IMG/VR virus record: IMGVR_UViG_3300047553_000365 | Location: 1 to 64,000 of that record | Source of the DNA: a virus | DNA: 64,000 nucleotides | Reading direction: 5' to 3' (one strand) | Shown here: positions 1-64,000 of the stretch, one piece after another | How positions within the stretch are numbered: the first letter of the stretch is position 1 | Layout of the letters: each line of letters opens with the position of its first letter | Translations under genes and position numbers: made by a program | The notes under the pieces: model-generated | Databases searched by the model: none | What the model saw: only the letters and a program-made list of their open reading frames with translations | What the model was told of the DNA's origin: nothing

Positions 1-1
1 A

Positions 2-259
2 TATAAAACTAAGTTGAAAACCATGAGGAGTAATTTCCTATCTGGAAAGTGTTGTATTGATTGTGGGGAATCAGATCCTATAGTTTTAGAATTTGACCAT
101 ATTATAGAATCTGAAAAGTGTTTCAATATCGCTGATGCTATAGCACATAATTATTCTGAAAAAAGTTTAATTGAAGAAATGGATAAGTGTGAAATCAGGT
201 GTGCTAATTGTCATAGAAGAAGACATTATTTTAATAATGCGGGTAAGTGGTCTGGTTGA
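2..259 (+). CDS. HNH endonuclease, 5' end outside window
   Basis: The C-terminal part of a small HNH nuclease is visible. A CxxC pair (CCIDC), the DHI histidine motif (FDHI) and a second CxxC followed by H (CANCHRRRH) form a zinc-bound beta-beta-alpha-metal HNH site. The frame is open to the window edge, so the gene probably begins upstream; TTG at 14 or ATG at 23 are the only starts inside. The last 22 bases lie inside the next tRNA gene. Free-standing HNH nucleases beside tRNA genes are usually homing endonucleases; that role is inferred. Confidence 0.75.
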   Translation, partial: YKTKLKTMRSNFLSGKCCIDCGESDPIVLEFDHIIESEKCFNIADAIAHNYSEKSLIEEMDKCEIRCANCHRRRHYFNNAGKWSG

Positions 260-310
260 CCATTCCTGTCTCATAAGCAGGAGAGGGTGATTCAATTTCA
301 CCACCCGCAA
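238..310 (+). tRNA. tRNA with CAT anticodon (Met or lysidine-type Ile)
   Basis: Acceptor TGCGGGT pairs with ACCCGCA. The anticodon arm is CCTGT-CTCATAA-GCAGG and the T arm GGTGA-TTCAATT-TCACC. Anticodon is CAT. CCA is not encoded. The 5' end overlaps the preceding HNH ORF. Met and Ile2 cannot be separated by eye. Confidence 0.9.
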
Positions 311-372
311 CTATGGTTTGGAAGCCACCTACCAATAAAGGATAGGCTTGACAGTAGGAGAGACTACAAAAC

Positions 373-444
373 TGGAGTATAGCCAAGTGGTAAGGCAGGA
401 CTCTCATAAGGTCCGTATCGTCAGTTCAAATCTGACTACTCCAA
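373..444 (+). tRNA. tRNA with CAT anticodon (Met or Ile2)
   Basis: Acceptor TGGAGTA/TACTCCA. Anticodon arm GGACT-CTCATAA-GGTCC; T arm with loop TTCAAAT. It is a second CAT tRNA 60 bases after the first, so the pair may cover Met plus lysidine-modified Ile. CCA is not encoded. Confidence 0.9.
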
Positions 445-477
445 CTTGAAATTCGAAAATCTCAAACTAATTAAGAT

Positions 478-813
478 ATGAATATAGGAAGAAACAAGGG
501 ACATGTTGACCCACTAGACCAAACAGTATTGCCAGAAGAACATATAGTATACGCATACTCTTTACCAGAAGAGATATGGGATGCTAATACGGATTTACAT
601 GGAACCCCAATAACTAATGGAACAGATACATGGGGGAACCCTCTTAAAACAAGCATTTGGACCTTTTTATTAAAATGTCCTCATTGCGGAACTCTTAAAA
701 TTGGAAGATCTACTGGATTTTGGTTTAGTAAAACTAGATGTAACGAATGTAGTAAAATTTATGGAGTACAACCTGATGTTAAACATTTAGAATTAGAACA
801 AGATGAGAAATAG
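478..813 (+). CDS. Hypothetical protein with zinc-ribbon-like cysteines
   Basis: 111 residues, not recognised. Residues about 62-90 hold CPHC and CNEC pairs separated by about 20 residues, a plausible zinc ribbon. It overlaps the next gene by 11 bases and ends in TAG. The only other in-frame signal after that is a second TAG two codons on. No function is proposed. Confidence 0.75.
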   Translation: MNIGRNKGHVDPLDQTVLPEEHIVYAYSLPEEIWDANTDLHGTPITNGTDTWGNPLKTSIWTFLLKCPHCGTLKIGRSTGFWFSKTRCNECSKIYGVQPDVKHLELEQDEK

Positions 814-1141
814 AAGATATAGAGAAAAGAACCCAAATCTTTTCGTTGCATCAGGTCATAAGAATCATAGAATTCACGACTTTCTAAAAGGTTGGGGAAC
901 TGTTGATAAAGATGGTTCTATTCTTTGGGATAGTTGGCGACCACCAACCAAAAAAGAAATTGCAAGAGCTAAGAGAAATTCTGACAAGGCCATGAAGAAA
1001 CTAAAAGAAGGAAAATTAACATTTCTTCTTCCACAAATTGTAAATAGATGTTTTCCAACCCTTAGTGTGCAAGATATAATAGGAGTTCAACCAATGAGTA
1101 ATAATCAAAATGAGTCTGAAGAAATTAAGAACGAAGTTTAA
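803..1141 (+). CDS. Hypothetical basic protein
   Basis: 112 residues, not recognised. It is rich in Lys and Arg in the first half (RNRRYREKN, KKEIARAKRNSDKAMKK), so nucleic acid or nucleoprotein contact is possible. It is translationally coupled to the zinc-ribbon ORF upstream by an 11-base overlap. Confidence 0.7.
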   Translation: MRNRRYREKNPNLFVASGHKNHRIHDFLKGWGTVDKDGSILWDSWRPPTKKEIARAKRNSDKAMKKLKEGKLTFLLPQIVNRCFPTLSVQDIIGVQPMSNNQNESEEIKNEV

Positions 1142-1223
1142 GATTAAATCTCCCTTTATTGGAAAGTGGTTGAAATGGTATAAGGAGAAGAAAACTACTA
1201 AAGAAAGAAAGGTGGATGATTGA
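1110..1223 (+). CDS. Possible small basic protein (37 aa)
   Basis: This ORF of 37 codons starts at an ATG inside the end of the previous gene and stops 7 bases before tRNA-Tyr. The product is very basic (KKLRTKFKIK, KWYKEKKTTKERK). Supported only by the overlapping arrangement common in this region and by filling an otherwise empty gap. Confidence 0.4.
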   Translation: MSLKKLRTKFKIKSPFIGKWLKWYKEKKTTKERKVDD

Positions 1224-1230
1224 ATATAAA

Positions 1231-1316
<86 letters not shown>

Positions 1317-1328
1317 TAAATAAAATAT

Positions 1329-1865
1329 ATGAAAACTTTTATAGAATATTGGTTAATGAGTGAAAATGCAGCACCTAGGTCTTATGCGTGTTTAATGCTA
1401 GACTGTGAAGAATTACTACCAAAAATTAAAGAAATTCAAAGTAATATTAAGGAATCTGATATATATAATGAAGAAGGTCATGGATTAGAAAAAGAACCAC
1501 ACATTACGGTTCTTTATGGGATTCATGAACAATCCCCACAATTAGTGAAGGATCAAATGGATCTATACCCTGTAACATATACTCTTACTGGATTATCATT
1601 ATTTGAAAATGAAGAATATGATGTGTTAAAATGTTCTGTAGATTCTGAATCTCTACATGCTCTTAATAAACAAGCTAGAGAATTAGAACACACTAATAAT
1701 TACCCAGATTATATACCACATCTCACAATAGCATATTTAAATCCCGGAGAAGGAAAGAAATATTTAAAAATGAAATCACCTATATTTGACAAAGAATTAA
1801 AGTCCGATAGATTCATTTTCTCTGATAAAGACGGAAATCAAACAAAATGGAAAGTTGAAGGATGA
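1329..1865 (+). CDS. 2H phosphoesterase (2'-5' RNA ligase-like)
   Basis: 178 residues. Two H-x-T-x motifs, HITVLYG near residue 58 and HLTIAYL near residue 132, are the paired catalytic motifs of the 2H phosphoesterase fold (LigT, cyclic phosphodiesterases). Family members act on 2'-5' linkages or 2',3'-cyclic phosphates, for example at RNA ends. The gene follows tRNA-Tyr and precedes an S4-domain protein, so a tRNA-end role is plausible but inferred. The N terminus MKTFIEYW resembles the shared leader peptide seen on many proteins here and may mark it for packaging in the capsid. Confidence 0.8.
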   Translation: MKTFIEYWLMSENAAPRSYACLMLDCEELLPKIKEIQSNIKESDIYNEEGHGLEKEPHITVLYGIHEQSPQLVKDQMDLYPVTYTLTGLSLFENEEYDVLKCSVDSESLHALNKQARELEHTNNYPDYIPHLTIAYLNPGEGKKYLKMKSPIFDKELKSDRFIFSDKDGNQTKWKVEG

Positions 1866-2041
1866 AAGTATATTATAAAGCAGTAGATCTTATTCAATGG
1901 GTTTGGAAACATACCTTTGGAATTGAGAAGTCGAAAACACAAATCAAAAGAGAACTTGAACAGGGTTCCGTCAAACTAAACAATCGAAAAATCAATGTCG
2001 ATGACGTTTTTATGTTTGACAAAAACGAAAAGTGTGATTAA
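1862..2041 (+). CDS. Small S4-type RNA-binding domain protein
   Basis: 59 residues, start overlapping the stop of the 2H phosphoesterase gene (ATGA). The segment KSKTQIKRELEQGSVKLNN resembles the S4 RNA-binding motif of tyrosyl-tRNA synthetase tails and pseudouridine synthases. A free-standing S4 domain next to a 2H phosphoesterase and tRNA-Tyr suggests a structured-RNA ligand. Function is inferred from fold only. Confidence 0.6.
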   Translation: MKVYYKAVDLIQWVWKHTFGIEKSKTQIKRELEQGSVKLNNRKINVDDVFMFDKNEKCD

Positions 2042-2049
2042 ATCATTAC

Positions 2050-2316
2050 ATGATTACATTTGAACGTCAGATTGTGAATTTCGAACCTAAATGGTTAGTA
2101 AAACTTAACGATAAAGAATTCGGAAGATTAACAGCAGATCATATCAATGACTGCATTAATGATCGATATTTGGAAAGTGTTGAAGGTGTAAGGCTGAAAG
2201 ATGAATACCTTTTGGTCTTGAAAGAATTGATGGGTGATCCAAATTTTGATGAAGAATTAACACAAAAGTTTGACGAATTGATAAATACTATTAAAGAATC
2301 TATGCAAAAACAATAG
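2050..2316 (+). CDS. Hypothetical protein, possible amber-readthrough partner
   Basis: 88 residues, acidic and probably helical; not recognised. It ends in TAG at 2314-2316. The codons after this TAG stay open in the same frame into the next ORF, so readthrough by the CTA-anticodon tRNA at 2757 would give one 219-residue protein. Whether that happens is unknown. Confidence 0.7.
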   Translation: MITFERQIVNFEPKWLVKLNDKEFGRLTADHINDCINDRYLESVEGVRLKDEYLLVLKELMGDPNFDEELTQKFDELINTIKESMQKQ

Positions 2317-2364
2317 GTAGCGACTGCCGAAACAGGCGCAAGAGACGGTGCATTCCTTAGTGGA

Positions 2365-2709
2365 TTGCGTGTAAGAGTAAAGGAACTAGCACAGGAAGCT
2401 AGATATATTCGACTAGAAGAAAGTCGAGTAAAGAAGGGGGGTAAGATGAATGTAAACCCAAGGTCAAAGGATTTCTTTGAACTTAACGCTCATCGAAGGT
2501 TCCATGTAAGACCAGCAGCAAGGGCTGCACAATTGGCTTACGGGTTTCTAAAAGGAATCCCCTATAAGAAAATAGAGTCTAAGACCTATACTACTGCGTT
2601 TGATATGCAGTATATTAAAAAAGAGGTTAAGAGACTGGCCACCAAATTCGGTAGATTACCATATGGTAAGAACTACGATGAAGAAGTAGAAAGGTGGTTT
2701 CAAGAATAA
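2365..2709 (+). CDS. Hypothetical phage protein (LAxEAR / LAYGFLKG type)
   Basis: Contains LRVRVKELAQEARYIRLEE followed by HRRFHVRPAARAAQLAYGFL, a pattern I associate with small phage proteins of unknown function. The first ATG is at 2446 behind a strong AAGGGGGG, but the conserved-looking N-terminal part lies upstream of it, so TTG at 2365 or entry by TAG readthrough from 2050-2316 fits better. 114 residues from TTG, 87 from ATG. Confidence 0.65.
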   Translation: MRVRVKELAQEARYIRLEESRVKKGGKMNVNPRSKDFFELNAHRRFHVRPAARAAQLAYGFLKGIPYKKIESKTYTTAFDMQYIKKEVKRLATKFGRLPYGKNYDEEVERWFQE

Positions 2710-2712
2710 CAG

Positions 2713-2740
2713 TTGACAATGTTCAATAAAATGGTATGCT
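2713..2740 (+). promoter_or_regulatory. Sigma70-type promoter
   Basis: TTGACA at 2713, 16-base spacer, TATGCT at 2735. It lies 17 bases upstream of the CTA-anticodon tRNA and could drive it with the HNH gene behind it. Confidence 0.55.
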
Positions 2741-2756
2741 GAAAAGTATACCAAAT

Positions 2757-2828
2757 GCAATGTTCGTCTAACGGCTAAGACAGGAAACTCTAAATCTCTC
2801 AATGCGGGTTCGATTCCCACACATTGCA
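2757..2828 (+). tRNA. tRNA with CTA anticodon (candidate amber reader)
   Basis: Acceptor GCAATGT/ACATTGC is a perfect 7 bp; the D stem is GTCT/AGAC and the T loop TTCGATT. With U33 conserved, the loop CTCTAAA gives anticodon CTA, which reads UAG. The anticodon stem GGAAA/TCTCT has a G-U pair and an A-C mismatch, and the T stem has one C-A mismatch, so the gene may be weak or decayed. CCA is not fully encoded (ACC). Confidence 0.65.
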
Positions 2829-2830
2829 CC

Positions 2831-3463
2831 GTGAACGATAAAGATTTTATAAAAGCAGTCGAAGAATCTAATAATATATCTAATGTTATTAGAAAGATGA
2901 ATAGGTCTGCTGTCGGTAGTAATTTTAAATGGTGTAAGAAGCATATCAAAAGACTCAATCTTGATACTTCACACTGGAAGAAAGAACGTAACCCAATACC
3001 CGAATGTAGAATTCATACAAACGAAGACCTATTTCAAGAAAACTCTTCTATAGCTAGAGGAACAGTAAAGAAAAGAATCATAATTGACAATCTTATAAAA
3101 TATGAATGTAGTAATTGTGGAATCTCAAAATGGAATGGTCAAGATCTAAGTTTAATTCTAGATCATATTAATGGAATATCCAACGATCATAGATTAGAAA
3201 ATCTTAGATTTTTATGTCCTAATTGTAACTCACAAACTTCTACGTTTTCTGGTAGAAATAAAAAGAATACCCTAGATGATTATTCATGTAATTCCAAACA
3301 CAAATCTAAATCATTGCCACAAAAATTTAAAATAGAAGATGATTACCTTCTATCATTGGTCGATTTTAATAAAATATCTTTTACAAAAATTGCCAAAGAA
3401 TATAATGTATCTGATACTACAGTAAGAAAAAGATATAATAAAATTAAAGCCGAAGTCGAATAA
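2831..3463 (+). CDS. HNH endonuclease with helix-turn-helix ends
   Basis: 210 residues from a GTG start 2 bases after the tRNA. A CSNC pair, LDHINGISNDHR and CPNCN form the HNH/zinc site around residues 95-135. The N-terminal part (VIRKMNRSAVGSNFKWCKKHIK) and the C-terminal part (FTKIAKEYNVSDTTVRKRYN) look like helix-turn-helix DNA-binding units. It is probably a free-standing homing endonuclease spreading at a tRNA locus. Confidence 0.85.
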   Translation: MNDKDFIKAVEESNNISNVIRKMNRSAVGSNFKWCKKHIKRLNLDTSHWKKERNPIPECRIHTNEDLFQENSSIARGTVKKRIIIDNLIKYECSNCGISKWNGQDLSLILDHINGISNDHRLENLRFLCPNCNSQTSTFSGRNKKNTLDDYSCNSKHKSKSLPQKFKIEDDYLLSLVDFNKISFTKIAKEYNVSDTTVRKRYNKIKAEVE

Positions 3464-3522
3464 ATTAAATTCACCCACCTTTTCGTGTGGAGAAATGGTA
3501 GCTTACAACTATCCTTCGGCGC

Positions 3523-3783
3523 ATGGAAAACATATATACGGATATTAGAGTTGTTGGTGGACAAGAAGAAGTAATAGAACTTTTTAAAGTTTTGTATACC
3601 ATACAACGTTTAGGAAGAGTTGGTGCTAGTAGAGATTTACTAGTATCTGTTGATGGTGATGGAAGTGCCAGATTAGAATTCTTCCTACAAGAAAATGGTA
3701 GTCTTATACCTTTCGATGAGATGTATAAAAATATAAAGATAAATCTTGATGAGGATATAATTAAATTTGAAATAGGGGAATAA
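3523..3783 (+). CDS. Hypothetical protein
   Basis: 86 residues, mixed alpha/beta character (DIRVVGGQEEVIELFKVLYTI, SARLEFFLQENGSLIPFDEM), acidic, no recognised domain. It is followed after 2 bases by the next gene. The 59 bases before it contain no clear tRNA or promoter. Confidence 0.75.
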   Translation: MENIYTDIRVVGGQEEVIELFKVLYTIQRLGRVGASRDLLVSVDGDGSARLEFFLQENGSLIPFDEMYKNIKINLDEDIIKFEIGE

Positions 3784-3785
3784 TT

Positions 3786-4334
3786 ATGATAACTAAAGAA
3801 GAAGTATACAAGTTGAAGAGTAAAGATATTCTTAAAAGAGATTATGATAAAATCATAGATAAAATTTCTAGGAGAACTCAAGAAGTTTGGGAATATATAT
3901 GTTTTTTGCAGAATAGAACTATGGATTGGTGGGCATTTTCAAATGATGTGGAATATGCTGACGGAGACGGATCGAGTGGTGGAAATTTTGATGTAAAGAA
4001 CGATTTTAAGTATATTTCAATTGGTGGAGAGAATAGTCCGGGTTACTATTCAAAGGCTGGATGGTCATTGGAATCTCGTAAGTATACATATGAGTATGGG
4101 TTTCCCACAGAACTTCTTTGGGATAAAAACTGGAAGAAGACTATTCAAAAATTTGTTGACGAAGAAAGAAATATCATCGAAAATTATAATAAGAAAGAGA
4201 AAGATAAGAAACTGACTAAAAAAGAAAAAAGACAAAAACTGGCAGAGAATATTCGTAGTAAATTGACAAGAGATGAAATTAAATTTATTATGACCAAGTT
4301 CACAAAGGCAGAAGAAAAAATACTGCTTAGTTGA
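3786..4334 (+). CDS. Hypothetical protein with basic coiled C terminus
   Basis: 182 residues, not recognised. The middle (residues 45-110) is rich in Gly, Ser and aromatics (YADGDGSSGGNFDV, SPGYYSKAGWS). The last third is a charged helix (KKEKDKKLTKKEKRQK). Tandem arrangement with the previous ORF suggests cotranscription. Confidence 0.75.
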   Translation: MITKEEVYKLKSKDILKRDYDKIIDKISRRTQEVWEYICFLQNRTMDWWAFSNDVEYADGDGSSGGNFDVKNDFKYISIGGENSPGYYSKAGWSLESRKYTYEYGFPTELLWDKNWKKTIQKFVDEERNIIENYNKKEKDKKLTKKEKRQKLAENIRSKLTRDEIKFIMTKFTKAEEKILLS

Positions 4335-4339
4335 AAACG

Positions 4340-4440
4340 CGGAGTTAGTAGCAAGTAAAATGTCCTCTATTTAGGGGGAAGTTGGAAAAACATAGTGAAA
4401 ATTCTAGATGAGTAACTATGGGTGCAAGTCCTCCACTCCG
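4340..4440 (+). ncRNA. Cloverleaf-like structured element upstream of CDS
   Basis: CGGAGT (4340) pairs with ACTCCG (4435) around three hairpins: CCTCTA/TAGGGG near 4364-4377, CATAGT/ACTATG at 4391-4420, and a short GGG/CCT hairpin whose loop GTGCAAG sits where a T arm would. A CDS starts 3 bases later, as after real tRNAs here. No canonical D or anticodon arm is visible, so it may be a decayed tRNA or a tRNA-like RNA. Confidence 0.35.
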
Positions 4441-4443
4441 ATC

Positions 4444-4677
4444 ATGAAAGAATACAAACCAATTAAACTCATTCCTAAAAGTTCTACATATATGGAATGG
4501 GTGGAAACAACCTCCAATGCTCTTGGAGTCCCCTTCGATCCAAATGATCCGAAGCATTATGAAAATTCAAAAAGATCTCCTATATTGGAGCTTTTAGGAT
4601 TAAATGAAGAAAAATCTGGTAATGGTAAAATTCCATCTGAGATGAAAGAAAGTAGGTCGTCAAACCGAAACAAGTAA
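4444..4677 (+). CDS. Hypothetical protein
   Basis: 77 residues from ATG 4444 (an ATG at 4408 lies inside the structured element and is less likely). Polar, low-complexity C terminus (EMKESRSSNRNK); no recognised motif. Confidence 0.6.
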   Translation: MKEYKPIKLIPKSSTYMEWVETTSNALGVPFDPNDPKHYENSKRSPILELLGLNEEKSGNGKIPSEMKESRSSNRNK

Positions 4678-4727
4678 TCAATCAAGAGATAAAATACCCA
4701 TAATTCCTTGACGGGGGTTATGTAAAA

Positions 4728-4800
4728 TCCCAAGTAGCTCAGTGGCAGAAGCGTCTGACTGTTAATCAGAATGTCGTAGGTTCGACCCCTACCTTGGGAG
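4728..4800 (+). tRNA. tRNA-Asn(GTT)
   Basis: Acceptor TCCCAAG/CTTGGGA, discriminator G, anticodon arm CTGACTGTTAATCAG, T arm GTAGG-TTCGACC-CCTAC. CCA is not encoded. Confidence 0.95.
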
Positions 4801-4874
4801 CAGGTTGTCGGTAATGAGCAACGATGTATGAAATAAATCGTTATAATGTTGGTCACATTTAAAAATGACCACTA

Positions 4875-4948
4875 CGGAATATTGCGTAATCTGGTATCGC
4901 GCTTGCTTTGGGAGCAAGAGACTTTGGGTTCGAATCCCAATATTCCGA
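4875..4948 (+). tRNA. tRNA-Pro(TGG)
   Basis: Acceptor CGGAATA/TATTCCG, anticodon arm CTTGC-TTTGGGA-GCAAG, T loop TTCGAAT, discriminator A. A homing endonuclease gene starts 7 bases later. Confidence 0.95.
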
Positions 4949-4954
4949 CATAGA

Positions 4955-5941
4955 ATGAAACCGAAGCGAACAAAGTATAGTGATTCTCTAATCGAGAAAA
5001 TTGTAGACTATATCTACAACAAAGGACATTCCTTTGGAGAAGCAGTTGAGGAATTTGATTTACCTGAAAGTACCATCACATACCTTACTTGGAAATATAG
5101 AAAAACCACAGACGATAAAATATATATTCATGGTCCACATACCAAATATACCGATAACTTAATTGATGATGTCGGAGATTATATTTATATTGGTGTAAAA
5201 ACTAAAAGAGAGGCTATGAATAAATTCGGAAAAACCAATAAAGTAATTATTACAATAATTAAAAAATACCGAGATAAATATAGTAACGATCCTGTAAAGA
5301 TTCCTCACATAGAATCATACCATAGCAAAATTCTAAAACGTGTAAATAGTGAAAAAAATAGAGAAGTTTCTAAATCCAACATAGCCTTAGTTGAAACATA
5401 TAATCAGGGGGTTAGGTGTGACGAAGAAGGAAACCTATTATCTCCCGACAATACGCCGAGGAGATTGAGAGAGGATAAAGATGGGTATTTAATATTTTCA
5501 AATAATGTAAGTTTTGGTTCATATCCCGTAAAATTACACCGACTACAAGCATATCAAAAATATGGCGATAAATTGTTTGAGGATGGTATAATGACCAGAC
5601 ACTTAGATGGAAATCCAAAAAATAATAATATTAATAATATTGATATCGGTGATAATTACCAAAACCAACAAGACATTCCAGAAGACATTAGAAAGAAAAG
5701 ATCAGTGAGAGGGTTAATAGAGGCTAAAAAAGCAAACACGAAATATACGGACGAATTTAAAAGGGAGGTGGCTGAATACATGTATATAGAATGTCACACA
5801 TCTAGAGAAGCAGAAAAAAAATTCAACTTGCCATTTTTTACCCTACAAAGACTTGCAAGAGACGCTGATCTTAAATTTAATATCGGAAGAAATGAAAATT
5901 ATAATAAGATAATTAAAAACATTCACAAAAGAAAGAAATAA
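4955..5941 (+). CDS. HNH-type homing endonuclease with HTH modules
   Basis: 328 residues from ATG 4955. Two N-terminal and one C-terminal helix-turn-helix-like units (S-x5-V-DYIY ... AVEEFDLPESTI) flank a nuclease core with LHRLQAYQKYGD and MTRHLDGNPKNNN, the pattern of phage HNH homing enzymes. The core and the preceding QGVRCDEEGN segment match the endonuclease at 7404, so the two are paralogues. It lies directly behind tRNA-Pro. Confidence 0.8.
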   Translation: MKPKRTKYSDSLIEKIVDYIYNKGHSFGEAVEEFDLPESTITYLTWKYRKTTDDKIYIHGPHTKYTDNLIDDVGDYIYIGVKTKREAMNKFGKTNKVIITIIKKYRDKYSNDPVKIPHIESYHSKILKRVNSEKNREVSKSNIALVETYNQGVRCDEEGNLLSPDNTPRRLREDKDGYLIFSNNVSFGSYPVKLHRLQAYQKYGDKLFEDGIMTRHLDGNPKNNNINNIDIGDNYQNQQDIPEDIRKKRSVRGLIEAKKANTKYTDEFKREVAEYMYIECHTSREAEKKFNLPFFTLQRLARDADLKFNIGRNENYNKIIKNIHKRKK

Positions 5942-5944
5942 ATT

Positions 5945-6118
5945 ATGTTTAACTTAGATATATTTAAAAAAGAGAAGGAAGAAGAGATATCATTACAAGA
6001 ATGTTTAAAAAGATTTGAGGGGGTGATAGATTCCGATGATGAACTTAATCATGGATATCGAAAAATAATTTTGCATCTTCTAGATAGAATTGAGAAATTA
6101 GAAAAGGTTCAAAAATGA
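5945..6118 (+). CDS. Small acidic hypothetical protein
   Basis: 57 residues, highly charged (KKEKEEEISLQECLKRFE), probably helical. Its stop overlaps the next start (ATGA), so translation is coupled. Function unknown. Confidence 0.6.
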   Translation: MFNLDIFKKEKEEEISLQECLKRFEGVIDSDDELNHGYRKIILHLLDRIEKLEKVQK

Positions 6119-6402
6119 AATACACCTATAATATAGAGTGTCCTCTTGGTGACAAGTGGGTAGCATTTATAAAAATGCAAACAAGAACCTATTGTGATGG
6201 TTATTTGGATGCATTGGAAGGACAATTCCCAAGAAATAACTTGCGTATGGTTCGATCTGATGGTAAGATAGTTCGTGAAGTAAAAGCATTTGATGACGTA
6301 AGTGTTGGAATGATTGCAGGATGGCCTACAGCAGAACAATACGAACATGCAGCAGAAAGAGCCTTGGAAAAGGCAAAGAGAATTAGAGAGAAAAGATTAT
6401 GA
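6115..6402 (+). CDS. Hypothetical protein
   Basis: 95 residues, beta-rich first half (YTYNIECPLGDKWVAFIKMQ) and a helical C terminus (EHAAERALEKAKRIREKR). Overlaps both neighbours by 4 bases. Not recognised. Confidence 0.75.
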   Translation: MKYTYNIECPLGDKWVAFIKMQTRTYCDGYLDALEGQFPRNNLRMVRSDGKIVREVKAFDDVSVGMIAGWPTAEQYEHAAERALEKAKRIREKRL

Positions 6403-6674
6403 GAGAAATGACAACAACTTTATGTGCAGTTCCGTATAGAGTTACGGAACATGATAATCAAATAATGTTTAAAGACGATTCTGGTTTTTGTGGATATGAA
6501 TCAGTCTTTAGTATGGAGTGGAGAGGAACAGGATGGTATTTAATAGACACTGAAAACACCTTCGCTAAAATTTATGTTCCTCATATTGTTGCTGCATATG
6601 AGTGGCTAGAGAAGAATTATATTAAACATTATTATGATGGTGTTGCAACTGTTGAATGTATTTATAAAGAGTAA
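6399..6674 (+). CDS. Hypothetical protein
   Basis: 91 residues; ATG 6399 overlaps the upstream stop, with ATG 6408 as an alternative. Aromatic-rich (YESVFSMEWRGTGWYLID), no known motif. Confidence 0.75.
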   Translation: MREMTTTLCAVPYRVTEHDNQIMFKDDSGFCGYESVFSMEWRGTGWYLIDTENTFAKIYVPHIVAAYEWLEKNYIKHYYDGVATVECIYKE

Positions 6675-6687
6675 CTAGAAAAAGATT

Positions 6688-6954
6688 ATGGGTAAAAGAA
6701 ATAGAATAAAGGGTAAATCTTCTTTCAAAACAATTCCAGATCCAGAAGATTCTTGGGCCAAAGTGGAGTTGTATAGGTGGCAACATGGTGAGTTACCTAT
6801 TAATCAAAAACATTCGTTGGATGAAAGTAAAGCATTGATGGCTATGGCAGATGCTATTGAAAAAGGATGTAAGGAAAACGATTCATCAATTATGCCATCA
6901 CCATATAATGTTTGTGCTGTTCTTAGATATATGGCAAAGAAAATCAATAATTAA
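6688..6954 (+). CDS. Hypothetical protein
   Basis: 88 residues with a basic N terminus (MGKRNRIKGKSSFK) and a helical remainder. Not recognised. Last gene before the tRNA-Lys locus. Confidence 0.7.
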   Translation: MGKRNRIKGKSSFKTIPDPEDSWAKVELYRWQHGELPINQKHSLDESKALMAMADAIEKGCKENDSSIMPSPYNVCAVLRYMAKKINN

Positions 6955-7043
6955 AACCGGGGTAAAATCCGTCCTATCGCTTCGAACCTACAGATAACAA
7001 CCATTGACGAATAGTTGAAACCTGAAATTAGCAAGAAGCCCAA

Positions 7044-7119
7044 GGGTGCGTAGCTCAATTGGTAGAGCAACTGGCTTTTAACCAGTAGGTCATGGGATCG
7101 TAGCCCATCGCACCCACCA
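7044..7119 (+). tRNA. tRNA-Lys(TTT)
   Basis: Acceptor GGGTGCG/CGCACCC, anticodon arm ACTGG-CTTTTAA-CCAGT. The T loop is unusual (ATCGTAG). CCA is encoded. Confidence 0.93.
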
Positions 7120-7124
7120 GAATA

Positions 7125-7152
7125 TTGACAAAGACAAAGAAAAGAGTAAATA
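7125..7152 (+). promoter_or_regulatory. Sigma70-type promoter
   Basis: TTGACA at 7125, 16-base spacer, TAAATA at 7147. Sits just upstream of the structured segment and tRNA-Gly. Confidence 0.5.
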
Positions 7153-7157
7153 AGTTT

Positions 7158-7328
7158 GAGAGGACGAGTGCCTCTCACGGGCTGCTACAATACCCGTAAT
7201 TTATATGGCCATATGAAGATTGTAGAAAATTATCAATCAAATAGGTATGGTGGAACTTCGAACTACATTATACCGAATGTGAAATGGTGAGGGCTATGTG
7301 TTAACGAATGACCTCTCTTGGTTGATAA
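7158..7328 (+). ncRNA. Structured noncoding segment with predicted pseudoknot
   Basis: No ORF. GAGAGG (7158) pairs with CCTCTC (7171). ACGGG (7177) pairs with CCCGT (7193), and its loop bases CTACAAT (7185) are complementary to ATTGTAG (7219), forming an H-type pseudoknot. GGTAT (7244) and ATACC (7270) form a hairpin, and TTATCAATCAA (7230) pairs with TTGGTTGATAA (7318) just before tRNA-Gly. The role is unknown; a ribozyme or a tRNA-processing signal is possible. Confidence 0.45.
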
Positions 7329-7330
7329 AT

Positions 7331-7402
7331 GTGGATGTAGGTAAATGGTTATACTGCCTTCCTTCCAAGTAGGCGTTGTCGGTTCGATTCCGACCATCCA
7401 CA
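7331..7402 (+). tRNA. tRNA-Gly(TCC)
   Basis: Acceptor GTGGATG/CATCCAC. Anticodon stem CCTTC/GTAGG has one T-T mismatch; loop CTTCCAA. T arm GTCGG-TTCGATT-CCGAC. The next CDS starts 2 bases after the discriminator. Confidence 0.9.
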
Positions 7403-7403
7403 C

Positions 7404-7946
7404 ATGAAAAAGTTAAGTAAATGTGCAGAATGTTTATTACTAGCATATAACCTAGGTTATAGGTGTGATGATGAGGGGAATGTAATATCTCCAAAAGATA
7501 ATAATTTGAAACTATATACTAATAGTACTGGATATTTCTGTTTTTCGATAAGACTTAATACAGACATACACCATAGAGCAGTTTCTAGAGCAATTCCAGT
7601 TCATAGATTACAAGCATATCAAATATATGGTGATAAGATTTTTGAAAGGGGTATCCATGTTAGACATATTAATAGTAATTGTTTGGATAACAGTCGAAAA
7701 AATATTGGTATTGGTAGCGCATCAGATAACATGATGGATAAACCTTTAGAAATTCGTGTTCGGTGTGCAGTAAATGCATCATCAACCAATAGAAAGTTTA
7801 CTGATGATGAAATGGGTGAAATAAAAACTTTTTATAATGAATGCAAATCCTACCACAAAACTATGGAAAAATTTAAAATTCCTAGCAAGGGTAGTTTACA
7901 TTATATGTTGAATAGAAAATATGTAACAAATAAGGTAAAGTTGTAA
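7404..7946 (+). CDS. HNH-type homing endonuclease
   Basis: 180 residues. Shares with the 4955 enzyme the run NLGYRCDDEGN, then VHRLQAYQIYGDKIFERG and VRHINSNCLDNS, the HNH-like core, plus a C-terminal helix-turn-helix (CKSYHKTMEKFKIPS). It lacks the N-terminal HTH repeats. Placed directly against tRNA-Gly. Confidence 0.8.
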   Translation: MKKLSKCAECLLLAYNLGYRCDDEGNVISPKDNNLKLYTNSTGYFCFSIRLNTDIHHRAVSRAIPVHRLQAYQIYGDKIFERGIHVRHINSNCLDNSRKNIGIGSASDNMMDKPLEIRVRCAVNASSTNRKFTDDEMGEIKTFYNECKSYHKTMEKFKIPSKGSLHYMLNRKYVTNKVKL

Positions 7947-7957
7947 ACTCTCCCTGT

Positions 7958-8028
7958 GTCCTACTAGCTTAATGGTAAAGCTCCTGTTTTGTAATCAGGG
8001 GATCACAGTTCGATTCTGTGGTGGGACT
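7958..8028 (+). tRNA. tRNA-Thr(TGT)
   Basis: Acceptor GTCCTAC/GTGGGAC, anticodon loop TTTGTAA, T arm CACAG-TTCGATT-CTGTG. The next CDS starts 2 bases later. Confidence 0.92.
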
Positions 8029-8029
8029 C

Positions 8030-8239
8030 ATGATTGATCCATATAAAGACAAGGTTGGGTTTGGTAAGTATGCGGATAAAACATACTATGATGTGGCAGA
8101 AATCGACCCATCTTATATATTATGGGTTAAAGATAATGTTAAAGGGGTTAATCTTCCTGTGGATTTTACGGATGCTGTTGAATGGGATCTTATGGAGGAA
8201 GAGGAAGAATACCTATCCCAATGGGACCATATAACGTGA
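8030..8239 (+). CDS. Exodeoxyribonuclease X C-terminal-like small protein
   Basis: 69 residues from ATG 8030. The stretch GFGKYADKTYYDVAEIDPSY followed by ILWV matches the GKYxGxxxxxVxxxDPxYLxWL pattern of the small domain found at the C terminus of exonuclease X-like proteins and as a stand-alone phage protein. It lacks a nuclease domain, so it may bind nucleic acid or a partner. Confidence 0.6.
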   Translation: MIDPYKDKVGFGKYADKTYYDVAEIDPSYILWVKDNVKGVNLPVDFTDAVEWDLMEEEEEYLSQWDHIT

Positions 8240-8257
8240 TCGCGTATAGGAAATCCT

Positions 8258-8286
8258 TTGACATTTGAGGCATTTTGTGATTAAAT
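8258..8286 (+). promoter_or_regulatory. Sigma70-type promoter
   Basis: TTGACA at 8258, 17-base spacer, TTAAAT at 8281, 45 bases before the exported-protein gene. Confidence 0.55.
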
Positions 8287-8330
8287 AATAGTGTGGTGAG
8301 GAACCACGAAACAAAAAACCAAACAAAAAT

Positions 8331-9161
8331 ATGAAAACTATAAAGTATGCAGTGTCGGTGATGGTTGCCATTTTAGCAACAAGTGTGATTGCTGCGGGAC
8401 AATCAAAGAAATTAATCCCTAGCGTTCCAGCAGGGGATATGGTAACAACTCCAACAGTTGTAAGAACTGGAACATACCCTACTCTATCGTGGCGTATTTC
8501 CTATCCCTCAAATGTGGGTAGTTTTGCCACTATTAATAAGGGGGTCGTTACTCTCACCAAACAATCTTATGTTTCCGTAAGAGCAATCGGTGTGGGTGTT
8601 ACTGGTGGAAATGCCAATGCAGCTACTAGCAATGTGGATATTAGAATGAATACTGGTAGCGGGTTTCAACAATTGTTCTATGGAACAAATGCTGATGTTG
8701 ACCCTGCCCACGTTCTTTACACAAAGAGCTTGAATGTTGGCGCATCTGTCAACTTTGGTGGAAGATTTGAAGTAGATAATACCCTATCTCCCTTTTACAC
8801 AGGTAATAGTTCTAATTTAAGAGTTGTTGTTCTAGTGGATGGTGACAAGATTCCAACTACTTATGATCTTAAGACAAGTGGTAAACTTGCAAGTTACTTG
8901 GCTCCATATGTTGATGGAACTAGTAAGATCAGTGTCGGTCCAACAAGTGCTATCGTTCTTATGGAAGTTGGTGCTTCAAAAACTACTGATGGTGAATTTG
9001 ATTATCAAGATATTGCTCTACTTGTAACCATATCTGATAAGAACAACAATGGTCACGGTAACAACCTTGACGGTGTGGATTCCTCAAACCCCGGAAAGGG
9101 ATCTGGTGGCCCAAGTGGTGCTGAAGACCCCTCTGGTGGTGTTGATGATGAATCAAAATAA
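8331..9161 (+). CDS. Exported beta-rich protein
   Basis: 276 residues. The first 22 form a Sec signal peptide (MKTIKYAV, hydrophobic core, cleavage near IAAGQ). The rest is rich in Gly, Ser, Thr and Val, suggesting beta structure, and ends in a Gly/Ser/Asp tail (SGGPSGAEDPSGGVDD). It has its own promoter and terminator, so it is a stand-alone unit. Export by host machinery during infection is implied. Function unknown. Confidence 0.8.
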   Translation: MKTIKYAVSVMVAILATSVIAAGQSKKLIPSVPAGDMVTTPTVVRTGTYPTLSWRISYPSNVGSFATINKGVVTLTKQSYVSVRAIGVGVTGGNANAATSNVDIRMNTGSGFQQLFYGTNADVDPAHVLYTKSLNVGASVNFGGRFEVDNTLSPFYTGNSSNLRVVVLVDGDKIPTTYDLKTSGKLASYLAPYVDGTSKISVGPTSAIVLMEVGASKTTDGEFDYQDIALLVTISDKNNNGHGNNLDGVDSSNPGKGSGGPSGAEDPSGGVDDESK

Positions 9162-9186
9162 CCGATAATTAACAGGTCCAAATAAT

Positions 9187-9216
9187 AAGGGTGGGTTAAA
9201 TACCCGCCCTTTTTAT
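9187..9216 (+). terminator. Rho-independent terminator
   Basis: AAGGGTGGGT and ACCCGCCCTT form the stem around a short loop, followed by a T run, 26 bases after the exported-protein gene. Confidence 0.85.
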
Positions 9217-9228
9217 TGCCCAAATGGG

Positions 9229-9256
9229 TTGACAAACCCCCTCCCTATGCTAAAGT
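9229..9256 (+). promoter_or_regulatory. Sigma70 promoter with extended -10
   Basis: TTGACA at 9229, 16-base spacer ending in TGC, TAAAGT at 9251. ATG follows at 9264, so the leader would be very short. Confidence 0.7.
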
Positions 9257-9263
9257 AATACAT

Positions 9264-9872
9264 ATGAATAAAGCCATCGAAAATTGCTCGCCTAAATTTA
9301 AGAAGTTCTTCGCATGGTCATGTGATTTTCTTAAGGAACATAATAAGAAGTTAGTAATTAAAAATACTAAAAAAATTAAGTACTTAGAAGATGGTACTTA
9401 TTGTTCTGGGTGGTGTACAGGAGAGGAAATTGTTGTTGCTGCAAAGCACCATATGTTTCAAGAAGTCTACTGCCATGAGTTTTGTCACATGTTACAAGCA
9501 ATTGAAAAAGACCCTCTCTGGGAACAGGATAATGGTAAGTTTTGGACCAATATGGTTGAAGGAACTCTTTGTATAAAAGATTGGGATCAAGCCTTTGGAT
9601 TGATTCAATTGGAAAGAGACTGTGAACGAAGAACCATTCAGCTTTCTAAAAAGTGGGATCTATTCGATACTAAAAAGTATGCCCAAAAAGCCAATCTGTA
9701 TCTTCAATACTACCAATACGTTTTTCTTAAGAAAACGTGGAGGTCTTCTACTTCAATTTATAAACCAAATCTGGTTAAGGTCATGCCTGATAAACTTCTT
9801 CCATTATCTAAATTACAAATAATTGATATGGAACTAATGAAACTATACGAAAAAGAAATAGGAAAAAAATAA
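9264..9872 (+). CDS. Putative zinc metallopeptidase-like protein (HEFCH)
   Basis: 202 residues from ATG 9264, which lies just behind the -10 box. HEFCHMLQ near residue 73 matches the HExxH zincin signature, with nearby acidic residues as possible third ligands. Not assignable to a named peptidase family by eye. Confidence 0.65.
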   Translation: MNKAIENCSPKFKKFFAWSCDFLKEHNKKLVIKNTKKIKYLEDGTYCSGWCTGEEIVVAAKHHMFQEVYCHEFCHMLQAIEKDPLWEQDNGKFWTNMVEGTLCIKDWDQAFGLIQLERDCERRTIQLSKKWDLFDTKKYAQKANLYLQYYQYVFLKKTWRSSTSIYKPNLVKVMPDKLLPLSKLQIIDMELMKLYEKEIGKK

Positions 9873-9876
9873 ACAT

Positions 9877-10149
9877 ATGCCATACATTAAACAAGAAGAC
9901 AGAGTTAGAATGGAACATAAGGAAGTTCCAGAAAATGCAGGAGAATTAAATTACGCTATTCACCTTCTATTAGAGGAATACCTATACGCTAGAGGAGAAT
10001 GCTACCAAACCTATAATGATATGTTGGGAGCATTGAATGGAGTGGCACAAGAACTTTATAGACGCAGAGTTGCACCATATGAAGACAAGAAGATTGCTGA
10101 GAATGGTGATATTCTATTCTACAATCCCACACTATATCAAAATCAATGA
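9877..10149 (+). CDS. Hypothetical protein
   Basis: 90 residues, mostly helical, with a pattern (YAIHLLLEEYLYARGECYQT) typical of small phage helical proteins. Not recognised. Coupled to the next gene by overlap. Confidence 0.75.
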   Translation: MPYIKQEDRVRMEHKEVPENAGELNYAIHLLLEEYLYARGECYQTYNDMLGALNGVAQELYRRRVAPYEDKKIAENGDILFYNPTLYQNQ

Positions 10150-10313
10150 AAGAGTTGAGATGGGTAATAATCAGAATTGATGGGCAAGAACACACACTTA
10201 AAAGAATACATTTTAAGTATAAAGTATTTGCCAAACTCTATCTAGGAATCGCAAAGATTTTTGGATTAAAGGGAGAATATACTATAAAATATCTAAAAGT
10301 ACATATTGAATGA
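10146..10313 (+). CDS. Small basic hypothetical protein
   Basis: 55 residues, Lys-rich (KRIHFKYKVFAKLYLG). ATG overlaps the upstream stop and its own stop overlaps the next start, so it sits in a translationally coupled chain. Confidence 0.65.
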   Translation: MKELRWVIIRIDGQEHTLKRIHFKYKVFAKLYLGIAKIFGLKGEYTIKYLKVHIE

Positions 10314-10501
10314 ATACTAGGAGAAACTTTACTTTTGAATTTGTACCATTTTGTCATTGGTTTTGGAGAACCTATGATAGATACGAAGACTTTCCCGACA
10401 TCGTAAATGTTTTTGGGGGTGGACCATTTTTCCAGTATTGGTATTATGAAAAATACTGCCCAATCAAACACAAAGATATAAAAATTCAAGGATATAATTA
10501 A
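10310..10501 (+). CDS. Small aromatic-rich hypothetical protein
   Basis: 63 residues, strikingly rich in Phe, Tyr and Trp (FEFVPFCHWFWRTYDRYEDF, FFQYWYYEKYCP). Not recognised. Overlaps the previous gene by 4 bases. Confidence 0.65.
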   Translation: MNTRRNFTFEFVPFCHWFWRTYDRYEDFPDIVNVFGGGPFFQYWYYEKYCPIKHKDIKIQGYN

Positions 10502-10502
10502 A

Positions 10503-10910
10503 ATGAAACTTACACAAGAACAAATTTTTGAAAAATACCCCAAGATCTTTAAGGAAAAGGATCTCCCCCCACAACAAACCTGTATGTGTTGGGGGCTTGA
10601 GGTTCCTTATGCTTGGATGCCCGTGATTGAAAGACTTTGCAATGCAATGCAGAACTATGCTTGGGTTAGTAGTAATACCCCAAAAATGCAGGTGGTTGCC
10701 GAACAGGTTAAAGAAAAATATGGAACAATGCGCTTCTATTTCCGTATTGAAATAGAAAAGCCGTTTGATGAACTAAACGAAAAACAAAAACAAGAAGTTC
10801 ATAATCGTAGAAGAGAAGTAGAAGGTATGATTTTTATGGCAGATTCTGTGATTAACGGATTACCAGAATTTTACGAACAATTGAAGTCAGTGATGGAAGA
10901 AGAAAAATGA
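10503..10910 (+). CDS. Conserved phage protein of unknown function
   Basis: 135 residues. CMCWGLEVPYAWMPVIERLC followed later by VKEKYGTMRFYF is a pattern I associate with a widespread phage protein of unknown role. The C terminus is helical. Coupled to the next gene (ATGA). Confidence 0.7.
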   Translation: MKLTQEQIFEKYPKIFKEKDLPPQQTCMCWGLEVPYAWMPVIERLCNAMQNYAWVSSNTPKMQVVAEQVKEKYGTMRFYFRIEIEKPFDELNEKQKQEVHNRRREVEGMIFMADSVINGLPEFYEQLKSVMEEEK

Positions 10911-11569
10911 AATGGAAATGTAAAAGATGCGGGGCGGAGTTTGATCCAAATAAAGGAAGACTTGACGAACTTTACCATCCATGTTATTGTAAAGAATCTC
11001 CGAGTCCTTGGGAGCCAATAGAGAATAAGAATATGAATATACTAGACAAAACAAAAACCTACCTAATCGGCCCAATGGAATATGCTGATGGTAGAAAATG
11101 GAGAGAAGACATGACAAGCTTTCTTCACCAAATGGGAGTGACTGTATTTGATCCATATAAGAAACCATTCACCAATGCTCCACAAGAGGATGAACAAACT
11201 CATTCCAAAATGGCTAAGTTGATGAATGGGGGAGACTTCGATGAAGTTCATGAACACTTTAAAAGAGTAAGAGCATTTGACTTATCGATGGTTGATAGAT
11301 CAGACTTTATTATTTGTTACATCAATCCAAAGGTTCCCACATTTGGAACTATTGAAGAGTTGGTAACTAGTGTAAGAATGAAGCGACCAACCTTTGTGGT
11401 TGTTGAAGGTGGTAAAGCCAAGACTCCACTATGGATCATGGGAATGATGCCACACAAATACATCTACAATTCTTTTGAAGAGTTAAAGTTGATGTTGACA
11501 AATATCGATCAGGGTGTAAAATCCATCGATAGTGACAGGTGGAGATTATTCAAACCAGAATTAAGATGA
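10907..11569 (+). CDS. Zinc-ribbon plus nucleoside 2-deoxyribosyltransferase-like protein
   Basis: 220 residues. Residues 1-30 hold a short ribbon (CKRCGAEF ... CYCKE). From about residue 45, KTYLIGPMEYADGRKWRE, DRSDFIICYINP and FGTIEELVTS match the Rossmann-like fold of deoxyribosyltransferase-related proteins. An internal ATG at 11034 could start the enzyme domain alone. Probable role in nucleotide metabolism or sensing. A related domain occurs at the right end of the window. Confidence 0.7.
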   Translation: MKWKCKRCGAEFDPNKGRLDELYHPCYCKESPSPWEPIENKNMNILDKTKTYLIGPMEYADGRKWREDMTSFLHQMGVTVFDPYKKPFTNAPQEDEQTHSKMAKLMNGGDFDEVHEHFKRVRAFDLSMVDRSDFIICYINPKVPTFGTIEELVTSVRMKRPTFVVVEGGKAKTPLWIMGMMPHKYIYNSFEELKLMLTNIDQGVKSIDSDRWRLFKPELR

Positions 11570-11787
11570 TATACGTGACACCAGAAGAAGCAGCCCTAAG
11601 AAAAGCTGCGGAAGAATTGGTAGATTTAGCTTTTTTAGATACTCTTGTAGGGTCTAGAAATAAGAAAGTGGGAGACTTGGTTGAAAGATTTAAGAAATCC
11701 CACCCTGATCTTGATATGAGTAAATTAACCCCTGAGCATTTTGCACACTGGTTGCATAAATTTGAAGGAATGGATGGAAAATTATGA
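11566..11787 (+). CDS. Hypothetical helical protein
   Basis: 73 residues from ATG 11566, which overlaps the upstream stop. Alanine-rich helix at the start (PEEAALRKAAEELVDLAF). Not recognised. Confidence 0.7.
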   Translation: MIYVTPEEAALRKAAEELVDLAFLDTLVGSRNKKVGDLVERFKKSHPDLDMSKLTPEHFAHWLHKFEGMDGKL

Positions 11788-11942
11788 GCTTTGAAACCAT
11801 AATGATTAGCGTTGTGTTTGTTATCTACTTCTCTACAGGAGTGGGATACGCAATTAAAGGCAATTGGCCTTGGGCCATTGTTTGGGTTTCGTATGCTATG
11901 GCAAACGTTGGAATGATTTGGGCATCACTAGTAAAGAAATAA
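11784..11942 (+). CDS. Small membrane protein
   Basis: 52 residues with two hydrophobic segments (IMISVVFVIYFSTGVGYAI and WAIVWVSYAMANVGMIW). Coupled by overlap to its upstream neighbour. Confidence 0.6.
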   Translation: MSFETIMISVVFVIYFSTGVGYAIKGNWPWAIVWVSYAMANVGMIWASLVKK

Positions 11943-11943
11943 T

Positions 11944-12138
11944 ATGAAAAGAAAAACAGAAGAAATGATAGCAGCCATTGTTGGAGTATCAGGAGCAATA
12001 ATCTTCCTGTTGGGAGTCCTTGCTCTAATCGTTATGGCTTTTATAAAAGCCCCGATTGTGTGTTTTTGTTTTATTGGAGGACTTATTCTTCTCCATTGGA
12101 TGGTTTTTGGAATAGCGTATTGTAGTAGGGACAAATGA
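11944..12138 (+). CDS. Small membrane protein
   Basis: 64 residues, two predicted transmembrane helices (residues 10-33 and 37-58) behind a short basic N terminus. It follows another small membrane protein; the two may act together. Confidence 0.7.
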   Translation: MKRKTEEMIAAIVGVSGAIIFLLGVLALIVMAFIKAPIVCFCFIGGLILLHWMVFGIAYCSRDK

Positions 12139-12139
12139 T

Positions 12140-12415
12140 ATGAACAAAGAACAAATTAAAGAAAATTTCCAAAAATGGAAAAAACTTAAAGCCGAATTAA
12201 ACGCTTTGGGGTTGAGTTGTTTTCCTGAATTTGCTGAAAAAGGATTTGATATTGTATCTATTGTAGAAGTTCTACAACCAATTACGGTTACTGAAATAGC
12301 TGAACTTTTAGGAGATTGGGGATCTCATGATGAGGTGGTAAAAAAAGCTTGGTATCATATTGGAACAAAAGAATTGGATATGGATCAACATTGGAGATTA
12401 ATCATTAGAAAATAA
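12140..12415 (+). CDS. Hypothetical protein
   Basis: 91 residues, helical, acidic. The middle resembles a winged-helix-type order (QPITVTEIAELLGDWGSHDE) but this is not diagnostic. Confidence 0.7.
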   Translation: MNKEQIKENFQKWKKLKAELNALGLSCFPEFAEKGFDIVSIVEVLQPITVTEIAELLGDWGSHDEVVKKAWYHIGTKELDMDQHWRLIIRK

Positions 12416-12416
12416 T

Positions 12417-12647
12417 ATGAAATACGGTAGACTTATTGAAAACTCTTATCCTTATAAGAAAGGAACAGAATTCATCATAACTGGAGGTGATGATGGGTGG
12501 GGAAGTGGATATCCCTTTTACAGCGGAACTATTAGGGGTATAAGGTTTTCCTTTGAAAGAGGTAGAGTGGAAATAATTTCAGAAGAGGAATTCATAAACA
12601 GAGTAATTAAATGTGAACCAATAATTTTACCAGAGGAGAATTATTAA
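12417..12647 (+). CDS. Hypothetical protein
   Basis: 76 residues, beta-rich with many Gly residues (IITGGDDGWGSGYPFYSG). Not recognised. Confidence 0.7.
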   Translation: MKYGRLIENSYPYKKGTEFIITGGDDGWGSGYPFYSGTIRGIRFSFERGRVEIISEEEFINRVIKCEPIILPEENY

Positions 12648-12648
12648 T

Positions 12649-13065
12649 ATGAAAATCAAAGTTAAAACGACACCAGAACAAAGAAAGCTTATCAAAGAGC
12701 AGCTTGAGAGATACAAGGACAGCCTTTGTTCCTTGAAGGAAGAATATCTTCGTGAAGTTGAAGAAACCAAGGCAAGAATTTCAGAGTATAAAAAGTTTTG
12801 GGAAACCAATGAAATGTCAATTTATGAGTCTGACTATAATAGACCTTATGATAAGAAAAGACTTTGTAAGGCAAGGGCCGTATATAAAGAAATGGGGCTG
12901 AATATCAATACCATGGAACCTTGGAGTTTGTGGTGTTGCTCTGAATGTGGTCAAGAGATTAAGAAAAAATATATAGCTACTGGTCACGATCATACGGATT
13001 ATTCCTATGATGTTTGTGACTGTGATGGAGTTCAGAAAAACAAAAGATGGGAAGAATTGAATTAA
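12649..13065 (+). CDS. Coiled-coil protein with C-terminal zinc-ribbon cysteines
   Basis: 138 residues. Residues 5-50 form a charged helix; the C terminus has CCSECGQEI and CDCDG, a possible zinc site. Function unknown. Confidence 0.7.
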   Translation: MKIKVKTTPEQRKLIKEQLERYKDSLCSLKEEYLREVEETKARISEYKKFWETNEMSIYESDYNRPYDKKRLCKARAVYKEMGLNINTMEPWSLWCCSECGQEIKKKYIATGHDHTDYSYDVCDCDGVQKNKRWEELN

Positions 13066-13190
13066 TGAATAAATATGTTGAATTATTACTGAGTATGTGT
13101 ACTAGTTATCTAATGAATAAGATCACTAAGGAAACATTTTTATCTAATCTAGAAATTATGCTTACACAGATGAAAGAATTGAAGGATTGA
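13065..13190 (+). CDS. Possible small helical protein (41 aa)
   Basis: Start overlaps the previous stop (TAATG) and the stop lies 3 bases before the next gene. Helical, no motif. Supported mainly by position in the chain. Confidence 0.45.
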   Translation: MNKYVELLLSMCTSYLMNKITKETFLSNLEIMLTQMKELKD

Positions 13191-13193
13191 TAT

Positions 13194-13406
13194 ATGGAAA
13201 GACCGAGGAAAAGTAAAAGAATTTTGGCCCCACAAAAAGAGAATCCTCTAAAAGTTGTGACGGTTGAAATGAAAGCACCAGATGGCATGGGGGTTATTTT
13301 TATATATAATTGTTCAGATGAAGTCCTTAAAGAAAGAATCAAAGAAGAAGAGAGTAGAGGATACACTCTTGTATCACAAATGGCGTATAACTCAGAGGTA
13401 GAGTAG
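13194..13406 (+). CDS. Hypothetical protein overlapping tRNA-Ile
   Basis: 70 residues. Short beta-strand-like middle (KVVTVEMKAPDGMGVIFIYN) and an acidic helix. The last 8 codons read into the tRNA-Ile gene, so its C terminus doubles as the acceptor and D arm of the tRNA. Confidence 0.65.
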   Translation: MERPRKSKRILAPQKENPLKVVTVEMKAPDGMGVIFIYNCSDEVLKERIKEEESRGYTLVSQMAYNSEVE

Positions 13407-13452
13407 AATCTTGATAAGGTTCAAGCCGTTGGTTCGATCCCAACTACGCCAA
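13381..13452 (+). tRNA. tRNA-Ile(GAT)
   Basis: Acceptor TGGCGTA/TACGCCA, anticodon arm GAATC-TTGATAA-GGTTC, T arm GTTGG-TTCGATC-CCAAC. Overlaps the upstream CDS by 26 bases. Confidence 0.93.
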
Positions 13453-13465
13453 CTTAAATAACATT

Positions 13466-13744
13466 ATGGAATATATACTAATAGCATTCGCGTTCTTCGT
13501 TCTTGGAATCATATCATTTCCCTTTCTAGCCTTTTTAAGAGCTAGAAGTGATAGAGAGTGGGATGATTCTAATATTACTAATATGATTAGATTACTGTCC
13601 CATGTCATTGCTCATCCTAGCGATTTTGCTAAGATGCAGTATCCAGATGGTAAAAAACCTTTCTGGTATCTTGACAAGGACGAATTTGCTGATATAGTAA
13701 ACAGTAGACCAAACAAAAAACAACATGAAAACAGGAAGAATTAA
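13466..13744 (+). CDS. Membrane-anchored hypothetical protein
   Basis: 92 residues with one N-terminal transmembrane helix (residues 3-26) and a soluble tail. Overlaps the next gene by 20 bases. Confidence 0.7.
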   Translation: MEYILIAFAFFVLGIISFPFLAFLRARSDREWDDSNITNMIRLLSHVIAHPSDFAKMQYPDGKKPFWYLDKDEFADIVNSRPNKKQHENRKN

Positions 13745-13901
13745 ACAAAGAGTGGTTGCCCAACGCGACAACAGATACTTTCAAGATAATGTCAATAATC
13801 TTTTAAATGAGGGATATCTTGTTATCGATCTAAAAATTAGTGATGAATTTATGGTGGCAGTTTTAGAAAAATTAGAAGAAAATAAAATAGAACAACAATA
13901 A
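13725..13901 (+). CDS. Small hypothetical protein
   Basis: 58 residues, basic N terminus and acidic C terminus (LEKLEENKIEQQ). Overlaps the upstream gene in another frame. Confidence 0.55.
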   Translation: MKTGRIKQRVVAQRDNRYFQDNVNNLLNEGYLVIDLKISDEFMVAVLEKLEENKIEQQ

Positions 13902-13903
13902 TT

Positions 13904-14110
13904 ATGAGTAACGATAGATCAAATGGCGCAGGTGCAGGTGGGGGAATTGGCTTCGTAGGACTGTTAACAGTCGCTTTCGTAGTACTGAAGCTTTGTCATG
14001 TTATAGACTGGTCTTGGTGGTGGGTTCTTGCCCCCATTTGGATTTCTGCTATTTTCGTGATTGCAATTCTAGCAGTATTCTTAGGAATATTCATCCTGAT
14101 GGGCAAGTAA
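13904..14110 (+). CDS. Small membrane protein
   Basis: 68 residues with a Gly-rich start (NGAGAGGGIGFVG) and two to three hydrophobic helices. Stop abuts tRNA-Arg. A similar W-rich helix pair (WSWWWVLAPIWISAIF) recurs in the minus-strand protein at 43603. Confidence 0.7.
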   Translation: MSNDRSNGAGAGGGIGFVGLLTVAFVVLKLCHVIDWSWWWVLAPIWISAIFVIAILAVFLGIFILMGK

Positions 14111-14183
14111 GGGAGTATAGTTTAACGGATAGAACGCATCGGTACGGACGATGAGGCTGTGGGTTCAATTCCTCATACTCTCA
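14111..14183 (+). tRNA. tRNA-Arg(ACG)
   Basis: Acceptor GGGAGTA/TACTCTC, anticodon arm CATCG-GTACGGA-CGATG, T loop TTCAATT. Needs A34 to I34 editing to read CGC and CGA. Confidence 0.9.
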
Positions 14184-14196
14184 CACAAACAAAATT

Positions 14197-14637
14197 ATGG
14201 ACACCGAAGAAAAAATACAATTTCTAGAAGAACTATCGGGTTACGAAGGAACGGAATGTGGTGAAATGTGGTCTTGGTTATATAACTTATATCGTTATAA
14301 AGATTCATATTTATTCGATGAAGACTTTAAATCTAGTATGGATAAGGAAATCGAAAAACAATTTGATTCTGCTATGGAAATGATAGAAGAAGGAAGTCTT
14401 GAGGATGTGAATGAACTGCTTGAAAAATATTCCATATCAGTTAATGTTCCAACTACTCCTGTAGAGGATAAAATATTGACAATGTATTTTAGTGGAGATA
14501 ATGTGTGGGTAGCATGTAATCCCCATTTTGGTATAAGTGTTCTTGCTAAGACTGAGAAAGAAGCCATTGAAGAAGTTAAGAGAGCAATCAAAACACACAA
14601 AGTCAATAATTTTGAAAAATATGATTACGGAGAATAA
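14197..14637 (+). CDS. Hypothetical acidic protein
   Basis: 146 residues: acidic helical N-terminal two thirds, then a short beta-strand and helix unit (NVWVACNPHFGISVLAKTEK, EAIEEVKRAIKTH) that resembles HicB-like folds only loosely. Not assigned. Confidence 0.75.
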   Translation: MDTEEKIQFLEELSGYEGTECGEMWSWLYNLYRYKDSYLFDEDFKSSMDKEIEKQFDSAMEMIEEGSLEDVNELLEKYSISVNVPTTPVEDKILTMYFSGDNVWVACNPHFGISVLAKTEKEAIEEVKRAIKTHKVNNFEKYDYGE

Positions 14638-14944
14638 TAATCTCAAACAGGGTTTAATGGATTATATGGAGAGAGCTAAAAATAGCGGAAAACCTGCTAT
14701 GATAGTTTCTTTCATAAAAGAATTACCATTATCCGAATTTTGGGAGAAGAGATTCGCGCAAAATGAAACAATGATGTTGTGGAAGTATCATGGATTATAT
14801 GAGGACACTGATTGTTATGTTGCTTTAGATATGGATGAAAAATATAACTATATTCCATTTATTATGGTAAGTGTAAAAGTCCATGATTACATAATTAAAG
14901 AGATTTATAAAATAGATGATTTGAATAAAGTGGATAAAATTTAA
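14621..14944 (+). CDS. Hypothetical protein
   Basis: 107 residues from ATG 14621, overlapping the upstream gene by 17 bases. Mixed alpha/beta, not recognised. Ends 4 bases before tRNA-Trp. Confidence 0.7.
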   Translation: MITENNNLKQGLMDYMERAKNSGKPAMIVSFIKELPLSEFWEKRFAQNETMMLWKYHGLYEDTDCYVALDMDEKYNYIPFIMVSVKVHDYIIKEIYKIDDLNKVDKI

Positions 14945-14948
14945 ATAT

Positions 14949-15025
14949 ACACGGGCATGTCCAAGGCAAGGCGATGAGGACTCCAAATCTTCGTGAGTAG
15001 GGTTCGATACCCTAACCGTGTGCCA
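14949..15025 (+). tRNA. tRNA-Trp(CCA)
   Basis: Acceptor ACACGGG/ACCGTGT with one G-A mismatch at the base, anticodon arm GAGGA-CTCCAAA-TCTTC, T loop TTCGATA, discriminator G, CCA encoded. Confidence 0.9.
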
Positions 15026-15028
15026 GAT

Positions 15029-15099
15029 GTTCCGGTGGGGGAGTGGTTACTCGACAGTCTGCAAAACTGTTTATGTGTGTTCGATTCACACCCGGAACT
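15029..15099 (+). tRNA. tRNA-Cys(GCA)
   Basis: Acceptor GTTCCGG/CCGGAAC, anticodon arm ACAGT-CTGCAAA-ACTGT, T arm GTGTG-TTCGATT-CACAC. Confidence 0.92.
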
Positions 15100-15268
15100 C
15101 ATAATAAAATTTTTCAATTAAAGTTAGGTTTATCGTCAAAAAGTTATCCAATATGCAACAGATAATGAAGTAGATTTATGGAGCCGCAATAATATAGAGT
15201 ATACAGCATAGTGAAATATATTTATTAGATAAACATACACCCCCTCGGTCAAAGGGATTAATTGAAAT
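15100..15268 (+). pseudogene. Intergenic gap with a possible nuclease fragment
   Basis: No intact gene. One frame between two stops reads KVIQYATDNEVDLWSRNNI, which resembles a NUMOD-type modular DNA-binding segment of homing endonucleases. It has no start codon, so it may be a decayed endonuclease between tRNA-Cys and tRNA-Val. Weak evidence. Confidence 0.25.
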
Positions 15269-15341
15269 GGGAAGTTAGCTCAGTTGGTAGAGCGGCTGAT
15301 TTACATTCAGCATGTCGGCGGTTCGAACCCGTCACTTCCTA
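15269..15341 (+). tRNA. tRNA-Val(TAC)
   Basis: Acceptor GGGAAGT/ACTTCCT (first pair G-U), anticodon arm GCTGA-TTTACAT-TCAGC, T arm GGCGG-TTCGAAC-CCGTC. Confidence 0.92.
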
Positions 15342-15344
15342 CAT

Positions 15345-15554
15345 ATGCAAAAATACAAACTTGTTAAATTTGATTATGACAACATGCCAGAACCTTATCA
15401 TAAAGAATATCCCTTTACAAAACATGGTGTATATGTTATGTTGGGAGAAATTGAAGGTATGGATGGGCATTGTATTGTGGTAAGTAGAGACGGTCACACT
15501 TATTGGGGATATCATACAGAAAATTTTATTGAATTAACAGAAGAAGAATTATAA
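15345..15554 (+). CDS. Hypothetical protein between tRNA genes
   Basis: 69 residues from ATG 15345, 3 bases after tRNA-Val, with its stop directly against tRNA-Asp. Probably a small beta domain (HGVYVMLGEIEGMDGHCIVV). Unknown function. Confidence 0.7.
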   Translation: MQKYKLVKFDYDNMPEPYHKEYPFTKHGVYVMLGEIEGMDGHCIVVSRDGHTYWGYHTENFIELTEEEL

Positions 15555-15627
15555 CGGAGCATTGGTATATCGGTTATTACCCTCGCCTGTCGAGCGAGTG
15601 AGTCGGGTTCAACTCCCGAATGTTCCG
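15555..15627 (+). tRNA. tRNA-Asp(GTC)
   Basis: Acceptor GGAGCAT/ATGTTCC, discriminator G, anticodon arm CTCGC-CTGTCGA-GCGAG, T loop TTCAACT. Confidence 0.93.
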
Positions 15628-15786
15628 CCCTCCTGCCTCTATTCAGCACAAGGAATAGAGTATTCTTTGGATAAGAGTGAGTTCGCAACTCAATGATGCC
15701 AAGGACAATCCGACACAAATTAAAGTAAGAGTGGGGTAGCGACCATTAAGAAATAGTCACTGTGTATTATCGGTAGTGGGAAATTA
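15628..15786 (+). other. Structured intergenic spacer
   Basis: No ORF. CTCTATTC (15637) and GAATAGAG (15653) form a perfect hairpin, and GAGT/ACTC closes a loop with TCGCA near 15690. No T run follows, so it is not a simple terminator; it may guide tRNA processing. Confidence 0.35.
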
Positions 15787-15859
15787 GGGGGATTAGCTCA
15801 ATTGGTAGAGCGTTGTCTTTGCAAGGCAAATGTCATCGGTTCGAATCCGATATCCTCCA
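15787..15859 (+). tRNA. tRNA-Ala(TGC)
   Basis: Acceptor GGGGGAT/ATCCTCC, anticodon arm TTGTC-TTTGCAA-GGCAA, T arm ATCGG-TTCGAAT-CCGAT. Confidence 0.93.
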
Positions 15860-15866
15860 CATTAAC

Positions 15867-15942
15867 GGGCATGTATCCCAACGGTAGAGGAGATGCGCTT
15901 AGAACGCATATAGTGTCAGTTCGAATCTGACCATGCCCACCA
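15867..15942 (+). tRNA. tRNA with TAG anticodon (Leu codon CUA), short variable loop
   Basis: Acceptor GGGCATG/CATGCCC, anticodon arm ATGCG-CTTAGAA-CGCAT, T arm GTCAG-TTCGAAT-CTGAC, CCA encoded. The variable loop is only 5 bases (ATAGT), although bacterial tRNA-Leu normally has a long arm, so charging identity is uncertain. Confidence 0.85.
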
Positions 15943-16030
15943 TTGGCCTTAGTCGTATTAGGCCAACCCTTAGTGTTCGCAGGGATGGGATGAGGTTTAC
16001 GCCTATCATAAAACACCAAAAAACTGCAAT
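15943..16030 (+). other. Structured intergenic spacer
   Basis: No ORF. TTGGCCT/AGGCCAA forms a hairpin near 15944-15965, followed by CCCT/AGGG around a GTTCGC loop. Role unknown. Confidence 0.3.
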
Positions 16031-16103
16031 CCCTTGGTAGCTCAGTTGGTAGAGCATCTGATTGAAGATCAGAGTGTCGTCAGTTCAAATCTGGCCCAAG
16101 GGA
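16031..16103 (+). tRNA. tRNA-Phe(GAA)
   Basis: Acceptor CCCTTGG/CCAAGGG, anticodon arm TCTGA-TTGAAGA-TCAGA, T loop TTCAAAT, discriminator A. Confidence 0.93.
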
Positions 16104-16107
16104 CATT

Positions 16108-16284
16108 ATGAAAACGAAAACATTATATAAACGACAGATAACCTACAATGATAAGGTGATTTGGGAAAGCGAATGGGGATGTGGAAAAGAAAAAACCCCT
16201 TGGGAACTATTGGAGGAAAAATATGGTAAAAACTTAATGAATAGGGTTACTATAAGTTTTCTTATAAAGAAAGATAATAATTGA
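16108..16284 (+). CDS. Small hypothetical protein between tRNA genes
   Basis: 58 residues, ATG 4 bases after tRNA-Phe and stop 5 bases before tRNA-His. Basic N terminus (MKTKTLYKRQITY); not recognised. Confidence 0.6.
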   Translation: MKTKTLYKRQITYNDKVIWESEWGCGKEKTPWELLEEKYGKNLMNRVTISFLIKKDNN

Positions 16285-16289
16285 AGAGT

Positions 16290-16363
16290 GGGGTGGTAGC
16301 TTAATGGTAAAGCCGCAGATTGTGATTCTGCCTATCAGGGTTCGATTCCCTGCCATCCCTCCA
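16290..16363 (+). tRNA. tRNA-His(GTG) lacking encoded G-1 and C73
   Basis: Acceptor GGGGTGG/CCATCCC, anticodon arm GCAGA-TTGTGAT-TCTGC, T arm CAGGG-TTCGATT-CCCTG. Position -1 is T and position 73 is T, with CCA following. Bacterial HisRS normally needs G-1 opposite C73. The phage also encodes a Thg1-like 3'-5' polymerase (60718-61458). Confidence 0.9.
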
Positions 16364-16365
16364 AC

Positions 16366-16436
16366 AGACCCGTAGTGTAACGGCAACACCCCTGATTTTG
16401 ATTCAGGTATTCAAGGTTCGAATCCTTGCGGGTCTA
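16366..16436 (+). tRNA. tRNA-Gln(TTG)
   Basis: Acceptor AGACCCG/CGGGTCT, anticodon arm CCTGA-TTTTGAT-TCAGG, T arm CAAGG-TTCGAAT-CCTTG. Confidence 0.93.
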
Positions 16437-16437
16437 C

Positions 16438-16465
16438 TTGACATTGTGTTGGAATATGGTAATAT
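16438..16465 (+). promoter_or_regulatory. Sigma70-type promoter
   Basis: TTGACA at 16438, 16-base spacer, TAATAT at 16460, 7 bases before tRNA-Ser(TGA). Gives the serine tRNAs their own start. Confidence 0.65.
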
Positions 16466-16472
16466 AAATTAT

Positions 16473-16564
16473 GGATGTGTGGTCGAGTCTGGTTTATGGC
16501 ATCCGACTTGAAATCGGAAGATGGGTTAGCAGCCTGTCCGTGGGTTCAAATCCTACCGCATCCT
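16473..16564 (+). tRNA. tRNA-Ser(TGA)
   Basis: Acceptor GGATGTG/CGCATCC, anticodon arm CCGAC-TTGAAAT-CGG, long variable arm, T arm GTGGG-TTCAAAT-CCTAC. Discriminator is T rather than the usual G. Confidence 0.9.
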
Positions 16565-16588
16565 CATAACTAGTCTATTATTTGTCAT

Positions 16589-16679
16589 GGATAGGTGGTA
16601 GAGTCTGGTTTATTACACTTCTTTGCTAAAGAAGCGGTCGCTAACAGCGGCCCGATGGGTTCGAATCCCTCCCTATCCT
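16589..16679 (+). tRNA. tRNA-Ser(GCT)
   Basis: Acceptor GGATAGG/CCTATCC, anticodon hairpin CTTCTTTGCTAAAGAAG, long variable arm, T loop TTCGAAT. Discriminator again T. The D-arm half resembles tRNA-Ser(TGA), suggesting duplication. Confidence 0.9.
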
Positions 16680-16696
16680 CTTAATTAAATACATAT

Positions 16697-17155
16697 ATGA
16701 ATGACGAACTAATATTACATGACTCAGAGACATTAAAACACGTAAATGCTGTAAGAGAAAATATCTGGGAACTTATTAAACATTTAGATGAAAGAGCGCA
16801 GGTTCACGATGCATCTAAATTTGAAGAACCAGAAAGATCAGTTTTTGCTTCTAATACTCCTAAATTGGCTAGAACCGAATATGGGACCGAAGCATATAAA
16901 AAACTTCTAGAAGAAGTCAAACCAGCTATAGATCATCACTATTCAAAGAATACTCACCATCCCGAACATTGGCCAAATGGTATTGAAGATATGGATTTGT
17001 TGGATCTAGTCGAAATGCTCTGTGATTGGGCGGCAGCTACCAAAAGAAATAAGAATGGTAATATACATAAATCCATTGAACATAATCAAGAGAGATTTGG
17101 TATAAGTCCTCAACTATCTAAGATATTTACAAATACGGTTAATAGATATTTCTAA
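16697..17155 (+). CDS. DUF5662-family phage protein
   Basis: 152 residues. HDASKFEEPE near the start, HHYSKNTHHPEHWPNG and DMDLLDLVEMLCDWAAAT in the middle match the histidine- and acid-rich pattern of DUF5662, a family common in phages. The conserved His/Asp residues suggest a metal site, possibly HD-like hydrolase chemistry. Function not established. Confidence 0.7.
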   Translation: MNDELILHDSETLKHVNAVRENIWELIKHLDERAQVHDASKFEEPERSVFASNTPKLARTEYGTEAYKKLLEEVKPAIDHHYSKNTHHPEHWPNGIEDMDLLDLVEMLCDWAAATKRNKNGNIHKSIEHNQERFGISPQLSKIFTNTVNRYF

Positions 17156-17165
17156 TGTATAGGTA

Positions 17166-17312
17166 ATGCATAAAACTAAATTAAAATGTATAGTAAATCC
17201 TATACTAAGAAAACTACAATGGTTTACAGATAGCCCATATGTTATAGTCTCCAAGTTCAATAACGACAATTTTATTGGTTATGCAATCAGAAGAGTTAAA
17301 ATATTATACTGA
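17166..17312 (+). CDS. Possible small protein (48 aa)
   Basis: ATG 17166 with stop inside the next gene. Beta-rich and basic (KTKLKCIVNPILRKLQWF). Not recognised. Confidence 0.5.
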   Translation: MHKTKLKCIVNPILRKLQWFTDSPYVIVSKFNNDNFIGYAIRRVKILY

Positions 17313-17526
17313 TGGTAAAAGACATTTGGTATGTGTTCCATACTCTAAAGACAATCTTCATAAAATGGCTGAAGATTTAAACATTAAAAAATGTTGGTTT
17401 CATAAAAACCATTATGATATTCCTAAAAGAAGAATACAGGAAATTGAAGAAAAGTGTGTAATGGTTTCCTCAAGAGAAATAGTGAAAATTATTAATTCGA
17501 ATCAAGACCCTTCTGAAACATCTTAG
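17281..17526 (+). CDS. DUF4031-like protein
   Basis: 81 residues from ATG 17281. VCVPYSKDNLHKMAEDLNIK, WFHKNHYDIPKRR fit the DUF4031 pattern (HL-x-AD/LhxxA, WF, HYDi). Function unknown. It converges tail to tail with the endolysin gene and overlaps its end by 35 bases. Confidence 0.65.
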   Translation: MQSEELKYYTDGKRHLVCVPYSKDNLHKMAEDLNIKKCWFHKNHYDIPKRRIQEIEEKCVMVSSREIVKIINSNQDPSETS

Positions 17527-18199
17527 CTTCCGCATCTCTACGAAGATGCAAGCCTTTTAATTTGGTATACGACCAAAGACGTTTCATGTTTCTTAAATCG
17601 GTAGGAACAGATTCTTCTTTATTCACAGAGATATGATATCTAATATCACGCATCTCTTTTCTAGAATCTGTATTTGCAGTTGATGGTCCTCTATTAAAAA
17701 CCAGAGAAGTTAATGCACCATTACAATGTGGGTTAAGTCTATCCTTAGATAGTTTAAATGCATCTGCTGTTTGTTTGGTGAACCTTGGAAGGGAGTCTCT
17801 AATAAAAACCTTTTCAGCATCTTCATAGGATACTCTAACCACATTCTTAACCTTTGGTAGACCTTCGTAATATGCTCGTTTACCTTTTAAACCAGCAACA
17901 CTTTTCATGGCTTCAATTTCTTTATCAGAAAGAACACCCTTAAAAGCTTTTTCGATTTGTTCAGGTGTATTATATCCTAGATCAAATCCAAATCCTACAG
18001 TAACACCACTGCTAGTAGTTTGCCATGAGGGAACAGTTGGTCTTTGAAGTTTGGCTTCGTAATAGCTTCTTCCTCCAACTTCAAATTGAACAATCATATC
18101 CAACGACTCTTTGGAAACTGGTAAAGAAAGATTCTCCTCTACAACACCAGTCTTAGAGCTAAGAACTAAAGCAAGAACACCAATGAATAATAATTTCAT
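17492..18199 (-). CDS. Endolysin (lysozyme/pesticin-like), exported
   Basis: 235 residues. An N-terminal hydrophobic signal (KLLFIGVLALVL) precedes a lysozyme-like domain: FEVGGRSYYEA carries the likely catalytic Glu, followed by SSGVTVGFGFDLGY, the glycine-rich beta hairpin typical of GH24/pesticin-type muramidases, and ALTSLVFNRG in the C-terminal lobe. It would cut peptidoglycan glycan strands after export. Next to a membrane protein and a spanin-like lipoprotein, so this is a lysis cassette. Confidence 0.8.
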   Translation of the reverse strand: MKLLFIGVLALVLSSKTGVVEENLSLPVSKESLDMIVQFEVGGRSYYEAKLQRPTVPSWQTTSSGVTVGFGFDLGYNTPEQIEKAFKGVLSDKEIEAMKSVAGLKGKRAYYEGLPKVKNVVRVSYEDAEKVFIRDSLPRFTKQTADAFKLSKDRLNPHCNGALTSLVFNRGPSTANTDSRKEMRDIRYHISVNKEESVPTDLRNMKRLWSYTKLKGLHLRRDAEAKMFQKGLDSN

Positions 18200-18549
18200 T
18201 AGAAGCTAAACATTATGGTGACAAATAGAACTAGGAAAGATCCCAACATCCATCTTGTCTTTTCCACGCTATCCATTTTCTTCCAACCGCTATCAAACAC
18301 ATCTCCAAAGTCTTTACCCAAAGTGTTTGTAAACACAAACTTCTTAACGGTCCAAACTAAGGCAGAGGATACAGCGATCTTTTTCAGAACATCGTAGATA
18401 TCTACCAGATTATAGATTTCAGTAAAGTTAAACTTAGTGTCAACCCAACCTGCTACTGCTAGAACGGCAAATAATCCTGCGGCAACAGCAGCAGCGATTC
18501 CCCAATCCTTTACTATACTTGTCTTATTACTTACATTTTTTGTACTCAT
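18199..18549 (-). CDS. Putative holin
   Basis: 116 residues with three hydrophobic segments (about 16-36, 58-74 and 95-115). Located between endolysin and spanin-like genes, overlapping the endolysin start by one base. Position and topology suggest holin; no family signature. Confidence 0.6.
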   Translation of the reverse strand: MSTKNVSNKTSIVKDWGIAAAVAAGLFAVLAVAGWVDTKFNFTEIYNLVDIYDVLKKIAVSSALVWTVKKFVFTNTLGKDFGDVFDSGWKKMDSVEKTRWMLGSFLVLFVTIMFSF

Positions 18550-18560
18550 AATTTTATTTA

Positions 18561-19253
18561 TTAAATTCTAAATCTTGTTAATGGAAAGTATATCATAAGA
18601 ACATTCTTAACAACTATCCATAATACGAAAGCTCCCACGATTCCAAAGATCCAATTTCTATATACGGATGCCTTAGCAGACTTAACCTTTTCTTTTTCTA
18701 ATTCAGCCTTTAGCTTTTCCTTTTCAGTGTCCTTAGACTTAAGTAGATTGTGTAGAAACTCGGCTTGTGTTCTAAGTTCGTTGGCTTCTCTTTCCTTCTC
18801 AATCATCTTTACATAGGATTTAGAAACATCTCCCTTAGTTCTTTCCAGAACGCTTCTTTGTTCAGCTAGTTGCTTTTGTAACCCATCATTCTTAACCTGA
18901 ATGTTCTTATTGTTTTCACCAACAAGCAACAGTCCATTCTTAACATGAACAACTTCGGCTTCTTGAACCTTTTGGCTTGCAACCACTTTTTGTCTTAACT
19001 TTTCAAGATTATTAACATTATCTTCTATGGTTAGATTTTGCCTACTAAGAATCGAACCTGTCTCTCCAACATTGTCTTTCATTCTATCTGCTAGTAAAAT
19101 AGCACCATCAACGTTCTTTGAAACGTTTTGTATATCCCCTACAGCACTCTCAACCTTATGTGGAAGGGGTGGAGGATTTGGAGGAACCGTTGGCTTACAT
19201 CCTACGAAAAGAACTGCCAACATGACCAATGGCCATGTAATATAAGTCTTCAT
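18561..19253 (-). CDS. Putative unimolecular spanin (lipoprotein with C-terminal TM)
   Basis: 230 residues from ATG 19253. Signal peptide ending in a lipobox (LFVGC, Cys near 20), a Pro-rich stretch, a long coiled coil (about 45-185) and a C-terminal transmembrane helix (YRNWIFGIVGAFVLWIVVKN). A lipid anchor at one end and inner-membrane helix at the other is the layout of u-spanins such as T1 gp11, which fuse outer and inner membranes at lysis. This implies a Gram-negative host. Confidence 0.75.
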   Translation of the reverse strand: MKTYITWPLVMLAVLFVGCKPTVPPNPPPLPHKVESAVGDIQNVSKNVDGAILLADRMKDNVGETGSILSRQNLTIEDNVNNLEKLRQKVVASQKVQEAEVVHVKNGLLLVGENNKNIQVKNDGLQKQLAEQRSVLERTKGDVSKSYVKMIEKEREANELRTQAEFLHNLLKSKDTEKEKLKAELEKEKVKSAKASVYRNWIFGIVGAFVLWIVVKNVLMIYFPLTRFRI

Positions 19254-19264
19254 ACTTATATTTA

Positions 19265-19597
19265 TCACTTATGATCCTTTTTAAGCTCAATCAGGGTATC
19301 CTTTATAACGATAACCGCTTCCTCTAAACGGATTATTCGGGTTTCCATATTGTTTCGATCCTGATCCATTATTCTCTTGGCTTCTACCCAATCAGATCTT
19401 GTAAACTCGACACCCCTACTGGTAGCGTTACTTAATTCAATATTGTGGACCTTATATTCCAATTCTGAAATCTTGTTCCACGCTAGGTTAAGAAACCATG
19501 AAGACACAGCCAATACCACAGACATAGCTATAGGTAATAACCGATTAGTCCACATCTGCGTATTATTAAACTGTTCTTTTGCGGCTCTTTCACTCAT
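19265..19597 (-). CDS. Membrane protein with coiled coil (lysis-cassette accessory)
   Basis: 110 residues, one transmembrane helix (about 20-41) and a charged helical tail. First gene of the lysis cluster in transcription order. Might be a pinholin, antiholin or i-spanin-like partner; not resolved. Confidence 0.6.
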   Translation of the reverse strand: MSERAAKEQFNNTQMWTNRLLPIAMSVVLAVSSWFLNLAWNKISELEYKVHNIELSNATSRGVEFTRSDWVEAKRIMDQDRNNMETRIIRLEEAVIVIKDTLIELKKDHK

Positions 19598-19678
19598 AAT
19601 GTTATATTAATATTTAGATAAATTGATGGGAAAAATCTTCGAAAATAGGATTTTTTTGCCCACAATCTACACTTTTTG

Positions 19679-19706
19679 TTGAAAATGATGGCGTTGCAGA
19701 TAAATA
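19679..19706 (+). promoter_or_regulatory. Sigma70-type promoter
   Basis: TTGAAA at 19679, 16-base spacer, TAAATA at 19701; ATG follows at 19715. Confidence 0.5.
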
Positions 19707-19714
19707 TTAATACT

Positions 19715-19918
19715 ATGATTAAGCGAGAATCAGAAAATAGCGTTAGATTGTGTTGTGGAAAGAAGGGTTGTCCCGTGGTGACAGACCTTGGGGATGGGTG
19801 GATTCAAATCACCGATGATGACGGCAACGTTGTAAAAATGAAGAAACAGGAAGCAGAAATGATTTCTGATGGGGTTAAGATTCTGGACAATAAGGAAGAA
19901 AGGTTAATTCTTGGCTGA
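19715..19918 (+). CDS. Small hypothetical protein
   Basis: 67 residues from ATG 19715. A CCGKKGCPV cysteine cluster then a beta-type segment (DLGDGWIQITDDDGNVVKMK). Overlaps the next gene. Confidence 0.7.
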   Translation: MIKRESENSVRLCCGKKGCPVVTDLGDGWIQITDDDGNVVKMKKQEAEMISDGVKILDNKEERLILG

Positions 19919-20213
19919 TCTCTGGAAAGAAAGTCTAGCCCTAATTGGGTGCTGTTTCATAATTAAATACGGAACAATTTTAGACTTCATAAGGAAACCA
20001 CTAAAGAAACTAAAATTTTTTAACGAATTATTATCATGTTCACTCTGTATAGGCTTTCACGTTGGATTTTGGAAAGTGATTCTGTTTGGGAATCACTCAA
20101 TGCCGGATGCATTATTCTTAGCATTCTATTCTTCCTCAATATGTTGGCTGGCTGACCATCTAGTAGATGTCATGCAAACCTTCATTTATGGTCGTGATAA
20201 GAACGATCAATAA
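19911..20213 (+). CDS. DUF1360-like membrane protein
   Basis: 100 residues from TTG 19911. NELLSCSLCIGFHVGFW matches the LLxCxxCxGFW motif of DUF1360, flanked by hydrophobic helices. Function unknown. Its end overlaps the end of the convergent CCA-adding enzyme gene. Confidence 0.65.
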   Translation: MADLWKESLALIGCCFIIKYGTILDFIRKPLKKLKFFNELLSCSLCIGFHVGFWKVILFGNHSMPDALFLAFYSSSICWLADHLVDVMQTFIYGRDKNDQ

Positions 20214-21687
20214 TCTGTTTAGCTTTTCTAAACACATCATTCTCAGTCACAGTTTTACCACTGAGTAACATATCAGCAACCCAATCTTGGAGTTTTGGTA
20301 AGTAGATACCAAGTTGCTTTCTATCCTGATTAAACTTCGGAAACATTTCCATCAGTTTATTACCGTTGATAATAGCGGACACCTGTTTCTTTAATTCGTC
20401 TGCACCACCGGGAACAGTATTAAGTTTTGCTTCTGCTCTCTCAATCCTTTCCTTAAATTCTTGTGGATTAAACATTGATGGTCCTCTGGATGCTTCATCA
20501 CAAAAGGCTACGGACTTCACAACATTCCAAGAAGGATCGTGAATCAGTTTTCTTAATGTCTTAAGATTTAACTTATCCAGATCATGAACTAACATATGCT
20601 TTGCCACAGCAGAAAGAATATCCTTCTTCTCTTGTGGTCCAAGATTATTAAACTTCAATCTGTTAAAGATGTTTTGAACGATGGGAACTCCCGCAGCTTC
20701 ATGTCCATGATAGTTGCTAAATCCTCTCTTATTAGTTCCTCTAGTAGTTGCCTTACCGAAATCGTGAAAGAGGACTGCTAGATTTATAATAGGGTCTTTA
20801 AATGGAGATGCCTTAAGACATTCATGAATATGACCCAACACTTGTGATTCCCCTTCAGGATGATGTTGTGGATCATGATCGAATCCTCTCATACTGGTAA
20901 ACTCTGGTAGAATATCGTCAAGAATACCAGCTTCATCCAATTTGGATAGAAAGTTTGATAGAGTTTTTCCCGACTTAGCTGCCTTATAGAACTCCTGTGC
21001 AATACTCTCCATAGAGATTAACTTAGGATCTAGTAACAATCCCTTCAGTTCCTTTGCAGCATTTAGAGTATTCTGCTCAATATCGAATCCCATCTTTGCA
21101 GCAAATCTAAAGACTCTCAGAAGCCTTGTGGCATCTTCCTTGAATCTCTCTTTGGGATTGCCAACTGCTCTGACAACTTTGTTCTTAAGATCCTCTAGAC
21201 CACCCTGATAGTCCACAATTCTACCATTAGAATCCAGACCAAAACTATTAATAGTTATGTCTCGTCTTTTAGTATCAGTTTCAAAGTCATTTACTTCCGT
21301 GGATACATTTGCCTGTCTACCCATTTCGGTTTGAGAATCCTCTCTAAACTTAGCTAGGTCAAAGGCATACTCTCCAAAGATGATCTTGAAAACTGGTTGA
21401 GAATCGTTCTTGGAGATGTTTCTTAGTTCAAAGTGCTTTGATAAGTCCTCAAAGGGAATATTGGTCGCCATGTCCACATCATCAATGGGATCACCCATCA
21501 AAAGATCCCTAGGAACACCCCCCACAATATAGATCTCCCCCCTAGGAAAAAGACCGTTAATCTTCTTCATAAGGGCTAATCCGACCCGTAATTCCTCAGA
21601 ATTTTGTAGGGCTTTCTCCCATTTGTCCGAAAAGTCGTCAATATTATAATTGACGCTTTCGGTAAAGAATTTCAGAAACGACTTCAT
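20182..21687 (-). CDS. cca: CCA-adding enzyme / tRNA nucleotidyltransferase
   Basis: 501 residues. The class II nucleotidyltransferase head is clear: IYIVGGVPRDLLMG (GG motif), DDVDMATN (catalytic Asp pair), KRRDITINSF and later RLLRVFRFA. A C-terminal HD domain follows (AVLFHDFGKATTRG). It adds or repairs 3' CCA on tRNAs; most tRNA genes here lack encoded CCA, so it would complete them. The N terminus MKSFLKFFTES resembles the capsid-targeting-like leader on neighbouring proteins, so the enzyme may be packaged and injected; that is inference. Confidence 0.88.
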   Translation of the reverse strand: MKSFLKFFTESVNYNIDDFSDKWEKALQNSEELRVGLALMKKINGLFPRGEIYIVGGVPRDLLMGDPIDDVDMATNIPFEDLSKHFELRNISKNDSQPVFKIIFGEYAFDLAKFREDSQTEMGRQANVSTEVNDFETDTKRRDITINSFGLDSNGRIVDYQGGLEDLKNKVVRAVGNPKERFKEDATRLLRVFRFAAKMGFDIEQNTLNAAKELKGLLLDPKLISMESIAQEFYKAAKSGKTLSNFLSKLDEAGILDDILPEFTSMRGFDHDPQHHPEGESQVLGHIHECLKASPFKDPIINLAVLFHDFGKATTRGTNKRGFSNYHGHEAAGVPIVQNIFNRLKFNNLGPQEKKDILSAVAKHMLVHDLDKLNLKTLRKLIHDPSWNVVKSVAFCDEASRGPSMFNPQEFKERIERAEAKLNTVPGGADELKKQVSAIINGNKLMEMFPKFNQDRKQLGIYLPKLQDWVADMLLSGKTVTENDVFRKAKQIIDRSYHDHK

Positions 21688-21722
21688 ACATATATACTTA
21701 CCACAATTGCTAAATAATTACA

Positions 21723-22358
21723 GTGGAAAATTTCAAAACATACTACGAAAGTTTCTCTCTAAACCCCCTAAACTGGTTCAAATCGAAGGTTAAGGCACAG
21801 GAGAAGGACATTCAAAAAAGGTATATTGCCCATGCCAGAGAGAACTTTAAGAAGATGAAAGACCTTCTTAAAAGTAAGGGATATTATATTCACAAACACG
21901 AATTTTCATATACAGTAAGACAGGGTAAGATGGTGGGGTTGTCTGGTAAAAAATATGGGGGGTATACTGGAAAAGTGGGTAGTGGTCCCTTAGATAAAAA
22001 GTATATTCAAACTCTATTCACATTAGCACATGAAGTTGGACATGTTTTACAATGGAACGATGCCACAGAAAGAAAATTAATGGCGGATACTTTTAAGCAA
22101 GAATTAGAAAAAACAAATGATTTGGAACATTATCACTTTCTTGTAAGTATGCACCAATTATGGTATGAGATAAATGCATGGGAAGAAGGATTACAATTTA
22201 TTCCTGATGAACTTAAATTCTATTACCTAAGTTACGCTGTTCCTGCTTTGACATCATATATGAAGTATGATTTACAAGAATATTCCAGATATGAACTAAT
22301 TCAAGAACCCCTAGCAAAGCTTATGGCTGAAAGACGTAGGCTAACTCCGACTAAATAA
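21723..22358 (+). CDS. Putative zinc metallopeptidase (HEVGH)
   Basis: 211 residues from GTG 21723. TLAHEVGHVLQW near residue 102 is a classic HExxH zincin site. The N terminus MENFKTYYESFS is a variant of the shared leader peptide, suggesting packaging in the virion. Substrate unknown. Confidence 0.7.
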   Translation: MENFKTYYESFSLNPLNWFKSKVKAQEKDIQKRYIAHARENFKKMKDLLKSKGYYIHKHEFSYTVRQGKMVGLSGKKYGGYTGKVGSGPLDKKYIQTLFTLAHEVGHVLQWNDATERKLMADTFKQELEKTNDLEHYHFLVSMHQLWYEINAWEEGLQFIPDELKFYYLSYAVPALTSYMKYDLQEYSRYELIQEPLAKLMAERRRLTPTK

Positions 22359-22362
22359 TAAC

Positions 22363-22812
22363 ATGCTGGCATTTAATAAACTTTTTCTTATGCTTAGGGA
22401 ACAACATTCGGAAGATTGGTGGGCCAGTATAGATCTTGTTCCCAGAAACATAATGGGGATGAAAACAAGCTTGAATGATGTTCCTCCATTTAAACCGTAT
22501 GGCTTTTGGGTGGATAAGTCTGGAAACTTTGCTGCTTGTAGATATCAGCAACATTATAGCGTGGGAAAGGATATAATTAGATCGGCTAATAGATATCTGG
22601 AAGAACAAGGGAAACCATTGATTGAAGTTCCCCAAGACAATATTTATGGGACTCTATTTCGTGCTGGATGGATAAGAGTAACTTTGGAGGGGGATCAATT
22701 ATATTATGAGTCCGGTAAAAATTTCGGTCACATGCCCACACAATCACAGATAAAATTTATGAAGTATGTGAAGGACTTATACAAAACAGAAGACGAAAAA
22801 TATAGAATATGA
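22363..22812 (+). CDS. PYGFWxDKSGNF-domain protein, single copy
   Basis: 149 residues with PYGFWVDKSGNF, a central helix (IRSANRYLEEQGKP), GWIRVTLEGD and PTQSQIKFMKYVKDLY. The same domain is found twice in the next gene, which overlaps it by 4 bases. It looks like a domain seen in virion-associated phage proteins; function unknown. Confidence 0.7.
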   Translation: MLAFNKLFLMLREQHSEDWWASIDLVPRNIMGMKTSLNDVPPFKPYGFWVDKSGNFAACRYQQHYSVGKDIIRSANRYLEEQGKPLIEVPQDNIYGTLFRAGWIRVTLEGDQLYYESGKNFGHMPTQSQIKFMKYVKDLYKTEDEKYRI

Positions 22813-23618
22813 AATCTTTTAAACAATATTTTGAAGAAGAAAATGGTGGAGAATCTATTGATTTGACAAGAGTTCCTATTAATGCTATTGGTCTTAGACA
22901 TGGTATAAGAAGTCTTCCTGAACAAAAACCTTACGGCTTTTGGATTGATAAGTCAGGTAATTTTATACCTACACAGAACCATAACAAGACAGCAGAGATT
23001 ATAGTTAATGCTGCAATATCATGGATGAAAAAACAGGGTATTCCAACCCCCCATAATTTGAGGGATGCCTTTATGATACTCATGTATGATAATGGCTGGA
23101 TGAGAGTTGTTACTACAACAGGTAGAATTTATAGTGAAGTGGGAATTGGTAGAAAATCTACCCCTAGTCAACTTAAGGCTGTGGAGGATATGAAACTCAT
23201 GTATCTAAAGCAAAGAGATTCTGTTTTGGTGGGAGAAGCAGTAGCTCCAGAACTTTTAAGTCAAATGCAGATGATTCCTGATTCTACCGTTGGGTTCTCT
23301 AATACATTAGCAAATCTGCCCGCATCTCCACCATACGGTTTCTGGGTTTCAAAACACGGTAACTTTATACCAGTGAAAACTATGATGGGACACTCTGATG
23401 TGGGGGGACAGATTGTAAGAAAAATGGAAGAAATATTAGGAACAAAACTTATACCTGAAGATGATTATTCTGATGAATACTTTATAATCATGGATATAAT
23501 GGATGCATTACATTATTGTAGAGTGGTGAGAGATAGGGGGACATATAAATTTGATGTCAAGATTCCTTTAACCAGAGGTCAAAAAAGATTCAAGGATGCT
23601 CTGGAAACGGCATACTGA
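22809..23618 (+). CDS. PYGFWxDKSGNF-domain protein, two copies
   Basis: 269 residues: leader-like start MKSFKQYFEEEN, then domain 1 (KPYGFWIDKSGNF ... GWMRVVTTTG ... TPSQLKAVEDMK) and domain 2 (PPYGFWVSKHGNF ... CRVVRDRGTYKF ... RGQKRFKDAL). Paralogue of the upstream gene by tandem duplication. The leader suggests it enters the capsid. Confidence 0.7.
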   Translation: MKSFKQYFEEENGGESIDLTRVPINAIGLRHGIRSLPEQKPYGFWIDKSGNFIPTQNHNKTAEIIVNAAISWMKKQGIPTPHNLRDAFMILMYDNGWMRVVTTTGRIYSEVGIGRKSTPSQLKAVEDMKLMYLKQRDSVLVGEAVAPELLSQMQMIPDSTVGFSNTLANLPASPPYGFWVSKHGNFIPVKTMMGHSDVGGQIVRKMEEILGTKLIPEDDYSDEYFIIMDIMDALHYCRVVRDRGTYKFDVKIPLTRGQKRFKDALETAY

Positions 23619-23621
23619 TTC

Positions 23622-23649
23622 TTGACAATGGGATGGGGAATGCTAATAT
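23622..23649 (+). promoter_or_regulatory. Sigma70 promoter with extended -10
   Basis: TTGACA at 23622, 16-base spacer ending TGC, TAATAT at 23644; ATG at 23655 gives a very short leader. Confidence 0.65.
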
Positions 23650-23654
23650 AGGGT

Positions 23655-23924
23655 ATGAGTAATACCAATTATTATGTAACTTCGGGATCTAGTGTTTATG
23701 GTGGAACATTATACAATACAAACACGAATGGCATCTTTACGAATATTAACAATGTATATAATTACAACGAAATCAAATTTCATGACGAGAGTGGGTTGGG
23801 TGTGGGTAGGCTTTATTGGGATGAAGAGGGCTTTCACTTTGAGGGGAATTTAGACGAATCTGCCGCAATATTTTTTAATATGGTGGGGCATAATCTAGTT
23901 GAAGCAGCTAGATCTGCTAAATAA
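23655..23924 (+). CDS. Hypothetical protein
   Basis: 89 residues with a Ser/Thr/Asn/Gly/Tyr-rich first half (SGSSVYGGTLYNTNTNGIF) and a small C-terminal domain. Possibly a virion or head-decoration type protein by composition only. Confidence 0.7.
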   Translation: MSNTNYYVTSGSSVYGGTLYNTNTNGIFTNINNVYNYNEIKFHDESGLGVGRLYWDEEGFHFEGNLDESAAIFFNMVGHNLVEAARSAK

Positions 23925-23928
23925 TACT

Positions 23929-24399
23929 ATGAAGTCTAAAGATCAAGAAAACCTTTCTAAAATATACCTAGAATATATTGTTAAGGGAAATGAATATCCT
24001 CCTGAACCACCCAAGGGAACTCTTAACTTTGATCGTAATTCCAAACCAAGCGATGAGCTTGATGTGGGGGAAGAGGGGGAATGGAAGGACATTTTAGAGA
24101 ACATTGTCAATCTGGGGGTGAATGCATCGACCTATCTTTCAGTTCGTGGTGGCAATCACCAATGGTTAAAAGGGTTGCAGGATACTATGGACTATATTGA
24201 TTACGCTCTAAGTAAACTAGACGATCATGGTAAACAGTCAATTAAAAATTACATTAAGTATGCTGTTCAAGATAAGAACCATGCAGAAGATCCTGAAGAA
24301 TCGACAGCCTTAAACTTTTTAGTATCAGACTTCTTTAAAAATGAAGTGGTTAAATACTACAAACCAAAACGTAAAGTATCTCTATTAAACTTCCTTTAA
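23929..24399 (+). CDS. Hypothetical protein
   Basis: 156 residues from ATG 23929. N-terminal YLEYIVKGNEYPPEPPKG then a helical domain. Similar starts occur in T4-like neck or tape-measure-adjacent proteins, but no assignment is made. Converges with the metallopeptidase gene at 24396. Confidence 0.65.
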   Translation: MKSKDQENLSKIYLEYIVKGNEYPPEPPKGTLNFDRNSKPSDELDVGEEGEWKDILENIVNLGVNASTYLSVRGGNHQWLKGLQDTMDYIDYALSKLDDHGKQSIKNYIKYAVQDKNHAEDPEESTALNFLVSDFFKNEVVKYYKPKRKVSLLNFL

Positions 24400-25157
24400 A
24401 CCTTAGTTGAAAGGTGTTTTTTCAATCTTCTATTAGGTTCTTCTCTAGAACCTGTAACTCTCATAAGAGTTAAAATGGCATCCTTGTGTTCTTTAGGAAG
24501 CTTGTTAAAGTGTTCAATGCCAGTGGCCCAAAGTTCATAGTTATTTGATAACCCATAAGAATTTGCCCAATCCACCAATTTTCTCATCTCTTCACGAACA
24601 GCATCATTTCTCTTTCCTGAAAGCATCTTAGGGTTCTTAGGATATACCTTTCTTTTTGTCGCAGCATTGGCTTCATCATAATTAGTTTTTAATATATGGT
24701 CATAATGTTGTTTTACTGCTTTCTTAAAGTTTGAACTATTATTAAACATCCATAGATGCGCCCACTCATGAATAATTATTTGTGTGGCATAATACGGACT
24801 ATCTACTAAAGAATTGTAATCAACCTCCATATACTTTCCTTTTTCATATGCTGCTCCCCCCACAGCTACACTACTTTTTCCAGTGTTTTGATTTTTCACT
24901 TTTGAAAGATCTGCCACAACAACATTAGAGTGCATGGAAGGAAATCCCAATTTATGTATGTAATTACGAGCCAATTCAAACACATGTTTAATTCTCTTGC
25001 TTTTAACATTGAGTCTTACCTCTTCATCAATGTAGGTAGGATCATTTAGAAGATCCTTTTTAATAAAAACGGAAAACATTGGAATATCATATTGATGCTC
25101 CAAGACTGCGGATTTTCGAAAAGCTTCGGGTAGATAGTAGAAATCCTTAAAACTCAC
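24396..25157 (-). CDS. Putative zinc metallopeptidase (HEWAH)
   Basis: 253 residues. IIHEWAHLWMFN near residue 130 is an HExxH zincin site. The start MSFKDFYYLPEAFRK is a loose variant of the leader peptide on nearby proteins. Substrate unknown. Confidence 0.7.
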   Translation of the reverse strand: MSFKDFYYLPEAFRKSAVLEHQYDIPMFSVFIKKDLLNDPTYIDEEVRLNVKSKRIKHVFELARNYIHKLGFPSMHSNVVVADLSKVKNQNTGKSSVAVGGAAYEKGKYMEVDYNSLVDSPYYATQIIIHEWAHLWMFNNSSNFKKAVKQHYDHILKTNYDEANAATKRKVYPKNPKMLSGKRNDAVREEMRKLVDWANSYGLSNNYELWATGIEHFNKLPKEHKDAILTLMRVTGSREEPNRRLKKHLSTKV

Positions 25158-25170
25158 ATTAGTATTTACC

Positions 25171-25198
25171 TTGACGCTTAAGGATTTCGTGATATGGT
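25171..25198 (+). promoter_or_regulatory. Sigma70-type promoter
   Basis: TTGACG at 25171, 16-base spacer, TATGGT at 25193; next ATG at 25216. Confidence 0.5.
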
Positions 25199-25215
25199 GG
25201 GTAAAAGGTTGAATT

Positions 25216-25656
25216 ATGAAACAAGCACTATGTACAAAATGTTTCGGGACGGGGCTTACGATGGGGTGGGTTCCTAGTTATAACAATCCTGATAATTATA
25301 ATTTCGATCCCCCCGCAGAAATATGTTCTTGTGGAGCCTATGAAAAGATGAAAAATAGAGCGCGTATTCAAGACCTAAAAAAAGAATTGGGAGTAGATCA
25401 GTCTAATTGTAAAACCTGCCGACACCTTAAAGGGGAATCTGATGACGAATATGGGTCTAACTTTTATTACTATTGTAGTAAGAGAGAGTCTTTTAGTTGG
25501 TTAAAATCCTTTCCCTTTAAGAAGGATATGGATTGTTGGGAGCCTACCTTTTGGGCAACCAAGCTTGGGGAGGATGTGGATTGGATAGATGGTGCGGGTG
25601 CTAATGAAGCTCACGCTCAGTTTAATGCCATTTTGAATAGGTTTGAGAGAAACTAA
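25216..25656 (+). CDS. Cysteine-rich (zinc-binding) hypothetical protein
   Basis: 146 residues with CTKCFGTG, ICSCGAY and CKTCRHLKG ... YYCSKRES. The first part resembles DnaJ-type or zinc-ribbon fingers. Probably binds two zinc ions. Unknown role. Confidence 0.65.
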   Translation: MKQALCTKCFGTGLTMGWVPSYNNPDNYNFDPPAEICSCGAYEKMKNRARIQDLKKELGVDQSNCKTCRHLKGESDDEYGSNFYYYCSKRESFSWLKSFPFKKDMDCWEPTFWATKLGEDVDWIDGAGANEAHAQFNAILNRFERN

Positions 25657-25684
25657 GAGAGATAATACTAAAATAATAATGTAG

Positions 25685-25984
25685 ATGACAAGAGTGGTAA
25701 ACATTCAAAAAGAGCCTTATGATGTAATTATAGACCGTAGCACCATATGGGGAAACCCCTACAGCCACAAGGAAGGAACACTAGCCAAGTATAAAGTGAA
25801 GACCAGAGGAGAAGCTGTGGCGGCATATAGAGCCTATATTATGGATAACCCGGACTTAATGGAAAGGCTTTCTGAATTAGAGGGAAAAGTGTTGGGATGT
25901 CATTGTAAACCACTACCTTGTCATGGGGACATTTTGGTAGACCTGATTAATAATCGACCCAAGATAAACCTAGAGAATATGTAA
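25685..25984 (+). CDS. DUF4326-family protein
   Basis: 99 residues. IDRSTIWGNPYSHKEG near the start and VLGCHCKPLPCHGDILVDL near the end match DUF4326, common in phages. The Cys/His cluster may bind metal. Function unknown. Confidence 0.8.
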   Translation: MTRVVNIQKEPYDVIIDRSTIWGNPYSHKEGTLAKYKVKTRGEAVAAYRAYIMDNPDLMERLSELEGKVLGCHCKPLPCHGDILVDLINNRPKINLENM

Positions 25985-26004
25985 TTTTTACACTAAATAA
26001 ATAA

Positions 26005-27153
26005 GTGTATCCCACCTTTAAGACATATTTTGAGTCCCGACAGATTCCACCCAATATCGAACAAAAGATATTGTCCATGAATGGATATGTGTTTAGGTAT
26101 GCCGAATTTCTAGACTCTAGAGGTGAAGAGCTTCCTCCCTATCTGTTAAAAAAGTTGGCAGAAACTCCCGAAATGGCATATAGGTGGGCATCCTACCTAA
26201 AGGAAAATAATAAGGATGTTCCAGAGTCAATATTGACAGGAATTTTAAATCAAACCCATTTTGCCTACTGCCCTAACTATCCTGCTCGTTATGCTCGTCT
26301 ATTGGGGGTTAGAGGAGAAGAGATTCCACCAAAATTCATGAAAAAACTATTGGAAGCCGATCCATATGTTATAGCATCATTTGCAATGGTAGTTATAGAG
26401 AATGGACGAACTCCTCCCGATGTTGTTATGAATAGAATAAAAGAACTTCCAGAGGCAGCATATTTCTTTATAAAAGAATTAATATATAATAAAAAAGATA
26501 TTCCTGAAGTATATATACAAACTGTTGCTAAATCTCCCTTTCATTCAAGACATCTAAAACAATTATTTGATAATGAAAACATGGAAGTTCCTTCCATTAT
26601 TCGTAGTGCAGCATCCTTGTGGAATGAATCTAGAGTTAATGTTCCCGACTCCATAATGGATAGAATTTCTAAATCGTATCATTACTCCTATTTGTTAGCT
26701 GTCGAGTTTACTAAGAATAATAGAAAAGTGCCTAAAGAATTTATCACCAGAATTACACATTCGTCACAACATGCAGATCATTATGCAAGAGCGTTGATTG
26801 AAATGAATAAGCCAGTTCCTAGAGTAATCATAAATGCTATAGCCAGAGAACCTTACAGAGCCACATTATTTACCATCTTTTTAACTAGCCATAATAAAGG
26901 TGTTCCCGCAATTATTCGTGAAGTATTAACTAAAAAAGCCCCCTCGTTTTCTTACGAATATTTAGATACTGTATTATCCGCATATAGAGATGTTGGGTTT
27001 CATCAAAGCATTTATAATGGAGCAATTAATAACCTCGCTAAGAGTAATGAAAATGCATTCATTACAGTGAAACTCTTAAGTAGACACGGAATAGACATTC
27101 CTCCAAAACTACAAAAAGCAAAAGACAATTGGATTGCCGATCTAAACTCATGA
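26005..27153 (+). CDS. Helical-repeat protein with leader peptide, paralogue 1
   Basis: 382 residues from GTG 26005. Leader FKTYFESRQIPP, then about nine repeats of roughly 36 residues with the form (E/D)VPxxIxxxI ... AxxYAxxLxxRGEE(I/V)P. This predicts an alpha-solenoid. First and longest of five tandem paralogues; function unknown. The leader suggests a capsid-packaged protein. Confidence 0.75.
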   Translation: MYPTFKTYFESRQIPPNIEQKILSMNGYVFRYAEFLDSRGEELPPYLLKKLAETPEMAYRWASYLKENNKDVPESILTGILNQTHFAYCPNYPARYARLLGVRGEEIPPKFMKKLLEADPYVIASFAMVVIENGRTPPDVVMNRIKELPEAAYFFIKELIYNKKDIPEVYIQTVAKSPFHSRHLKQLFDNENMEVPSIIRSAASLWNESRVNVPDSIMDRISKSYHYSYLLAVEFTKNNRKVPKEFITRITHSSQHADHYARALIEMNKPVPRVIINAIAREPYRATLFTIFLTSHNKGVPAIIREVLTKKAPSFSYEYLDTVLSAYRDVGFHQSIYNGAINNLAKSNENAFITVKLLSRHGIDIPPKLQKAKDNWIADLNS

Positions 27154-27794
27154 AAGACTTTAAAACATACTTCGAATCTCAACAGATTCCGCCAAAGGTT
27201 TACAATACTATTCTAAACAATCATTTGGCGTTGATTAAGTATATCTATTTTTTAGTTAAAAGAGGAGATGAGATTCCAAAAGAGGTATATGATAAAATTT
27301 TGAAACATCCGGGGATTGCCTTAGATTATGCCATAGCAATGATTAAAAACGAAAGGGTACACCAAATACCAAAAGATGTTAAACAGGTAATGTTGGATCA
27401 AAAGGACTTTTATAAGTACGCCAATACACCTATTTATTTTGCCCAAACATGTGTTCATCATGGAGTGGAAATTCCTAAAGAATTTTTAGAAAAGATAGCA
27501 TTGGCTGAAGGAGGAATAGACGATTTGAGAAGATTTATATTATATCTTATTGAAAATAATAAAGAGGTTCCTCTCATTCTTTTGAATGCAGTTAAAGAGA
27601 TGGCGGGTGCTTTGTATGATATTGCAAAAAGATATGTTAATCGTGGAAAGAGGGTTCCAGAAGAACTTATATCAATCATATCCCAAAATTCATTTGCATC
27701 TTATCAAGTGATGCTTTGGTTGAATAGTATAAGTAGACCAGTTCCAGAAGTTATCAGAAGATCGGGAGAGGAGTGGGAAAAGGATCTGATATGA
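27150..27794 (+). CDS. Helical-repeat protein with leader peptide, paralogue 2
   Basis: 214 residues from ATG 27150 overlapping the previous stop. Starts MKDFKTYFESQQIPPKV and continues with about five of the 36-residue repeats (KRGDEIPKEVYDKIL, HHGVEIPKEFLEKI). Confidence 0.75.
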   Translation: MKDFKTYFESQQIPPKVYNTILNNHLALIKYIYFLVKRGDEIPKEVYDKILKHPGIALDYAIAMIKNERVHQIPKDVKQVMLDQKDFYKYANTPIYFAQTCVHHGVEIPKEFLEKIALAEGGIDDLRRFILYLIENNKEVPLILLNAVKEMAGALYDIAKRYVNRGKRVPEELISIISQNSFASYQVMLWLNSISRPVPEVIRRSGEEWEKDLI

Positions 27795-28312
27795 AACCGT
27801 TTATAGAATATTTTTACGAAGCACAAATTCCTAAAATATTAATAGGGGGTATTGAAAAAAGTCCATACTATGCAAAAGAGTATGCTAAGTTTCTAGTAAA
27901 CAAGGGGGAAGAAGTTCCCGAATCTATTATAAATGCGGTTGCAATTGATATAGATTGGACCTTGGAGTTTACAGAACATCTAATTAAAAATAAAAAACCC
28001 GTTCCCCCGATTTTACATAATAGAATTGTTGGTTATAAGTATAGAGAATATTTGGGGGATTATTATGGTTTATTGTATGTATATCATGGAGAACTATCGG
28101 AAGAACAATGGAATGTAATATGTTCTAATCCCCCAACAGCTTATAGATTTGTTAGAGAATTACATAGTGCAAACTATCCTCCTCCAGTACCAGAAAAAGT
28201 GTTGGATGTTATAGCAGCAGACCGACTTTACGCTAGCAGATATTATGATCTATTACTTAGATACGGTTTAGTGGTTCCCGAAAAAATACGAGCAGCAGTA
28301 AGAAATAGATAA
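27791..28312 (+). CDS. Helical-repeat protein with leader peptide, paralogue 3
   Basis: 173 residues from ATG 27791. Leader is MKPFIEYFYEAQIPK; repeats include NKGEEVPESIINAV. Slightly more diverged than its neighbours. Confidence 0.75.
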   Translation: MKPFIEYFYEAQIPKILIGGIEKSPYYAKEYAKFLVNKGEEVPESIINAVAIDIDWTLEFTEHLIKNKKPVPPILHNRIVGYKYREYLGDYYGLLYVYHGELSEEQWNVICSNPPTAYRFVRELHSANYPPPVPEKVLDVIAADRLYASRYYDLLLRYGLVVPEKIRAAVRNR

Positions 28313-28313
28313 A

Positions 28314-28847
28314 ATGAAAGACTTTAAGACATACTTCGAAGCCCGAAAAATTCCCTACTCTATTATATCTAAAATAGAGAGCAATTCCTATTGGGCCACA
28401 CAGTATGCTTGTCTTTTGATTAGAAAGGGAGAGGATGTTCCTTTATCGACTTTGGAAGCCATCATGCGTGATTCCTATTGGTCATTACAATATGTGAAGT
28501 ATCTAATAAGAAAAGATCAACCCATTCCTGATATGATAGCAGAATTGATTATGAGAATAAGATCCCGACTATCAGAACTATTAATATGGTCCCTTGTAAA
28601 CTATATAGAGATTCCTGAAAAATTCTGGAAGGCTCTAATAAGGAATCATAATGATATATATTTATTTCTTATAGAACTTGAGGATGAACGTAGTGCGGAA
28701 AACGACAGTTTTCAAACCATTCCTGATTTTGTAATCGATGCCATTGCTAAAGATCCCTACACTGTTGCTGTTTATACATCCATTTTAAAAAGGAGAGAAT
28801 TGGAAGTTCCTCCTATTATAGCTCAAGCTCCAACCCGAATCAGATGA
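28314..28847 (+). CDS. Helical-repeat protein with leader peptide, paralogue 4
   Basis: 177 residues. Leader MKDFKTYFEARKIPYSI, repeats RKGEDVPLSTLEAIM and RRELEVPPIIAQ. Overlaps paralogue 5 by 4 bases. Confidence 0.75.
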   Translation: MKDFKTYFEARKIPYSIISKIESNSYWATQYACLLIRKGEDVPLSTLEAIMRDSYWSLQYVKYLIRKDQPIPDMIAELIMRIRSRLSELLIWSLVNYIEIPEKFWKALIRNHNDIYLFLIELEDERSAENDSFQTIPDFVIDAIAKDPYTVAVYTSILKRRELEVPPIIAQAPTRIR

Positions 28848-29365
28848 AAGACTTTAAAACATATTTCGAATCCCGCCAAATACCTGATCCTATTATGAAT
28901 AGGATTAAGCGTAATTATTATTCTTGTATTAACTTTGCAGAATTCTTAATAGAAAAGGGAGAAGAGGTTCCTGAAGATATCTTATTAATTATTTTGAAGG
29001 ATATATATTGGGTACAAGTATTAATTAAACGCTTAGTAGCGTCTCGTTTACCCATTCCAGAAAAATTAATATTTAATGCATCATTATTTCCCTCCACGGT
29101 CCGAGAACTCATCGTTTTCATGGTTCGATACGAAAGAGAGATTCCCGAAAATTTCTGGAAAGCTATGAGTAGTGATCCTCAAATAACCTATGGCCTTATT
29201 AGAGACTTACTGGAAGTTGGAGAAGATATTCCTTCACAGGCCATAGAGATCACTTCCAAGGACGAGAGATGGGCATTTAACGTCAGACACATATTGTTAA
29301 GACACAAACGACATGTTCCCGAAGTATTAAATGCTCCTGCTGATAAATGGGAAGCCAAATACTAA
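28844..29365 (+). CDS. Helical-repeat protein with leader peptide, paralogue 5
   Basis: 173 residues. Leader MKDFKTYFESRQIPDPI, repeats EKGEEVPEDILLII and RYEREIPENFWKAM. Closest to paralogue 4, consistent with recent local duplication. Confidence 0.75.
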   Translation: MKDFKTYFESRQIPDPIMNRIKRNYYSCINFAEFLIEKGEEVPEDILLIILKDIYWVQVLIKRLVASRLPIPEKLIFNASLFPSTVRELIVFMVRYEREIPENFWKAMSSDPQITYGLIRDLLEVGEDIPSQAIEITSKDERWAFNVRHILLRHKRHVPEVLNAPADKWEAKY

Positions 29366-29381
29366 ACGGGGCGAAGCCCGC

Positions 29382-29409
29382 TTGACAAACTCCAAAACCA
29401 TGCTATCAT
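29382..29409 (+). promoter_or_regulatory. Sigma70 promoter with extended -10
   Basis: TTGACA at 29382, 16-base spacer ending TGC, TATCAT at 29404; ATG at 29416 is about where transcription should begin plus 1-5 bases. Confidence 0.7.
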
Positions 29410-29415
29410 AACCCC

Positions 29416-29721
29416 ATGAGAGAAATACCCATATTAGGAACAGGATTCTATCGAGAAACCAAAGAGGGAGAATTCACCGAATTTGAATTCTTGGATTTGA
29501 TGTATTGTGTTCAAAATGGTAAATGTTCATGCGCTCGCGCCAAAGATATTATCATGAGAGAAATTCAGGCTCGTCTTGAAAATCCTCCAAAACATGATTG
29601 GTGGGGAGCGGGAGAAGTGGATTGTCCCAAAGAAATTAAATGTGGAAATGGAGAGCTTCACACTATGAGATGTAAAATATGTGGAAAAGATAATCCTCGC
29701 TCTTCTATTTGTTTGGGTTGA
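29416..29721 (+). CDS. Hypothetical protein with C-terminal zinc cysteines
   Basis: 101 residues. Ends with CKICGKDNPRSSICLG, a possible zinc knuckle; CSCARAKD in the middle. Own promoter. Function unknown. Confidence 0.7.
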   Translation: MREIPILGTGFYRETKEGEFTEFEFLDLMYCVQNGKCSCARAKDIIMREIQARLENPPKHDWWGAGEVDCPKEIKCGNGELHTMRCKICGKDNPRSSICLG

Positions 29722-29745
29722 CAAACTCCAAAACCATGCTACAGT
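29718..29745 (+). promoter_or_regulatory. Sigma70 promoter with extended -10
   Basis: TTGACA at 29718 and TACAGT at 29740. The 16-base spacer is identical to that of the promoter at 29382, so one is probably a copy of the other. Confidence 0.65.
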
Positions 29746-29751
29746 TTTAGC

Positions 29752-30207
29752 ATGAACCAAGAACTAAACATTAAGGGGCTGCGAGATGCCGAGTATTTAA
29801 GAAAACAAATCGTGATTAATTCCGGGGATGGCTATTCCAATGCCTGTGTACAGGTAGCCATTAATGTAATGAAATATCTGGATGAGCATCCGACAGAGTA
29901 TGAAATCGGGTATTACCCCAATATGAACACCACTCATGGTATTATATGCCATTGTGACGATCAGGGAGGAATTACAGGATTCATGGCTAGTGCCGCAAGA
30001 AACATCGTAGCCGTTGCCTATAAGGATGGGTGGAAGTTCTATTTGGCCGATACTCTGTCAAAATACGACATTGAACATTCCGATAGAATTAATGACAGAA
30101 TTGATAATATTCTGAAGTCCGATGCCTATAATAATTTAGAGGAGAAAGAAGTAAGAGAATATGTAAACGATCTTATTAAGAGATATAAGGAAAACAATCC
30201 AGAATAA
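29752..30207 (+). CDS. Hypothetical protein
   Basis: 151 residues, mixed alpha/beta. STOP overlaps the next ATG. Segment THGIICHCDDQGGITGFMAS with Cys/His/Asp suggests an enzyme-like fold, not identified. Confidence 0.7.
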   Translation: MNQELNIKGLRDAEYLRKQIVINSGDGYSNACVQVAINVMKYLDEHPTEYEIGYYPNMNTTHGIICHCDDQGGITGFMASAARNIVAVAYKDGWKFYLADTLSKYDIEHSDRINDRIDNILKSDAYNNLEEKEVREYVNDLIKRYKENNPE

Positions 30208-30329
30208 TGAAGATGTGGAACACTATTATTTGTTGGTTAATGCATTCCAAGAGAACTCTGGTTGCTGCATATAGTAATAGAACTCATCGATGGAAATGTC
30301 AACAATGTAGTAGAGAATGGGATGATTGA
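30207..30329 (+). CDS. Possible small zinc-binding protein (40 aa)
   Basis: ATG overlaps the upstream stop. Ends in WKCQQCSREWDD, a half zinc-ribbon. Short, so moderate support. Confidence 0.45.
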   Translation: MKMWNTIICWLMHSKRTLVAAYSNRTHRWKCQQCSREWDD

Positions 30330-30360
30330 TTATGAAACAATTCTTTAAATATGGTGTGAA

Positions 30361-30525
30361 ATGGTAAGGGGAATTGCGGGAACAATAGCAGCCTTTGCAG
30401 TAGTAATCGCTCCCCTTGCAGGAATAGCATATCTCATGAAAAATTATTCGCCTTGGTGGGGACTACTACTTCCTCTATATGCATCCATAATACTTACTTT
30501 AATGACAATGGCAGATATAGACTAA
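30361..30525 (+). CDS. Small membrane protein
   Basis: 54 residues with two hydrophobic helices (IAGTIAAFAVVIAPLAGIAY and WWGLLLPLYASIILTLM). Stop lies 4 bases before the next gene. Confidence 0.55.
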   Translation: MVRGIAGTIAAFAVVIAPLAGIAYLMKNYSPWWGLLLPLYASIILTLMTMADID

Positions 30526-30529
30526 ACAT

Positions 30530-30847
30530 ATGAAAATACCTCAAGCAGAATTTAAATTTGGCCAAAGAGTTCTAGTAACTTGGCACGAATCAGAATGTCA
30601 ACCTACTGTGGGAACCATAACGGGAATCAATTACGACCACCGTAGAGATAAAGAACCCATATATACCATTACGGAAGACAATGGTGAACAGACTGATTAT
30701 ATTGATGAGAATATGATAAGTCCCATTCTATTGAGAGAAGAATTGGATTCCCTCAGAGGAGTGGGACAATGGGTGGATGAGAACGATCATTCTCAAGGAT
30801 ATATCTATTGTCCTTATATACCCGATTTTTCAAATAAAAATATATAA
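30530..30847 (+). CDS. Hypothetical protein
   Basis: 105 residues. The first 60 look like a small SH3-like barrel (GQRVLVTWHES ... VGTITGINYDH ... YTITEDNGEQ). Unknown function. Confidence 0.7.
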   Translation: MKIPQAEFKFGQRVLVTWHESECQPTVGTITGINYDHRRDKEPIYTITEDNGEQTDYIDENMISPILLREELDSLRGVGQWVDENDHSQGYIYCPYIPDFSNKNI

Positions 30848-30868
30848 TTAACGAACCAAATAATTAAT

Positions 30869-31129
30869 ATGAAAACATTCCACATATACAAAAGACCTAA
30901 TTACAAGGAAGGATACCATTGGATCGTAAAGGTAAAGTATCCCTTTTCAAAGAACCCAGAGATATGTTCAAACAAACACTTCTCTCTATATAATGGTATT
31001 TCTGAGGAGTGGTATTGTAAAGAGTTTAGTTCCTTGGAGAATGCTAAAGAAGCTGTTTATGAATATAGAAGGTTCTTAGGGTTTGAAGAAATTGAGGAGA
31101 AGGTTATTGAGGATAAGGATGAGTTTTAA
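30869..31129 (+). CDS. Hypothetical protein
   Basis: 86 residues, aromatic N-terminal half and acidic C terminus. Last plus-strand gene before the switch to minus-strand coding. Confidence 0.65.
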   Translation: MKTFHIYKRPNYKEGYHWIVKVKYPFSKNPEICSNKHFSLYNGISEEWYCKEFSSLENAKEAVYEYRRFLGFEEIEEKVIEDKDEF

Positions 31130-31130
31130 G

Positions 31131-31212
31131 TCGCCATAGGGAAAATTTCGAAAAAATTGGTAAAAAATTTTTTTAACTTGAAAATCGCAGTAGGAAAAAC
31201 TTCGAAAAATTT
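31131..31212 (+). repeat. Direct repeat pair at the strand switch
   Basis: About 28 bases at 31131-31158 recur at 31185-31212 with a few changes; the shared core is GGNAAAANTTCGAAAAA. They sit in the noncoding gap where coding strand changes, and the TTCGAA palindromes could be protein-binding sites. Confidence 0.5.
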
Positions 31213-31345
31213 CCGTTAAATTTTACACTGGCCCCACCCCAAAAAGCAAAAATCCACCCCCCTAGTCCAATTTTGAACAGGAGGGTGGGTAATCGGGGGG
31301 TTTTAATGTGTCCTTACTCCTCCACCTTGGAATGATTAAGGATTA

Positions 31346-31370
31346 GGGGGGAGGGTTTGACCCTCCCCCC
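31346..31370 (-). terminator. Strong GC hairpin after minus-strand gene
   Basis: GGGGGGAGGGT and ACCCTCCCCCC pair perfectly (11 bp, 3-base loop), 8 bases beyond the stop of the gene at 31378. There is no U tract, so it may be a stabilising or Rho-assisted 3' end rather than an intrinsic terminator. Confidence 0.5.
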
Positions 31371-31377
31371 ATTAGTA

Positions 31378-31713
31378 TCAGCCTTGGCCGATGATTTCCG
31401 CGATTTGCGCCTCATCCATGCCAGCAGCGCGGAGCTTGTCGGCAAGTGCATTGACTTTGGTTTGCAGGGCTTCCACTTCCGCAAGGGAGGCAGATCGACG
31501 GGTGCGAGTTTCACGAAGGCTCAATTCGCGCTCGCATTCCTTGGCAAGCTTCTTAGGCTCCGCTTCGGCCAGAGCCACAAGAGCATTGACGAATTCACGC
31601 TCGCTCATTTCCAAGCTTTCCTTCGTTGCGGAAGGGGCTGAGAAATTGGCTTTCGTGGTTTGAATGAATGCCTTAGCGGTTTCACTGACTGCGATATGGT
31701 ATTGCTTTTGCAT
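31378..31713 (-). CDS. GC-rich helical protein
   Basis: 111 residues from ATG 31713. Ala/Glu-rich coiled helix (SLAEVEALQTKVNALADKLR). GC content is clearly above that of neighbouring genes and codon choice differs (GCG, GCC, CTC frequent), suggesting transfer. Function unknown. Confidence 0.65.
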   Translation of the reverse strand: MQKQYHIAVSETAKAFIQTTKANFSAPSATKESLEMSEREFVNALVALAEAEPKKLAKECERELSLRETRTRRSASLAEVEALQTKVNALADKLRAAGMDEAQIAEIIGQG

Positions 31714-31880
31714 TGTCGTATTTTTTCTAGGGGTTGGAGTTAGGTAGCTATGCCTTATTGCTTCGCTGACCGTGCCACTAGTAAACCATAGGCCATTCCC
31801 CCTTGCAATACTTTTTTGCATTTATTTTTGACCTATTTTTTCCTGTTCACTTGAACACTGATTCGCAGAGTGGTGGGGGT

Positions 31881-31983
31881 GGTTTTAATTTAATTTCTCC
31901 CTAACAATTAATAAAATTTTGAGACTGGTTTTAATTTAATACTTCCCAAGGTAGTCAAACAAATGTTGGGAATGGTTTTAATT
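31881..31983 (-). promoter_or_regulatory. Three AATTAAAACC motifs without -10 boxes
   Basis: The upstream element of the minus-strand promoters (AATTAAAACC, here always preceded by ATTA) occurs at 31881-31890, 31927-31936 and 31974-31983, but the usual TATANT 4 bases later is missing. They may bind the same activator or be decayed promoters upstream of the GC-rich gene. Confidence 0.5.
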
Positions 31984-32357
31984 TAATCTGCTATATCGAT
32001 GGCAAAGGTAGGAATATCCTTAATCATCTTAGTAACTTCTGATCTAAGTTCATCGATAGTAAGTGTTACTACATCCATATAACAACCCTCCATAAAGTTT
32101 ACAATATCTTCCATGGAGGTCCAAGTAGTAAGAGGAAAGGTAGTAACATGATGATCTAGGACAAGAACATCAAACTTAGCTAGAGTATAGACATTCTTCT
32201 TTTGGTCAAAGACAATGATATGCTTATAGCTACTGTCATTTGTATTTCCCCAATAGCCTAGAATGGGTAGAACGAAATACCTATCATTATAATCCATGGC
32301 AAAGAATCCATCATTCATGGAAAATACAAAGGAAGTCAACAAAGGATGAGTGTTCAT
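31983..32357 (-). CDS. Hypothetical protein
   Basis: 124 residues from ATG 32357. Beta-rich N-terminal half with aromatic residues (FVFSMNDGFFAMDYNDRYFV) and helical acidic C terminus. Not recognised. Confidence 0.65.
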   Translation of the reverse strand: MNTHPLLTSFVFSMNDGFFAMDYNDRYFVLPILGYWGNTNDSSYKHIIVFDQKKNVYTLAKFDVLVLDHHVTTFPLTTWTSMEDIVNFMEGCYMDVVTLTIDELRSEVTKMIKDIPTFAIDIAD

Positions 32358-32391
32358 GTTTCTATTATTTAATGTTTTTCTTGGGGAGTTT

Positions 32392-32427
32392 GCAACGCCT
32401 GTGCATACGATCATACACAGGCGTTGC
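32392..32427. repeat. 12-bp perfect inverted repeat
   Basis: GCAACGCCTGTG and CACAGGCGTTGC flank a 12-base centre, itself partly palindromic. GC-rich in an AT-rich surround. No T tract on either side. Could be an mRNA 3' stabiliser or a protein-binding palindrome. Confidence 0.6.
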
Positions 32428-32550
32428 TATTGTCCACTCCATACGATTTCCCCTACCGCATGAAAGTTGTCAGATTAACAAAGTTATTATTTCATGGTAT
32501 TAATATTATTATCAAAAGAATATTATTATGATCGTGATAGGTAATAGTGT

Positions 32551-34098
32551 CTAGTCGTTAGTAGAATTATTACGAGTAGGAACATTAGTAATATATACCA
32601 ACTCATTCATTGCACGGGTAATGGCTACATATTCCAGATTCTTTTCCTGTTCTTGTTGCCAATCCATGACAGCAAACTTGTTAGGCATAAAGTCACGATT
32701 GCCTAGATTAAAGCAACGCTTCCATTCCAAGCCCTTAGCCTTATGAATGGAGGACAAAGTTACAACCTTGGGAAGTCCCTTATCCCCATAGTCTGAAAAC
32801 ATGGAATCAATAAGTTTGGCAAGTTCCCAAGTAGTTGTCATTCCAATCTCTTGCGCTCTTTCAATAAGGACAATCATACATTGCATCTTATCTTCCAGCA
32901 TTTGCATCTTTACACGGGAAGCCTTAGAGAATTCCTTGTCGAAATATTCCACCAACTTTTTGGTAAATTCATTGATTTCAGTAATGGACTTCCACTTATT
33001 ACACAGAGAAACCAAGCTCTTACCAATATCTCTTCCCTCAATACGGCATCCGATTCCTTGACGAATTAGGCGAAAGGCCAAAGATACAAGAGGAGCATTG
33101 TTTCTACAGATAATACCATCGTGGTCATTAAACTTATAATCTCTAAGAGCAGCCACAAATTCGTCATACTTAATGCTAGTAACAATTCCATCGATAGCAT
33201 TATCCTTGGCTTGAATATCAGGGACAAGATACTGGGCCTCCTTAATAATGTTATTACCACAGCGGTAACAAATAGGCAGAGCAAATTCCTGACAGTTGAA
33301 AGCTTCTTTAATGATATTCATGGAATCATTCTCTGCGCCAGTAAATCCATAGATGGCTTGCTTATCATCTCCAATAGCCAGAAACCTTGAAGTAGGTTTA
33401 AGCATTCTCTGTGCAATAAGTTTTCTTACTGCATTGGTATCCTGTGCTTCATCCACGATAACCCAATCATACTTAGTAATGGGAATATTAAGTAGAATGG
33501 GAAGATAGACCATATCATCAAAGTCAATCTCTTTTGTGTCCCGATTGGAAGTATTAAGGACTTGTTTGCAAACATCCAAAATAGCCCCCATTTCAATATC
33601 AGCATCAAAAGAGATATCATGATGAGCATACAAGTCCATCCATGCTTGGTCGTCATTAATAGCAGGAAGTCCCTCAATTCCAAAACCTGCCTGTTTAGCA
33701 AGACTTACCATCTTAAGGACAAATTGCAGACACTTTCTTTCCTCCTTACCCACAAGCTGACTATCTGCAATGTAATAAACCTTGGAGTTATTAACCTTCA
33801 TTCTACCAAAGGTATTTTTAAGGTTAAAGAATCCTTCTGCATGAAAGGTAGCAGCCTTGCAATTACTGATTCCCATGGCTTTAACCTTTTCTTCCAGTTC
33901 CACCGCATTCTTCTTATTGAATGTCATGGAGATAATGGAACCAGACATTTTAGCCATTCCATGTAGGGCAGTAAAAGTCTTTCCAGATCCAGCCCTTGCA
34001 ATTGCAATAGCATTTCCTTCCCCCCTTTCTATCCAATTAAAGATATTTTGCTGATGCTGACTATATACGGTAGGGGTGGGGGCGACAGTGGTTTGCAT
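32551..34098 (-). CDS. UvrD/Rep-type SF1 DNA helicase
   Basis: 515 residues. Walker A in AIARAGSGKTFTALHG (near 35), motif II VIVDEAQDTNAVR, motif III/IV AIGDDKQAIYGF, and a C-terminal helicase domain with LSSIHKAKGLEWKR and YVAITRA. These define a 3'-5' superfamily 1A helicase. It would act in phage replication or recombination. Shorter than UvrD (about 720), so accessory subdomains are reduced. Stop is TAG. Confidence 0.9.
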   Translation of the reverse strand: MQTTVAPTPTVYSQHQQNIFNWIERGEGNAIAIARAGSGKTFTALHGMAKMSGSIISMTFNKKNAVELEEKVKAMGISNCKAATFHAEGFFNLKNTFGRMKVNNSKVYYIADSQLVGKEERKCLQFVLKMVSLAKQAGFGIEGLPAINDDQAWMDLYAHHDISFDADIEMGAILDVCKQVLNTSNRDTKEIDFDDMVYLPILLNIPITKYDWVIVDEAQDTNAVRKLIAQRMLKPTSRFLAIGDDKQAIYGFTGAENDSMNIIKEAFNCQEFALPICYRCGNNIIKEAQYLVPDIQAKDNAIDGIVTSIKYDEFVAALRDYKFNDHDGIICRNNAPLVSLAFRLIRQGIGCRIEGRDIGKSLVSLCNKWKSITEINEFTKKLVEYFDKEFSKASRVKMQMLEDKMQCMIVLIERAQEIGMTTTWELAKLIDSMFSDYGDKGLPKVVTLSSIHKAKGLEWKRCFNLGNRDFMPNKFAVMDWQQEQEKNLEYVAITRAMNELVYITNVPTRNNSTND

Positions 34099-34194
34099 GA
34101 TTTTCGGTTATTTTCGGGGCTGAATTGCCCTTGAGCCGCCATTGAACCAAATTCCCCCGCCCCCGTCAAGTCGATTTCCGAAAAAATAATTTCA

Positions 34195-34419
34195 TTACTT
34201 CTTCTTAATTCCATCTAGTTCCTGAACCACATACTCAAACATTTTAACTTGTTGGCTTTCATGTTCCAGATCCATATTGATATATTCAAGTAGTAATTCC
34301 TTATTCTCTCCTAGAGCCTTTTCAGTCTTACGAGAAATATGGGTAGTTACTATCATACCAGTAAGAACATTGGTAATAACGATTACAATCAGTAGTATAA
34401 TGTAGGAAGAGCTTTTCAT
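34195..34419 (-). CDS. Membrane-anchored coiled-coil protein
   Basis: 74 residues from ATG 34419. N-terminal hydrophobic helix (YIILLIVIVITNVLTGMIV) then an acidic coiled coil. ATG lies exactly 6 bases after a promoter -10 box, so the mRNA should be leaderless. Confidence 0.65.
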   Translation of the reverse strand: MKSSSYIILLIVIVITNVLTGMIVTTHISRKTEKALGENKELLLEYINMDLEHESQQVKMFEYVVQELDGIKKK

Positions 34420-34445
34420 ATGGATATTATGGGTCGGTTTTAATT
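34420..34445 (-). promoter_or_regulatory. Compact AATTAAAACC promoter
   Basis: AATTAAAACC, GACC, CATAAT, then 6 bases to ATG 34419. Confidence 0.75.
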
Positions 34446-34490
34446 TAACTTGTAGGAATATGACCAATTAAAACCATGTTTGTTATATTC

Positions 34491-34557
34491 GGTTTTAATT
34501 AGGAAGGTAGTAATAGGTTTTAATTTAATACTATATATGGTAGGGTTGGTTTTAATT
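34491..34557 (-). promoter_or_regulatory. Cluster of three AATTAAAACC motifs
   Basis: Motifs at 34548-34557, 34516-34525 and 34491-34500. The last has TATAAC 3 bases downstream; the others have no clear -10 box. With the promoter at 34436 this makes four copies in 122 bases. Confidence 0.6.
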
Positions 34558-34558
34558 A

Positions 34559-35020
34559 CTACTGCTTATAGTAGTAATTGGGTTCTGTTTCATCAATACC
34601 ATCATCAAAATATTCTTGGGCAAGTTCTTGAAGATCATTATCTAACTCTTCATAAGAGTAATCCTGATGAGGTTCAATATTAGTAGGCTTAACATCATCA
34701 TTCTCTGCTTCTCTTCTAGCAAGCCATTGATACATTTCCAATCTAGTAGGAAATTCGTATACTTCAAATCCTCTATTAAGAGCTAGTTGAAGAGTGTCCT
34801 TAAGATCATTACTGGCAACAATAGTAGTAATGGCATTTTCTTCCAAGTCTAGAACAGCATAGCTATATGTTTCGTTAGACTTTAGCACAATACCATCATA
34901 CAGAGTTATAACTAATCCGTAGAAGTTATTATAAGAAATATGAAGTATATGACAAGCATTTTCATCAATATCCTCTAAGGCTTTCACATTAACTTTCGAT
35001 TTTTCTAGAATTCTGATCAT
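34559..35020 (-). CDS. Hypothetical protein
   Basis: 153 residues, alpha/beta N-terminal domain and strongly acidic C terminus (EELDNDLQELAQEYFDDGID). Not recognised. Confidence 0.7.
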   Translation of the reverse strand: MIRILEKSKVNVKALEDIDENACHILHISYNNFYGLVITLYDGIVLKSNETYSYAVLDLEENAITTIVASNDLKDTLQLALNRGFEVYEFPTRLEMYQWLARREAENDDVKPTNIEPHQDYSYEELDNDLQELAQEYFDDGIDETEPNYYYKQ

Positions 35021-35228
35021 TTTACTATATTGTTAAAGTTATTATATTTTCAAAGTTATTATATATTCATGATGTAATGGCGATAGTTCCTAACCATATT
35101 ATTATAATGGCTATAACTATTTCTATTGTGAATATGTTTGAATTGATTTTCAATATAGTATAAAATTATTTACTATATTTTAAACCTTTTTCTTTATTCC
35201 CCATTATTTACCTATCTTCTGTATTTTA

Positions 35229-35268
35229 GTGTATTATGGTGTATTACGGTGTATTATTGTGTATTTCC
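35229..35268. repeat. Tandem 10-base repeats
   Basis: Four tandem units of GTGTATTAYG type. The surrounding 250 bases are AT-rich and noncoding, so this may be an iteron-like or promoter region. Confidence 0.55.
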
Positions 35269-35275
35269 TTGATAC

Positions 35276-35632
35276 TTAAGGACTTTGCTTCAGTCTTTCA
35301 TTCATATTATCCAGTATTTGCTGGTGGGCAATCTTCCGTTCTTCCTCTCTCTTTATCCTCTGTTCCATCCTATGTTTCCACATTTTATTCACCACTTCTT
35401 TCCAATTTCCCACGAAATCATCCACATTTAGAAGCAATGTATTATGGGCATTATCCACAGTATTATCCCAATACTCAATATATAGAGTATCCCCATTAAC
35501 ATAGAAACTTACATGATAAGAATACTTATCCCCCTCAAGAGACAGGTAATAGCTTACAATCTCGTCTGCTCTAAGATACATTTTATTATGTAATGTATCG
35601 TATCGTTCTACTTGTTTTCTACTAAGTTTCAT
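35276..35632 (-). CDS. Hypothetical protein
   Basis: 118 residues; central beta segment (SYHVSFYVNGDTLYIEYWDN) and basic C-terminal helix. Overlaps the next upstream gene by 4 bases. Confidence 0.7.
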   Translation of the reverse strand: MKLSRKQVERYDTLHNKMYLRADEIVSYYLSLEGDKYSYHVSFYVNGDTLYIEYWDNTVDNAHNTLLLNVDDFVGNWKEVVNKMWKHRMEQRIKREEERKIAHQQILDNMNERLKQSP

Positions 35633-35970
35633 AATTTTGATTTTTGTCCTACCACTTCATAGGTGATTTCTCTTAGAGTTATGGTAAAACTAAATTGCCA
35701 AGAGGAAAGAGTAAAGCAGCATAGTTCTTCACTATATCTTACAGTTTCTCTAATGGTTGTATCTTTACCCTCTCTATAGATAGCTACAATGTCTCCCTCA
35801 TAGATATCTTGATTATTCCTATCCTTTAGTCCAATGTATTGTTCTGGTCTTTCGTGGTCAAAGTCATTGATAATATCCCAAAACTTAAAGTTATCAAATC
35901 CCTGATCGTAATCATAATAATGATACTTCTTCTCATCATTATTCCATACTCTAAATTTAATATTCTTCAT
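35629..35970 (-). CDS. YopX-like protein
   Basis: 113 residues from ATG 35970. KFRVWNNDEKK at the start and IGLKDRNNQDIYEGDIV match the YopX family (usually KFRxW ... GLxDxNGxxIYEGDI), common in phages, role unknown. Confidence 0.8.
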   Translation of the reverse strand: MKNIKFRVWNNDEKKYHYYDYDQGFDNFKFWDIINDFDHERPEQYIGLKDRNNQDIYEGDIVAIYREGKDTTIRETVRYSEELCCFTLSSWQFSFTITLREITYEVVGQKSKL

Positions 35971-35972
35971 GG

Positions 35973-36221
35973 TTAGTTCTCCCAAGATAAAGGACATTCC
36001 AAATGGTTATCATAGAGGTCCACATAGTTATTCCTATATTTCTCTGCCAGTTCTCTTGCATTGTTCTTTTCTGCTATCAGTCTTTCAATTCTCATAGTAG
36101 CAAGTCCAAGAGTTCCAAATATATGTTCATTTACCAAATCTTTAATATATTCATCTGTGAGTTCTTCTTCATACAGATGTTTAATTAGTCTTTTGGCTAT
36201 GTCTAATTGATAGGGTTTCAT
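35973..36221 (-). CDS. Hypothetical protein
   Basis: 82 residues, helical (ERLIAEKNNARELAEKYRNN). Overlaps the gene at 36218 by 4 bases. Confidence 0.65.
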   Translation of the reverse strand: MKPYQLDIAKRLIKHLYEEELTDEYIKDLVNEHIFGTLGLATMRIERLIAEKNNARELAEKYRNNYVDLYDNHLECPLSWEN

Positions 36222-36514
36222 AACTTAAGTTTTCTTACTTCGATATCAGGCCATCCGTTCTTTTGTTTTCCCTTGTTAATATGTTCGGAACCTTCGACAA
36301 TGGCTATTCTTTTATATTCCTCCCATTTCATTTCTCCAAAGCTAAATTCAGACAAGGGAGCATCAAGCCATCCTTCATCATATCCATCCCATTTAATATA
36401 TCTTATAAGGTAATATTCTTCCTTCTTATTTTGAACCAGAAGAATAACATCAACTTCCTGATTCTTTTTAAAGGTCAGTTTAGCCTTTGCTTGGGTTGGA
36501 GTTAGCCATTTCAT
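36218..36514 (-). CDS. Hypothetical protein
   Basis: 98 residues from ATG 36514, which overlaps the upstream stop (an ATG at 36523 is the alternative). Mixed beta, not recognised. Confidence 0.65.
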   Translation of the reverse strand: MKWLTPTQAKAKLTFKKNQEVDVILLVQNKKEEYYLIRYIKWDGYDEGWLDAPLSEFSFGEMKWEEYKRIAIVEGSEHINKGKQKNGWPDIEVRKLKL

Positions 36515-36945
36515 GATTCCCATTTAATGATTGTTTTAAGATAGGCTTCTGCCCTTTGTGTAGCGGTTGCGTGAATATTAAGAAACTGGTCGTATAAGTC
36601 CACCGTTGGAGTTGTGTCTAATACCATAGCCAATATAAAAGCATAGGATTTAAGTTGTTTTTCCGATAGGGTTTTCTCTACCTCATGCATCGCATTAAGA
36701 TCATTAAGGTAGTCAGGAACATTGCATCTGTTCATTGCATCCGTGGCATCCAAAAACTTCCTTGTTATTACATCAACCACTCCACCATAACCCCTGATAG
36801 GTTCATCCCAAAATTGTATTTTTGAACCTGATGGGGTAAAAACTTGCCATAATGGGTTTTTAGACATTAGTTTATCATCGGTAGCAAAAATAATTTGCCA
36901 CCCGCACGACTCTGCAATTGCTATTCTTTGTCTTTCGGGTGTCAT
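36511..36945 (-). CDS. Hypothetical protein
   Basis: 144 residues. First part ERQRIAIAESCGWQIIFATD, second part helical. The initial AxAExCGW pattern is often seen in phage small proteins. Unknown. Confidence 0.7.
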   Translation of the reverse strand: MTPERQRIAIAESCGWQIIFATDDKLMSKNPLWQVFTPSGSKIQFWDEPIRGYGGVVDVITRKFLDATDAMNRCNVPDYLNDLNAMHEVEKTLSEKQLKSYAFILAMVLDTTPTVDLYDQFLNIHATATQRAEAYLKTIIKWES

Positions 36946-36947
36946 GA

Positions 36948-37250
36948 TTACAATGATCCTACATCGGGTTTAAGATTGTGCTTCTCTAGAATGTTCCACC
37001 AGTCTGCGGAAAAGAAACTTCTACCATGTCCACATTCAACAATAAGTTGAAGCAGGTGTTCATAGTTCTTCACCTTATCAACTCTATCATATCTACGATG
37101 GGCATAGATACCATCCTCTCTACATTCCAAGATACATTGAGACTTGGCTTGAGTATTAAGATCTGCCCAAAGATTACCATTCTGGTAATAAATGGTTACA
37201 TACAGACCTTCTCTCAAAGGTTCTTCCAATAGTTCAAATAGTTCTTTCAT
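36948..37250 (-). CDS. Hypothetical protein
   Basis: 100 residues, alpha/beta (YVTIYYQNGNLWADLNTQ). Overlaps the small membrane gene upstream by 4 bases. Confidence 0.7.
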   Translation of the reverse strand: MKELFELLEEPLREGLYVTIYYQNGNLWADLNTQAKSQCILECREDGIYAHRRYDRVDKVKNYEHLLQLIVECGHGRSFFSADWWNILEKHNLKPDVGSL

Positions 37251-37417
37251 GACTTTAGGGATTCAAACCAACCTACTCCCGTCATACGATTTGCGGTGGA
37301 AAGCATCAGGAATCCAATGATTCCCCAAATAAGGCCAAGTTGTGCAGATACTAGGACTACCATAGCGATAGCAGTAATATCAGCAATCATACACATAATT
37401 CTTAGGGTTAGTTTCAT
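37247..37417 (-). CDS. Small membrane protein
   Basis: 56 residues with two hydrophobic segments (IADITAIAMVVLVSAQLGLI, WGIIGFLMLST). Overlaps its downstream neighbour by the ATGA arrangement. Confidence 0.55.
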   Translation of the reverse strand: MKLTLRIMCMIADITAIAMVVLVSAQLGLIWGIIGFLMLSTANRMTGVGWFESLKS

Positions 37418-37419
37418 AA

Positions 37420-37965
37420 TTACTTCAGTTTGTTACCAGCATCAAGGATTTCTTTTACCTTATCCATTGTAAAGGTTTGGCAACCCACGACCACCTTATC
37501 CTTATAAACCTTAGCAGAATACTGGTCATTAAGAACGATATCAACGAAGTCCTGCACAACCTCAACAGCTTTGTAGGGATTGGAATATTTACCATTCTTT
37601 GAAATGATATAGACACAATATCCCCTTGTCTTTGCTTCCCCTTGAACACTTAGACTAATGCCTTCGGTGGGTTCCTTATAAATATGAAGTCCCACTTCTC
37701 CCACATCATACTTAACAAATCCATCATTATGGATAATAGTTTTACCCACAAGTTTTCTAGCTTCTTCTAGTTCTTTTCTAATATTGTCAAGAACATTGGA
37801 TTCTTCCTTTACTTCTTCAAACCTATTCTTTGAAAGAGCTGTAAGAGTTCCTTCCATATTAATGTAAAAGTAATCGTTATCTTCCCACTCCGATTCATAC
37901 ACATTACCTTCCTTAAGGGATAGGGATACTGCTGCGGAGTTTATGCATTTAATTTTCTTTTTCAT
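37420..37965 (-). CDS. KKKIKCI-family early protein, paralogue A
   Basis: 181 residues. N-terminal beta unit (MKKKIKCINS ... LKEGNVYESEWEDNDYFYI), a linker (EARKLVGKTI), and a C-terminal unit (GYCVYIISKNG ... YKDKVVVGCQTFTMDKVKEI). Adjacent paralogue B shares the whole layout; function unknown. Confidence 0.75.
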   Translation of the reverse strand: MKKKIKCINSAAVSLSLKEGNVYESEWEDNDYFYINMEGTLTALSKNRFEEVKEESNVLDNIRKELEEARKLVGKTIIHNDGFVKYDVGEVGLHIYKEPTEGISLSVQGEAKTRGYCVYIISKNGKYSNPYKAVEVVQDFVDIVLNDQYSAKVYKDKVVVGCQTFTMDKVKEILDAGNKLK

Positions 37966-37967
37966 AA

Positions 37968-38516
37968 TTACTTCAGTTTCTTATTGGCATCCAGAATGTC
38001 TTTCACCTTATCAATGGTAAAGGTTTGGCAACCCACGATCACCTTATCCTTATAAACTCTGGCAGAATACTGTTCATTAAGACCAACATTAATAAACTCT
38101 TCCACAACCTTAACATCCTTATAGGGATATAGCAATCCATTCTTTGAAATGATATAGACACAGTATCCCTTTCTTTGTGCTTCCTCTCTAACACTCTGAC
38201 TAGCCTCATTAGTATCTGATGCCTTATCAATGTAAAAGTTTACTTTGGTCACTTCAAGCTTCAAAGAGCCATTATTATAGATAACAAATTTACCCACAAG
38301 TTCCTTGGCTTCTTCCATTTCCTTTCTAATTTCGTCAAGAACATTGTGGGGGGTCTTGGCTTCTTCCATTTCCACAAACCTATACTTACCATAACCTATA
38401 ACGGCTCCATTATTACGAATGTAGAAGTAATGGGTATCTTCTCTTTCAGATTCATACACTTCCCCTTTCTTAAGGGATGATCCATTGTCACATACGCATT
38501 TAATTTTCTTTTTCAT
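37968..38516 (-). CDS. KKKIKCI-family early protein, paralogue B
   Basis: 182 residues, same architecture as paralogue A (MKKKIKCVCDNG ... YKDKVIVGCQTFTIDKVKDI). A recent tandem duplicate: the DNA around GTTTGGCAACCCACGA is also conserved. Confidence 0.75.
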   Translation of the reverse strand: MKKKIKCVCDNGSSLKKGEVYESEREDTHYFYIRNNGAVIGYGKYRFVEMEEAKTPHNVLDEIRKEMEEAKELVGKFVIYNNGSLKLEVTKVNFYIDKASDTNEASQSVREEAQRKGYCVYIISKNGLLYPYKDVKVVEEFINVGLNEQYSARVYKDKVIVGCQTFTIDKVKDILDANKKLK

Positions 38517-38519
38517 GGT

Positions 38520-38678
38520 TTATTTTACTTCTTCAAACAAAGACTTTAGGTATGGCACAAGGTTCCCCCTATCATTTACAACAAAGATATATAACGGAGT
38601 TTGTTTCTTGCACTCATATACCTTATTCAAGGTAAGAGAACCCCTATTGGAAGTTATGCATTTATATTTCTTTTCCAT
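38520..38678 (-). CDS. KKKIKCI-family N-terminal domain only
   Basis: 52 residues (MEKKYKCITSNRGSLTLNKV ... YIFVVNDRGNLVPYLKS), equivalent to the first domain of paralogues A and B. First gene after a leaderless promoter. Either a stand-alone domain or a truncated copy. Confidence 0.6.
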   Translation of the reverse strand: MEKKYKCITSNRGSLTLNKVYECKKQTPLYIFVVNDRGNLVPYLKSLFEEVK

Positions 38679-38702
38679 GACTTATCATACTTCGGTTTTA
38701 AT
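38679..38702 (-). promoter_or_regulatory. Compact ATTAAAACC promoter
   Basis: ATTAAAACC, GAAG, TATGAT, then 5 bases to ATG 38678. Confidence 0.7.
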
Positions 38703-38709
38703 GATTAGA

Positions 38710-38943
38710 CTATGGTTTCTTAATTGCGTGTCCAATTGTCTCTCCAACCCAAAATAGAATCATTCCCACAACCACAGGAATCATCAACACAAGAGTAAGG
38801 GGCCAAAGAATAACAAAAAACCAATTCAAAGAAAAACAATCCCTCTCTTTCCATGACATATTAGACATGGCGATTCCCATAACCACACATCCCAAACATA
38901 CCCCAACGAAATACCCGATAATCATCCAATATTCTAAGTTCAT
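38710..38943 (-). CDS. Small membrane protein, paralogue
   Basis: 77 residues, two long hydrophobic helices (residues 5-27 and 40-66). Paralogous to the gene at 38974; the leaders share GGAAATAATATGAA at the start. Confidence 0.7.
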   Translation of the reverse strand: MNLEYWMIIGYFVGVCLGCVVMGIAMSNMSWKERDCFSLNWFFVILWPLTLVLMIPVVVGMILFWVGETIGHAIKKP

Positions 38944-38973
38944 ATTATTTCCAGTTATTAATTATAAGAGCAA

Positions 38974-39213
38974 TCATGGCTTTCTAAATGCTTTACGAAT
39001 TCTTTGACCCAACCATATAAGAAAGAGAATTGACACTATGAAAATGGATACAACAATAGTAAAAGGCCATACTGTGACCAGAAACAAAGAAAAAACAATT
39101 TTTCCTGAATAAGTCTCATTATCTAATAGGTCAGGAATAATAATACCCGTAAAAATACATCCTAGGGCAAATCCTCCCAAATACACGATTAAAAATAAAT
39201 ATTCAAAGTTCAT
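38974..39213 (-). CDS. Small membrane protein, paralogue
   Basis: 79 residues, two hydrophobic helices, same layout as the gene at 38710 including the MNxEY start. Tandem duplication. Confidence 0.7.
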   Translation of the reverse strand: MNFEYLFLIVYLGGFALGCIFTGIIIPDLLDNETYSGKIVFSLFLVTVWPFTIVVSIFIVSILFLIWLGQRIRKAFRKP

Positions 39214-39214
39214 A

Positions 39215-39418
39215 TTATTTCCAGTTATTAACTATAAGAGCAATCATGGCAATAATTCCCCCAATTCCCAAGATAGCATGAGAAAAGATAGATATAGTAA
39301 GCAAGATAGATTCTACCTCTATATTTTTACCATTATCCATATATGCCTTTGTTTTAAATCCTAGCCAGTAGGCTATAAAGAATGTTAGACAGATTACAAA
39401 TATTTGTGCAGTATTCAT
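39215..39418 (-). CDS. Small membrane protein
   Basis: 67 residues, two hydrophobic helices. Leaderless start 6 bases after the -10 box. Confidence 0.7.
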   Translation of the reverse strand: MNTAQIFVICLTFFIAYWLGFKTKAYMDNGKNIEVESILLTISIFSHAILGIGGIIAMIALIVNNWK

Positions 39419-39443
39419 ATCTTAATTATACCCCGGTTTTAAT
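39419..39443 (-). promoter_or_regulatory. Compact ATTAAAACC promoter
   Basis: ATTAAAACC, GGGG, TATAAT, 6 bases, ATG 39418. Confidence 0.85.
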
Positions 39444-39445
39444 GT

Positions 39446-40102
39446 TTATTTTTCTTTCTCTTTTCTTTTAAACTTAGCAATTCCTAAAAAGTCCTGCGGA
39501 TCAGTAAAGATATCCTTACCTCTCTTAAGCTTCTTAAGTTGTTGTTTTGTAGGTAGAACATAGATACTAAAGCATTTCTCATTACCCGTTTCATTATTAT
39601 ACCAAGGAATCTTCTCAATATCCGTAATGCTTACAGTTTGCTTATGGTTCTTTAGATAGGCATGAAGATCCTTAAGGTTATATTTTTTGGAAGTTAAACC
39701 TGCATCAATATAATCCCCATATTCAGGAATGGGAATCTGTTCCCCTTCAAGAGTCCACAGAGTATGATCGTAGGAGCAACAAAGAATGATCTTCTTAATA
39801 TCAATATCCTCTGGATTAAGGTTCACAAAATTCTTTCCGCAATTATCCCACCAGACTTCTACTTGTAAACAATGAAAAGGATTCTTTGTCTTAAGATACT
39901 CCATATCAGCATCATACAGAGGAAACATGGGAATGTTTTTACCATCGTATTCACACTTTCTTTTCGGACCAATATAAGTAAGATTCTTTTCCGTTTGCTT
40001 ACCATTCACAAAAGTAATGTCCATGCGAATACTTGGAGAAATCTTATACTTAAAGACTTCCGTAACAGTTTTGGTCTTAGTGACAGGAATTTTGGTTTTC
40101 AT
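39446..40102 (-). CDS. Hypothetical protein
   Basis: 218 residues, beta-rich with many Lys; not recognised. Coupled by overlap to the zinc-ribbon gene upstream. Confidence 0.7.
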   Translation of the reverse strand: MKTKIPVTKTKTVTEVFKYKISPSIRMDITFVNGKQTEKNLTYIGPKRKCEYDGKNIPMFPLYDADMEYLKTKNPFHCLQVEVWWDNCGKNFVNLNPEDIDIKKIILCCSYDHTLWTLEGEQIPIPEYGDYIDAGLTSKKYNLKDLHAYLKNHKQTVSITDIEKIPWYNNETGNEKCFSIYVLPTKQQLKKLKRGKDIFTDPQDFLGIAKFKRKEKEK

Positions 40103-40278
40103 TTCTTCTTAGTTTTCTTTCCTTGACATGGATCACAACGCAATCTTTCAGGCCCAACTTGTGCAACTCTTAGTCCACAAGTCTTACATACATAGGGAAT
40201 AAATGTCATCATTCCTATTGTGGGAATTTTACCCTCCACGCGAGGAACCTGCTTAAAGTTATGCCCTAGATATCTCAT
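40099..40278 (-). CDS. Small zinc-ribbon protein
   Basis: 59 residues. YVCKTCGLRVAQ and LRCDPCQGKK give two CxxC pairs about 15 residues apart, a rubredoxin-like zinc ribbon, with a Lys-rich tail. Confidence 0.6.
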   Translation of the reverse strand: MRYLGHNFKQVPRVEGKIPTIGMMTFIPYVCKTCGLRVAQVGPERLRCDPCQGKKTKKK

Positions 40279-40592
40279 GAGTTAAATTCTTTCTCTGTTG
40301 CTTCAATGGCATTTGCCAGTTCATTAAGAATATTACAGACTGTCTTAGTGGTTTCAGACATATACTTAAGGTCATATTTCTCTGCCCTTTTTCTTAGATT
40401 CTGTGCCAACAACATATTATAACCCTTTTTTTCAACCTTTGTAAACCTATAAGATTCAAAACAATGTTCTCTACGATCCTCTGCCTTAATTGAATAGAGT
40501 AATTGGCAAGAATCATGAGCATAAACATCATAGTCATTACCCTCAATGAGTAAATGCTCCAACCCCTTGTTATTGATACATTTAACTTTCAT
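40275..40592 (-). CDS. KCIN-domain early protein
   Basis: 105 residues. N-terminal MKVKCINNKGLEHLLIEGND matches the first domain of the 37420 family; the C-terminal half is a helix. Confidence 0.65.
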   Translation of the reverse strand: MKVKCINNKGLEHLLIEGNDYDVYAHDSCQLLYSIKAEDRREHCFESYRFTKVEKKGYNMLLAQNLRKRAEKYDLKYMSETTKTVCNILNELANAIEATEKEFNS

Positions 40593-40595
40593 GAT

Positions 40596-41084
40596 TTAAA
40601 GTTGTGTTAATAGAATTGTTTCCAATGCTTTAAAGATGGCAGGTAACTTAACATTGTTAATGTTGTCAACCATTTCCTTATCCATAATATCATTCTTGGC
40701 GGAAGTTTCCGTATAATGATATCCACCACGACCAATAACTTCCGCTGCCTTTTTTAGAGCATAGGCGGAAAGAATAAGGTCACAGAATTCCCAAAGCCTT
40801 TCTTTAATAGCAGGATTAAGTTCATAATCCTCCAAAAGAGCATCATACATACACATATTACGATTCTCTCTTACAAGATGATACTTGTCCCCTTCTTTAA
40901 AAACCCTATCCTTCTCAGCATAGTTTTTAAGATGATAATGACAGTTTCTATTACCCATCCAACCCAAGGCCCAATACCAATCGCATTGCCATTCAGGAAG
41001 AGTTAAATAGATACTCTCTTTAGTTTGTTTATTAACTCCAAAGAACACCCTTTCCTGTTTCCGTTGATAGTTAAGGTTTTGCAT
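40596..41084 (-). CDS. Hypothetical phage protein
   Basis: 162 residues with WQCDWYWALGWMGNRNCHYH, a tryptophan-rich pattern familiar from phage proteins of unknown role, and a C-terminal helical half. Leaderless start. Confidence 0.7.
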   Translation of the reverse strand: MQNLNYQRKQERVFFGVNKQTKESIYLTLPEWQCDWYWALGWMGNRNCHYHLKNYAEKDRVFKEGDKYHLVRENRNMCMYDALLEDYELNPAIKERLWEFCDLILSAYALKKAAEVIGRGGYHYTETSAKNDIMDKEMVDNINNVKLPAIFKALETILLTQL

Positions 41085-41110
41085 GTCTTAATTATACCCC
41101 GGTTTTAATT
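41085..41110 (-). promoter_or_regulatory. Compact AATTAAAACC promoter
   Basis: AATTAAAACC, GGGG, TATAAT, 6 bases, ATG 41084. Confidence 0.85.
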
Positions 41111-41114
41111 ACTA

Positions 41115-41531
41115 TTAGTCTGCTAGGGAATTAATAAAGTCTTGGGCTTCTTTTCTAGATCCCCAATATTTCTTATCCCAAAGAATGCTCCATGTTCCTG
41201 TATCCTTTCCTAGATATAAGTAGGTATGATTAGGTTCTGAAGTCCAAATATAATAGTTACCATTCATGTTATCAATATGGGGAATTCTACCAAGAACAGT
41301 CTTGGGCTTATCATTCTGTTCTTCCACGGTAACTTTTGTCCTAGGTTCATATGCCACCACCCTTTGGGCAGTAATCATACCACATTCATCACATTCTAGA
41401 AATTCTGATCCCCTATTAAAATTGGATAGAATATTTCTCTCAAATGTTCCATAGTTGGGTTCAGTAGAATAATGAGAATATTGCCTACCACAACATTCAC
41501 ACTTAATAATGTATTTAAATTCTTTACTCAT
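41115..41531 (-). CDS. Hypothetical protein with zinc-ribbon cysteines
   Basis: 138 residues. IKCECCGRQYSHYS and LECDECGMI make two Cys pairs; the C-terminal half has a small beta domain (YYIWTSEPNHTYLYLG). Confidence 0.7.
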   Translation of the reverse strand: MSKEFKYIIKCECCGRQYSHYSTEPNYGTFERNILSNFNRGSEFLECDECGMITAQRVVAYEPRTKVTVEEQNDKPKTVLGRIPHIDNMNGNYYIWTSEPNHTYLYLGKDTGTWSILWDKKYWGSRKEAQDFINSLAD

Positions 41532-41842
41532 GTCCTTGATTTTAAAAGAGTTCCGAGATATTTTATATATTCGGAGAAGTCATCAAATTGATAGATAGTA
41601 TATCCATCATCCAGAAGTCTAGTGATAAGAACTTCAAACTCCTCCTCATTGTAATCTATATCCACATCATTAAGGATTAGATCCAGAACAGACCAATGAG
41701 CAACACCTTTATTTGTAGTATTACCATGAATAAGGTGAGGGTTACTTTGTTCATCAATTGCAATAGTATATTCATTCTGGTCAGAATCTGTGATACTAAT
41801 CTGTTTAACGATATGAGTCTTGTTGTTTATGATTTGTTTCAT
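41528..41842 (-). CDS. Hypothetical protein
   Basis: 104 residues, beta then helical; acidic. Overlaps both neighbours by 4 bases. Confidence 0.7.
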   Translation of the reverse strand: MKQIINNKTHIVKQISITDSDQNEYTIAIDEQSNPHLIHGNTTNKGVAHWSVLDLILNDVDIDYNEEEFEVLITRLLDDGYTIYQFDDFSEYIKYLGTLLKSRT

Positions 41843-42387
41843 AGTTGTTCTTTGTATGCTTTAAGAATCTCTTCAACTTGTTTAATATCAAAGGTTTGGC
41901 AACCCACGATTACTTTATCCCCCTCCACAATTGCATCATACTTATCATTAAGCTTTACAATCTTATGAGGGACTTCATAAACATCCTCAAAAGGAAGGGA
42001 TCGCGCACCATCCTTTTCAGTAATATATACACAATAGCCATGTTTCTCAGTATGTTCTAGAACAGAGACAGACTTATATCCATCCACTTTACCATCCAAG
42101 TCGATCTTTACTTCTTTCACAACAAAAGAGGTTCTGCTATTGCCTCTTACTCTCTTGCCCACAAGCTTACAGGCTTCTTCATATTTCTTCTGAATCTCTA
42201 CCAATTTAGGATGCATATTAGTATCATTGTCCATTGGTTGAAAGCGATTGCGATTATAATAATTCCTCTTTCCCCTATCATTTAGGATAGTATAATACTT
42301 ATCACATTCATCCAAGACTTCATAAATCTTACCAAGGGTAAGTTCATCCGATGCACCATATCTATCAAAGCATTTTACAGTTTTCAT
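41839..42387 (-). CDS. KCI-family early protein, paralogue C
   Basis: 182 residues from ATG 42387. MKTVKCFDRYG ... LTLGKIYEV ... YYTILNDRGKR, then EACKLVGKRV and HGYCVYITEKDG ... VIVGCQTFDIKQVEEI. Same three-part layout as 37420 and 37968. Confidence 0.75.
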   Translation of the reverse strand: MKTVKCFDRYGASDELTLGKIYEVLDECDKYYTILNDRGKRNYYNRNRFQPMDNDTNMHPKLVEIQKKYEEACKLVGKRVRGNSRTSFVVKEVKIDLDGKVDGYKSVSVLEHTEKHGYCVYITEKDGARSLPFEDVYEVPHKIVKLNDKYDAIVEGDKVIVGCQTFDIKQVEEILKAYKEQL

Positions 42388-42388
42388 A

Positions 42389-43351
42389 TTAAAGGTCAAG
42401 TAGATTTTGAATGTCTTGTTTGGTAAACACTCCCTGCCCAATGGTAACAGATTTAAGGGGTTTACAGTCGTCAAAATAATCGGTAATCATGATATGATAA
42501 ATAGCCTTCAGTTGGCTCTTACTAATCTTGGCACAACCAAACTTAAAATAGTTTCCCTTATCCTCTGCGGTATATCCATTGATAATCACCACAGGTTTAG
42601 GACGAGTATCATAGGATTCTTCATTAAGATTATCAGGATCAAGAGGATATCCCCCTGTAACACCATCAGGCCAGTTTGCATCCAATGTTACATAATAGCC
42701 ATACTTTTTAAAATATTGTTTTTTATGAGGGTTATTATTCGTTCCTGCACAATCGAAATGAATCTTAAATCCCGTCACAGAAGAAGTAGAAATATTCTTT
42801 TCTCCAAATCGAGACTTAATAAATTTACCAACAAGAGAGGATGCATATTCCACAGTCTCTTGCAGCTTAGGGTATTTTTCTTGTTTAGTATTCATAGGTT
42901 CGTCTTTCACAATTTCAAGGTAATAAAGATCATTATATCCGTGTGCTGAACTAGTAGATAAATGAGGGTTATCCCAAGTTTTATCCACAGTAGAAGAATA
43001 GCAGATAAAGATAACATCCTTAGCACTCCATCCCCATCCTCTAGGAATATACTTATATCCTTGTGGTAGAACAGGAGGATCACATTTAATTTTAGGATCA
43101 AGGTCTTTGGCTTTCATAGTATTAGGTTCGTCTTTTACAATTTCAAGGTAATAAACATCTTCCTGTCCATTAGCTCTCATAGAAAAATTATCATAGGACG
43201 GATTACACATCCAACGGTCAGTAGAGATAAAATAACAAAGATAATTAACATTTTCTGCCGTCCACCCCCATCCTCTAGGAATATACTTATATCCCTTCTT
43301 AAGAACAGGAGGGTTAAATTGAATTTTAGGATCAAGGTCTTTGGCTTTCAT
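42389..43351 (-). CDS. Duplicated N-domain early protein with KCI-family C-terminal part
   Basis: 320 residues. The unit KAKDLDPKIQFNPPVLKKGY ... YIPRGWGW ... YYLEIVKDEP occurs twice in tandem, followed by the family C-terminal part (SLVGKFIKSRFGEK ... YGYYVTLDANWPDG ... FKFGCAKISKSQLK). Looks like a duplication fused to the shared C-terminal domain. Confidence 0.7.
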   Translation of the reverse strand: MKAKDLDPKIQFNPPVLKKGYKYIPRGWGWTAENVNYLCYFISTDRWMCNPSYDNFSMRANGQEDVYYLEIVKDEPNTMKAKDLDPKIKCDPPVLPQGYKYIPRGWGWSAKDVIFICYSSTVDKTWDNPHLSTSSAHGYNDLYYLEIVKDEPMNTKQEKYPKLQETVEYASSLVGKFIKSRFGEKNISTSSVTGFKIHFDCAGTNNNPHKKQYFKKYGYYVTLDANWPDGVTGGYPLDPDNLNEESYDTRPKPVVIINGYTAEDKGNYFKFGCAKISKSQLKAIYHIMITDYFDDCKPLKSVTIGQGVFTKQDIQNLLDL

Positions 43352-43578
43352 ACTTCATCAATGCTTTGAATTTCAAACTCATCCATATATTCTTCCGAAT
43401 CCACAAAGGATTCTGAATGATTAACATTCAGAATGGTAATCTTATCACTATGAAAGACATTACCCTTAATGTTTTTAATATGTTCTTCCAAGGCAGTTTC
43501 ATCTCCATCAAATTCTACCTCAACAATATTATTCTGCCAAACTTTAATCAACTGGTCAATGTTTATTTCGTATTTCAT
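43348..43578 (-). CDS. Small acidic hypothetical protein
   Basis: 76 residues, acidic (DGDETALEEHIKN). Leaderless start; first gene of a chain including the duplicated protein. Confidence 0.65.
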   Translation of the reverse strand: MKYEINIDQLIKVWQNNIVEVEFDGDETALEEHIKNIKGNVFHSDKITILNVNHSESFVDSEEYMDEFEIQSIDEV

Positions 43579-43604
43579 GGGTATAGTATAGGTCGGTTTT
43601 AGTT
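43579..43604 (-). promoter_or_regulatory. Compact AACTAAAACC promoter
   Basis: AACTAAAACC, GACC, TATACT, 6 bases, ATG 43578. Confidence 0.8.
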
Positions 43605-43785
43605 ACTTGGTAAGAACAATGAGAACAATCATGGCAGTAATAAATAGGAAAAAGCCAATGACGGGAATTAGTAAAGGAATCCATAGAGGAGAATAAATCC
43701 ACTTCCAATTCCATTCTACCACTCCAAGAATCTTAAGAGCAATAAAGGCAATTACAATAATCAGTAGTATAATTCCAATAGCCAT
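43603..43785 (-). CDS. Small membrane protein
   Basis: 60 residues, two hydrophobic helices around WNWKWIYSPLWIPLL, which resembles the plus-strand protein at 13904. Confidence 0.65.
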   Translation of the reverse strand: MAIGIILLIIVIAFIALKILGVVEWNWKWIYSPLWIPLLIPVIGFFLFITAMIVLIVLTK

Positions 43786-43786
43786 A

Positions 43787-43981
43787 TTAAAGAAATCTAA
43801 GAGTTATAGCAATACCTGCACAAAAGATGCCACAGACAAACATAAGGGCAATAAGAATTGGCCTAAACATTTTCTCATCAAGAGTTACATCCTCATAATC
43901 CACAAATCCAAGTAAGTAGAAGATAGGAGCAATGATGCCAATCAATCCCGCAATCTCAATAGAATGTTGTAGAATATTCAT
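43787..43981 (-). CDS. Small membrane protein
   Basis: 64 residues from ATG 43981, two hydrophobic helices. Overlaps the upstream gene by the ATGA arrangement. Confidence 0.65.
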   Translation of the reverse strand: MNILQHSIEIAGLIGIIAPIFYLLGFVDYEDVTLDEKMFRPILIALMFVCGIFCAGIAITLRFL

Positions 43982-44190
43982 GGGGTTACTCTCTTCCAAA
44001 ATGCATGAAGCTTCTTATCATCATAGAAACAATCTGCATCAGTTCCAGTAATGGCATTATACATTTCAGGCGACACATGAAACAACGCATTCATTGTGAG
44101 TTGTCCTTGCCTAAGATACTTAACATCTTCATTATATTCAAGAATCTTAATATGAAGTGCCAGCAATTGAGATTGTGTAAGCTTTTCCAT
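43978..44190 (-). CDS. Hypothetical protein
   Basis: 70 residues, helical (QSQLLALHIKILEYNEDVKY). Not recognised. The 144 bases upstream hold no ORF or clear motif. Confidence 0.65.
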   Translation of the reverse strand: MEKLTQSQLLALHIKILEYNEDVKYLRQGQLTMNALFHVSPEMYNAITGTDADCFYDDKKLHAFWKRVTP

Positions 44191-44334
44191 TTTTGTGATA
44201 GTTTAGAAAATTGGGGTAGTATCGGTGTCACTACCATATTCCGAGAGGGACTGCCTCTATTATGTCAAAGCCCGTATTTTGTTTATTTGTCTCAGTCAGC
44301 TTAACGCAATGTTAGTGACTTATTTATGTATTTA

Positions 44335-44583
44335 TTATTGGGCTTTAAGATTTGCAAGGCGCATTTTAGCACGCACAATTTCAAGTTTAAGTTCCTTAAC
44401 CTTAAGGTTCTTCATAACTTCAATATAATCAGATTGCGGAGGAATCGCAGTAACAGAATCGGCAAACAGAATGTTTACCACACAGCAATTAAGGTTTGCT
44501 TGATTAACTGCCCTACGGCTAAGTTGCACAAGAGTTTCCTTCTTAAGAGGTTGAATGTCAATACTTTTGATTGGAGTCTTCAT
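44335..44583 (-). CDS. Hypothetical helical protein
   Basis: 82 residues from ATG 44583, placed 6 bases after the -10 box. C terminus is a basic coiled helix (LKVKELKLEIVRAKMRLANL). Confidence 0.65.
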   Translation of the reverse strand: MKTPIKSIDIQPLKKETLVQLSRRAVNQANLNCCVVNILFADSVTAIPPQSDYIEVMKNLKVKELKLEIVRAKMRLANLKAQ

Positions 44584-44609
44584 GCCCACAGTATATCCCG
44601 GTTTTAATT
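44584..44609 (-). promoter_or_regulatory. Compact AATTAAAACC promoter
   Basis: AATTAAAACC, GGGA, TATACT, 6 bases, ATG 44583. Confidence 0.85.
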
Positions 44610-45006
44610 AATAGTTACCGAAGTAATAGATTCCGTCATTTTCTTCATATTGTTGGTATTTTGGATAAGGAATAGGTTCTGGTTCAGGTTCCTCTGAATA
44701 GATTAGATATCCTTCCTTATCATAGAGATACTTATATTCCTTTTTACCATCAAGAATATATTGATACCTAAGAATGCCAGTATCAAAGTATCTATACTTC
44801 TCTATGAAAGTCTTTCCACTAGTATGCTTAACAAGATTATTATTCTTATCATACTTCCAAGTCTGCTCCATACCAGTAGATGAAAGAGTCCTAGAAACAT
44901 TATTCTTATCATCGTATTCAATCCAACGCTCGTAGTTCGGACCTTTACGATGAATCATTCTACCCTTTTCATCTCTGGTAGTAACTGGAAGTTTGAAGCT
45001 AATCAT
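44608..45006 (-). CDS. YD-repeat-like small protein
   Basis: 132 residues with several short Y-x-x-x-G/N repeats (EYDDKNNVSRTL, KYDKNNNLVKHT, RYFDTGILRYQY, YLYDKEGYLIYS) like RHS/YD or toxin-immunity MORN-type repeats. Overlaps the SprT-like gene by 8 bases. Confidence 0.6.
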   Translation of the reverse strand: MISFKLPVTTRDEKGRMIHRKGPNYERWIEYDDKNNVSRTLSSTGMEQTWKYDKNNNLVKHTSGKTFIEKYRYFDTGILRYQYILDGKKEYKYLYDKEGYLIYSEEPEPEPIPYPKYQQYEENDGIYYFGNY

Positions 45007-45364
45007 AATTCAATAACCTTCTTGGAGGAAATCTCCCGTTAGTAATACCTACAACCTTACACCATTTCTTAAAGCTTTTACCATGAAACTCAAGTTTTCC
45101 CTTCTCATCATAGAAAGTTCCTCTTTCATCATAGTCTAACTTATGAGCAAGTTCATGTTTCAATACCCATTCAAACAGAGGAAAGTATTCCAAACATTGA
45201 TTGCTAATTCTTATCTCATTCGCATCATCAGCCCAAACATACTGCCCAAGGTTGCACTTACTATTATCAAGAACATCATGGAAGGTGACTTTTGTATCAG
45301 CCACCTTCCATTGCTTAAGAGTTAAGCGAGCATAAAGCTCTGCTTCTTCTCTGGTAATTCCCAT
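44999..45364 (-). CDS. SprT-like metalloprotein, short form
   Basis: 121 residues from ATG 45364. VLKHELAHKLDYDE gives HExxH and LEFHGKSFKKWCK supplies the third ligand region of SprT/Spartan proteins. Lacks a C-terminal zinc ribbon. Spartan relatives cut DNA-crosslinked proteins; phage role unknown. Confidence 0.7.
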   Translation of the reverse strand: MGITREEAELYARLTLKQWKVADTKVTFHDVLDNSKCNLGQYVWADDANEIRISNQCLEYFPLFEWVLKHELAHKLDYDERGTFYDEKGKLEFHGKSFKKWCKVVGITNGRFPPRRLLNYD

Positions 45365-45365
45365 A

Positions 45366-45545
45366 TTAATAAGGATTGCTATTACTCTTGCAGAAGTTAC
45401 CAGCAACAATCTTACCATACTTCTTTTGAACAAACTTTCTGCCATTCAAAAGACTATGGGTAGTCATAAGCATACCACCCTTTGGTTTCTTGAACACTTC
45501 CGAACGCCATGACGACTTCAACGGTTTATGCGAATTGTTAATCAT
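45366..45545 (-). CDS. Small basic hypothetical protein
   Basis: 59 residues, very basic (KPLKSSWRSEVFKKPKGG, NGRKFVQKKYGKIV). Stop is followed by ATG of the SprT-like gene (TAATATG). Confidence 0.6.
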   Translation of the reverse strand: MINNSHKPLKSSWRSEVFKKPKGGMLMTTHSLLNGRKFVQKKYGKIVAGNFCKSNSNPY

Positions 45546-45729
45546 TGTTTTGGTTTTCTATTAGTTTACCTTCAGGGACTTCCCTATCAGTAAGAATTTT
45601 AGCAGCAGCCTCCACTACATCACGAATAGACTTGTTTTCAGTTCCGAAAACAGTATATTCATAAGTTTGAAAGCCATCACTAATTCTTATTACCCATTTG
45701 ATTGAGTAATCCTGATTAGGATTTTCCAT
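45538..45729 (-). CDS. Small hypothetical protein
   Basis: 63 residues, beta then acidic helix. Leaderless start. Confidence 0.65.
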   Translation of the reverse strand: MENPNQDYSIKWVIRISDGFQTYEYTVFGTENKSIRDVVEAAAKILTDREVPEGKLIENQNND

Positions 45730-45754
45730 AGGTGTATTATAGGGCGGTTTTAAT
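45730..45754 (-). promoter_or_regulatory. Compact ATTAAAACC promoter
   Basis: ATTAAAACC, GCCC, TATAAT, 6 bases, ATG 45729. Confidence 0.85.
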
Positions 45755-45956
45755 CCCCCATATCTTGAAGGGGACGCTTAGAATAGTTCTTGCGTTGATT
45801 ATGCTTACTATTCTTATTATCCCATCCAGTATCGCAGCATTCACCCTTGAATACTTTGTTACCATTTGTCTGCATATCCTTAAGTGAAGGATATCCATGT
45901 TTCCGTGCTTGTTTTGTATTGCTATTTGCCATATGTTTGTTTTGTTTGTTTACCAA
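45750..45956 (-). CDS. Small basic hypothetical protein
   Basis: 68 residues (60 if ATG 45932 is used), rich in Lys and Asn (NKNSKHNQRKNYSKRPL). Not recognised. Confidence 0.55.
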   Translation of the reverse strand: MVNKQNKHMANSNTKQARKHGYPSLKDMQTNGNKVFKGECCDTGWDNKNSKHNQRKNYSKRPLQDMGD

Positions 45957-46471
45957 TCGAGAAGTAGAATTTTTCCCCCATATACACAGAGGTTATCATA
46001 GTGACTATCCACATATCTTTCATCAATAGCTCTAGGACATTTATAGATACTTTCATTATCTTCCCCAATAACCTTAACCTTTGGTTGAATGGTTAGAAAG
46101 TATTGATATTGCTTCCAACAATCAGTATCATAATGATAGACCATTGTGGGAATTCTATGAGACTTACTAGGAATAGATGAAACATTATAAGCCAACTTAA
46201 TAACTTGTCTATGTCCAATAAATGTCACCCCTGTAGAATGACAAGGATAAAATCCAAGTCTCTTAAACTTATTCTCATACTTCAAAAGCTTGTTATAAAG
46301 ATCACTCTCATAGATTTGAGGAGTATGTTTTTTAGGATTAGGAATAGGAGGATTAAGAATCTGCTTAATAAGCGGAGCCAACATTTTATCCATGAGTTCC
46401 ATTGCATCGACAATTTGTTTGTCCAGCTTCTTAATTTCTCCAAATCCTGCAACTTGTTTGAAATGTTTCAT
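45950..46471 (-). CDS. Hypothetical protein
   Basis: 173 residues from ATG 46471, overlapping the upstream stop. Helical start, beta-rich second half (CHSTGVTFIGHRQVIKLAYN). Unknown. Confidence 0.65.
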   Translation of the reverse strand: MKHFKQVAGFGEIKKLDKQIVDAMELMDKMLAPLIKQILNPPIPNPKKHTPQIYESDLYNKLLKYENKFKRLGFYPCHSTGVTFIGHRQVIKLAYNVSSIPSKSHRIPTMVYHYDTDCWKQYQYFLTIQPKVKVIGEDNESIYKCPRAIDERYVDSHYDNLCVYGGKILLLDW

Positions 46472-46905
46472 TTGATTGTAATCATTTGTGGCCAATCAGG
46501 TTTAATAGTTCCATTCTTACTATTAGCCAAGGTTATATGAAGTCCACGATATCTATCACCATCTTTAATTCCTAGAGCGGCTTTAATTCCTTCAATTTCT
46601 CTAGAATAGACTTTAAGATAATACATGATGAACCCTTTTTTGTATCCACCTTCGATGATATATGGGTCATACTCAAAGTCCACAGATTGTTTATGATATC
46701 CCTTTGCAGCTTGCCAGTCGATTTCATGTTTATTAACTACATTGTTATAGATTGTAATATGCGCTCCATGCATAGGAGTATTCATTTTAATCCAATACCT
46801 TTTGGAAATAAACCAGTAGTAATAGTTTACAAAATCCCTAGAGATATCCACCACAATCCTATTATGGTCTTTCTCTACTGAAATTTTACCACTAGCTTTC
46901 AACAT
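46468..46905 (-). CDS. Second 2H phosphoesterase-like protein
   Basis: 145 residues. HGAHITIYNN near residue 47 and RGLHITLANS near residue 120 are the paired H-x-T motifs of 2H phosphoesterases. It differs from the 1329 enzyme in spacing and length, so it is not a simple duplicate. Likely acts on a cyclic or 2'-5' phosphodiester. Confidence 0.7.
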   Translation of the reverse strand: MLKASGKISVEKDHNRIVVDISRDFVNYYYWFISKRYWIKMNTPMHGAHITIYNNVVNKHEIDWQAAKGYHKQSVDFEYDPYIIEGGYKKGFIMYYLKVYSREIEGIKAALGIKDGDRYRGLHITLANSKNGTIKPDWPQMITIK

Positions 46906-46930
46906 TCCTTATTGTAGTCCGGTTTTAATT
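46906..46930 (-). promoter_or_regulatory. Compact AATTAAAACC promoter
   Basis: AATTAAAACC, GGAC, TACAAT, 5 bases, ATG 46905. Confidence 0.8.
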
Positions 46931-47261
46931 AATCATAATCCCAAGGATCAATTTCTTTCACCCTACCTTTTTGGGGAATCTTATCAAACTGTTCAGTATT
47001 AATAAGATCACGGGTAGCGGCTCTATCTTTCTTTTTAGTATATCTTTTAACAATTTTAGAAAGTGCCGTGGATTGTTTGTTATTAGAAGTCCAAGTTTCT
47101 GCCAAATTGATAAGTTCTCTTGAAGTATAAGAATACTCTCCACCTTCAAAAAGGTTGTGTTGAATTTTGTAAAGATTTTTATTAACTTTACGAATGTTCA
47201 CACACCAAGAACAATTCTCCTTAACAAGTTTTATTGCCTCTTTAATATTCATTTGCGGCAT
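46929..47261 (-). CDS. Hypothetical basic protein
   Basis: 110 residues, basic (KIVKRYTKKKDRAATRD), helical. Overlaps the start side of the SprT-like gene end. Confidence 0.65.
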   Translation of the reverse strand: MPQMNIKEAIKLVKENCSWCVNIRKVNKNLYKIQHNLFEGGEYSYTSRELINLAETWTSNNKQSTALSKIVKRYTKKKDRAATRDLINTEQFDKIPQKGRVKEIDPWDYD

Positions 47262-47773
47262 TTGAATTTAAGTTCTCCTCCACACAAGTTACAAGAATAA
47301 ATTGTCCCCCTTCTAATCCTATTATGCCTAATAGAGCTAAGATGATGTTCCTTACACTTACACTCATAGACATAATTCCTACCACCCTTAACCTTAGTAA
47401 CACTAATGTCATAGTTATGACAACGGCTAGGTTCAAGACCATAAACCTTAATCATAATATCTTGCCAAGACTTACCATGAATGTCCCGGCGACCACCCTT
47501 GTATTGATAACCATTAACTTCCTTATCAATCCAATGAGCAACTTCATGAGGAACAGTCCTATTAAGGAAATCCTCTTTATGATGCTCTGCGAAATCCAAT
47601 TGGAACATAAGTTCTTTCTTGGTAAAGTTACAATAACCACCCCAAGTTCCTTTACGCTTAAAGATGATATTGTTTGGGCGAGAAAACTTTCTACCATAGA
47701 AGTCTTCTGCTTGTTTGAAACATTGTAATACTTTGATTACAATTTGATCTTTCATGGGAAGTGTATCGATCAT
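47249..47773 (-). CDS. SprT-like protein with zinc ribbon
   Basis: 174 residues. TVPHEVAHWIDKEV is the HExxH site, DIHGKSWQDIMIKVYG the conserved follow-up segment, and CKCKEHHLSS ... YSCNLCGGELKF a C-terminal zinc ribbon, the full SprT layout. Probable DNA-associated protease. Leaderless start. Confidence 0.85.
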   Translation of the reverse strand: MIDTLPMKDQIVIKVLQCFKQAEDFYGRKFSRPNNIIFKRKGTWGGYCNFTKKELMFQLDFAEHHKEDFLNRTVPHEVAHWIDKEVNGYQYKGGRRDIHGKSWQDIMIKVYGLEPSRCHNYDISVTKVKGGRNYVYECKCKEHHLSSIRHNRIRRGTIYSCNLCGGELKFKCRK

Positions 47774-47798
47774 GCCTAAAGTATACCCCGGTTTTAAT
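47774..47798 (-). promoter_or_regulatory. Compact ATTAAAACC promoter
   Basis: ATTAAAACC, GGGG, TATACT, 6 bases, ATG 47773. Confidence 0.85.
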
Positions 47799-48063
47799 CA
47801 ATTAATTGTGGATGGTAAATCAACGAAGCCTCTCCAACTGCAATATACCAATAACAATTCTTTTCTTTAGGATGTTTTACAAATACATTAGATTCATAAA
47901 CTTGTTCAAACATGAATCGTTCACAGAATGGTTTAGGATTTTCTGGATCAAGTTTGGGAGCATTAATCAAATCATCCACAGAAATCAAATCATCCTTGAT
48001 TTGTTCTGTAGTATTCTTATTAATATTCTCTACCCAATCCTTCCATTCAATTACTTTAAACAT
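47794..48063 (-). CDS. Hypothetical protein
   Basis: 89 residues; C-terminal beta segment (KNCYWYIAVGEASLIYHPQ). Not recognised. Confidence 0.65.
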   Translation of the reverse strand: MFKVIEWKDWVENINKNTTEQIKDDLISVDDLINAPKLDPENPKPFCERFMFEQVYESNVFVKHPKEKNCYWYIAVGEASLIYHPQLID

Positions 48064-48067
48064 AGTG

Positions 48068-48514
48068 TTAGTTAGTTAGATATTTTTCAATCCATTCATC
48101 TGTCATAATTTTTCCCTTACTAAGTTCATTTATTTTAATACAAGAATGAGTCTTACCATCCAATCTGGACCCCTCTTTACAATTATACCTCACAATTTGA
48201 AATCCGAATTTTTTCAAAAATTTAAAGACTTCTTTTTTTCTGCTAAACCATTTAAATAATTGCACGGGACCACGAAATCCAAACTTAAGATCTTCTATAT
48301 CAAAATGTCCAATATGAGGAATATCCCTTTTAGGTCCGGGGTGAGTTCTTGTATTATATACATCCACATTAAAAGTTTTTAATGCGAGAGAAACAAGGGT
48401 GCTACCGTATTTCTCATCCAAGATCTTATATTCTTCACTATTCTCACTAAATTCGTGAGTATAGGGGCCAAGTTTACTTTTCTTATGTTCTACTCTGTAA
48501 AAGTATTTACTCAT
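48068..48514 (-). CDS. Hypothetical protein
   Basis: 148 residues with YFYRVEHKKSKLGPY, GHFDIEDLKFGF and LFKWFSRKKEVFKFLKKFGF; resembles small phage proteins with a beta-helix pattern. Unknown. Confidence 0.65.
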   Translation of the reverse strand: MSKYFYRVEHKKSKLGPYTHEFSENSEEYKILDEKYGSTLVSLALKTFNVDVYNTRTHPGPKRDIPHIGHFDIEDLKFGFRGPVQLFKWFSRKKEVFKFLKKFGFQIVRYNCKEGSRLDGKTHSCIKINELSKGKIMTDEWIEKYLTN

Positions 48515-48515
48515 T

Positions 48516-48929
48516 TTAGTTAGATGCTAGACGAAATGATTTAAGATAGCGAGCAAATTGAAGATCCTTATAAATTTTTGGTTGCAACCATTCCAGATCA
48601 GGATCATTCTCATACTTAGAAATATCCATACCATAAACATCTTCTGGCACAATAAAAGCTATTGCACTTACAGAGTTATTAAGATCAGGTTCTTGGAATG
48701 ATGCGAAGTCCATCTTAAACTTAATAAGTTCTCTTTCTCGTTCAAGCATATCATTGGAACCACCACCATCCAAGACAATAAAGGTCTTATGGTTTTTAGC
48801 AAACTCTTTATAGAGTTTCTTATTACCATAATCAAGTTGATATTCCACAGCAGCATGTCCTACCTGAATACCTTTTTGTATACCACTAAGGTTATACATC
48901 ACAAAGAAATACATTCTAAGTCCTTTCAT
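48516..48929 (-). CDS. Possible Pth2-like (peptidyl-tRNA hydrolase 2) fold protein
   Basis: 137 residues. FFVMYNLSGIQKGIQVGHAA and FQEPDLNNSVSAIAF recall the basic-helix and EPDL...TAIA segments of Pth2-type proteins, where the first helix positions peptidyl-tRNA. Spacing is only approximate, so the call is tentative, but it fits the tRNA-rich theme. Confidence 0.4.
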   Translation of the reverse strand: MKGLRMYFFVMYNLSGIQKGIQVGHAAVEYQLDYGNKKLYKEFAKNHKTFIVLDGGGSNDMLERERELIKFKMDFASFQEPDLNNSVSAIAFIVPEDVYGMDISKYENDPDLEWLQPKIYKDLQFARYLKSFRLASN

Positions 48930-48931
48930 AA

Positions 48932-49489
48932 TTAAGAGAGTCTTTTAACAAACAACACAATATTATCCTGACTAGGAATTTCCACATCAATATAAGTTTC
49001 AAGCAAATCACCCAATGAAATAGAATAAATTCTCATTTGATCCTTAACATGAGTAATATTTCCATTAACATAACTATGCACAAGTTCTTCCAAGGTAGGA
49101 GGATTGTTATACAGCAAACGCTTATAATCTTCTGCATTAACTTTAGGACAATCCTTTCCTTCCCATTCCTCGGAAAACTTATCAATAGCTTCTTCCAAAA
49201 GAGAAAAGCAAGTATAATCTGCAACCGTCTCAAAAGGTTCATTACCAAGAACGATGAGAAGCCACAAAGTTTCCTTGGGATAATCAGGATGCTTAATAAA
49301 AAGCTCTGCTGAATCCACACCACTAATCAAATTAGTAGCTAGATTAATCTTCTCATCATTATTATTACCAACGATGAATTCATCTTCATCCCCTCCATCA
49401 TTAACTTTGTAAAGTTCAAAGTTATATTCCTTAACAAGAATATTCAGGAGAGACTTAACAACTGGAGTCCAATTATTGTAAGTTTTCAT
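48932..49489 (-). CDS. Hypothetical protein
   Basis: 185 residues from ATG 49489, leaderless. Acidic alpha/beta (DEDEF, NNDEK), not recognised. Confidence 0.7.
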   Translation of the reverse strand: MKTYNNWTPVVKSLLNILVKEYNFELYKVNDGGDEDEFIVGNNNDEKINLATNLISGVDSAELFIKHPDYPKETLWLLIVLGNEPFETVADYTCFSLLEEAIDKFSEEWEGKDCPKVNAEDYKRLLYNNPPTLEELVHSYVNGNITHVKDQMRIYSISLGDLLETYIDVEIPSQDNIVLFVKRLS

Positions 49490-49515
49490 GCCCAAAGTAT
49501 AGGTCGGTTTTAATT
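49490..49515 (-). promoter_or_regulatory. Compact AATTAAAACC promoter
   Basis: AATTAAAACC, GACC, TATACT, 6 bases, ATG 49489. Confidence 0.85.
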
Positions 49516-49520
49516 ACTGT

Positions 49521-49937
49521 TTACTTGGATATTTTTAGAATCAGTTGATATTCCGTATACTCTTCATTGGGACCAAACTTATCATCCTCGATTGTTTCAA
49601 TTCTGTGAAGTTCAAGCTTACCCTTAGTCCAATCATTGACTGTAGTGTAGTCGGTATAATGTTTAGTCACATCCTTATTAATATAAAGAGTTAGTCCTTC
49701 ATGCGTAACTTCTGCAAACTTTGGAATAATAACTTCATCCCTAACAACATTCGTAACAGTATTAGGGGCGAATAAACAAAAGATAGTTGCCACAATAGCG
49801 TTTAGCATGAGTCCTAGGATAATACCGCACACAAAATTTGCAACAGTATCACCAACATCCTCATACATACATGAAAGTATACATAAGTAAAAGACAATCG
49901 CAGCCACTATAAGGTATGTAATTTCGTAACCAGTCAT
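49521..49937 (-). CDS. Membrane protein
   Basis: 138 residues with two N-terminal hydrophobic helices (residues 3-23 and 31-57) and a soluble, mostly beta C-terminal domain. Unknown. Confidence 0.7.
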   Translation of the reverse strand: MTGYEITYLIVAAIVFYLCILSCMYEDVGDTVANFVCGIILGLMLNAIVATIFCLFAPNTVTNVVRDEVIIPKFAEVTHEGLTLYINKDVTKHYTDYTTVNDWTKGKLELHRIETIEDDKFGPNEEYTEYQLILKISK

Positions 49938-49954
49938 ATTATATTATTCTAATG

Positions 49955-50027
49955 TAGGGGCAGTAGGATTTGAACCTACGACCCAAGGATTATGAGTCCT
50001 CTGCTCTAACCACTGAGCTATACCCCT
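49955..50027 (-). tRNA. tRNA with CAT anticodon (Met or Ile2)
   Basis: Acceptor AGGGGTA/TGCCCCT, anticodon arm AGGAC-TCATAAT-CCTT with CAT, T arm GTAGG-TTCAAAT-CCTAC. Third CAT tRNA in the window. Confidence 0.92.
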
Positions 50028-50033
50028 ATGTTA

Positions 50034-50270
50034 TTAATTAGTGCAAACACGCTCACGCATAATTTGAAATACTGTTTGCTTAAGAAGATCACTACCAATA
50101 CTCAATCCTAAAAAATTAACACTCTCTAGTTCATGCACACGGTCAAGAAAGGTATCCAATTGATGCCTTTCATCTTCCTTAAGACCTTTAGTATCAAATA
50201 CTCCAATAGGTGTAGTTGCTCTAATAAAATACCTGTTTTCCCATCCGTCTACTCTCCATTTCATAGTCAT
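50034..50270 (-). CDS. Hypothetical protein
   Basis: 78 residues, beta then helical. Not recognised. Stop lies 6 bases before tRNA-Met. Confidence 0.65.
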   Translation of the reverse strand: MTMKWRVDGWENRYFIRATTPIGVFDTKGLKEDERHQLDTFLDRVHELESVNFLGLSIGSDLLKQTVFQIMRERVCTN

Positions 50271-50271
50271 A

Positions 50272-50499
50272 TTATTTGTTTGGTTTATGTTTCTTTAACA
50301 GCTTTAAACAAAGTTTTCCTAATTCATCATCTCCAAAGTGTTGTTTAATTATATGCGACACTAAAGCTTTTTCACTTTTCAATCCATTACAAACCCAAAG
50401 TTCTCCCTTCTTAGAATATCCCCAAGTTCCTCCCCAAACATTAGGATCACACTTATGGAATTCGTATCCTGCAAGTTTTACTATTTCTTCGTATGTCAT
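50272..50499 (-). CDS. Hypothetical protein
   Basis: 75 residues; AGYEFHKCDPNVWGGTWGYS then helix (ALVSHIIKQHFG). Unknown. Confidence 0.65.
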   Translation of the reverse strand: MTYEEIVKLAGYEFHKCDPNVWGGTWGYSKKGELWVCNGLKSEKALVSHIIKQHFGDDELGKLCLKLLKKHKPNK

Positions 50500-50502
50500 A
50501 GA

Positions 50503-50835
50503 TTACATTTTCTGTAAAACTTCCCGAACCCTTTCCGCAGCTTCCAACTTAAAATTAACCCCATCTTCAAAATCAATAAACCAATCCAACAAAAACAATT
50601 CAACTGCTTGAAACATGGCCAAAGAATCAAGATCAGTAGAGAAACAACAAAAGCCACCATTACCATATTGCGCTCCAATTTCTGCCAATTTATGTTCGCA
50701 GTCTCCTCTACGAATAATGTAAACATTAGAAGGATCAACATCCCACAAAATCCCCAACAATTTCTTTAGGGCATCTTCTGGTTGATAATTTTTATATTGT
50801 TCAACAAAATTATTCATATTAGTTGTAGTTTTCAT
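50503..50835 (-). CDS. Hypothetical protein
   Basis: 110 residues, alpha/beta. Leaderless start. Resembles a SMI1/KNR4-like small domain only loosely. Confidence 0.65.
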   Translation of the reverse strand: MKTTTNMNNFVEQYKNYQPEDALKKLLGILWDVDPSNVYIIRRGDCEHKLAEIGAQYGNGGFCCFSTDLDSLAMFQAVELFLLDWFIDFEDGVNFKLEAAERVREVLQKM

Positions 50836-50861
50836 AGTCTTATTGTATCCCGGTTTTAATT
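50836..50861 (-). promoter_or_regulatory. Compact AATTAAAACC promoter
   Basis: AATTAAAACC, GGGA, TACAAT, 6 bases, ATG 50835. Confidence 0.85.
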
Positions 50862-50868
50862 ACTTAAG

Positions 50869-50943
50869 TGGTGTTACATATTGGAATCGAACCAATCACC
50901 CGTCAGTTATAAACCAACCGCTCTACCAATGAGCTAATGTAAC
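50869..50943 (-). tRNA. tRNA-Ile(TAT)
   Basis: Acceptor GTTACAT/ATGTAAC, D arm GCTC...GAGC, anticodon arm GTTGG-TTTATAA-CTGAC giving TAT, T arm ATTGG-TTCGATT-CCAAT, CCA encoded. A UAU anticodon reads AUA without needing lysidine, useful in an AT-rich phage. Confidence 0.9.
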
Positions 50944-50957
50944 ATTTATTATTACAG

Positions 50958-51086
50958 TGGCATGGGTGGGAATCGAACCCACACGCCCTAAACGGGCAAC
51001 GGATTTTGACGATTAATATAATATTGTTTCAACTATATTAATCGGTTTAAAAAGTCCGTAGCGTCTACCAATTCCGCCACCATGCC
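50958..51086 (-). tRNA. tRNA-Leu with a 44-base anticodon-loop insertion
   Basis: Acceptor GGCATGG/CCATGCC, Leu-type D arm (GGCGGAATTGGTAGACGC), class II variable arm GCCCGTTTAGGGC and T arm GTGGG-TTCGATT-CCCAC are all intact. The anticodon stem ACGGA/TCCGT is split by an insertion (about 51009-51052) containing an 11-bp hairpin CGATTAATATA/TATATTAATCG. Removal after U33 gives CAA, removal after U34 gives TAA; both are Leu. No group I core is visible. Confidence 0.8.
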
Positions 51087-51097
51087 ATTAACTCTAT

Positions 51098-51253
51098 TTA
51101 GTCTGCCTCATCTACAATGAAGACAGAAGCATAAGATTGAGTCTTAGGGTCTTCATAGCTTACACCATAGGCAGGATTGCAATCCTTAAGGGCAGCACAG
51201 TTACTAAGAGTAATTGCACCAATCATAATTCCAATATATTTCAACGTTTTCAT
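51098..51253 (-). CDS. Small lipoprotein
   Basis: 51 residues with a signal peptide ending in a lipobox (ITLSNC). Likely exported and lipid-anchored in the host envelope; could be a superinfection-exclusion lipoprotein by analogy, which is speculation. Confidence 0.6.
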   Translation of the reverse strand: MKTLKYIGIMIGAITLSNCAALKDCNPAYGVSYEDPKTQSYASVFIVDEAD

Positions 51254-51265
51254 ATTTATTTTATT

Positions 51266-51445
51266 TTAGCAGTTATACCATTTATTACAACATTTACATT
51301 TAAAAGTTCCTCCAAATACAGGGTGTGCAGACTCCATAATATGTTTACCAGTTTTAGTAACTTCACACACTGTATTGATTTGTCGGCTAGAAGTAGGATT
51401 GAACATACTTAGAATAATTTCACCAATGAGTTTCAATATTTTCAT
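51266..51445 (-). CDS. Small cysteine-rich hypothetical protein
   Basis: 59 residues; N terminus MKILKLIGEIILSMF resembles that of the lipoprotein gene, then CKCCNKWYNC at the end (zinc or disulfide). Unknown. Confidence 0.5.
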   Translation of the reverse strand: MKILKLIGEIILSMFNPTSSRQINTVCEVTKTGKHIMESAHPVFGGTFKCKCCNKWYNC

Positions 51446-51449
51446 AGGT

Positions 51450-51695
51450 TTATTTCTTGTAGCCTTTCAGTAGTTCTCCAATATGTTCAAGAACCAATTT
51501 AGCTTCTTCGATAGTAAGACAAACCATTCCACCATTATAGTTCATCTTTTGAGACTTGTCAATCTCAAAATTTGCAATAGTAATTCCATCACCCCCAACA
51601 TCTTTACGAAAATTCTCAATAGAAATACCATAAGTCTGTCCCATGAAGATTTTAATTTCCTTATATACTTCTGGTTCCATAATTTTATTCTTCAA
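51450..51695 (-). CDS. Hypothetical protein
   Basis: 81 residues, beta-alpha (ITIANFEIDKSQKM ... LTIEEAKLVLEHIGELL). Overlaps upstream gene by 11 bases. Confidence 0.65.
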   Translation of the reverse strand: MKNKIMEPEVYKEIKIFMGQTYGISIENFRKDVGGDGITIANFEIDKSQKMNYNGGMVCLTIEEAKLVLEHIGELLKGYKK

Positions 51696-51879
51696 ATTGT
51701 CTTACATATTCGTCTGCCATCATAGATATAATGGTTACTTGCCATGTTAGGGGAAACCACTTATCCCTAATCAACTCCCAAAAATCCTTTGGCCACCTAC
51801 CATATTCACACAGATATTTCCATGCTTTAATATGTTCAGGATTCTTAATATCAAAATAGTCTACGATTGATTCTTGCAT
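51685..51879 (-). CDS. Small hypothetical protein
   Basis: 64 residues, helical, Trp-rich (HIKAWKYLCEYGRWPKDFWE). Unknown. Confidence 0.65.
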   Translation of the reverse strand: MQESIVDYFDIKNPEHIKAWKYLCEYGRWPKDFWELIRDKWFPLTWQVTIISMMADEYVRQFEE

Positions 51880-51880
51880 A

Positions 51881-52069
51881 TTACAGTTTGTTTAATTCTT
51901 TTCTTATTTTAGTGTTACAAGGAAAACAATGTTCACATGGAAAAAAACCCTTTGGAATAGTTTCCGTTACTGTTCCTTCCACCTTTAAACATTTACTATG
52001 TTCAGCATGATATACCCTAACACCCCAACGAGGAGTTGCAATTGCTTTTGGGTTATATTTTAATTTCAT
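51881..52069 (-). CDS. Small cysteine-containing protein
   Basis: 62 residues with FPCEHCFPCNT near the end and a His/Cys segment VYHAEHSKCLKVEG, possibly zinc-binding. Confidence 0.6.
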   Translation of the reverse strand: MKLKYNPKAIATPRWGVRVYHAEHSKCLKVEGTVTETIPKGFFPCEHCFPCNTKIRKELNKL

Positions 52070-52260
52070 AGTTTGTTAATTTCTTCAAACGCTTTCTCCC
52101 AATTGTTTGTATCCATTAGAACGGAGATAGCGAGTTGGTCATACTTACCCAAGGTCTTGAATTTGTCAACAAATTCCTTTGCCTTTTGTTCTGCAAGTTC
52201 CGCAGATTCATTTACAGTAAGTGTAAATAGATTAAGATTGTTAATAAGTTTCGGTGACAT
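52066..52260 (-). CDS. Small hypothetical protein
   Basis: 64 residues, helical (ESAELAEQKAKEFVDKFKTL). Leaderless start. Confidence 0.65.
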   Translation of the reverse strand: MSPKLINNLNLFTLTVNESAELAEQKAKEFVDKFKTLGKYDQLAISVLMDTNNWEKAFEEINKL

Positions 52261-52286
52261 GGTTATAGTATACCGTGGTTTTAATT
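52261..52286 (-). promoter_or_regulatory. Compact AATTAAAACC promoter
   Basis: AATTAAAACC, ACGG, TATACT, 6 bases, ATG 52260. Confidence 0.8.
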
Positions 52287-52641
52287 ACTTGGTAAATGCT
52301 CTGATAGAATACAGAGAGATACTAAATAGGATTGCAGTTCTAATAACATAGAGTTCAACATATTGTAGAGAACATCCGATACAATCCAAAATACCATTAA
52401 CATAAGGTTCCTTCATAAACCATGCGATTAAAAGAATGGAAGGTAGACCAATAATTGCAGGAGTAGATTCTGGCTTCTCATCAAACTTAAGTAGTTTAGA
52501 GAATGTCCAAACACCAAATAGAAAGACACTCAAGCCTGTAAGATAACCCCATAATGCATAGTCAAACAAAAATCCACCACCTAACATAATTGGTAGACCT
52601 GTCCACCAAGGAAGGTTAAAAAGATAACTAAGTATTTTCAT
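52285..52641 (-). CDS. Membrane protein
   Basis: 118 residues with three hydrophobic helices (about 15-48, 62-74, 95-112). Unknown. Confidence 0.7.
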   Translation of the reverse strand: MKILSYLFNLPWWTGLPIMLGGGFLFDYALWGYLTGLSVFLFGVWTFSKLLKFDEKPESTPAIIGLPSILLIAWFMKEPYVNGILDCIGCSLQYVELYVIRTAILFSISLYSIRAFTK

Positions 52642-52643
52642 AA

Positions 52644-52859
52644 TTAATAAGTGTCTTTCTGAGTCCTTCTATTACAGATATCATCTTCCCATTCATTATG
52701 TTTAGGAACATGATTCTCAACTGCTTCTTCCCTTGTGTTGGCAAATTGCCATACCCAACAAGCAACATCTAGCTTCTCAAAAGCATCTTTCCAAGATTCA
52801 TTCTCTTCAAAAGCAACAATATTGCCATCATTTTCTTCGATTGTAATGTATCTGTTCAT
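52644..52859 (-). CDS. Hypothetical protein
   Basis: 71 residues, acidic (EENDGNIVAFEENESWKDAF). Unknown. Confidence 0.65.
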   Translation of the reverse strand: MNRYITIEENDGNIVAFEENESWKDAFEKLDVACWVWQFANTREEAVENHVPKHNEWEDDICNRRTQKDTY

Positions 52860-52861
52860 AA

Positions 52862-53170
52862 TTAATAAAGATTTTCAGAATATAATATTCCCGTTTGCCC
52901 ATCATAACAGAGTTTTCTAATTTGTCCATTTTTTTCTGCAACTGCCCAAGCCTCTTCTCTTGATAAGAATTCACCAAACTGATTAATAAATCCTTGTTTC
53001 TCTACTTGATATTTAAAATTATCCCCATAGATTCTTCTACCTGTTTCTCTCATATCTGGTGAAAAATGTCTAACTCCCGAAAGAATTAACCCATCTTTCA
53101 TCATCATAGCTGCACATACTATGATAGAGTCAGGCTTTACTAAACCTTTTTCTGTCCAATAGTCTTCCAT
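52862..53170 (-). CDS. Hypothetical phage protein
   Basis: 102 residues: IIVCAAMMMKDGLILSGVRH, NQGFINQFGEFLSREEAW (approximately), then QTGILYSENLY. This arrangement is common in phage proteins of unknown function. Confidence 0.7.
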   Translation of the reverse strand: MEDYWTEKGLVKPDSIIVCAAMMMKDGLILSGVRHFSPDMRETGRRIYGDNFKYQVEKQGFINQFGEFLSREEAWAVAEKNGQIRKLCYDGQTGILYSENLY

Positions 53171-53183
53171 AATTTTAAGGGGT

Positions 53184-53205
53184 AGCAGTAACCCACTCCT
53201 AGATT
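53184..53205 (-). terminator. Inverted-repeat terminator-like hairpin
   Basis: GGTAGCAGTAA (about 53182) and TTACTGCTACC (about 53204) form a perfect 11-bp stem 40 bases past the stop of the gene at 53244. A short AT-rich stretch follows, so it may end that transcript. Confidence 0.5.
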
Positions 53206-53243
53206 ACTGCTACCGTTTTACTCCCCACCACTTGTATTACAAG

Positions 53244-53738
53244 TTATTCAACATCTGTAGGAATTCCAAGAATGTTCTCTGCCTTAACATTGAAACATTC
53301 CTTAACTTCCTCAACTTCTCCCATAAGCTTCTTTGCATCACTACCAGTAAGATAGGAAGCAAACTGTTCCTTACTCACTTCTGATCCATCAACATAGTAA
53401 TGGGTCTTAGTCCTATTACCCACAGAAGGGTAAAGACGAATGTAATCCACTCCCTTATGTTCGATGATATAAGGGAATTGCTTCCATTGTCCCCAAGGAA
53501 GTGCGCCAACTTCTCCCCTAGTTCCTTCTTCAATTCCCTGCTTAACGCTGGAAAGGTTAGCATAATCAATACCAGCCCTTACAACACCTTCTGATACCTT
53601 TTCAAGAATAACATTCTTAAAAGAAGCAGCAGGTTTAGGTTGAGACTTCCAGCAAACCTTTACAAAGTTACCCTTTGCAGACAGAATCTTATTCTTAATT
53701 GCATCGGCACTCAATGACATATTAGTAGTATCGCTCAT
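53244..53738 (-). CDS. Hypothetical protein
   Basis: 164 residues; beta-rich core (NFVKVCWKSQPKPAASFKNV, VDYIRLYPS) with an acidic C terminus. Reads like a small abundant phage protein; no family assigned. Leaderless start. Confidence 0.7.
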   Translation of the reverse strand: MSDTTNMSLSADAIKNKILSAKGNFVKVCWKSQPKPAASFKNVILEKVSEGVVRAGIDYANLSSVKQGIEEGTRGEVGALPWGQWKQFPYIIEHKGVDYIRLYPSVGNRTKTHYYVDGSEVSKEQFASYLTGSDAKKLMGEVEEVKECFNVKAENILGIPTDVE

Positions 53739-53764
53739 ATCAGTATTATAGTTCGGTTTTAATT
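53739..53764 (-). promoter_or_regulatory. Compact AATTAAAACC promoter
   Basis: AATTAAAACC, GAAC, TATAAT, 6 bases, ATG 53738. Confidence 0.85.
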
Positions 53765-54017
53765 AGTAGTTTCTATTAGCATTCACAAGACCATCAAACC
53801 ATGATTGGTCTTCCATAGACTTAGTAGCATTAGGACAAGTCCTAGAGATAAAAACATTAATATACTTACTGGTAGTTTTACTATGTTTGTAACCAGTAAT
53901 AACAACTCCCCTGCCGGGAATAAATGCAGCAACAGGAGTAGAGTAAGAATAAAAGATAACGCTTCCATCATTAAGATGAATGTCCGTTTGATTAGGAGAA
54001 ACATTAATAACTTTCAT
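53763..54017 (-). CDS. Hypothetical phage protein
   Basis: 84 residues: VIFYSYSTPVAAFIPGRGVV and later TTSKYINVF match a small beta-sheet phage protein type. Unknown. Leaderless start. Confidence 0.7.
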   Translation of the reverse strand: MKVINVSPNQTDIHLNDGSVIFYSYSTPVAAFIPGRGVVITGYKHSKTTSKYINVFISRTCPNATKSMEDQSWFDGLVNANRNY

Positions 54018-54043
54018 GGCCCTATTGTATCCCGGTTTTAATT
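54018..54043 (-). promoter_or_regulatory. Compact AATTAAAACC promoter
   Basis: AATTAAAACC, GGGA, TACAAT, 6 bases, ATG 54017. Confidence 0.85.
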
Positions 54044-54044
54044 A

Positions 54045-54284
54045 CTATTCTTTTTCTATTGGAGTATGCACATTAACACAGTAAATCAAATTGTCATTTC
54101 CTCTACCACTATTTCTATATTCAAATGATCTACAAAACTCGTATCCTTTTTCTTTCCACATTTTACCAAGGAATTCATTTCTTTCATTCACATCATCAAA
54201 CTCATAGTAATTAGTAGTCACAGAGGTTTTTCTACCTTTGATAAATATCCAACTACTACCTGTATGTTGAAAGGTTAAGGACAT
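54045..54284 (-). CDS. Hypothetical protein
   Basis: 79 residues from ATG 54284, beta-rich. Unknown. Starts 1 base after the upstream stop. Confidence 0.65.
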   Translation of the reverse strand: MSLTFQHTGSSWIFIKGRKTSVTTNYYEFDDVNERNEFLGKMWKEKGYEFCRSFEYRNSGRGNDNLIYCVNVHTPIEKE

Positions 54285-54285
54285 A

Positions 54286-54459
54286 TTAATATTCGTAGCC
54301 TTTATATTTTCTATAAGTATCAAAACATTCGGGATCTTGTTTGGCTTTTCGCCTTTCTTCTCTGATCTTACTTTTCTTTAAATATTTACGATACTTTGAT
54401 TGTTTATGTTCTCCCCCTTTTTTGGGAGAATCAAAATATCTTTCAATTTGTTCTGACAT
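54286..54459 (-). CDS. Small basic hypothetical protein
   Basis: 57 residues, very basic (KQSKYRKYLKKSKIREERRK). Possibly nucleic-acid binding. Located just after tRNA-Arg in transcription order. Confidence 0.6.
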   Translation of the reverse strand: MSEQIERYFDSPKKGGEHKQSKYRKYLKKSKIREERRKAKQDPECFDTYRKYKGYEY

Positions 54460-54473
54460 AATAGTGTAATTAA

Positions 54474-54551
54474 TGGCGATCACGGCAAGATTCGAACTTG
54501 CAACCTAATCCTTAGAAGGGATTTGCTCTGGTCCTATTGAGCTACGCGACC
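54474..54551 (-). tRNA. tRNA-Arg(TCT)
   Basis: Acceptor GGTCGCG/CGTGATC, anticodon arm AATCC-CTTCTAA-GGATT, T arm GCAAG-TTCGAAT-CTTGC, discriminator G, CCA encoded. Confidence 0.92.
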
Positions 54552-54560
54552 ATGTTAATA

Positions 54561-55094
54561 TTATTTATCCTCAATATTGAATTTGTCACGAAGATCATTC
54601 ATAAGTTCAACTGCTTCAAGGGTAGTATCCTCTCCACTTTTAATATACTCCAAGGCTCTAGCAACAACATTCCTTAGATTACTAACAGCCTTTTTAACAT
54701 GAGTATACTCCTCATTCGTGTCACAGATATAAAGAGAGATTTTTTCCAATTCCTTAAGACTTTCGATTTTTCCATACCAGATTTTTTCTATTGTTTCAAT
54801 AACCCTTTCTTTAACCCTTTCATTCCATCCTGCAACTCTATTAACCCTAGTGCTTTTAAGGACACCCTTATTAGTTCTAGTATTAACAGCACAGATACGA
54901 ATAGCATCTGCTCCACACTTACGAGAAACCCCATTAGTAATGGAGGAATAAACCAACACCATAATATCAGGATTCTTCTTACTAGTGTAGGAATAGACAA
55001 TCTCATTTCCTGACTTATCCTTTGTCCAACCTTTAGCGTGTTGCAAAAGGCCATCAAATTCTAATTCAGTAATGGTAACATAGGTCTTGCTCAT
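54561..55094 (-). CDS. Hypothetical protein
   Basis: 177 residues from ATG 55094. N-terminal beta domain with basic residues (TRTNKGVLKSTRVNRVAGW), then a helical C terminus. Unknown; leaderless start. Confidence 0.7.
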   Translation of the reverse strand: MSKTYVTITELEFDGLLQHAKGWTKDKSGNEIVYSYTSKKNPDIMVLVYSSITNGVSRKCGADAIRICAVNTRTNKGVLKSTRVNRVAGWNERVKERVIETIEKIWYGKIESLKELEKISLYICDTNEEYTHVKKAVSNLRNVVARALEYIKSGEDTTLEAVELMNDLRDKFNIEDK

Positions 55095-55120
55095 GCCCAA
55101 AGTATACCCCGGTTTTAATT
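55095..55120 (-). promoter_or_regulatory. Compact AATTAAAACC promoter
   Basis: AATTAAAACC, GGGG, TATACT, 6 bases, ATG 55094. Confidence 0.85.
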
Positions 55121-56027
55121 AATCTTTCTTTCTCTTAACAATTTTACCAGTTTCTTCTCCCCAAATAATAAGAGGACATTCACGCTTGTAAGTCATTTTA
55201 ACAGTCTCCCCAATGAACTTGAAGATTCCACCAATTCCCCCAAAGAACCCACAGATAACCCTATCTGCTTTGGTAATATGATCGGCAGTTACAAATTGAT
55301 CTAGAACATTCCACAGAATCTTAATACACACTACAAAGATAGCAATACAAAGAATAATAATTGCAGCTTGAAGGAATCCCAAGATATGCATTGCACAGAA
55401 AGCATACATCTTATAGACTACAAATAGAATAGCAGCCACAACCACAGGAATCAAACACTTAACAACGATGGCAGCATACTTGGAAATAGTATTGATAGCC
55501 TTACGCTTAAATGCTTCTCTTTTTTGGTGTTTCTCCATAGCCTTTTTTCTAACCTCATCAAGTTCCGCCATTCTTTTCTTGGCAATAGGATAATGGGTTT
55601 TCTTCCAATTAGTATTCGCCTTAAACCATGCAGCATATCTAGAAATTTCGTCTGAACCATAATTATAATAAAGATAATTAAATAGTCCATCGAAAAGTTG
55701 TGCATTGTTTTTATATTTTTTAAAACATTCAACAATTACATGAGCAGGTGGTTCAAGTGGGGTATTCAACTTGGCTTTAAGTTTCTCGTATTTACTAGTT
55801 TCCATCTTATCCGAGAAATCCGCCAATGGTTTGAGAGAAACTATATAAAGAAGTTTGGCCACAAAGACAAAGGGCAAACAAATAAGGGCAAGCCAAGTCA
55901 TCCAAAAGAACGGACAATAACCCATATAAAAATTCGGCGCATCAATACCAAAAGTGTAAAGTTGAATTTTACACATCCAATGATTGCAATCCAGTTTCTT
56001 TTCTTTCTTTCTAATATCTTCGTTCAT
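55119..56027 (-). CDS. Multi-pass membrane protein
   Basis: 302 residues with hydrophobic helices near 42-66, 188-212 and 216-240 around a charged helical domain. Unknown. Large for this region. Confidence 0.7.
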   Translation of the reverse strand: MNEDIRKKEKKLDCNHWMCKIQLYTFGIDAPNFYMGYCPFFWMTWLALICLPFVFVAKLLYIVSLKPLADFSDKMETSKYEKLKAKLNTPLEPPAHVIVECFKKYKNNAQLFDGLFNYLYYNYGSDEISRYAAWFKANTNWKKTHYPIAKKRMAELDEVRKKAMEKHQKREAFKRKAINTISKYAAIVVKCLIPVVVAAILFVVYKMYAFCAMHILGFLQAAIIILCIAIFVVCIKILWNVLDQFVTADHITKADRVICGFFGGIGGIFKFIGETVKMTYKRECPLIIWGEETGKIVKRKKD

Positions 56028-56028
56028 A

Positions 56029-56256
56029 TTATTCGTTTTCTTTTTGTTGTTTAAGTTGTTGTTCCATTAATTCGTTTTGTCGTCTAAGTTCTTCCACCAT
56101 CTGTTTTTGTTGTCTTACCGATTCAATTCTAGGACTGATATAAGTAAGATCTCCCCCACTATACATGGAATAAACCACAGTAAAAATTAGGGAAAAGAGA
56201 GTCAAACATATCAATGATGTAACAATTATTTCCAGTAGTGTATATCCTTTTTTCAT
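56029..56256 (-). CDS. Type IV pilin-like small protein
   Basis: 75 residues from ATG 56256 (ATG 56268 is an alternative). MKKGYTLLEIIVTSL followed by a hydrophobic stretch matches the prepilin cleavage motif (G, then aromatic, E at +5). The rest is a Gln/Glu coiled coil. Unusual in a phage; could be processed by host prepilin peptidase. Confidence 0.6.
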   Translation of the reverse strand: MKKGYTLLEIIVTSLICLTLFSLIFTVVYSMYSGGDLTYISPRIESVRQQKQMVEELRRQNELMEQQLKQQKENE

Positions 56257-56558
56257 TTTGTCAAACATTTTTGTTTTGCGTATTCAAGAGAAGCAGCCCT
56301 AGCCATTGACCATCCAAATTTGTTAGGAATAAATCTACCAATGACTGCATAGTTTTCGTCAAGAAAGTGAGGATCAAGAGTTTCAAACTCTGTATGAATT
56401 CCTGCCAGTAGCATTAGCTTATGGCCATTAAATGTAATACAGCCATGATACTTTGCTTCCACAATAGTATTACCATTACAATGAGATATTGTAACAATAT
56501 CAAAATTGTGTGGGTCTGGTTTACAGCCCATAGCAATCATCTTAATATCAGGAGCCAT
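56253..56558 (-). CDS. Hypothetical protein
   Basis: 101 residues from ATG 56558. Beta-rich with two Cys. Unknown. Overlaps both neighbours. Confidence 0.65.
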   Translation of the reverse strand: MAPDIKMIAMGCKPDPHNFDIVTISHCNGNTIVEAKYHGCITFNGHKLMLLAGIHTEFETLDPHFLDENYAVIGRFIPNKFGWSMARAASLEYAKQKCLTK

Positions 56559-56775
56559 ACTTAACAATCAATGGATGAAGTTCTTTGCGAACAATTGTGC
56601 TATTATAATATCCACGAATCTTTTCTCCCTGAATATTACGAAAATGATTTGACCTAGCATCAGTGGATGCAATGATATTATCGAATAGAATACCAGCGTA
56701 TTCCAATCTAACACTATAATCTTTTCTAGTAATAAAATACCAGAACTTAGTAAGCAAGCGAACGATTAGTTTCAT
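56548..56775 (-). CDS. Hypothetical protein
   Basis: 75 residues, basic N terminus (IVRLLTKFWYFITRKDYSVR). Overlaps the upstream gene by 29 bases in another frame. Confidence 0.55.
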   Translation of the reverse strand: MKLIVRLLTKFWYFITRKDYSVRLEYAGILFDNIIASTDARSNHFRNIQGEKIRGYYNSTIVRKELHPLIVKYGS

Positions 56776-57487
56776 ATTTTTTATTGGTTTTTGTTTCGAC
56801 TACAAATCCAGAAGTATCTTTCTTAGCTTTACCCAATGCTACCAAACCAGCAACAACATTCTTGGGATCTTTAAACCTAAGATCATGTTTAGTGGCATCA
56901 ATAACTTTCTTACCCATATAAGTTTTGGGAAGCTTATCCTTAAACACCACAGCAACATTAGCCCCACAGCCAAGGACAATTGCAACAGCATTGTCATTAT
57001 TCTCTGCCTTGGAGAATGTAAGGTGATAATTTTTAGGAAGTTCCCCCATGATGTAGCGCATCATTCTCTTATCATTCTTAGTGTAATCATAGAATTGAGT
57101 AGTGGGAAAATGCTGCATAAGAGATTTACCTTGATACTTAATTGATTCCCATGCAATATCAGAAGTAAGGTTCAACCTAAAGCAAATCTTTTCTCCCCTA
57201 CGCTTTGCAGTCCTAACCTTATTACGGACTTCCTTATAGAGTTGAGCCATAAATGATTCACGATTTTCAAAGAACCATTTAGTTTTCTTAATCCGTGCTT
57301 GTTGCACAATATCGTATTGACCATAACCAGCAGTATTAAGGCAAGATTCCTTGCAGCCCTTACTTGCATTAGGACAAACATCATGACCAGACAAATCCGT
57401 AGGTGCAAGATGAAGACCAAATGTTCTCCATCCATACTTTTCACCTTTAACGATTTTAGTATTACTTCTGCTAATTAGCTTCGTCAT
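56747..57487 (-). CDS. gp88-like phage protein with Cys cluster
   Basis: 246 residues. DVCPNASKGCKESCLNTAG near residue 37 is a four-Cys cluster reminiscent of a radical or iron-binding site, followed by an alpha/beta domain (FRLNLTSDIAWE, FYDYTKNDKR). It resembles a widespread phage family (gp88-like) of unknown function. Leaderless start. Confidence 0.6.
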   Translation of the reverse strand: MTKLISRSNTKIVKGEKYGWRTFGLHLAPTDLSGHDVCPNASKGCKESCLNTAGYGQYDIVQQARIKKTKWFFENRESFMAQLYKEVRNKVRTAKRRGEKICFRLNLTSDIAWESIKYQGKSLMQHFPTTQFYDYTKNDKRMMRYIMGELPKNYHLTFSKAENNDNAVAIVLGCGANVAVVFKDKLPKTYMGKKVIDATKHDLRFKDPKNVVAGLVALGKAKKDTSGFVVETKTNKKYETNRSLAY

Positions 57488-57513
57488 GGCCCCATTATAA
57501 GTCGGTTTTAATT
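57488..57513 (-). promoter_or_regulatory. Compact AATTAAAACC promoter
   Basis: AATTAAAACC, GACT, TATAAT, 6 bases, ATG 57487. Confidence 0.85.
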
Positions 57514-57521
57514 AACCAAAC

Positions 57522-57740
57522 TTAACAGCCAAAGTATACAATCCCATCTTCTTCACAAAATATAAATGGAAATTCTTCCTCTGGATCATGCTCTGTGCAT
57601 TTCCTAAAGAACTCATAGTTATCTAATGGTATTGTTCTAGCCTCATCCACCTTGATATAAATGGGTTTATCATTATAGTCACAGTCTGTTAAGAAGTCCG
57701 CAACCTGCCCATAATTATTCAATCCCTCAATCTTATTCAT
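57522..57740 (-). CDS. Hypothetical acidic protein
   Basis: 72 residues, acidic, ends FIFCEEDGIVYFGC. Unknown. Confidence 0.65.
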   Translation of the reverse strand: MNKIEGLNNYGQVADFLTDCDYNDKPIYIKVDEARTIPLDNYEFFRKCTEHDPEEEFPFIFCEEDGIVYFGC

Positions 57741-57741
57741 A

Positions 57742-58065
57742 TTAATTAGTTGTTGGTTTATTATCTAAATCCATAAAAAACTTTCTAATAGAAGTGACAT
57801 AGAACATCTTAGTTTGATTGGCGATATTCGATTTAAAAAGAAATGACGGCATATCAAAATCATTCTCATAAGCGAACACCGTAGTATTGTCATTGATTCT
57901 GCCAATGAAACTTGGATCGCTCTTAGTGATCGCCTTGTCCTTTAACACCTGACAGAGATTGGCGATAGCTTCATCGCTAGACTTCTGATTTGAAAGGAAT
58001 ATAAAGCCAAGATGTTCCAAGTAATTAGCCCTAACCTCATCTAATGTGATGTTCGCAATATTCAT
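57742..58065 (-). CDS. Hypothetical protein
   Basis: 107 residues from ATG 58065. Alpha/beta, not recognised. Last gene before the noncoding RNA array; no compact promoter seen upstream. Confidence 0.6.
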   Translation of the reverse strand: MNIANITLDEVRANYLEHLGFIFLSNQKSSDEAIANLCQVLKDKAITKSDPSFIGRINDNTTVFAYENDFDMPSFLFKSNIANQTKMFYVTSIRKFFMDLDNKPTTN

Positions 58066-58149
58066 GTGTATGTGATATACGGGACCGCTTATGTCATACC
58101 ACGCACACAAAGTTATTATAACTTAATGAATTTGATATTTTAATAAGTT

Positions 58150-58194
58150 TGTTATAAAAATGAAAGTGGTGTAGTCTTTCACAACTACACCACT
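58150..58194 (-). terminator. Rho-independent terminator of the RNA array
   Basis: AGTGGTGTAG and CTACACCACT form a perfect 10-bp stem. Reading in the minus direction it is followed by a T-rich stretch (TTTCATTTTTAT). It closes the array transcript. Confidence 0.75.
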
Positions 58195-58230
58195 CGTTTA
58201 GGTATATCAAACAAATCTCTTTTTTATTAT

Positions 58231-58305
58231 AGAATCCCGTTCTACCACTAAACTAACCGCTCCATAAGGAGGGTATTGGAATCGAACCAATGACTGGATT
58301 TTGGA
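58231..58305 (-). ncRNA. Permuted tRNA-like module 3 (Gly TCC-like)
   Basis: In transcript order: TCCAA, AATCC, AGTC, T arm ATTGG-TTCGATT-CCAAT, acceptor strand ACCCTCC, linker TTAT, acceptor strand GGAGCGGT (pairs with one bulged C), D arm GTTT...GAAC, GGATTCT. Joining the ends gives anticodon arm GGATT-CTTCCAA-AATCC, the Gly(UCC) loop also used by tRNA-Gly at 7331. Confidence 0.7.
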
Positions 58306-58357
58306 TTAATAATGTTACTTGCTGTAGAGATTTTATCAGAAATCCATCTTGTTTGCT

Positions 58358-58451
58358 TCCCTGCGTCTACCAGTTTCGCCATCCCCAACGTTTATTTATA
58401 TAAGTGTGGGGAGTAGGACTTGAACCTACAGGTGATCTATTGATCGCGGGA
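58358..58451 (-). ncRNA. Permuted tRNA-like module 2 (Leu-like D arm, long variable arm)
   Basis: TCCC, variable hairpin GATC/GATC, T arm GTAGG-TTCAAGT-CCTAC, acceptor strand TCCCCAC, 17-base linker, acceptor strand TTGGGGA (6 of 7 pairs), Leu-type D arm TGGCGAAACTGGTAGACGC, then GGGA, which pairs with TCCC. The anticodon loop cannot be rebuilt with confidence. Confidence 0.6.
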
Positions 58452-58510
58452 CTTTACATTGCTATTATTTGCTGTTGAATTTCTTATCAGAACTTGTTTT
58501 TTTCTTTTTT

Positions 58511-58580
58511 CATGCTGCCACTACACCATACGCTCCGCTAGGAACGTAGCAGGATTCGAACCTGCGCCTCTTGTTTACAT
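58511..58580 (-). ncRNA. Permuted tRNA-like module 1
   Basis: T arm GCAGG-TTCGAAT-CCTGC, acceptor strand TACGTTCC, linker TAGC, acceptor strand GGAGCGTA (8 pairs including one G-U), D-arm-like GGTGTAGTGGCAGC. No good anticodon stem was found, so this copy may be purely tRNA-mimicking. Confidence 0.65.
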
Positions 58581-58894
58581 ACAATTAGATAATATTTGCA
58601 GTTCAAGTTCTTATCAGATTACATTTTACTTGGTTTCATTTATCAATTGAATAGTATATATTTGCTGTATTGTAATCTTATCAAGTCTCGTTTTTTCCTA
58701 TTTTGCTAATTGGTTTTTTATATTTGCTGGTTGAGACTTTATCAGAATAGTTTTGTTTCCTTTCTTAAATGTAGAATATATTTGCTGGACTATTCTTATA
58801 GAATAAAGGATTCAATACTTGGGATTACCATCATTTCGCAGCAAGCTTAACTGTATCAGGGTTCCTTTTCAAGCCTTTATTCATGGCGTAATAC

Positions 58895-58923
58895 TATTTA
58901 TCACAATAGCATTACGGTGTCAA
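58895..58923 (-). promoter_or_regulatory. Sigma70-type promoter of the RNA array
   Basis: Minus-strand TTGACA (58918-58923), 17-base spacer, TAAATA (58895-58900). Transcription would begin near 58888, just before the first stem of the array. Confidence 0.65.
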
Positions 58924-58967
58924 GTAGTTAGTGTTATGAGCAGTAAACTACTGACAAGGTGCTTAGG

Positions 58968-60620
58968 TTAAACTTCGACCATGTTTAGAATCTCTTGGTC
59001 AAGAGCTTCTTCCATGAGTTCGTAAGTGGTCTTAATCTTGCCGCTAAGGAAAGAGATAACGGATGCAGAGTATCCACCGAAGTAATACACATTAAGCGCA
59101 TTCTTACCAGTTTCAAACTTCTCACCAGTTCCCTTACCATAGTAGTTACTTTGGAGATTCCAAAGAACGATTACAAATTCATCAACATATTCCTTAGAGA
59201 ATCCTGCATTTCTAAGAGTAGTGCGAGCAGCATCCACATTAGTCTTATTCAAACTAGCAGGATTAAACTCACTATCACTAATGCACAGAATTCCACGGGG
59301 GAAATCAGATTCGGGAGTTCCTTGTTTCTTCATCTTGCAGAACAAGTTAATAACACTTTGGAAGTTGGTTGAACCAACAAATCCTGACTTATCATTCTTC
59401 CACTTGGAAGTAGGAGAATGACCATTCCACTTGTGAAGCTTTGCATCAGAATTGAATTCAATCCAATGTCCTGCGAAAGTTCCAGTAAGGAATTCACTAA
59501 AGTAAAGAGCAAGAGCCTTACCAATATCATAGCAAGTAGACTTAGTTCCAGTAGCAATGCTACCCATAGAACCAGAAGTGTCACGCACCACGATTAGGTT
59601 GGTATAGTTTTCACCTGCCTTAGCCTTATCAACAAGAGTTTGAAACTGCTTATCAATAGTAAGTTCCTTGTTAGAATCCCCTTGCCAATGACCTTCAAAG
59701 AGTTCATGGACAAATCCAGTATACTTAACAGCAGTAGTCTCAGGCTTCTTAATCCATTCAGAATACTTCTCACTAAGACCTTGATTCTTAAGGAACTTGC
59801 TCTTAACAAGAATCGACAATGCACGACCATGAATCTTACTAAAGTCGATATCCTTAAACTTACCTTGTGAGATAAGCTTTTGCCAATCGTGTGCAGATCC
59901 ACTAGTCTTAAGCTTACGATACTTCTTGTAGTTAGCAGGAGAAGTCTTGCTTCCAAACAGTAGATAACAAATCCACTTAGCAATTTGATTATTAGACTGT
60001 GCATCCACAGTAGTAGCTTGAGACTTAGCCTTGATTTGTGGAAGATACTTCTTCACAAGATCGCAGGTCTTATCATTATTAAGTGCAGCCAGAATCAGTT
60101 CACCAAACTTATCCCAATCCAATTGACGGTTTTCCCATCCATTGTAACTAAGATCATATTGCAGCATGGTAAACACATCATGCCATGAACCCACAGAAAC
60201 AAACAGCAGAATGTTATTCCAGAAAGAATCAGGAGAAACAGTGTGCAGCCAAATCATACGCATGATAGCTTCATGCTTAAGTTCAGTTCCAAGTTGAGGA
60301 TTCTTAGTCTTACTACCATCAGGCAGACTAACAATACGAGGAATGGTTCTAAGGAACAAAGTAAACTTTACTGCCTTAAGAGGATCTTCACCCCAAAGAG
60401 TAGATGCATCAGCAGCAATCTCAGAAAACTTGCGGGGAGTCTTGTAATTACCAGCCTTAGTAAATTGATCGACTAGCGTAGAGCCTGAAGATTTAAACTT
60501 CAATGCTCCATTACCAGAACGAGTCTTATTCGATTCTGCATTGGCATTAGCAAGAAACTCATTAACTTTTTTACGAGTCACTTTACGCACGGTTTCGGCT
60601 TGTCTTTTATTCTCAAACAT
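58968..60620 (-). CDS. Ro60/TROVE-DUF2828-like protein with vWA domain
   Basis: 550 residues. A helical-repeat N-terminal two thirds (AVKFTLFLRTIPRI, LLFVSVGSWHDVFTML) is followed by a von Willebrand A domain with an intact MIDAS motif, VVRDTSGSMGS, and LCISDSEFNP later. This layout is shared by DUF2828 proteins and the TROVE ring protein Ro60, which binds Y RNAs and defective RNAs. The tRNA-like RNA array follows it and a Thg1-like gene precedes it. Which of the two families is closer needs a profile search. Confidence 0.75.
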   Translation of the reverse strand: MFENKRQAETVRKVTRKKVNEFLANANAESNKTRSGNGALKFKSSGSTLVDQFTKAGNYKTPRKFSEIAADASTLWGEDPLKAVKFTLFLRTIPRIVSLPDGSKTKNPQLGTELKHEAIMRMIWLHTVSPDSFWNNILLFVSVGSWHDVFTMLQYDLSYNGWENRQLDWDKFGELILAALNNDKTCDLVKKYLPQIKAKSQATTVDAQSNNQIAKWICYLLFGSKTSPANYKKYRKLKTSGSAHDWQKLISQGKFKDIDFSKIHGRALSILVKSKFLKNQGLSEKYSEWIKKPETTAVKYTGFVHELFEGHWQGDSNKELTIDKQFQTLVDKAKAGENYTNLIVVRDTSGSMGSIATGTKSTCYDIGKALALYFSEFLTGTFAGHWIEFNSDAKLHKWNGHSPTSKWKNDKSGFVGSTNFQSVINLFCKMKKQGTPESDFPRGILCISDSEFNPASLNKTNVDAARTTLRNAGFSKEYVDEFVIVLWNLQSNYYGKGTGEKFETGKNALNVYYFGGYSASVISFLSGKIKTTYELMEEALDQEILNMVEV

Positions 60621-60685
60621 ATTAGTATTTTAGTTTATTTTTTCGATTTGTCAATAGGCTTTTCGATTTTTTCTTTCGATGCCAC

Positions 60686-60705
60686 AGTATATTACGGTTT
60701 TAATT
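60686..60705 (-). promoter_or_regulatory. Compact AATTAAAACC promoter with long leader
   Basis: AATTAAAACC, GTAA, TATACT. Unlike most copies, no ATG follows at 6 bases; the Ro60-like ATG is 65 bases on, so this mRNA should have a 5' leader. Confidence 0.8.
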
Positions 60706-60717
60706 ACTATCTTATTT

Positions 60718-61458
60718 CTAATATAACCATAAATCTTCCTCACTTGTAATAGCACCAAACAAGAAATCATTAATAGAAAGGTAATCAGTTAGGTTATAAT
60801 TATCACCTTTAGTTGGCGACCACCATGACCCATTTCTTTGTTGGTCAGAGCATTCATCCTCCCAACTGTGTCCAATCTTTTTAAGCATTTCTTTTTGATC
60901 TGCTCTACCTTGTCCATGTAATTCTTTAGGAGAAAAATGAGACAGGCAAAACATAGAGATACTATTTCTTTCCCAATCCTTAACTCTCCATAGAAAGACA
61001 TTGGCAACATCTTCTTTCGGACATTGAAATGCTCTAGCATCAAACACAGCAGGATTATATGATCCGATATTAAATCTACCATTATCCCAATTCAAACATG
61101 TCCAAGTTTTATTGAAGTAGGCAGTCATTAGTGCAGCAGTAACAGATTCAATCTTATTCTGTCTACCACCGAACCATTGTTGAGTTTCAATACTACCACT
61201 ATCATCCAACACAAAAGTTACTTCATCACTTTGAACATACAATCCTTTACAGTTTTGCATTTCCTTAGCAACATACTTAGCAGAAATAAACATAGCATTG
61301 ATTAACTTCGTATCAAAAGGTTTATCGCAACCTTTAGTCCAAGTATGAAATGCCTTACCATCTACTCTAACAAGGATAGGAACCTTGGGAGTAAAGTAAT
61401 GTTCACTGATAGATTCGTAGTGTTTGATTCTATCACCTAATGTATCTTTGCTATTCAT
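60718..61458 (-). CDS. Thg1-like 3'-5' RNA polymerase (TLP)
   Basis: 246 residues. VPILVRVDGKAFHTWTKG and LYVQSDEVTFVLDD carry the two metal-binding carboxylate motifs (RxDGxxFHxFxK and YxQSDExxFV) of Thg1 family enzymes. Thg1 adds G-1 to tRNA-His; Thg1-like proteins repair 5'-truncated tRNAs by templated 3'-5' addition. The phage tRNA-His lacks encoded G-1, and a tRNA-like RNA lies just upstream of this gene. Ends in TAG followed two codons later by TAA. Confidence 0.88.
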   Translation of the reverse strand: MNSKDTLGDRIKHYESISEHYFTPKVPILVRVDGKAFHTWTKGCDKPFDTKLINAMFISAKYVAKEMQNCKGLYVQSDEVTFVLDDSGSIETQQWFGGRQNKIESVTAALMTAYFNKTWTCLNWDNGRFNIGSYNPAVFDARAFQCPKEDVANVFLWRVKDWERNSISMFCLSHFSPKELHGQGRADQKEMLKKIGHSWEDECSDQQRNGSWWSPTKGDNYNLTDYLSINDFLFGAITSEEDLWLY

Positions 61459-61495
61459 TTTTAATAATTTCTGCTACATTTATAATGGAAAAGGT

Positions 61496-61628
61496 GGGTG
61501 GGATATCCCAATAGCTTCATATACCTACTGAATCGAACAGTCCTTATATCATTATAGAAGAATGATATCGTGCAATTACTAGTATTTTTAAGCCCGTGAA
61601 CACTCAAGTATAGAGGCTATTGCCACCC
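61496..61628 (-). ncRNA. tRNA-like RNA with extended outer helix
   Basis: Reading minus: outer helix GGGTGG/CCACCC and CAATAGC/GCTATTG, then acceptor-like TATACTT/AGGTATA, an enlarged D region of about 37 bases, an 8-bp anticodon-like stem ATATCATT/AATGATAT with loop CTTCTAT (would be Arg TCT), AAGG, and a T arm ACTG-TTCGATT-CAGT. No ORF. The outer helix and oversize D region rule out an ordinary tRNA; a tRNA mimic or processing substrate is likely. Confidence 0.6.
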
Positions 61629-61639
61629 ATTAAAATTTA

Positions 61640-61981
61640 TTATTGAAGTTCATCAAGGTCTTGATATTCTTCCACGGTGTAGGTGAACTCAATATTGTCA
61701 GGATTAACATCCTTAAAGTAACGAATAGCCCTGTCTTGAATTCTAGTAAGAGCATCCAACACAATCACCCTGCGTTCAGGAACTTTAGGAAGTTGATAGC
61801 TGTCTGCCATAGCTCTAGCCATAGCAATCTTCAAACCATCTGCTTTATTAAAGCGATCATAGACGGTATTAAGAAGAGAGAAGCCATAACGAACTTCATC
61901 ACCATTACGAACTGCGATAACAACACCACGGGGTTGCCTAGTCTTTTCATCGCGAATGTATTCTTTAATTACGGTTTGCAT
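61640..61981 (-). CDS. Hypothetical protein
   Basis: 113 residues, basic N-terminal half with DEKTRQPRGVVIAVRNGDEV, helical C-terminal half (RAIRYFKDVNPDNIE). Unknown. First gene of the tRNA-like RNA, Thg1-like, Ro60-like stretch. Confidence 0.7.
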   Translation of the reverse strand: MQTVIKEYIRDEKTRQPRGVVIAVRNGDEVRYGFSLLNTVYDRFNKADGLKIAMARAMADSYQLPKVPERRVIVLDALTRIQDRAIRYFKDVNPDNIEFTYTVEEYQDLDELQ

Positions 61982-62009
61982 ATATGTATTTTGTTTTTGT
62001 TGTGACCAT

Positions 62010-62029
62010 AGTATAGGTCGGTTTTAATT
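62010..62029 (-). promoter_or_regulatory. Compact AATTAAAACC promoter with short leader
   Basis: AATTAAAACC, GACC, TATACT; ATG of the next gene is 28 bases on (61981), so this one is not leaderless. Confidence 0.8.
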
Positions 62030-63128
62030 ACAAATCTATTTTGTGAAATTGATAATATAATCCAATTTGTGCAGCAATCATAAGTATAAAGGCAGTAATA
62101 ACCCATCCAGTAGGAATTAGAAATGCTGTATCTCTATACATTGTCCAATCATGCGGTCTAAAATCTCTTCGCACAATTCTCTTGATATCAGGAATGATAT
62201 CATCATTCACGGGTTTATCAAGTAAAAGTGTTTGTAAATTTTGCTTTACGAGTTCAGACTTTGACCATCCGAAAACATAACACCATTCCGCAGGTTTAGT
62301 TGGTTCTCCACCATAGCAGATAACGATATCATTTTTCTTACCATTCTTCCAATATGCTTGTAGATTCTTAGCCTGTTCAATTCCATTAGGAAGTTTAACT
62401 AGAATAAGGTTAATATGTTTTTCCGCACCCAAGGCAGCATTCATCTTATCCCAATCCCAAATAGTCATTTCCGTATTACCTACTAGACGAGAAGAACAGA
62501 AGGTATTATTTTCAGGATATGAAAAGAGTCTTAACTTTCTTGCTTCCTGTTCAGAAATATCTTTATATGAATAAAGGTTTTCAGTTCCAATCAAAGGGTT
62601 TTGCCAACTGTTTGTTAATGTAACAGGATAGTCACAATACTCTGGATCGTCTTTAACATAGCTGAAGTAATCATTTCTATCACCAGAATCATAATCAGGT
62701 CTATGTCCCGGCTTGGAAACTATACCATGTTTCTTGGAGATTTGTTTAAAGAAGTTCTCTGATATACTAATATCTCCAATAGTAGTTTCAACCCACCACT
62801 TAGGATAATGCGTTTCATGTCTAGTCACCCACCTAGTATGAGTTTCAGTATTTCCCTCACTATCAGTTGTAGTGTATGTTTCAAGTTCCTCCCATTCTGC
62901 TTCCCATCTTGGAATATGAACAGCAGTTACAACCCTACCAGATAAAGTCTCTGTGTCAGATTTAACACTACATTCCGATACTCCAAGAACAAACATGATA
63001 AGGACTAGAGCAGTTCCAACACTAACACCAGCCTCTTTAATACTGATAGTTGAGAACTTCATCCATGAAATAACCCCCGCAATAACGGGGATTATCATTA
63101 GAACAAATAGCCAGTATCCGTAAGTCAT
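62028..63128 (-). CDS. Membrane protein with large soluble domain
   Basis: 366 residues. Hydrophobic helices at the N terminus (about 3-23 and 30-50) and one at the C terminus (about 340-360) flank a soluble domain of some 270 residues with WVTRHETHYPKWW and DYPVTLTNSWQNP. Paired with a LemA-like gene, in which context such proteins are often envelope components. Unknown function. Confidence 0.7.
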   Translation of the reverse strand: MTYGYWLFVLMIIPVIAGVISWMKFSTISIKEAGVSVGTALVLIMFVLGVSECSVKSDTETLSGRVVTAVHIPRWEAEWEELETYTTTDSEGNTETHTRWVTRHETHYPKWWVETTIGDISISENFFKQISKKHGIVSKPGHRPDYDSGDRNDYFSYVKDDPEYCDYPVTLTNSWQNPLIGTENLYSYKDISEQEARKLRLFSYPENNTFCSSRLVGNTEMTIWDWDKMNAALGAEKHINLILVKLPNGIEQAKNLQAYWKNGKKNDIVICYGGEPTKPAEWCYVFGWSKSELVKQNLQTLLLDKPVNDDIIPDIKRIVRRDFRPHDWTMYRDTAFLIPTGWVITAFILMIAAQIGLYYQFHKIDL

Positions 63129-63129
63129 A

Positions 63130-63687
63130 TTACTTTACCCATTCGGTGTTATCTTCTCCAGTCCTAAAGTTTTCCTTAGTTTCAGCAGAAGTTACAATAA
63201 CCACTTCAATCTCTTTCTTTCCAAGGAACTTCAAAATCATTCCAGTAGGAAACATATTAATCATATCATCTGCTTGTCGTTTAATTTCCAATAGACGAGT
63301 CTGGGAAAATTGCCAATCCTTACGACCTGCCACAACAATGTTTTGTAGGTTCTTAAGAGTTTCAATTCTCTGAATAGATGGCACAGCTTCCGTTACCATT
63401 CCAACAGTTACCAATGCACCATCCCCAGCAGTATTACCCCCACGCGCATTAGCATAACCAGTAATGATATTAGTTAGTGCTTCCACTTCCTTATCGGAAA
63501 CATTTGCAGCTTCCTTAATTTGTTTTCGGGTATTATCCAAAACATTTTGGTTATCTACCTGAGTTGCTTTTGCTAGATTTTCCAATCTGGTATAACTATT
63601 AAAGCTACCAATTACTGAAAATAGGAGAATGATTCCAAGTAGAAGCACACCCCCCACGACTGTTCCTGCGATTATTAGTTTATTCAT
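63130..63687 (-). CDS. LemA-like protein
   Basis: 185 residues. N-terminal transmembrane helix then SFNSYTRLENLAKATQVDNQ and later RIETLKNLQNIVVAGRKDWQ, the helical-bundle pattern of LemA proteins (YNxLVxLxxxVxxAWxxV). LemA function is unclear; here it pairs with the membrane protein downstream. Leaderless start. Confidence 0.7.
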   Translation of the reverse strand: MNKLIIAGTVVGGVLLLGIILLFSVIGSFNSYTRLENLAKATQVDNQNVLDNTRKQIKEAANVSDKEVEALTNIITGYANARGGNTAGDGALVTVGMVTEAVPSIQRIETLKNLQNIVVAGRKDWQFSQTRLLEIKRQADDMINMFPTGMILKFLGKKEIEVVIVTSAETKENFRTGEDNTEWVK

Positions 63688-63713
63688 ATGTGTATTGTAT
63701 TTCGGTTTTAATT
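63688..63713 (-). promoter_or_regulatory. Compact AATTAAAACC promoter
   Basis: AATTAAAACC, GAAA, TACAAT, 6 bases, ATG 63687. Confidence 0.85.
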
Positions 63714-64000
63714 AAATTTTTGCAAGTTTGTTTTTAATTTCTACTAACCAAGCATCGTAGTTATTAAACACTGGAATTCCGTAACGCTGACAAACAATGT
63801 CTACATTACCCTTTCTCCAGAATTCATCAGGACAACATACAACCACTGATCTAGTATTTGCATACAGTCCAAGTTCCAGTAATGAAATAGGAGACTTAGT
63901 ATTAGGATCAAAATACAAAGCAATAATGTCTGCCTTATTAAGATGATCTAATTCCCAAGTTACCTGTTCATAGAATTGTGGATTGTTGAGTTCTTGTTTC
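63712..64000 (-). CDS. Nucleoside 2-deoxyribosyltransferase-like protein, start outside window
   Basis: The frame is open to the window edge. Residues read QVTWELDHLNKADIIALYFD, SPISLLELGLYA, VVVCCPDEFWRKGN, RYGIPVF: the C-terminal half of a deoxyribosyltransferase-like Rossmann domain (ISLLELG is the motif with the usual catalytic Glu). Only the 3' part is present. Likely nucleotide salvage. Confidence 0.7.
   Translation of the reverse strand, partial: KQELNNPQFYEQVTWELDHLNKADIIALYFDPNTKSPISLLELGLYANTRSVVVCCPDEFWRKGNVDIVCQRYGIPVFNNYDAWLVEIKNKLAKI

What the first reader, a model, noticed from the sequence alone, without database searches (positions are those of the whole stretch)
2050..2828. 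Candidate amber-reading tRNA beside an in-frame TAG junction
The tRNA at 2757 has anticodon CTA. Just upstream, the ORF ending in TAG at 2314 continues in frame without a stop into the next ORF, whose conserved-looking N terminus lies before any ATG. Suppression would fuse the two. TAG is otherwise used as a stop here (for example the helicase and thg1-like genes), so full recoding is unlikely; regulated readthrough is possible.
Basis: partly seen in the sequence, partly recalled or inferred. Interest (0 to 1): 0.72.

Follow-up and report, generated by a model that had tools for sequence, protein, structure and literature searches.

The report
Amber-gated phage gene with own tRNA
A phage gene begins with four codons and then a stop codon that its intact close relatives keep, and beside it the phage carries a transfer RNA able to read that stop as an amino acid, so the protein is probably made only when that transfer RNA is present.

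Summary
The gene starts at ATG 2302, overlapping the end of an unrelated ORF, with TAG as codon 5 (2314-2316). Ten phage records with an intact copy (window included) share ATG-3 codons-TAG-GTR, then a covarying 7-bp hairpin with CCNNAA loop, and keep the frame into the conserved protein. A tRNA with anticodon CTA follows within 28-74 nt in 9 of the 10; the tenth contig ends first. Two records with a broken gene lack it. TAG is otherwise a stop (2.7-7.4% of long ORFs in six records). A second family, without detectable similarity, in Klebsiella, Acinetobacter, Pseudomonas, Alishewanella and Synechococcus phages shows the same design: amber within codons 3-7 in 17 of 19 loci read, tRNA-CTA nearby in 16 of those 17. 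Best reading: a natural suppressor-tRNA gate on small phage proteins. Suppression itself, the amino acid, the hairpin's role and the proteins' functions are not shown. Counter-evidence: one amber phage without a detected tRNA-CTA, and a start-like codon after the TAG in family 1. Two papers, seen in passages, could not identify targets of phage suppressor tRNAs.

The parts
2302..2709 (+). Amber-gated gene: ATG 2302, three codons, TAG, then 130 codons and stop; 135 residues if the TAG is read
   Evidence: same architecture in 9 other records with an intact copy; 8 of 8 loci, found without a condition on the TAG, have it
2314..2316 (+). In-frame TAG, codon 5
   Evidence: in 12 of 12 records, exactly 9 nt after the ATG (3 of the 12 were found by a pattern that required it)
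2320..2339 (+). Hairpin 1: 7-bp stem (GCGACTG/CAGGCGC, one A-G mismatch here), hexaloop CCGAAA, starting 3 nt after the TAG
   Evidence: 96.4% of 84 cells paired, 5 of 7 pairs with changes on both sides, covariation score reached by 0 of 500 shuffles
2350..2368 (+). Possible hairpin 2 (GCATTCC-N5-GGATTGC), weaker evidence
   Evidence: predicted in the consensus; compensatory changes almost only in L031
2365..2367 (+). TTG proposed as alternative start; probably an internal Leu codon
   Evidence: TTG or ATG in 9 of 9 sequences (window included), but CTG in L031 and ATA in the broken L030
2757..2828 (+). tRNA with anticodon CTA (amber suppressor candidate), 48 nt after the gene's stop codon
2050..2316 (+). 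Upstream ORF whose last codons overlap the ATG of the gene in the same frame; not part of the gene
   Evidence: not found next to the gene in the relatives read

Best explanation
A phage gene with a built-in amber gate. Translation starts at ATG 2302 and meets UAG at codon 5. With ordinary host tRNAs, release ends synthesis after four residues. When the phage's own tRNA-CUA, encoded just downstream on the same strand, is made, processed and charged, it decodes the UAG and the 135-residue, predicted helical protein is produced. The conserved hairpin starting 3 nt after the UAG probably biases the contest between release factor and tRNA at this one codon. Shown by comparison: conserved amber position, conserved frame, hairpin covariation, linkage of intact gene and tRNA. 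Inferred: suppression itself, co-transcription, the hairpin's role, and the purpose (a feed-forward gate that keeps the protein off until the phage tRNA is functional, or a sensor of it).
For: Amber at codon 5 in 12 of 12 records carrying the element; 8 of 8 loci were found through peptides downstream of the TAG only. tRNA-CTA starting 28-74 nt after the end of the coding match in 9 of 10 records with an intact gene; the tenth contig ends 32 nt past it. Both records with a broken gene lack a tRNA-CTA: none in the 166-kb record G006, none in 40.0 of 40.5 kb of G005. Frame kept: 16, 17 or 18 codons from TAG to the [LM]RV codon in 9 sequences. Hairpin covariation; the element occurs once in each of six records. 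No other conserved in-frame TAG recognised in six records (candidates judged partly by eye). The tRNA-CTA share acceptor G1-C72, C2-G71, A73 in 7 of 9 against 8 of 173 other tRNAs of these records and loci (not corrected for ancestry). A second family without profile similarity to the first has the same design: 17 of 19 loci read have an amber within codons 3-7, and 16 of those 17 a tRNA-CTA in the locus. In six Acinetobacter members the first 18 codons after the TAG differ 34/16/130 times at codon positions 1/2/3 and the first internal start is codon 25, so that stretch is under selection as protein. Homologs without amber in L112 (16.7-kb contig), Mx1 and NCTB come with no tRNA-CTA in those records.
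Against: No expression data. Slickus01 has the family 2 amber (codon 6) but no tRNA-CTA by ARAGORN at default settings in its 141.6-kb record. BUCT-ZZ01 has a family 1 homolog without amber and yet a tRNA-CTA, which its family 2 amber gene may explain. In family 1 the last 8 codons before the [LM]RV codon show no third-position excess (79/61/88 differences), so coding there rests on frame, residues and 3-nt indels. A TTG or ATG stands at the [LM]RV codon in 9 of 9 sequences. In single-sequence folds hairpin 1 is in the best structure of 8 of 10 sequences, not of the window or L009. The window's tRNA has non-standard pairs in its anticodon and T stems. Near the two tRNA-Sup of phage XacN1 I saw no clear early-amber gene. 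One search that looked for recoded genes recovered this gene in only 2 of 5 records with an intact copy, so other early ambers could be missed; one search recovered 5 of 5.
Confidence: 0.78

Rival explanations
1. Internal initiation: the protein starts at TTG 2365 (ATG in some relatives); ATG-x3-TAG is a regulatory leader peptide and the hairpins are translational control elements.
For: TTG or ATG at this codon in 9 of 9 sequences; a possible second hairpin around it; no third-position excess in the codons just before it.
Against: CTG in L031 and ATA in L030; no SD seen by eye before it; residues, frame and 3-nt indels upstream of it conserved; it does not explain the adjacent tRNA-CTA; in the six Acinetobacter family 2 members 24 codons precede the first internal start, the first 18 of them under purifying selection.
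Confidence: 0.12
2. Same suppression, other purpose: the UAG is a sensor in negative feedback. Readthrough measures suppressor-tRNA or RF1 activity and the protein limits the tRNA or its use, as the in-frame UGA of prfB senses RF2 (analogy recalled). This rivals only the purpose part of the best explanation.
For: Gene and tRNA adjacent; RF-1-domain gene beside family 2 in KARL-1 and AbTZA1.
Against: No function known for either protein; no PDB sequence match; no fold match at E <= 0.001 for family 1.
Confidence: 0.25
3. Readthrough fuses ORF 2050-2316 to the next ORF.
For: They are in one frame here.
Against: In the relatives read, only short stretches of unrelated sequence precede the ATG in that frame (judged by eye).
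Confidence: 0.02
4. Programmed bypass of the UAG (T4 gene 60 type) instead of suppression.
For: UAG next to a hairpin.
Against: By eye on the alignment, no matching take-off and landing codon is kept in all members (for example L001, L011); the frame across the supposed gap is kept; bypass needs no tRNA-CUA.
Confidence: 0.03
5. A special residue (pyrrolysine or another) is inserted through a SECIS-like hairpin.
For: Hairpin just after the stop codon; dedicated tRNA with a shared acceptor end.
Against: No comparable hairpin in six family 2 members, and there the amber lies at variable distance from the first Cys; no synthetase gene was searched for.
Confidence: 0.04

Closest known systems
Stop-codon recoded phages (code 15, TAG as Gln; crAss-like and Lak phages)
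   Same: Phage tRNA-CUA, readthrough of UAG, proposed timing role (PMC10879173, passages; PMC9523058, start of abstract in a search listing; Borges 2022 only as an entry in a reference list)
   Different: There many genes carry in-frame TAG (general picture from those texts and recall); here TAG remains a stop and I found one conserved amber gene per genome, near its start
Synthetic suppressor-tRNA feed-forward leak dampener (PMC7969014, abstract)
   Same: A suppressor tRNA must be made before a gene with a nonsense codon is translated
   Different: Engineered; here natural, linked in the phage genome, in family 1 with a hairpin after the UAG
Phages with a suppressor tRNA of unknown target (XacN1 PMC5852040; Summit PMC9022506; passages)
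   Same: tRNA-CUA in a standard-code phage
   Different: Those papers report that no target gene could be identified; here a candidate target lies beside the tRNA
prfB in-frame UGA; SECIS element; T4 gene 60 bypass (all recalled)
   Same: Stop codon early in a gene or next to an RNA hairpin as a control point
   Different: Different codon, factor and outcome; no frameshift, no known special amino acid, no bypass signature seen

Membership tests
Code-15 phage recoding | TAG read as sense in many genes, rarely used as a stop | tested here: not met
   TAG ends 2.7-7.4% of long ORFs in six records and only this gene was recognised with a conserved in-frame TAG
Code-15 phage recoding | Phage-encoded tRNA-CUA | tested here: met
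Pyrrolysine insertion | PylRS and PylBCD genes with tRNA-Pyl | not tested
   ARAGORN's label tRNA-Pyl reflects the anticodon (recalled); no search for pyl genes was made
SECIS-like recoding element | Conserved hairpin just downstream of the recoded stop | tested here: met
   family 1 only; not seen in six family 2 members
SECIS-like recoding element | Hairpin recruits a special elongation factor | not testable with these tools
   needs biochemistry
T4 gene 60 bypass | Matched take-off and landing codons | tested here: not met
   read by eye on the alignment; not kept in L001 and L011
Suppressor-tRNA gate (works like) | In-frame amber conserved together with a linked tRNA-CUA | tested here: met
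   family 1: 9 of 10 intact, the tenth not assessable; family 2: 16 of 17 amber loci read, Slickus01 the exception
Suppressor-tRNA gate (works like) | Protein made only with the tRNA | not testable with these tools
   needs reporter or proteomics

The most novel reading that the evidence does not exclude
Phages with the standard genetic code have more than once evolved dedicated amber-gated genes: a small protein whose first few codons include a conserved UAG and whose synthesis is licensed by a phage suppressor tRNA encoded nearby, in one lineage with a dedicated RNA hairpin. This would be a natural translational switch and a missing target of orphan phage suppressor tRNAs.
Probability: 0.6. 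Interest if true: 0.93.

Novelty: new variant of a known kind. Interest (0 to 1): 0.86.

Why it matters
Suppressor tRNAs occur in phages with an ordinary genetic code, and published analyses of two such phages could not find their targets. Here are two candidate target families with conserved early ambers near such tRNAs, one of them in cultured phages, so the question becomes testable at the bench. Gene callers miss or truncate these genes: the PHROG that matches family 2 is an 80-position profile, and in KARL-1 and AbTZA1 the annotated start lies 24 codons after the amber. A natural amber gate would also be a ready part for synthetic control circuits.

Tried and rejected
Fusion of ORF 2050-2316: rejected, not conserved. 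Full recoding: rejected. Other conserved ambers in six records: one search kept 13 of 223 candidates after dropping antisense shadows, this gene among them in 2 of the 5 records with an intact copy; one search listed several dozen conserved post-TAG stretches, this gene among them in 5 of 5; the rest I judged, by eye, to be antisense shadows or extensions upstream of an ATG. Frameshift: not needed, ATG and downstream protein are in one frame. Bypass: no conserved codon match by eye. Special origin of the tRNA-CTA: rejected, isoacceptors of these phages in general diverge about as much. Protein function: no PHROG for the window member at E <= 1 and one weak PHROG hit (0.041) in 1 of 9 family members; no Pfam above cut-off; no PDB sequence match at E <= 1; model of mean pLDDT 72.9, helical, no Foldseek match at E <= 0.001. 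Bacterial genomes: none of 159 pattern stretches encodes a family 1 relative. XacN1: no clear early-amber gene in 30-45 kb around its tRNA-Sup, plus strand, by eye on 10 rows. Family 2 DNA pattern in viral contigs: no match. The codon-position count includes one mis-hit (L149) and is not used.

Full report
What is there. The window is part of a 138,655-base virus record; ARAGORN finds 25 tRNAs in the window. At 2757-2828 lies a tRNA with anticodon CTA. Upstream, TAG at 2314-2316 is followed in frame by 130 open codons to 2706: VATAETGARDGAFLSGLRVRVKELAQEARYIRLEE... The first in-frame start-like codon after the TAG is TTG 2365.

Relatives decide the anatomy. Two relatives in viral contigs align from the first residue after the TAG, and a profile found 8 loci (L010 and L012 are the contigs of L001 and L002). 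These searches used peptides downstream of the TAG. All 8 have ATG-NNN-NNN-NNN-TAG-GTR at the same place. What precedes the ATG is unrelated by eye, so the fusion ORF is a local accident of frame. A pattern scan of viral contigs for the element (ATG and TAG required) gave 32 stretches: 11 are this gene (6 or 7 of 7 pairs) and add L016, L030 and L031; the other 21 look like chance (2-6 pairs, frames of 0-57 codons, no tRNA-CTA). With the window, 12 records carry the element: 10 with an intact gene (window, L006, L007, L008, L009, L010, L011, L012, L013, L031) and 2 broken (L016: frame ends after 65 codons, TAA stops in the rest; L030: 31 codons).

tRNA linkage. A tRNA-CTA begins 28-74 nt after the end of the coding match in 9 of the 10 intact records. 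In L008 the contig ends 32 nt past the match. The two broken records have none: G006 (166,137 bases) has 17 tRNAs, none CTA; 40.0 of 40.5 kb of G005 have 16, none CTA. The tRNA-CTA bodies are diverse (mean pairwise identity 0.61 over 45 pairs, BUCT-ZZ01 included), but other isoacceptors of these phages diverge about as much. The acceptor end G1-C72, C2-G71, A73 is shared by 7 of 9 tRNA-CTA against 8 of 173 others (Fisher p 2e-7, uncorrected for ancestry), which hints at one kept charging identity; the amino acid is unknown.

RNA element. On an ungapped alignment of 12 sequences, a 7-bp stem starting 3 nt after the TAG pairs in 96.4% of 84 cells, 5 of 7 pairs have changes on both sides, and no slid register comes near. 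The loop is CCNNAA. In six records UAG plus this hairpin (6 or more of 7 pairs) occurs 8 times, 6 of them at this gene. A second hairpin around the TTG/ATG codon is predicted, with compensatory change almost only in L031. Against: the window's copy has an A-G mismatch; in single-sequence folds hairpin 1 is in the best structure of 8 of 10, not of the window or L009, and the window's segment folds no better than shuffles.

Coding through the TAG. The distance from TAG to the [LM]RV codon is 16-18 codons in 9 sequences, with whole-codon indels. The codon there is TTG or ATG in these 9, which favours a rival start, but CTG in L031 and ATA in the broken L030. The last 8 codons before it show no third-position excess (79/61/88), so in family 1 the coding case rests on frame, residues and indels. 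In six records TAG ends 3-14 of 111-225 long ORFs. No other gene with a conserved in-frame TAG was recognised: one search recovers this gene in 5 of 5 records with an intact copy, only in 2 of 5, and the remaining candidates were judged by eye.

A second family. The isolate search for family 1 found two distant homologs without amber: Phage NCTB (no tRNA found) and Synechococcus phage BUCT-ZZ01, which does have a tRNA-CTA. Next to the latter homolog stands another gene with an early amber, MGSDGS*INEC. Its family (phrog_29342) shows no profile similarity to family 1. Ambers are in Klebsiella KP13-26, phi1_175008 and KP2025 (MS*TNC), Acinetobacter KARL-1, Acj9, vB_AciJM_313, AbTZA1 and AB-Navy71 (MKH*) and ZZ1 (MNK*), Pseudomonas Astolliot and Milchi (MKE*, MNE*), Alishewanella Slickus01 (MKRLK*) and four viral contigs found without a condition on the TAG (L147-L150). 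Of 19 loci read (14 from the phage collection, 5 viral contigs), 17 have the amber; 16 of these 17 have tRNA-CTA within the fetched 3-6 kb. The exception is Slickus01, with no tRNA-CTA by ARAGORN in 141.6 kb at default settings; a much relaxed setting gives hundreds of doubtful hits and decides nothing. The two without amber, L112 (MKTKFCSCK, a 16.7-kb contig) and Myxococcus Mx1 (start unclear), have no tRNA-CTA in their records. tblastn lists 51 and 69 matching records; of the phage-collection loci read, 6 are Acinetobacter phages, and most matching records were not read. In those six the first 18 codons after the TAG differ 34/16/130 times at positions 1/2/3, and the first internal start is codon 25: this stretch is under selection as protein although no usual start precedes it after the TAG. 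Several have SD-like sequence before the ATG upstream of the TAG (by eye). No comparable hairpin was seen in the six. Family 2 gave no match better than E 0.85 in the six family 1 records.

How it most likely works. The tRNA-CUA reads the UAG; without it only a short peptide is made. Gene and tRNA lie on the same strand in the loci read, so one transcript may carry both; the protein would then follow the tRNA in time and be silent where the tRNA is not made, processed or charged. The hairpin in family 1 may favour decoding over release. A sensor or feedback role is a live alternative; the RF-1-domain gene beside family 2 in KARL-1 and AbTZA1 is suggestive only. Protein function is unknown: family 1 is predicted helical without a fold match at E <= 0.001.

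Prior work. I saw passages of PMC5852040 (XacN1: in silico readthrough of 18 amber stops found no target), PMC9022506 (Summit: purpose unknown), PMC8504454 (RsoM2USA, which instead suggests several potential target genes because UAG is abundant) and PMC10879173 (theta ribozymes and recoding), and the abstract of PMC7969014 (synthetic feed-forward loop). Seven searches of the held library (capped listings, judged by title and start of abstract) showed nothing that describes early-amber genes next to phage suppressor tRNAs; most subscription papers and bioRxiv preprints are missing from it, so this is not proof of novelty. In XacN1 I saw no clear case near its tRNA-Sup at 30-45 kb, so the design need not explain all such tRNAs.

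Noticed in passing
window 50958-51086 (-): Rfam tRNA match with 47 nt not shown in the anticodon-loop region and a long variable arm, not listed by ARAGORN; possibly a tRNA with a small insert or intron.
   Followed up: no
window and whole record G000, tRNAs: No tRNA-Glu found in the 138.7-kb record; 8 relatives carry tRNA-Glu-TTC, G003 and G006 do not.
   Followed up: no
window 1862-2038 (+): Small protein with weak similarity to the C-terminal domain of tyrosyl-tRNA synthetase, below the Pfam cut-off.
   Followed up: no
window 1329-1862 (+): 2'-5' RNA ligase / anti-CBASS Acb1-like protein above the Pfam cut-offs; an annotated RNA ligase also lies near family 2 in KARL-1, Acj9, AbTZA1 and Milchi.
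   Followed up: no
L103:1790-2026, L109:1904-2140: RF-1-domain protein near the family 2 amber gene and tRNA-CTA in Acinetobacter phages (annotation; Pfam match of the L103 copy above cut-off).
   Followed up: partly
L101:1465-1560 (Myxococcus phage Mx1): Family 2 homolog whose conserved frame has no usual start before the conserved part; an ATG with a nearby TAG lies in another frame.
   Followed up: no
L005:2852-2890: Short degenerate copy of the family 2 start (MGGDAS*IN...) beside the tRNA-CTA of BUCT-ZZ01.
   Followed up: no
window 2277-2301 and the same place in relatives: TAAATA box within 25 nt upstream of the ATG in 7 of 9 family 1 sequences, resembling a T4 late promoter (resemblance recalled); 32 such boxes on the + strand of the window.
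   Followed up: no
L112 contig (G012) 4186-4260: ARAGORN tRNA with ochre-type anticodon TTA in the contig whose family 2 gene has no amber.
   Followed up: no

What the first reader, a model, noticed from the sequence alone, without database searches (positions are those of the whole stretch)
20182..29365. Shared N-terminal leader resembling the T4 capsid-targeting sequence
Otherwise unrelated proteins begin with variants of M-K-x-F-K-x-Y-F-E-S: the CCA-adding enzyme (MKSFLKFFTES), a metallopeptidase (MENFKTYYES), PYGFW proteins (MKSFKQYFEE), five helical-repeat proteins (MKDFKTYFES) and the 2H phosphoesterase at 1329 (MKTFIEYW). T4 internal proteins carry a similar N-terminal targeting peptide (MKTYQEFIAE type) that is cleaved in the prohead. 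This would make these proteins, including RNA enzymes, injected with the DNA.
Basis: partly seen in the sequence, partly recalled or inferred. Interest (0 to 1): 0.78.

Follow-up and report, generated by a model that had tools for sequence, protein, structure and literature searches.

The report
Phage-head delivery tags on diverse enzymes
A set of unrelated proteins of an uncultivated T4-like phage begins with the same kind of short tag that phage T4 uses to load proteins into its head for injection, which suggests that a tRNA-repair enzyme, peptidases and a possible immune-evasion enzyme enter the cell together with the viral DNA.

Summary
The leader is real and not chance: 9 of 233 gene calls in the 138.7-kb record match it against about 0.6 expected; 12 proteins, 11 in the window, carry it or a close variant. 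The same motif applied to T4 gives 3 hits, two being the annotated internal proteins ipII and ipIII. A DNA pattern for it starts ORFs in 84 of 98 viral-contig matches (13 families), against 13 of 67 in bacterial genomes. The CCA-adding enzyme keeps a leader in 7 of 7 related loci. In two relatives it sits on an ADP-ribosyltransferase, the class of T4's injected Alt; in the window's record and another relative that domain is missing exactly between two glutamates. Relatives encode a gp21-like prohead protease. Best explanation: a T4-type capsid-targeting sequence. Weak points: no virion data; neither gp21 nor gp23 was found in the window's own record; only 2 of 11 window leaders have T4's L/I-x-E cleavage site; phiM12 and Atu_ph07 show no clear enrichment. 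The principle is known; this aromatic variant and its cargo were not found in print in the searches made.

The parts
1329..1865 (+). 2H phosphoesterase, Acb1 / 2'-5' RNA ligase-like; leader MKTFIEYWLMSE = 1329-1364
   Evidence: Pfam 2_5_RNA_ligase2 1.1e-8 and Acb1 4.1e-8; F4, Y7, E12, N13 and both HxT motifs invariant in 3 sequences
1317..1322 (+). TAAATA, late-promoter-like site before 1329
20182..21687 (-). CCA-adding enzyme / tRNA nucleotidyltransferase; leader MKSFLKFFTE = 21658-21687
   Evidence: Pfam PolyA_pol 3.2e-24; phrog_2244 2.6e-59; best PDB hit starts at residue 41; leader in 7 of 7 related loci
21723..22358 (+). HExxH metallopeptidase (no Pfam hit); leader MENFKTYYE = 21723-21749, GTG start
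   Evidence: HEVGH motif; 51% identical orthologue in G002 keeps F4, Y7, Y8, E9
21711..21716 (+). TAAATA before 21723
22363..22812 (+). PYGFW protein 1; variant leader MLAFNKLFLMLRE = 22363-22401
   Evidence: no Pfam or PHROG hit
22352..22357 (+). TAAATA before 22363
22809..23618 (+). PYGFW protein 2; leader MKSFKQYFEE = 22809-22838
   Evidence: no Pfam or PHROG hit
24396..25157 (-). SprT-like metallopeptidase; leader MSFKDFYYLPE = 25125-25157, L-P-E before A
   Evidence: Pfam SprT-like 0.0084, below cut-off; HEWAH motif; a similar G002 protein can start MITFKHYIIREG
25163..25168 (-). TAAATA before 24396-25157
26005..27153 (+). helical-repeat protein 1; leader MYPTFKTYFE = 26005-26034, GTG start
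25994..25999 (+). TAAATA before 26005
27150..27794 (+). helical-repeat protein 2; leader MKDFKTYFE = 27150-27176
27791..28312 (+). helical-repeat protein 3; leader MKPFIEYFYE = 27791-27820
28314..28847 (+). helical-repeat protein 4; leader MKDFKTYFE = 28314-28340
28844..29365 (+). helical-repeat protein 5; leader MKDFKTYFE = 28844-28870

Best explanation
The leader is a T4-type capsid-targeting sequence. Inferred course: late in infection these proteins are made together with the virion proteins; the N-terminal helix, with aromatic residues at positions 4, 7 and 8, binds the scaffold core of the prohead; a gp21-like S77 protease cuts after the glutamate at about residues 9-13; the freed protein stays in the head with the DNA and is ejected at the next infection. 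The cargo is then a time-zero kit: a CCA-adding enzyme to mature or repair tRNAs, an Acb1-like 2H phosphoesterase that may destroy immune-signal nucleotides, metallopeptidases, and proteins of unknown function. Shown: a conserved leader on unrelated bodies, its conservation in orthologues, its presence on an ADP-ribosyltransferase in relatives, a late-gene type upstream signal, and an S77 protease in relatives. Inferred: scaffold binding, cleavage, packaging, injection and cargo function.
For: Enrichment at protein starts (9 of 233 against 0.6). In T4 the same motif gives 3 hits, two of them ipII and ipIII, annotated internal virion proteins. Viral against bacterial pattern matches at ORF starts: 84 of 98 against 13 of 67, in 13 families. 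DUF6267 family: 42 of 42 matches (25 distinct N-termini) have [IL]-x-E followed by A, G, S or N at residue 16, 17 or 19, and in the one scanned the Pfam domain begins at residue 20. CCA enzyme: leader in 7 of 7 related loci, 5 distinct N-termini, down to 34% identity. 2H enzyme: M1, F4, Y7, E12, N13 invariant in 3 sequences. ART domain with leader in G002 and G003, and its exact absence between two glutamates in G000 and G004. S77 protease in 5 of 6 searched records with a leader-bearing CCA enzyme. G009 leaders MKTFKQFILES, MKTFKQFMLES and MKTFSEFINES are close to T4's MKTYQEFIAE. TAAATA near start codons of leader genes: 6 of 12 against 27 of 221 in G000, 6 of 8 against 55 of 279 in G002.
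Against: No virion data. No S77 protease and no gp23 above cut-off in the window's own record. Only 2 of 11 window leaders have L/I-x-E, while the gp23 of the relative G002 has L-E-E at the corresponding place, so cutting of the window's leaders needs a protease that accepts F or Y. One CCA orthologue has D at position 10, which in T4 blocks processing but not targeting (PMC9026906, passages). The motif is not clearly enriched in phiM12 (0 of 324) or Atu_ph07 (5 of 817 against 2.4), both with an S77 protease. CCA enzymes of Vibrio phage F100 and Tunturi_5, and the DUF6267 relatives of HTVC008M and S-RSM4, lack it. G010 has a leader-bearing CCA enzyme but gave no S77 hit.
Confidence: 0.8

Rival explanations
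1. The leader targets proteins to the prohead core, but in this phage it is not cut by the prohead protease; the aromatic residue at the P3 place makes it an uncleaved or differently processed tag.
For: Only 2 of 11 window leaders fit T4's L/I-x-E; the gp23 of G002 has L-E-E; one CCA orthologue has D at position 10; in T4 Asp at 10 still allows targeting (PMC9026906, passages).
Against: A glutamate is kept in 11 of 11 window leaders and in the 2H and metallopeptidase orthologues; the ART domain is missing exactly between two glutamates; one distant CCA orthologue has L-T-E followed by A.
Confidence: 0.12
2. The leader is an amphipathic N-terminal helix or an initiation-friendly sequence that serves expression, membrane attachment or another assembly site, unrelated to the capsid.
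For: Short motifs can arise more than once; 13 of 67 pattern matches in bacterial genomes also start ORFs.
Against: Concentration in phage proteins, the match of positions 4 and 7 to the T4 mutagenesis, recovery of ipII and ipIII by the same motif, and ART cargo in relatives.
Confidence: 0.05
3. The leader only reflects gene duplication and common descent of the proteins, with no sorting role.
For: Five of the window's 11 leader proteins are tandem paralogues.
Against: The other bodies show no relation; among the paralogues the leader keeps 5-10 of 10 residues while the rest keeps 17-32%; 13 families carry it in other viral contigs.
Confidence: 0.02

Closest known systems
[quoted passage not shown]
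   Same: N-terminal, about 10-19 residues, on otherwise different proteins; aromatic residues at 4 and 7, large hydrophobic at 8, glutamate at about 10; S77 prohead protease in relatives; an ADP-ribosyltransferase among the cargo of two relatives.
   Different: F or Y instead of I or L before x-E in most window leaders; more and other cargo (CCA enzyme, 2H enzyme, metallopeptidases, helical repeats); packaging not shown.
phiKZ / SPN3US propeptides cut by a diverged gp21 homologue
   Same: Propeptides ending in glutamate on head and ejection proteins of giant phages (PMC5694885, passages; PMC9026906, passages).
   Different: There mostly much longer (several over 100 residues) and with S/A-x-E sites; here 9-19 residues with an aromatic pattern.
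Polyvalent proteins injected by phages and conjugative elements
   Same: Overlapping cargo: an ART-PolyVal domain in G002 and G003 and an acetyltransferase with a leader in G009.
   Different: Polyvalent proteins join 2 to 15 domains in one chain (PMC5512222, abstract in listing; passages); here mostly single-domain proteins, each with its own tag.

Membership tests
T4-type capsid-targeting sequence | Short N-terminal peptide (T4: 10-19 residues) on proteins with unrelated mature parts | tested here: met
   11 window proteins of at least 6 kinds, leaders of 9-13 residues; 13 families in viral contigs
T4-type capsid-targeting sequence | Targeting residues at positions 4 and 7 (Y4, F7 in T4) | tested here: met
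   aromatic at both in 8 of 11; pair shifted by one in 2 of 11; F4 with L7 in 1 of 11; T4 positions from PMC9026906 (passages)
T4-type capsid-targeting sequence | Cleavage site L/I-x-E at the end of the leader | tested here: inconclusive
   E in 11 of 11, but L or I at P3 in only 2 of 11 window leaders; 42 of 42 in the DUF6267 family of other phages
T4-type capsid-targeting sequence | gp21-like S77 prohead protease in the same phage | tested here: inconclusive
   none found in the window's 138.7-kb record, which also gave no gp23 above cut-off; over cut-off in G002, G009, G011, G012 and G013, not found in G010
T4-type capsid-targeting sequence | Made with the late virion proteins | tested here: inconclusive
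   TAAATA near the start codon of 6 of 12 leader genes against 27 of 221 others; a sequence signal only, no transcript data
T4-type capsid-targeting sequence | Binding to a gp22-like scaffold | not tested
   G002 has a 294-aa ORF at the scaffold position, between the protease and gp23; not tested by any family search
T4-type capsid-targeting sequence | Protein present in the head, shortened, and ejected into the cell | not testable with these tools
   needs virion proteomics and infection experiments
phiKZ/SPN3US-type propeptides | Mostly long propeptides with S/A-x-E sites | tested here: not met
   window leaders are 9-13 residues and 0 of 11 end in S-x-E or A-x-E
Polyvalent proteins | Many domains in one polypeptide | tested here: not met
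   no window leader protein showed more than one unrelated Pfam domain; the CCA enzyme's parts belong to one enzyme
Acb1 (anti-CBASS 2H phosphoesterase), for the protein at 1329 | 2H fold with HxT/HxT active site and cleavage of cyclic oligonucleotides | tested here: inconclusive
   HIT 58-60 and HLT 131-133 present and invariant in 3 sequences; Pfam Acb1 4.1e-8, but 2_5_RNA_ligase2 slightly better at 1.1e-8; the 3 PDB hits are all Acb1, weak; substrate not testable here

The most novel reading that the evidence does not exclude
The leader is a sequence-readable injection code spread over several lineages of uncultivated T4-like phages. Each lineage loads its own kit of separately tagged proteins; here the kit includes a CCA-adding enzyme and an Acb1-like enzyme, so tRNA repair and neutralisation of immune signals begin at DNA entry, before any phage gene is expressed.
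Probability: 0.55. Interest if true: 0.82.

Novelty: new variant of a known kind. Interest (0 to 1): 0.62.

Why it matters
If right, the proteins injected by uncultivated T4-like phages can be read from genome sequence. It would put an RNA-repair enzyme and a possible counter-immune enzyme among injected proteins, beyond the few T4 examples, and turn the open question of what such phages inject into a direct proteomic test.

Tried and rejected
No near DNA relative in the phage collection. No relatives of the second PYGFW protein or of the first helical-repeat protein among annotated phages, nor of that PYGFW protein in viral contigs; helical-repeat relatives were sought in 6 records and found only in G000 and G001. 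Their functions stay unknown. The structure model of the metallopeptidase was poor (pLDDT 59.5, residues 1-33 under 50) and was not searched; the second structure job was not used.

phiM12 likewise shows no clear enrichment (0 of 324 against 0.7; 3 against 1.3). XacN1 was only searched for the protease; its paper was seen in passages.

MAFFT misplaced the N-termini of the PYGFW proteins and the first residues of the ART-less proteins; I did not use those columns. PADLOC gave only weak, irrelevant hits. A stricter motif asking for a T4-like site and a small residue after it found 3 of 233 in the window's record, one of them taken as chance. That near-identical leader DNA of three helical-repeat paralogues (1-2 differences of 27 nt) means gene conversion was considered; nine codons cannot decide it. 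The count of residues in 20 curated leaders is circular, as they were picked by the motif, and is not used as evidence.
Full report
What was checked. The window is bases 1-64000 of a 138,655-base virus record. It carries 25 tRNA genes, and beyond the window the record holds T4-like packaging and tail genes: terminase, sheath, tube and baseplate wedge. Eleven window proteins carry the leader or a close variant: the 2H phosphoesterase (1329), CCA enzyme (20182), metallopeptidase (21723), two PYGFW proteins (22363, 22809), a SprT-like protein (24396) and five helical-repeat paralogues (26005 to 29365). A twelfth lies at 115142 of the record.

Chance. The motif (an aromatic residue, a second one three residues on, a large hydrophobic one next, then Glu) matches the starts of 9 of 233 gene calls in the record against about 0.6 expected from internal segments. 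The five paralogues count as one family; 5 families against 0.6 is still unlikely (4e-4). The same motif gives 7 of 287 against 1.2 in the relative G002, 3 of 159 against 0.6 in G004, 4 of 243 against 0.9 in G007, and 3 of 254 against 0.8 in T4; two of the three in T4 are ipII and ipIII, annotated as internal virion proteins, the third is taken as chance. It gives 0 of 324 in phiM12 and 5 of 817 against 2.4 in Atu_ph07, both with an S77 protease, so the leader is not general to T4-like phages. A broader motif was framed after these results and is only illustrative (15 of 233 against 1.3 in G000, 9 of 365 against 1.2 in G009).

Outside the genome. A degenerate DNA pattern for M-K-x-F-K-x-Y-F-E found 86 stretches in viral contigs, a permuted pattern 10. 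Of 98 matches, 84 start ORFs of at least 80 aa, in 13 families that blastp does not join beyond residue 20; in bacterial genomes 13 of 67 do. Contig redundancy inflates the 84; the 13 families, 8 of them single sequences, are the fairer number. The largest family (44 members) is DUF6267; two others look, by weak Pfam hits below cut-off, like cytidylyltransferase-type nucleotidyltransferases and aspartyl or zinc proteases. The 42 DUF6267 matches recognised by their H-L-T-H-L-E type motif, with 25 distinct N-termini, have [IL]-x-E followed by A, G, S or N at residue 16, 17 or 19, and in the one scanned the Pfam domain begins at residue 20. This is what a cleaved propeptide before a mature domain should look like. 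DUF6267 relatives in HTVC008M and S-RSM4 have no such leader, so a body can occur without the tag.

Orthologues. The CCA enzyme: 7 of 7 related loci (one of them G002 itself) have a leader, with five distinct N-termini: MITFSKFFQES, MITFSKFFKES, MITYKKFLTDS, MKLFKNFFVEN and MNTFNKLYNSLTEA. The last is only 34% identical to the window protein, and its L-T-E before A is a T4-like site; the Asp in MITYKKFLTDS speaks against cutting there; the reading frame of the MKLFKNFFVEN copy stops after 182 residues. The search patterns lay at residues 12-25, close behind the leader, so enzymes without that region may have been missed; CCA enzymes of Vibrio phage F100 and Tunturi_5, found by tblastn, lack the leader. 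The 2H enzyme: 3 of 3 sequences keep M1, F4, Y7, E12 and N13, but the two relatives were first noticed through the broader leader motif. The metallopeptidase keeps F4, Y7, Y8 and E9 at 51% overall identity. The five helical-repeat paralogues share 5-10 of 10 leader residues but 17-32% of the rest.

The most telling locus. In G002 and G003 a protein with leader MIPFKQFFLE or MKTFLQFFLE carries an ADP-ribosyltransferase domain (ART-PolyVal, 1.4e-12 in G002, above the curated cut-off; 2 of 12 records searched) and then a domain starting YRHNLADGTP. In the window's own record (115142) and in G004 the ART domain is absent and the leader runs straight on: FFLE|YRHNLADGTP. In the longer forms the same domain follows LLSE| or IINE|. 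So one stretch between two glutamates, each in a protease-like context, has been gained or lost exactly. T4's Alt is an ADP-ribosyltransferase packaged in the head and injected; the ARTs of polyvalent proteins differ from the Alt clade in their active site (PMC5512222, passages).

Machinery. A gp21-like protease (Pfam S77) is over its cut-off in G002 (3.0e-30) and in G009, G011, G012 and G013, which have leader-bearing CCA enzymes; G010, the sixth such record searched, gave none. The window's record gave none, and no gp23 above cut-off (0.0154, 11.3 bits); it is probably a fragment. The gp23 of G002 has CLEE|A and that of G009 YLTE|N at the place where T4's has LTE|A (the places in G002 and G009 are my reading by eye), so a Glu-specific, L-x-E type protease is likely in this group. 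In G009 the leaders read MKTFKQFILES, MKTFKQFMLES and MKTFSEFINES, close to T4's MKTYQEFIAE, which links the aromatic variant of the window to the T4 form.

Mechanism. In T4 the first ten residues of IPIII suffice to enter the head; targeting lies mainly at residues 4 and 7, processing at 8 and 10, and gp21 cuts after L/I-x-E (PMC9026906, passages). The leader has the same layout: aromatic at both 4 and 7 in 8 of 11 window proteins, and a closing glutamate in 11 of 11, but L or I at P3 in only 2 of 11. I therefore take it as a capsid-targeting sequence, with targeting better supported than cleavage. Expression with virion genes is suggested by TAAATA within 18 nt of the start codon: 6 of 12 leader genes in G000 and 6 of 8 in G002, against 27 of 221 and 55 of 279 other gene calls (P 0.0026 and 0.0015; leader genes as listed). 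In G000 none of 120 gene calls starting between 30 and 90 kb has it, while 20 of 33 between 100 and 138 kb do. Four of the six leader genes without it in G000 (22809, 27150, 27791, 28844) overlap the gene before them by 4 bases and may be co-transcribed.

Cargo. The best PDB match of the CCA enzyme starts at residue 41, and 18 of the 25 tRNA genes as reported by ARAGORN end without CCA, so such an enzyme has work to do. The 2H enzyme is nearest to the Acb1 and 2'-5' RNA ligase families and has both HxT motifs; T4 acb1 is encoded next to ipI (PMC9117128, passages). Relatives add, with leaders, a retropepsin-like or zinc protease above cut-off and an M90-like metallopeptidase below cut-off and an acetyltransferase. 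Targets are unknown. That the kit serves repair and defence at DNA entry is inference, by analogy with T4 IPI, which is injected to block a restriction enzyme (PMC3012670, passages).

Novelty. The principle is known: a review says that T-even internal proteins are a highly diverse set with only a conserved CTS (PMC3012670, passages), and another suggests the CTS as a way for T4-like phages to take in various proteins (PMC9026906, passages). Searches for the CTS with phage and prohead protease (8 papers listed), with cyanophage (1 paper) and with metagenom (0 papers), and for CCA enzyme, phage and virion (12 of 51 listed), showed nothing on this variant or cargo in what I read, which was listings and passages; the library lacks most subscription papers. 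I call it a new variant of a known kind.

Noticed in passing
window 1317-1322, 21711-21716, 22352-22357, 25994-25999, 25163-25168; also structural genes at 96-134 kb of the record: TAAATA, like a shortened T4 late promoter, lies only 5-6 nt before these start codons, which would leave almost no 5' untranslated region for late mRNAs.
   Followed up: partly
record bases 108632-111082 (L004:7632-10082, minus strand), outside the window: An 816-aa relative of the leader-bearing helical-repeat proteins, without the leader, sits between the terminase and tail genes.
   Followed up: partly
58968-60620 (-) and 60718-61458 (-): An RNA-binding protein (phrog_850; Ro/TROVE-like by my recall) next to a tRNA-His guanylyltransferase (phrog_4717), adding to the RNA-repair set of this phage; neither has the leader.
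   Followed up: no
2757-2830 (+): ARAGORN calls a tRNA with anticodon CTA (tRNA-Pyl), possibly an amber suppressor.
   Followed up: no
G000:107987-108607 (-), outside the window: A late-gene-like ORF begins MSDHIRSFSEFYNSNILKES, a possible extended leader variant; no Pfam or PHROG hit.
   Followed up: partly
window 9216-9872 (+), 44999-45445 (-) and 47249-47773 (-): Further ORFs with zinc-peptidase-like HExxH signatures but without the leader.
   Followed up: no
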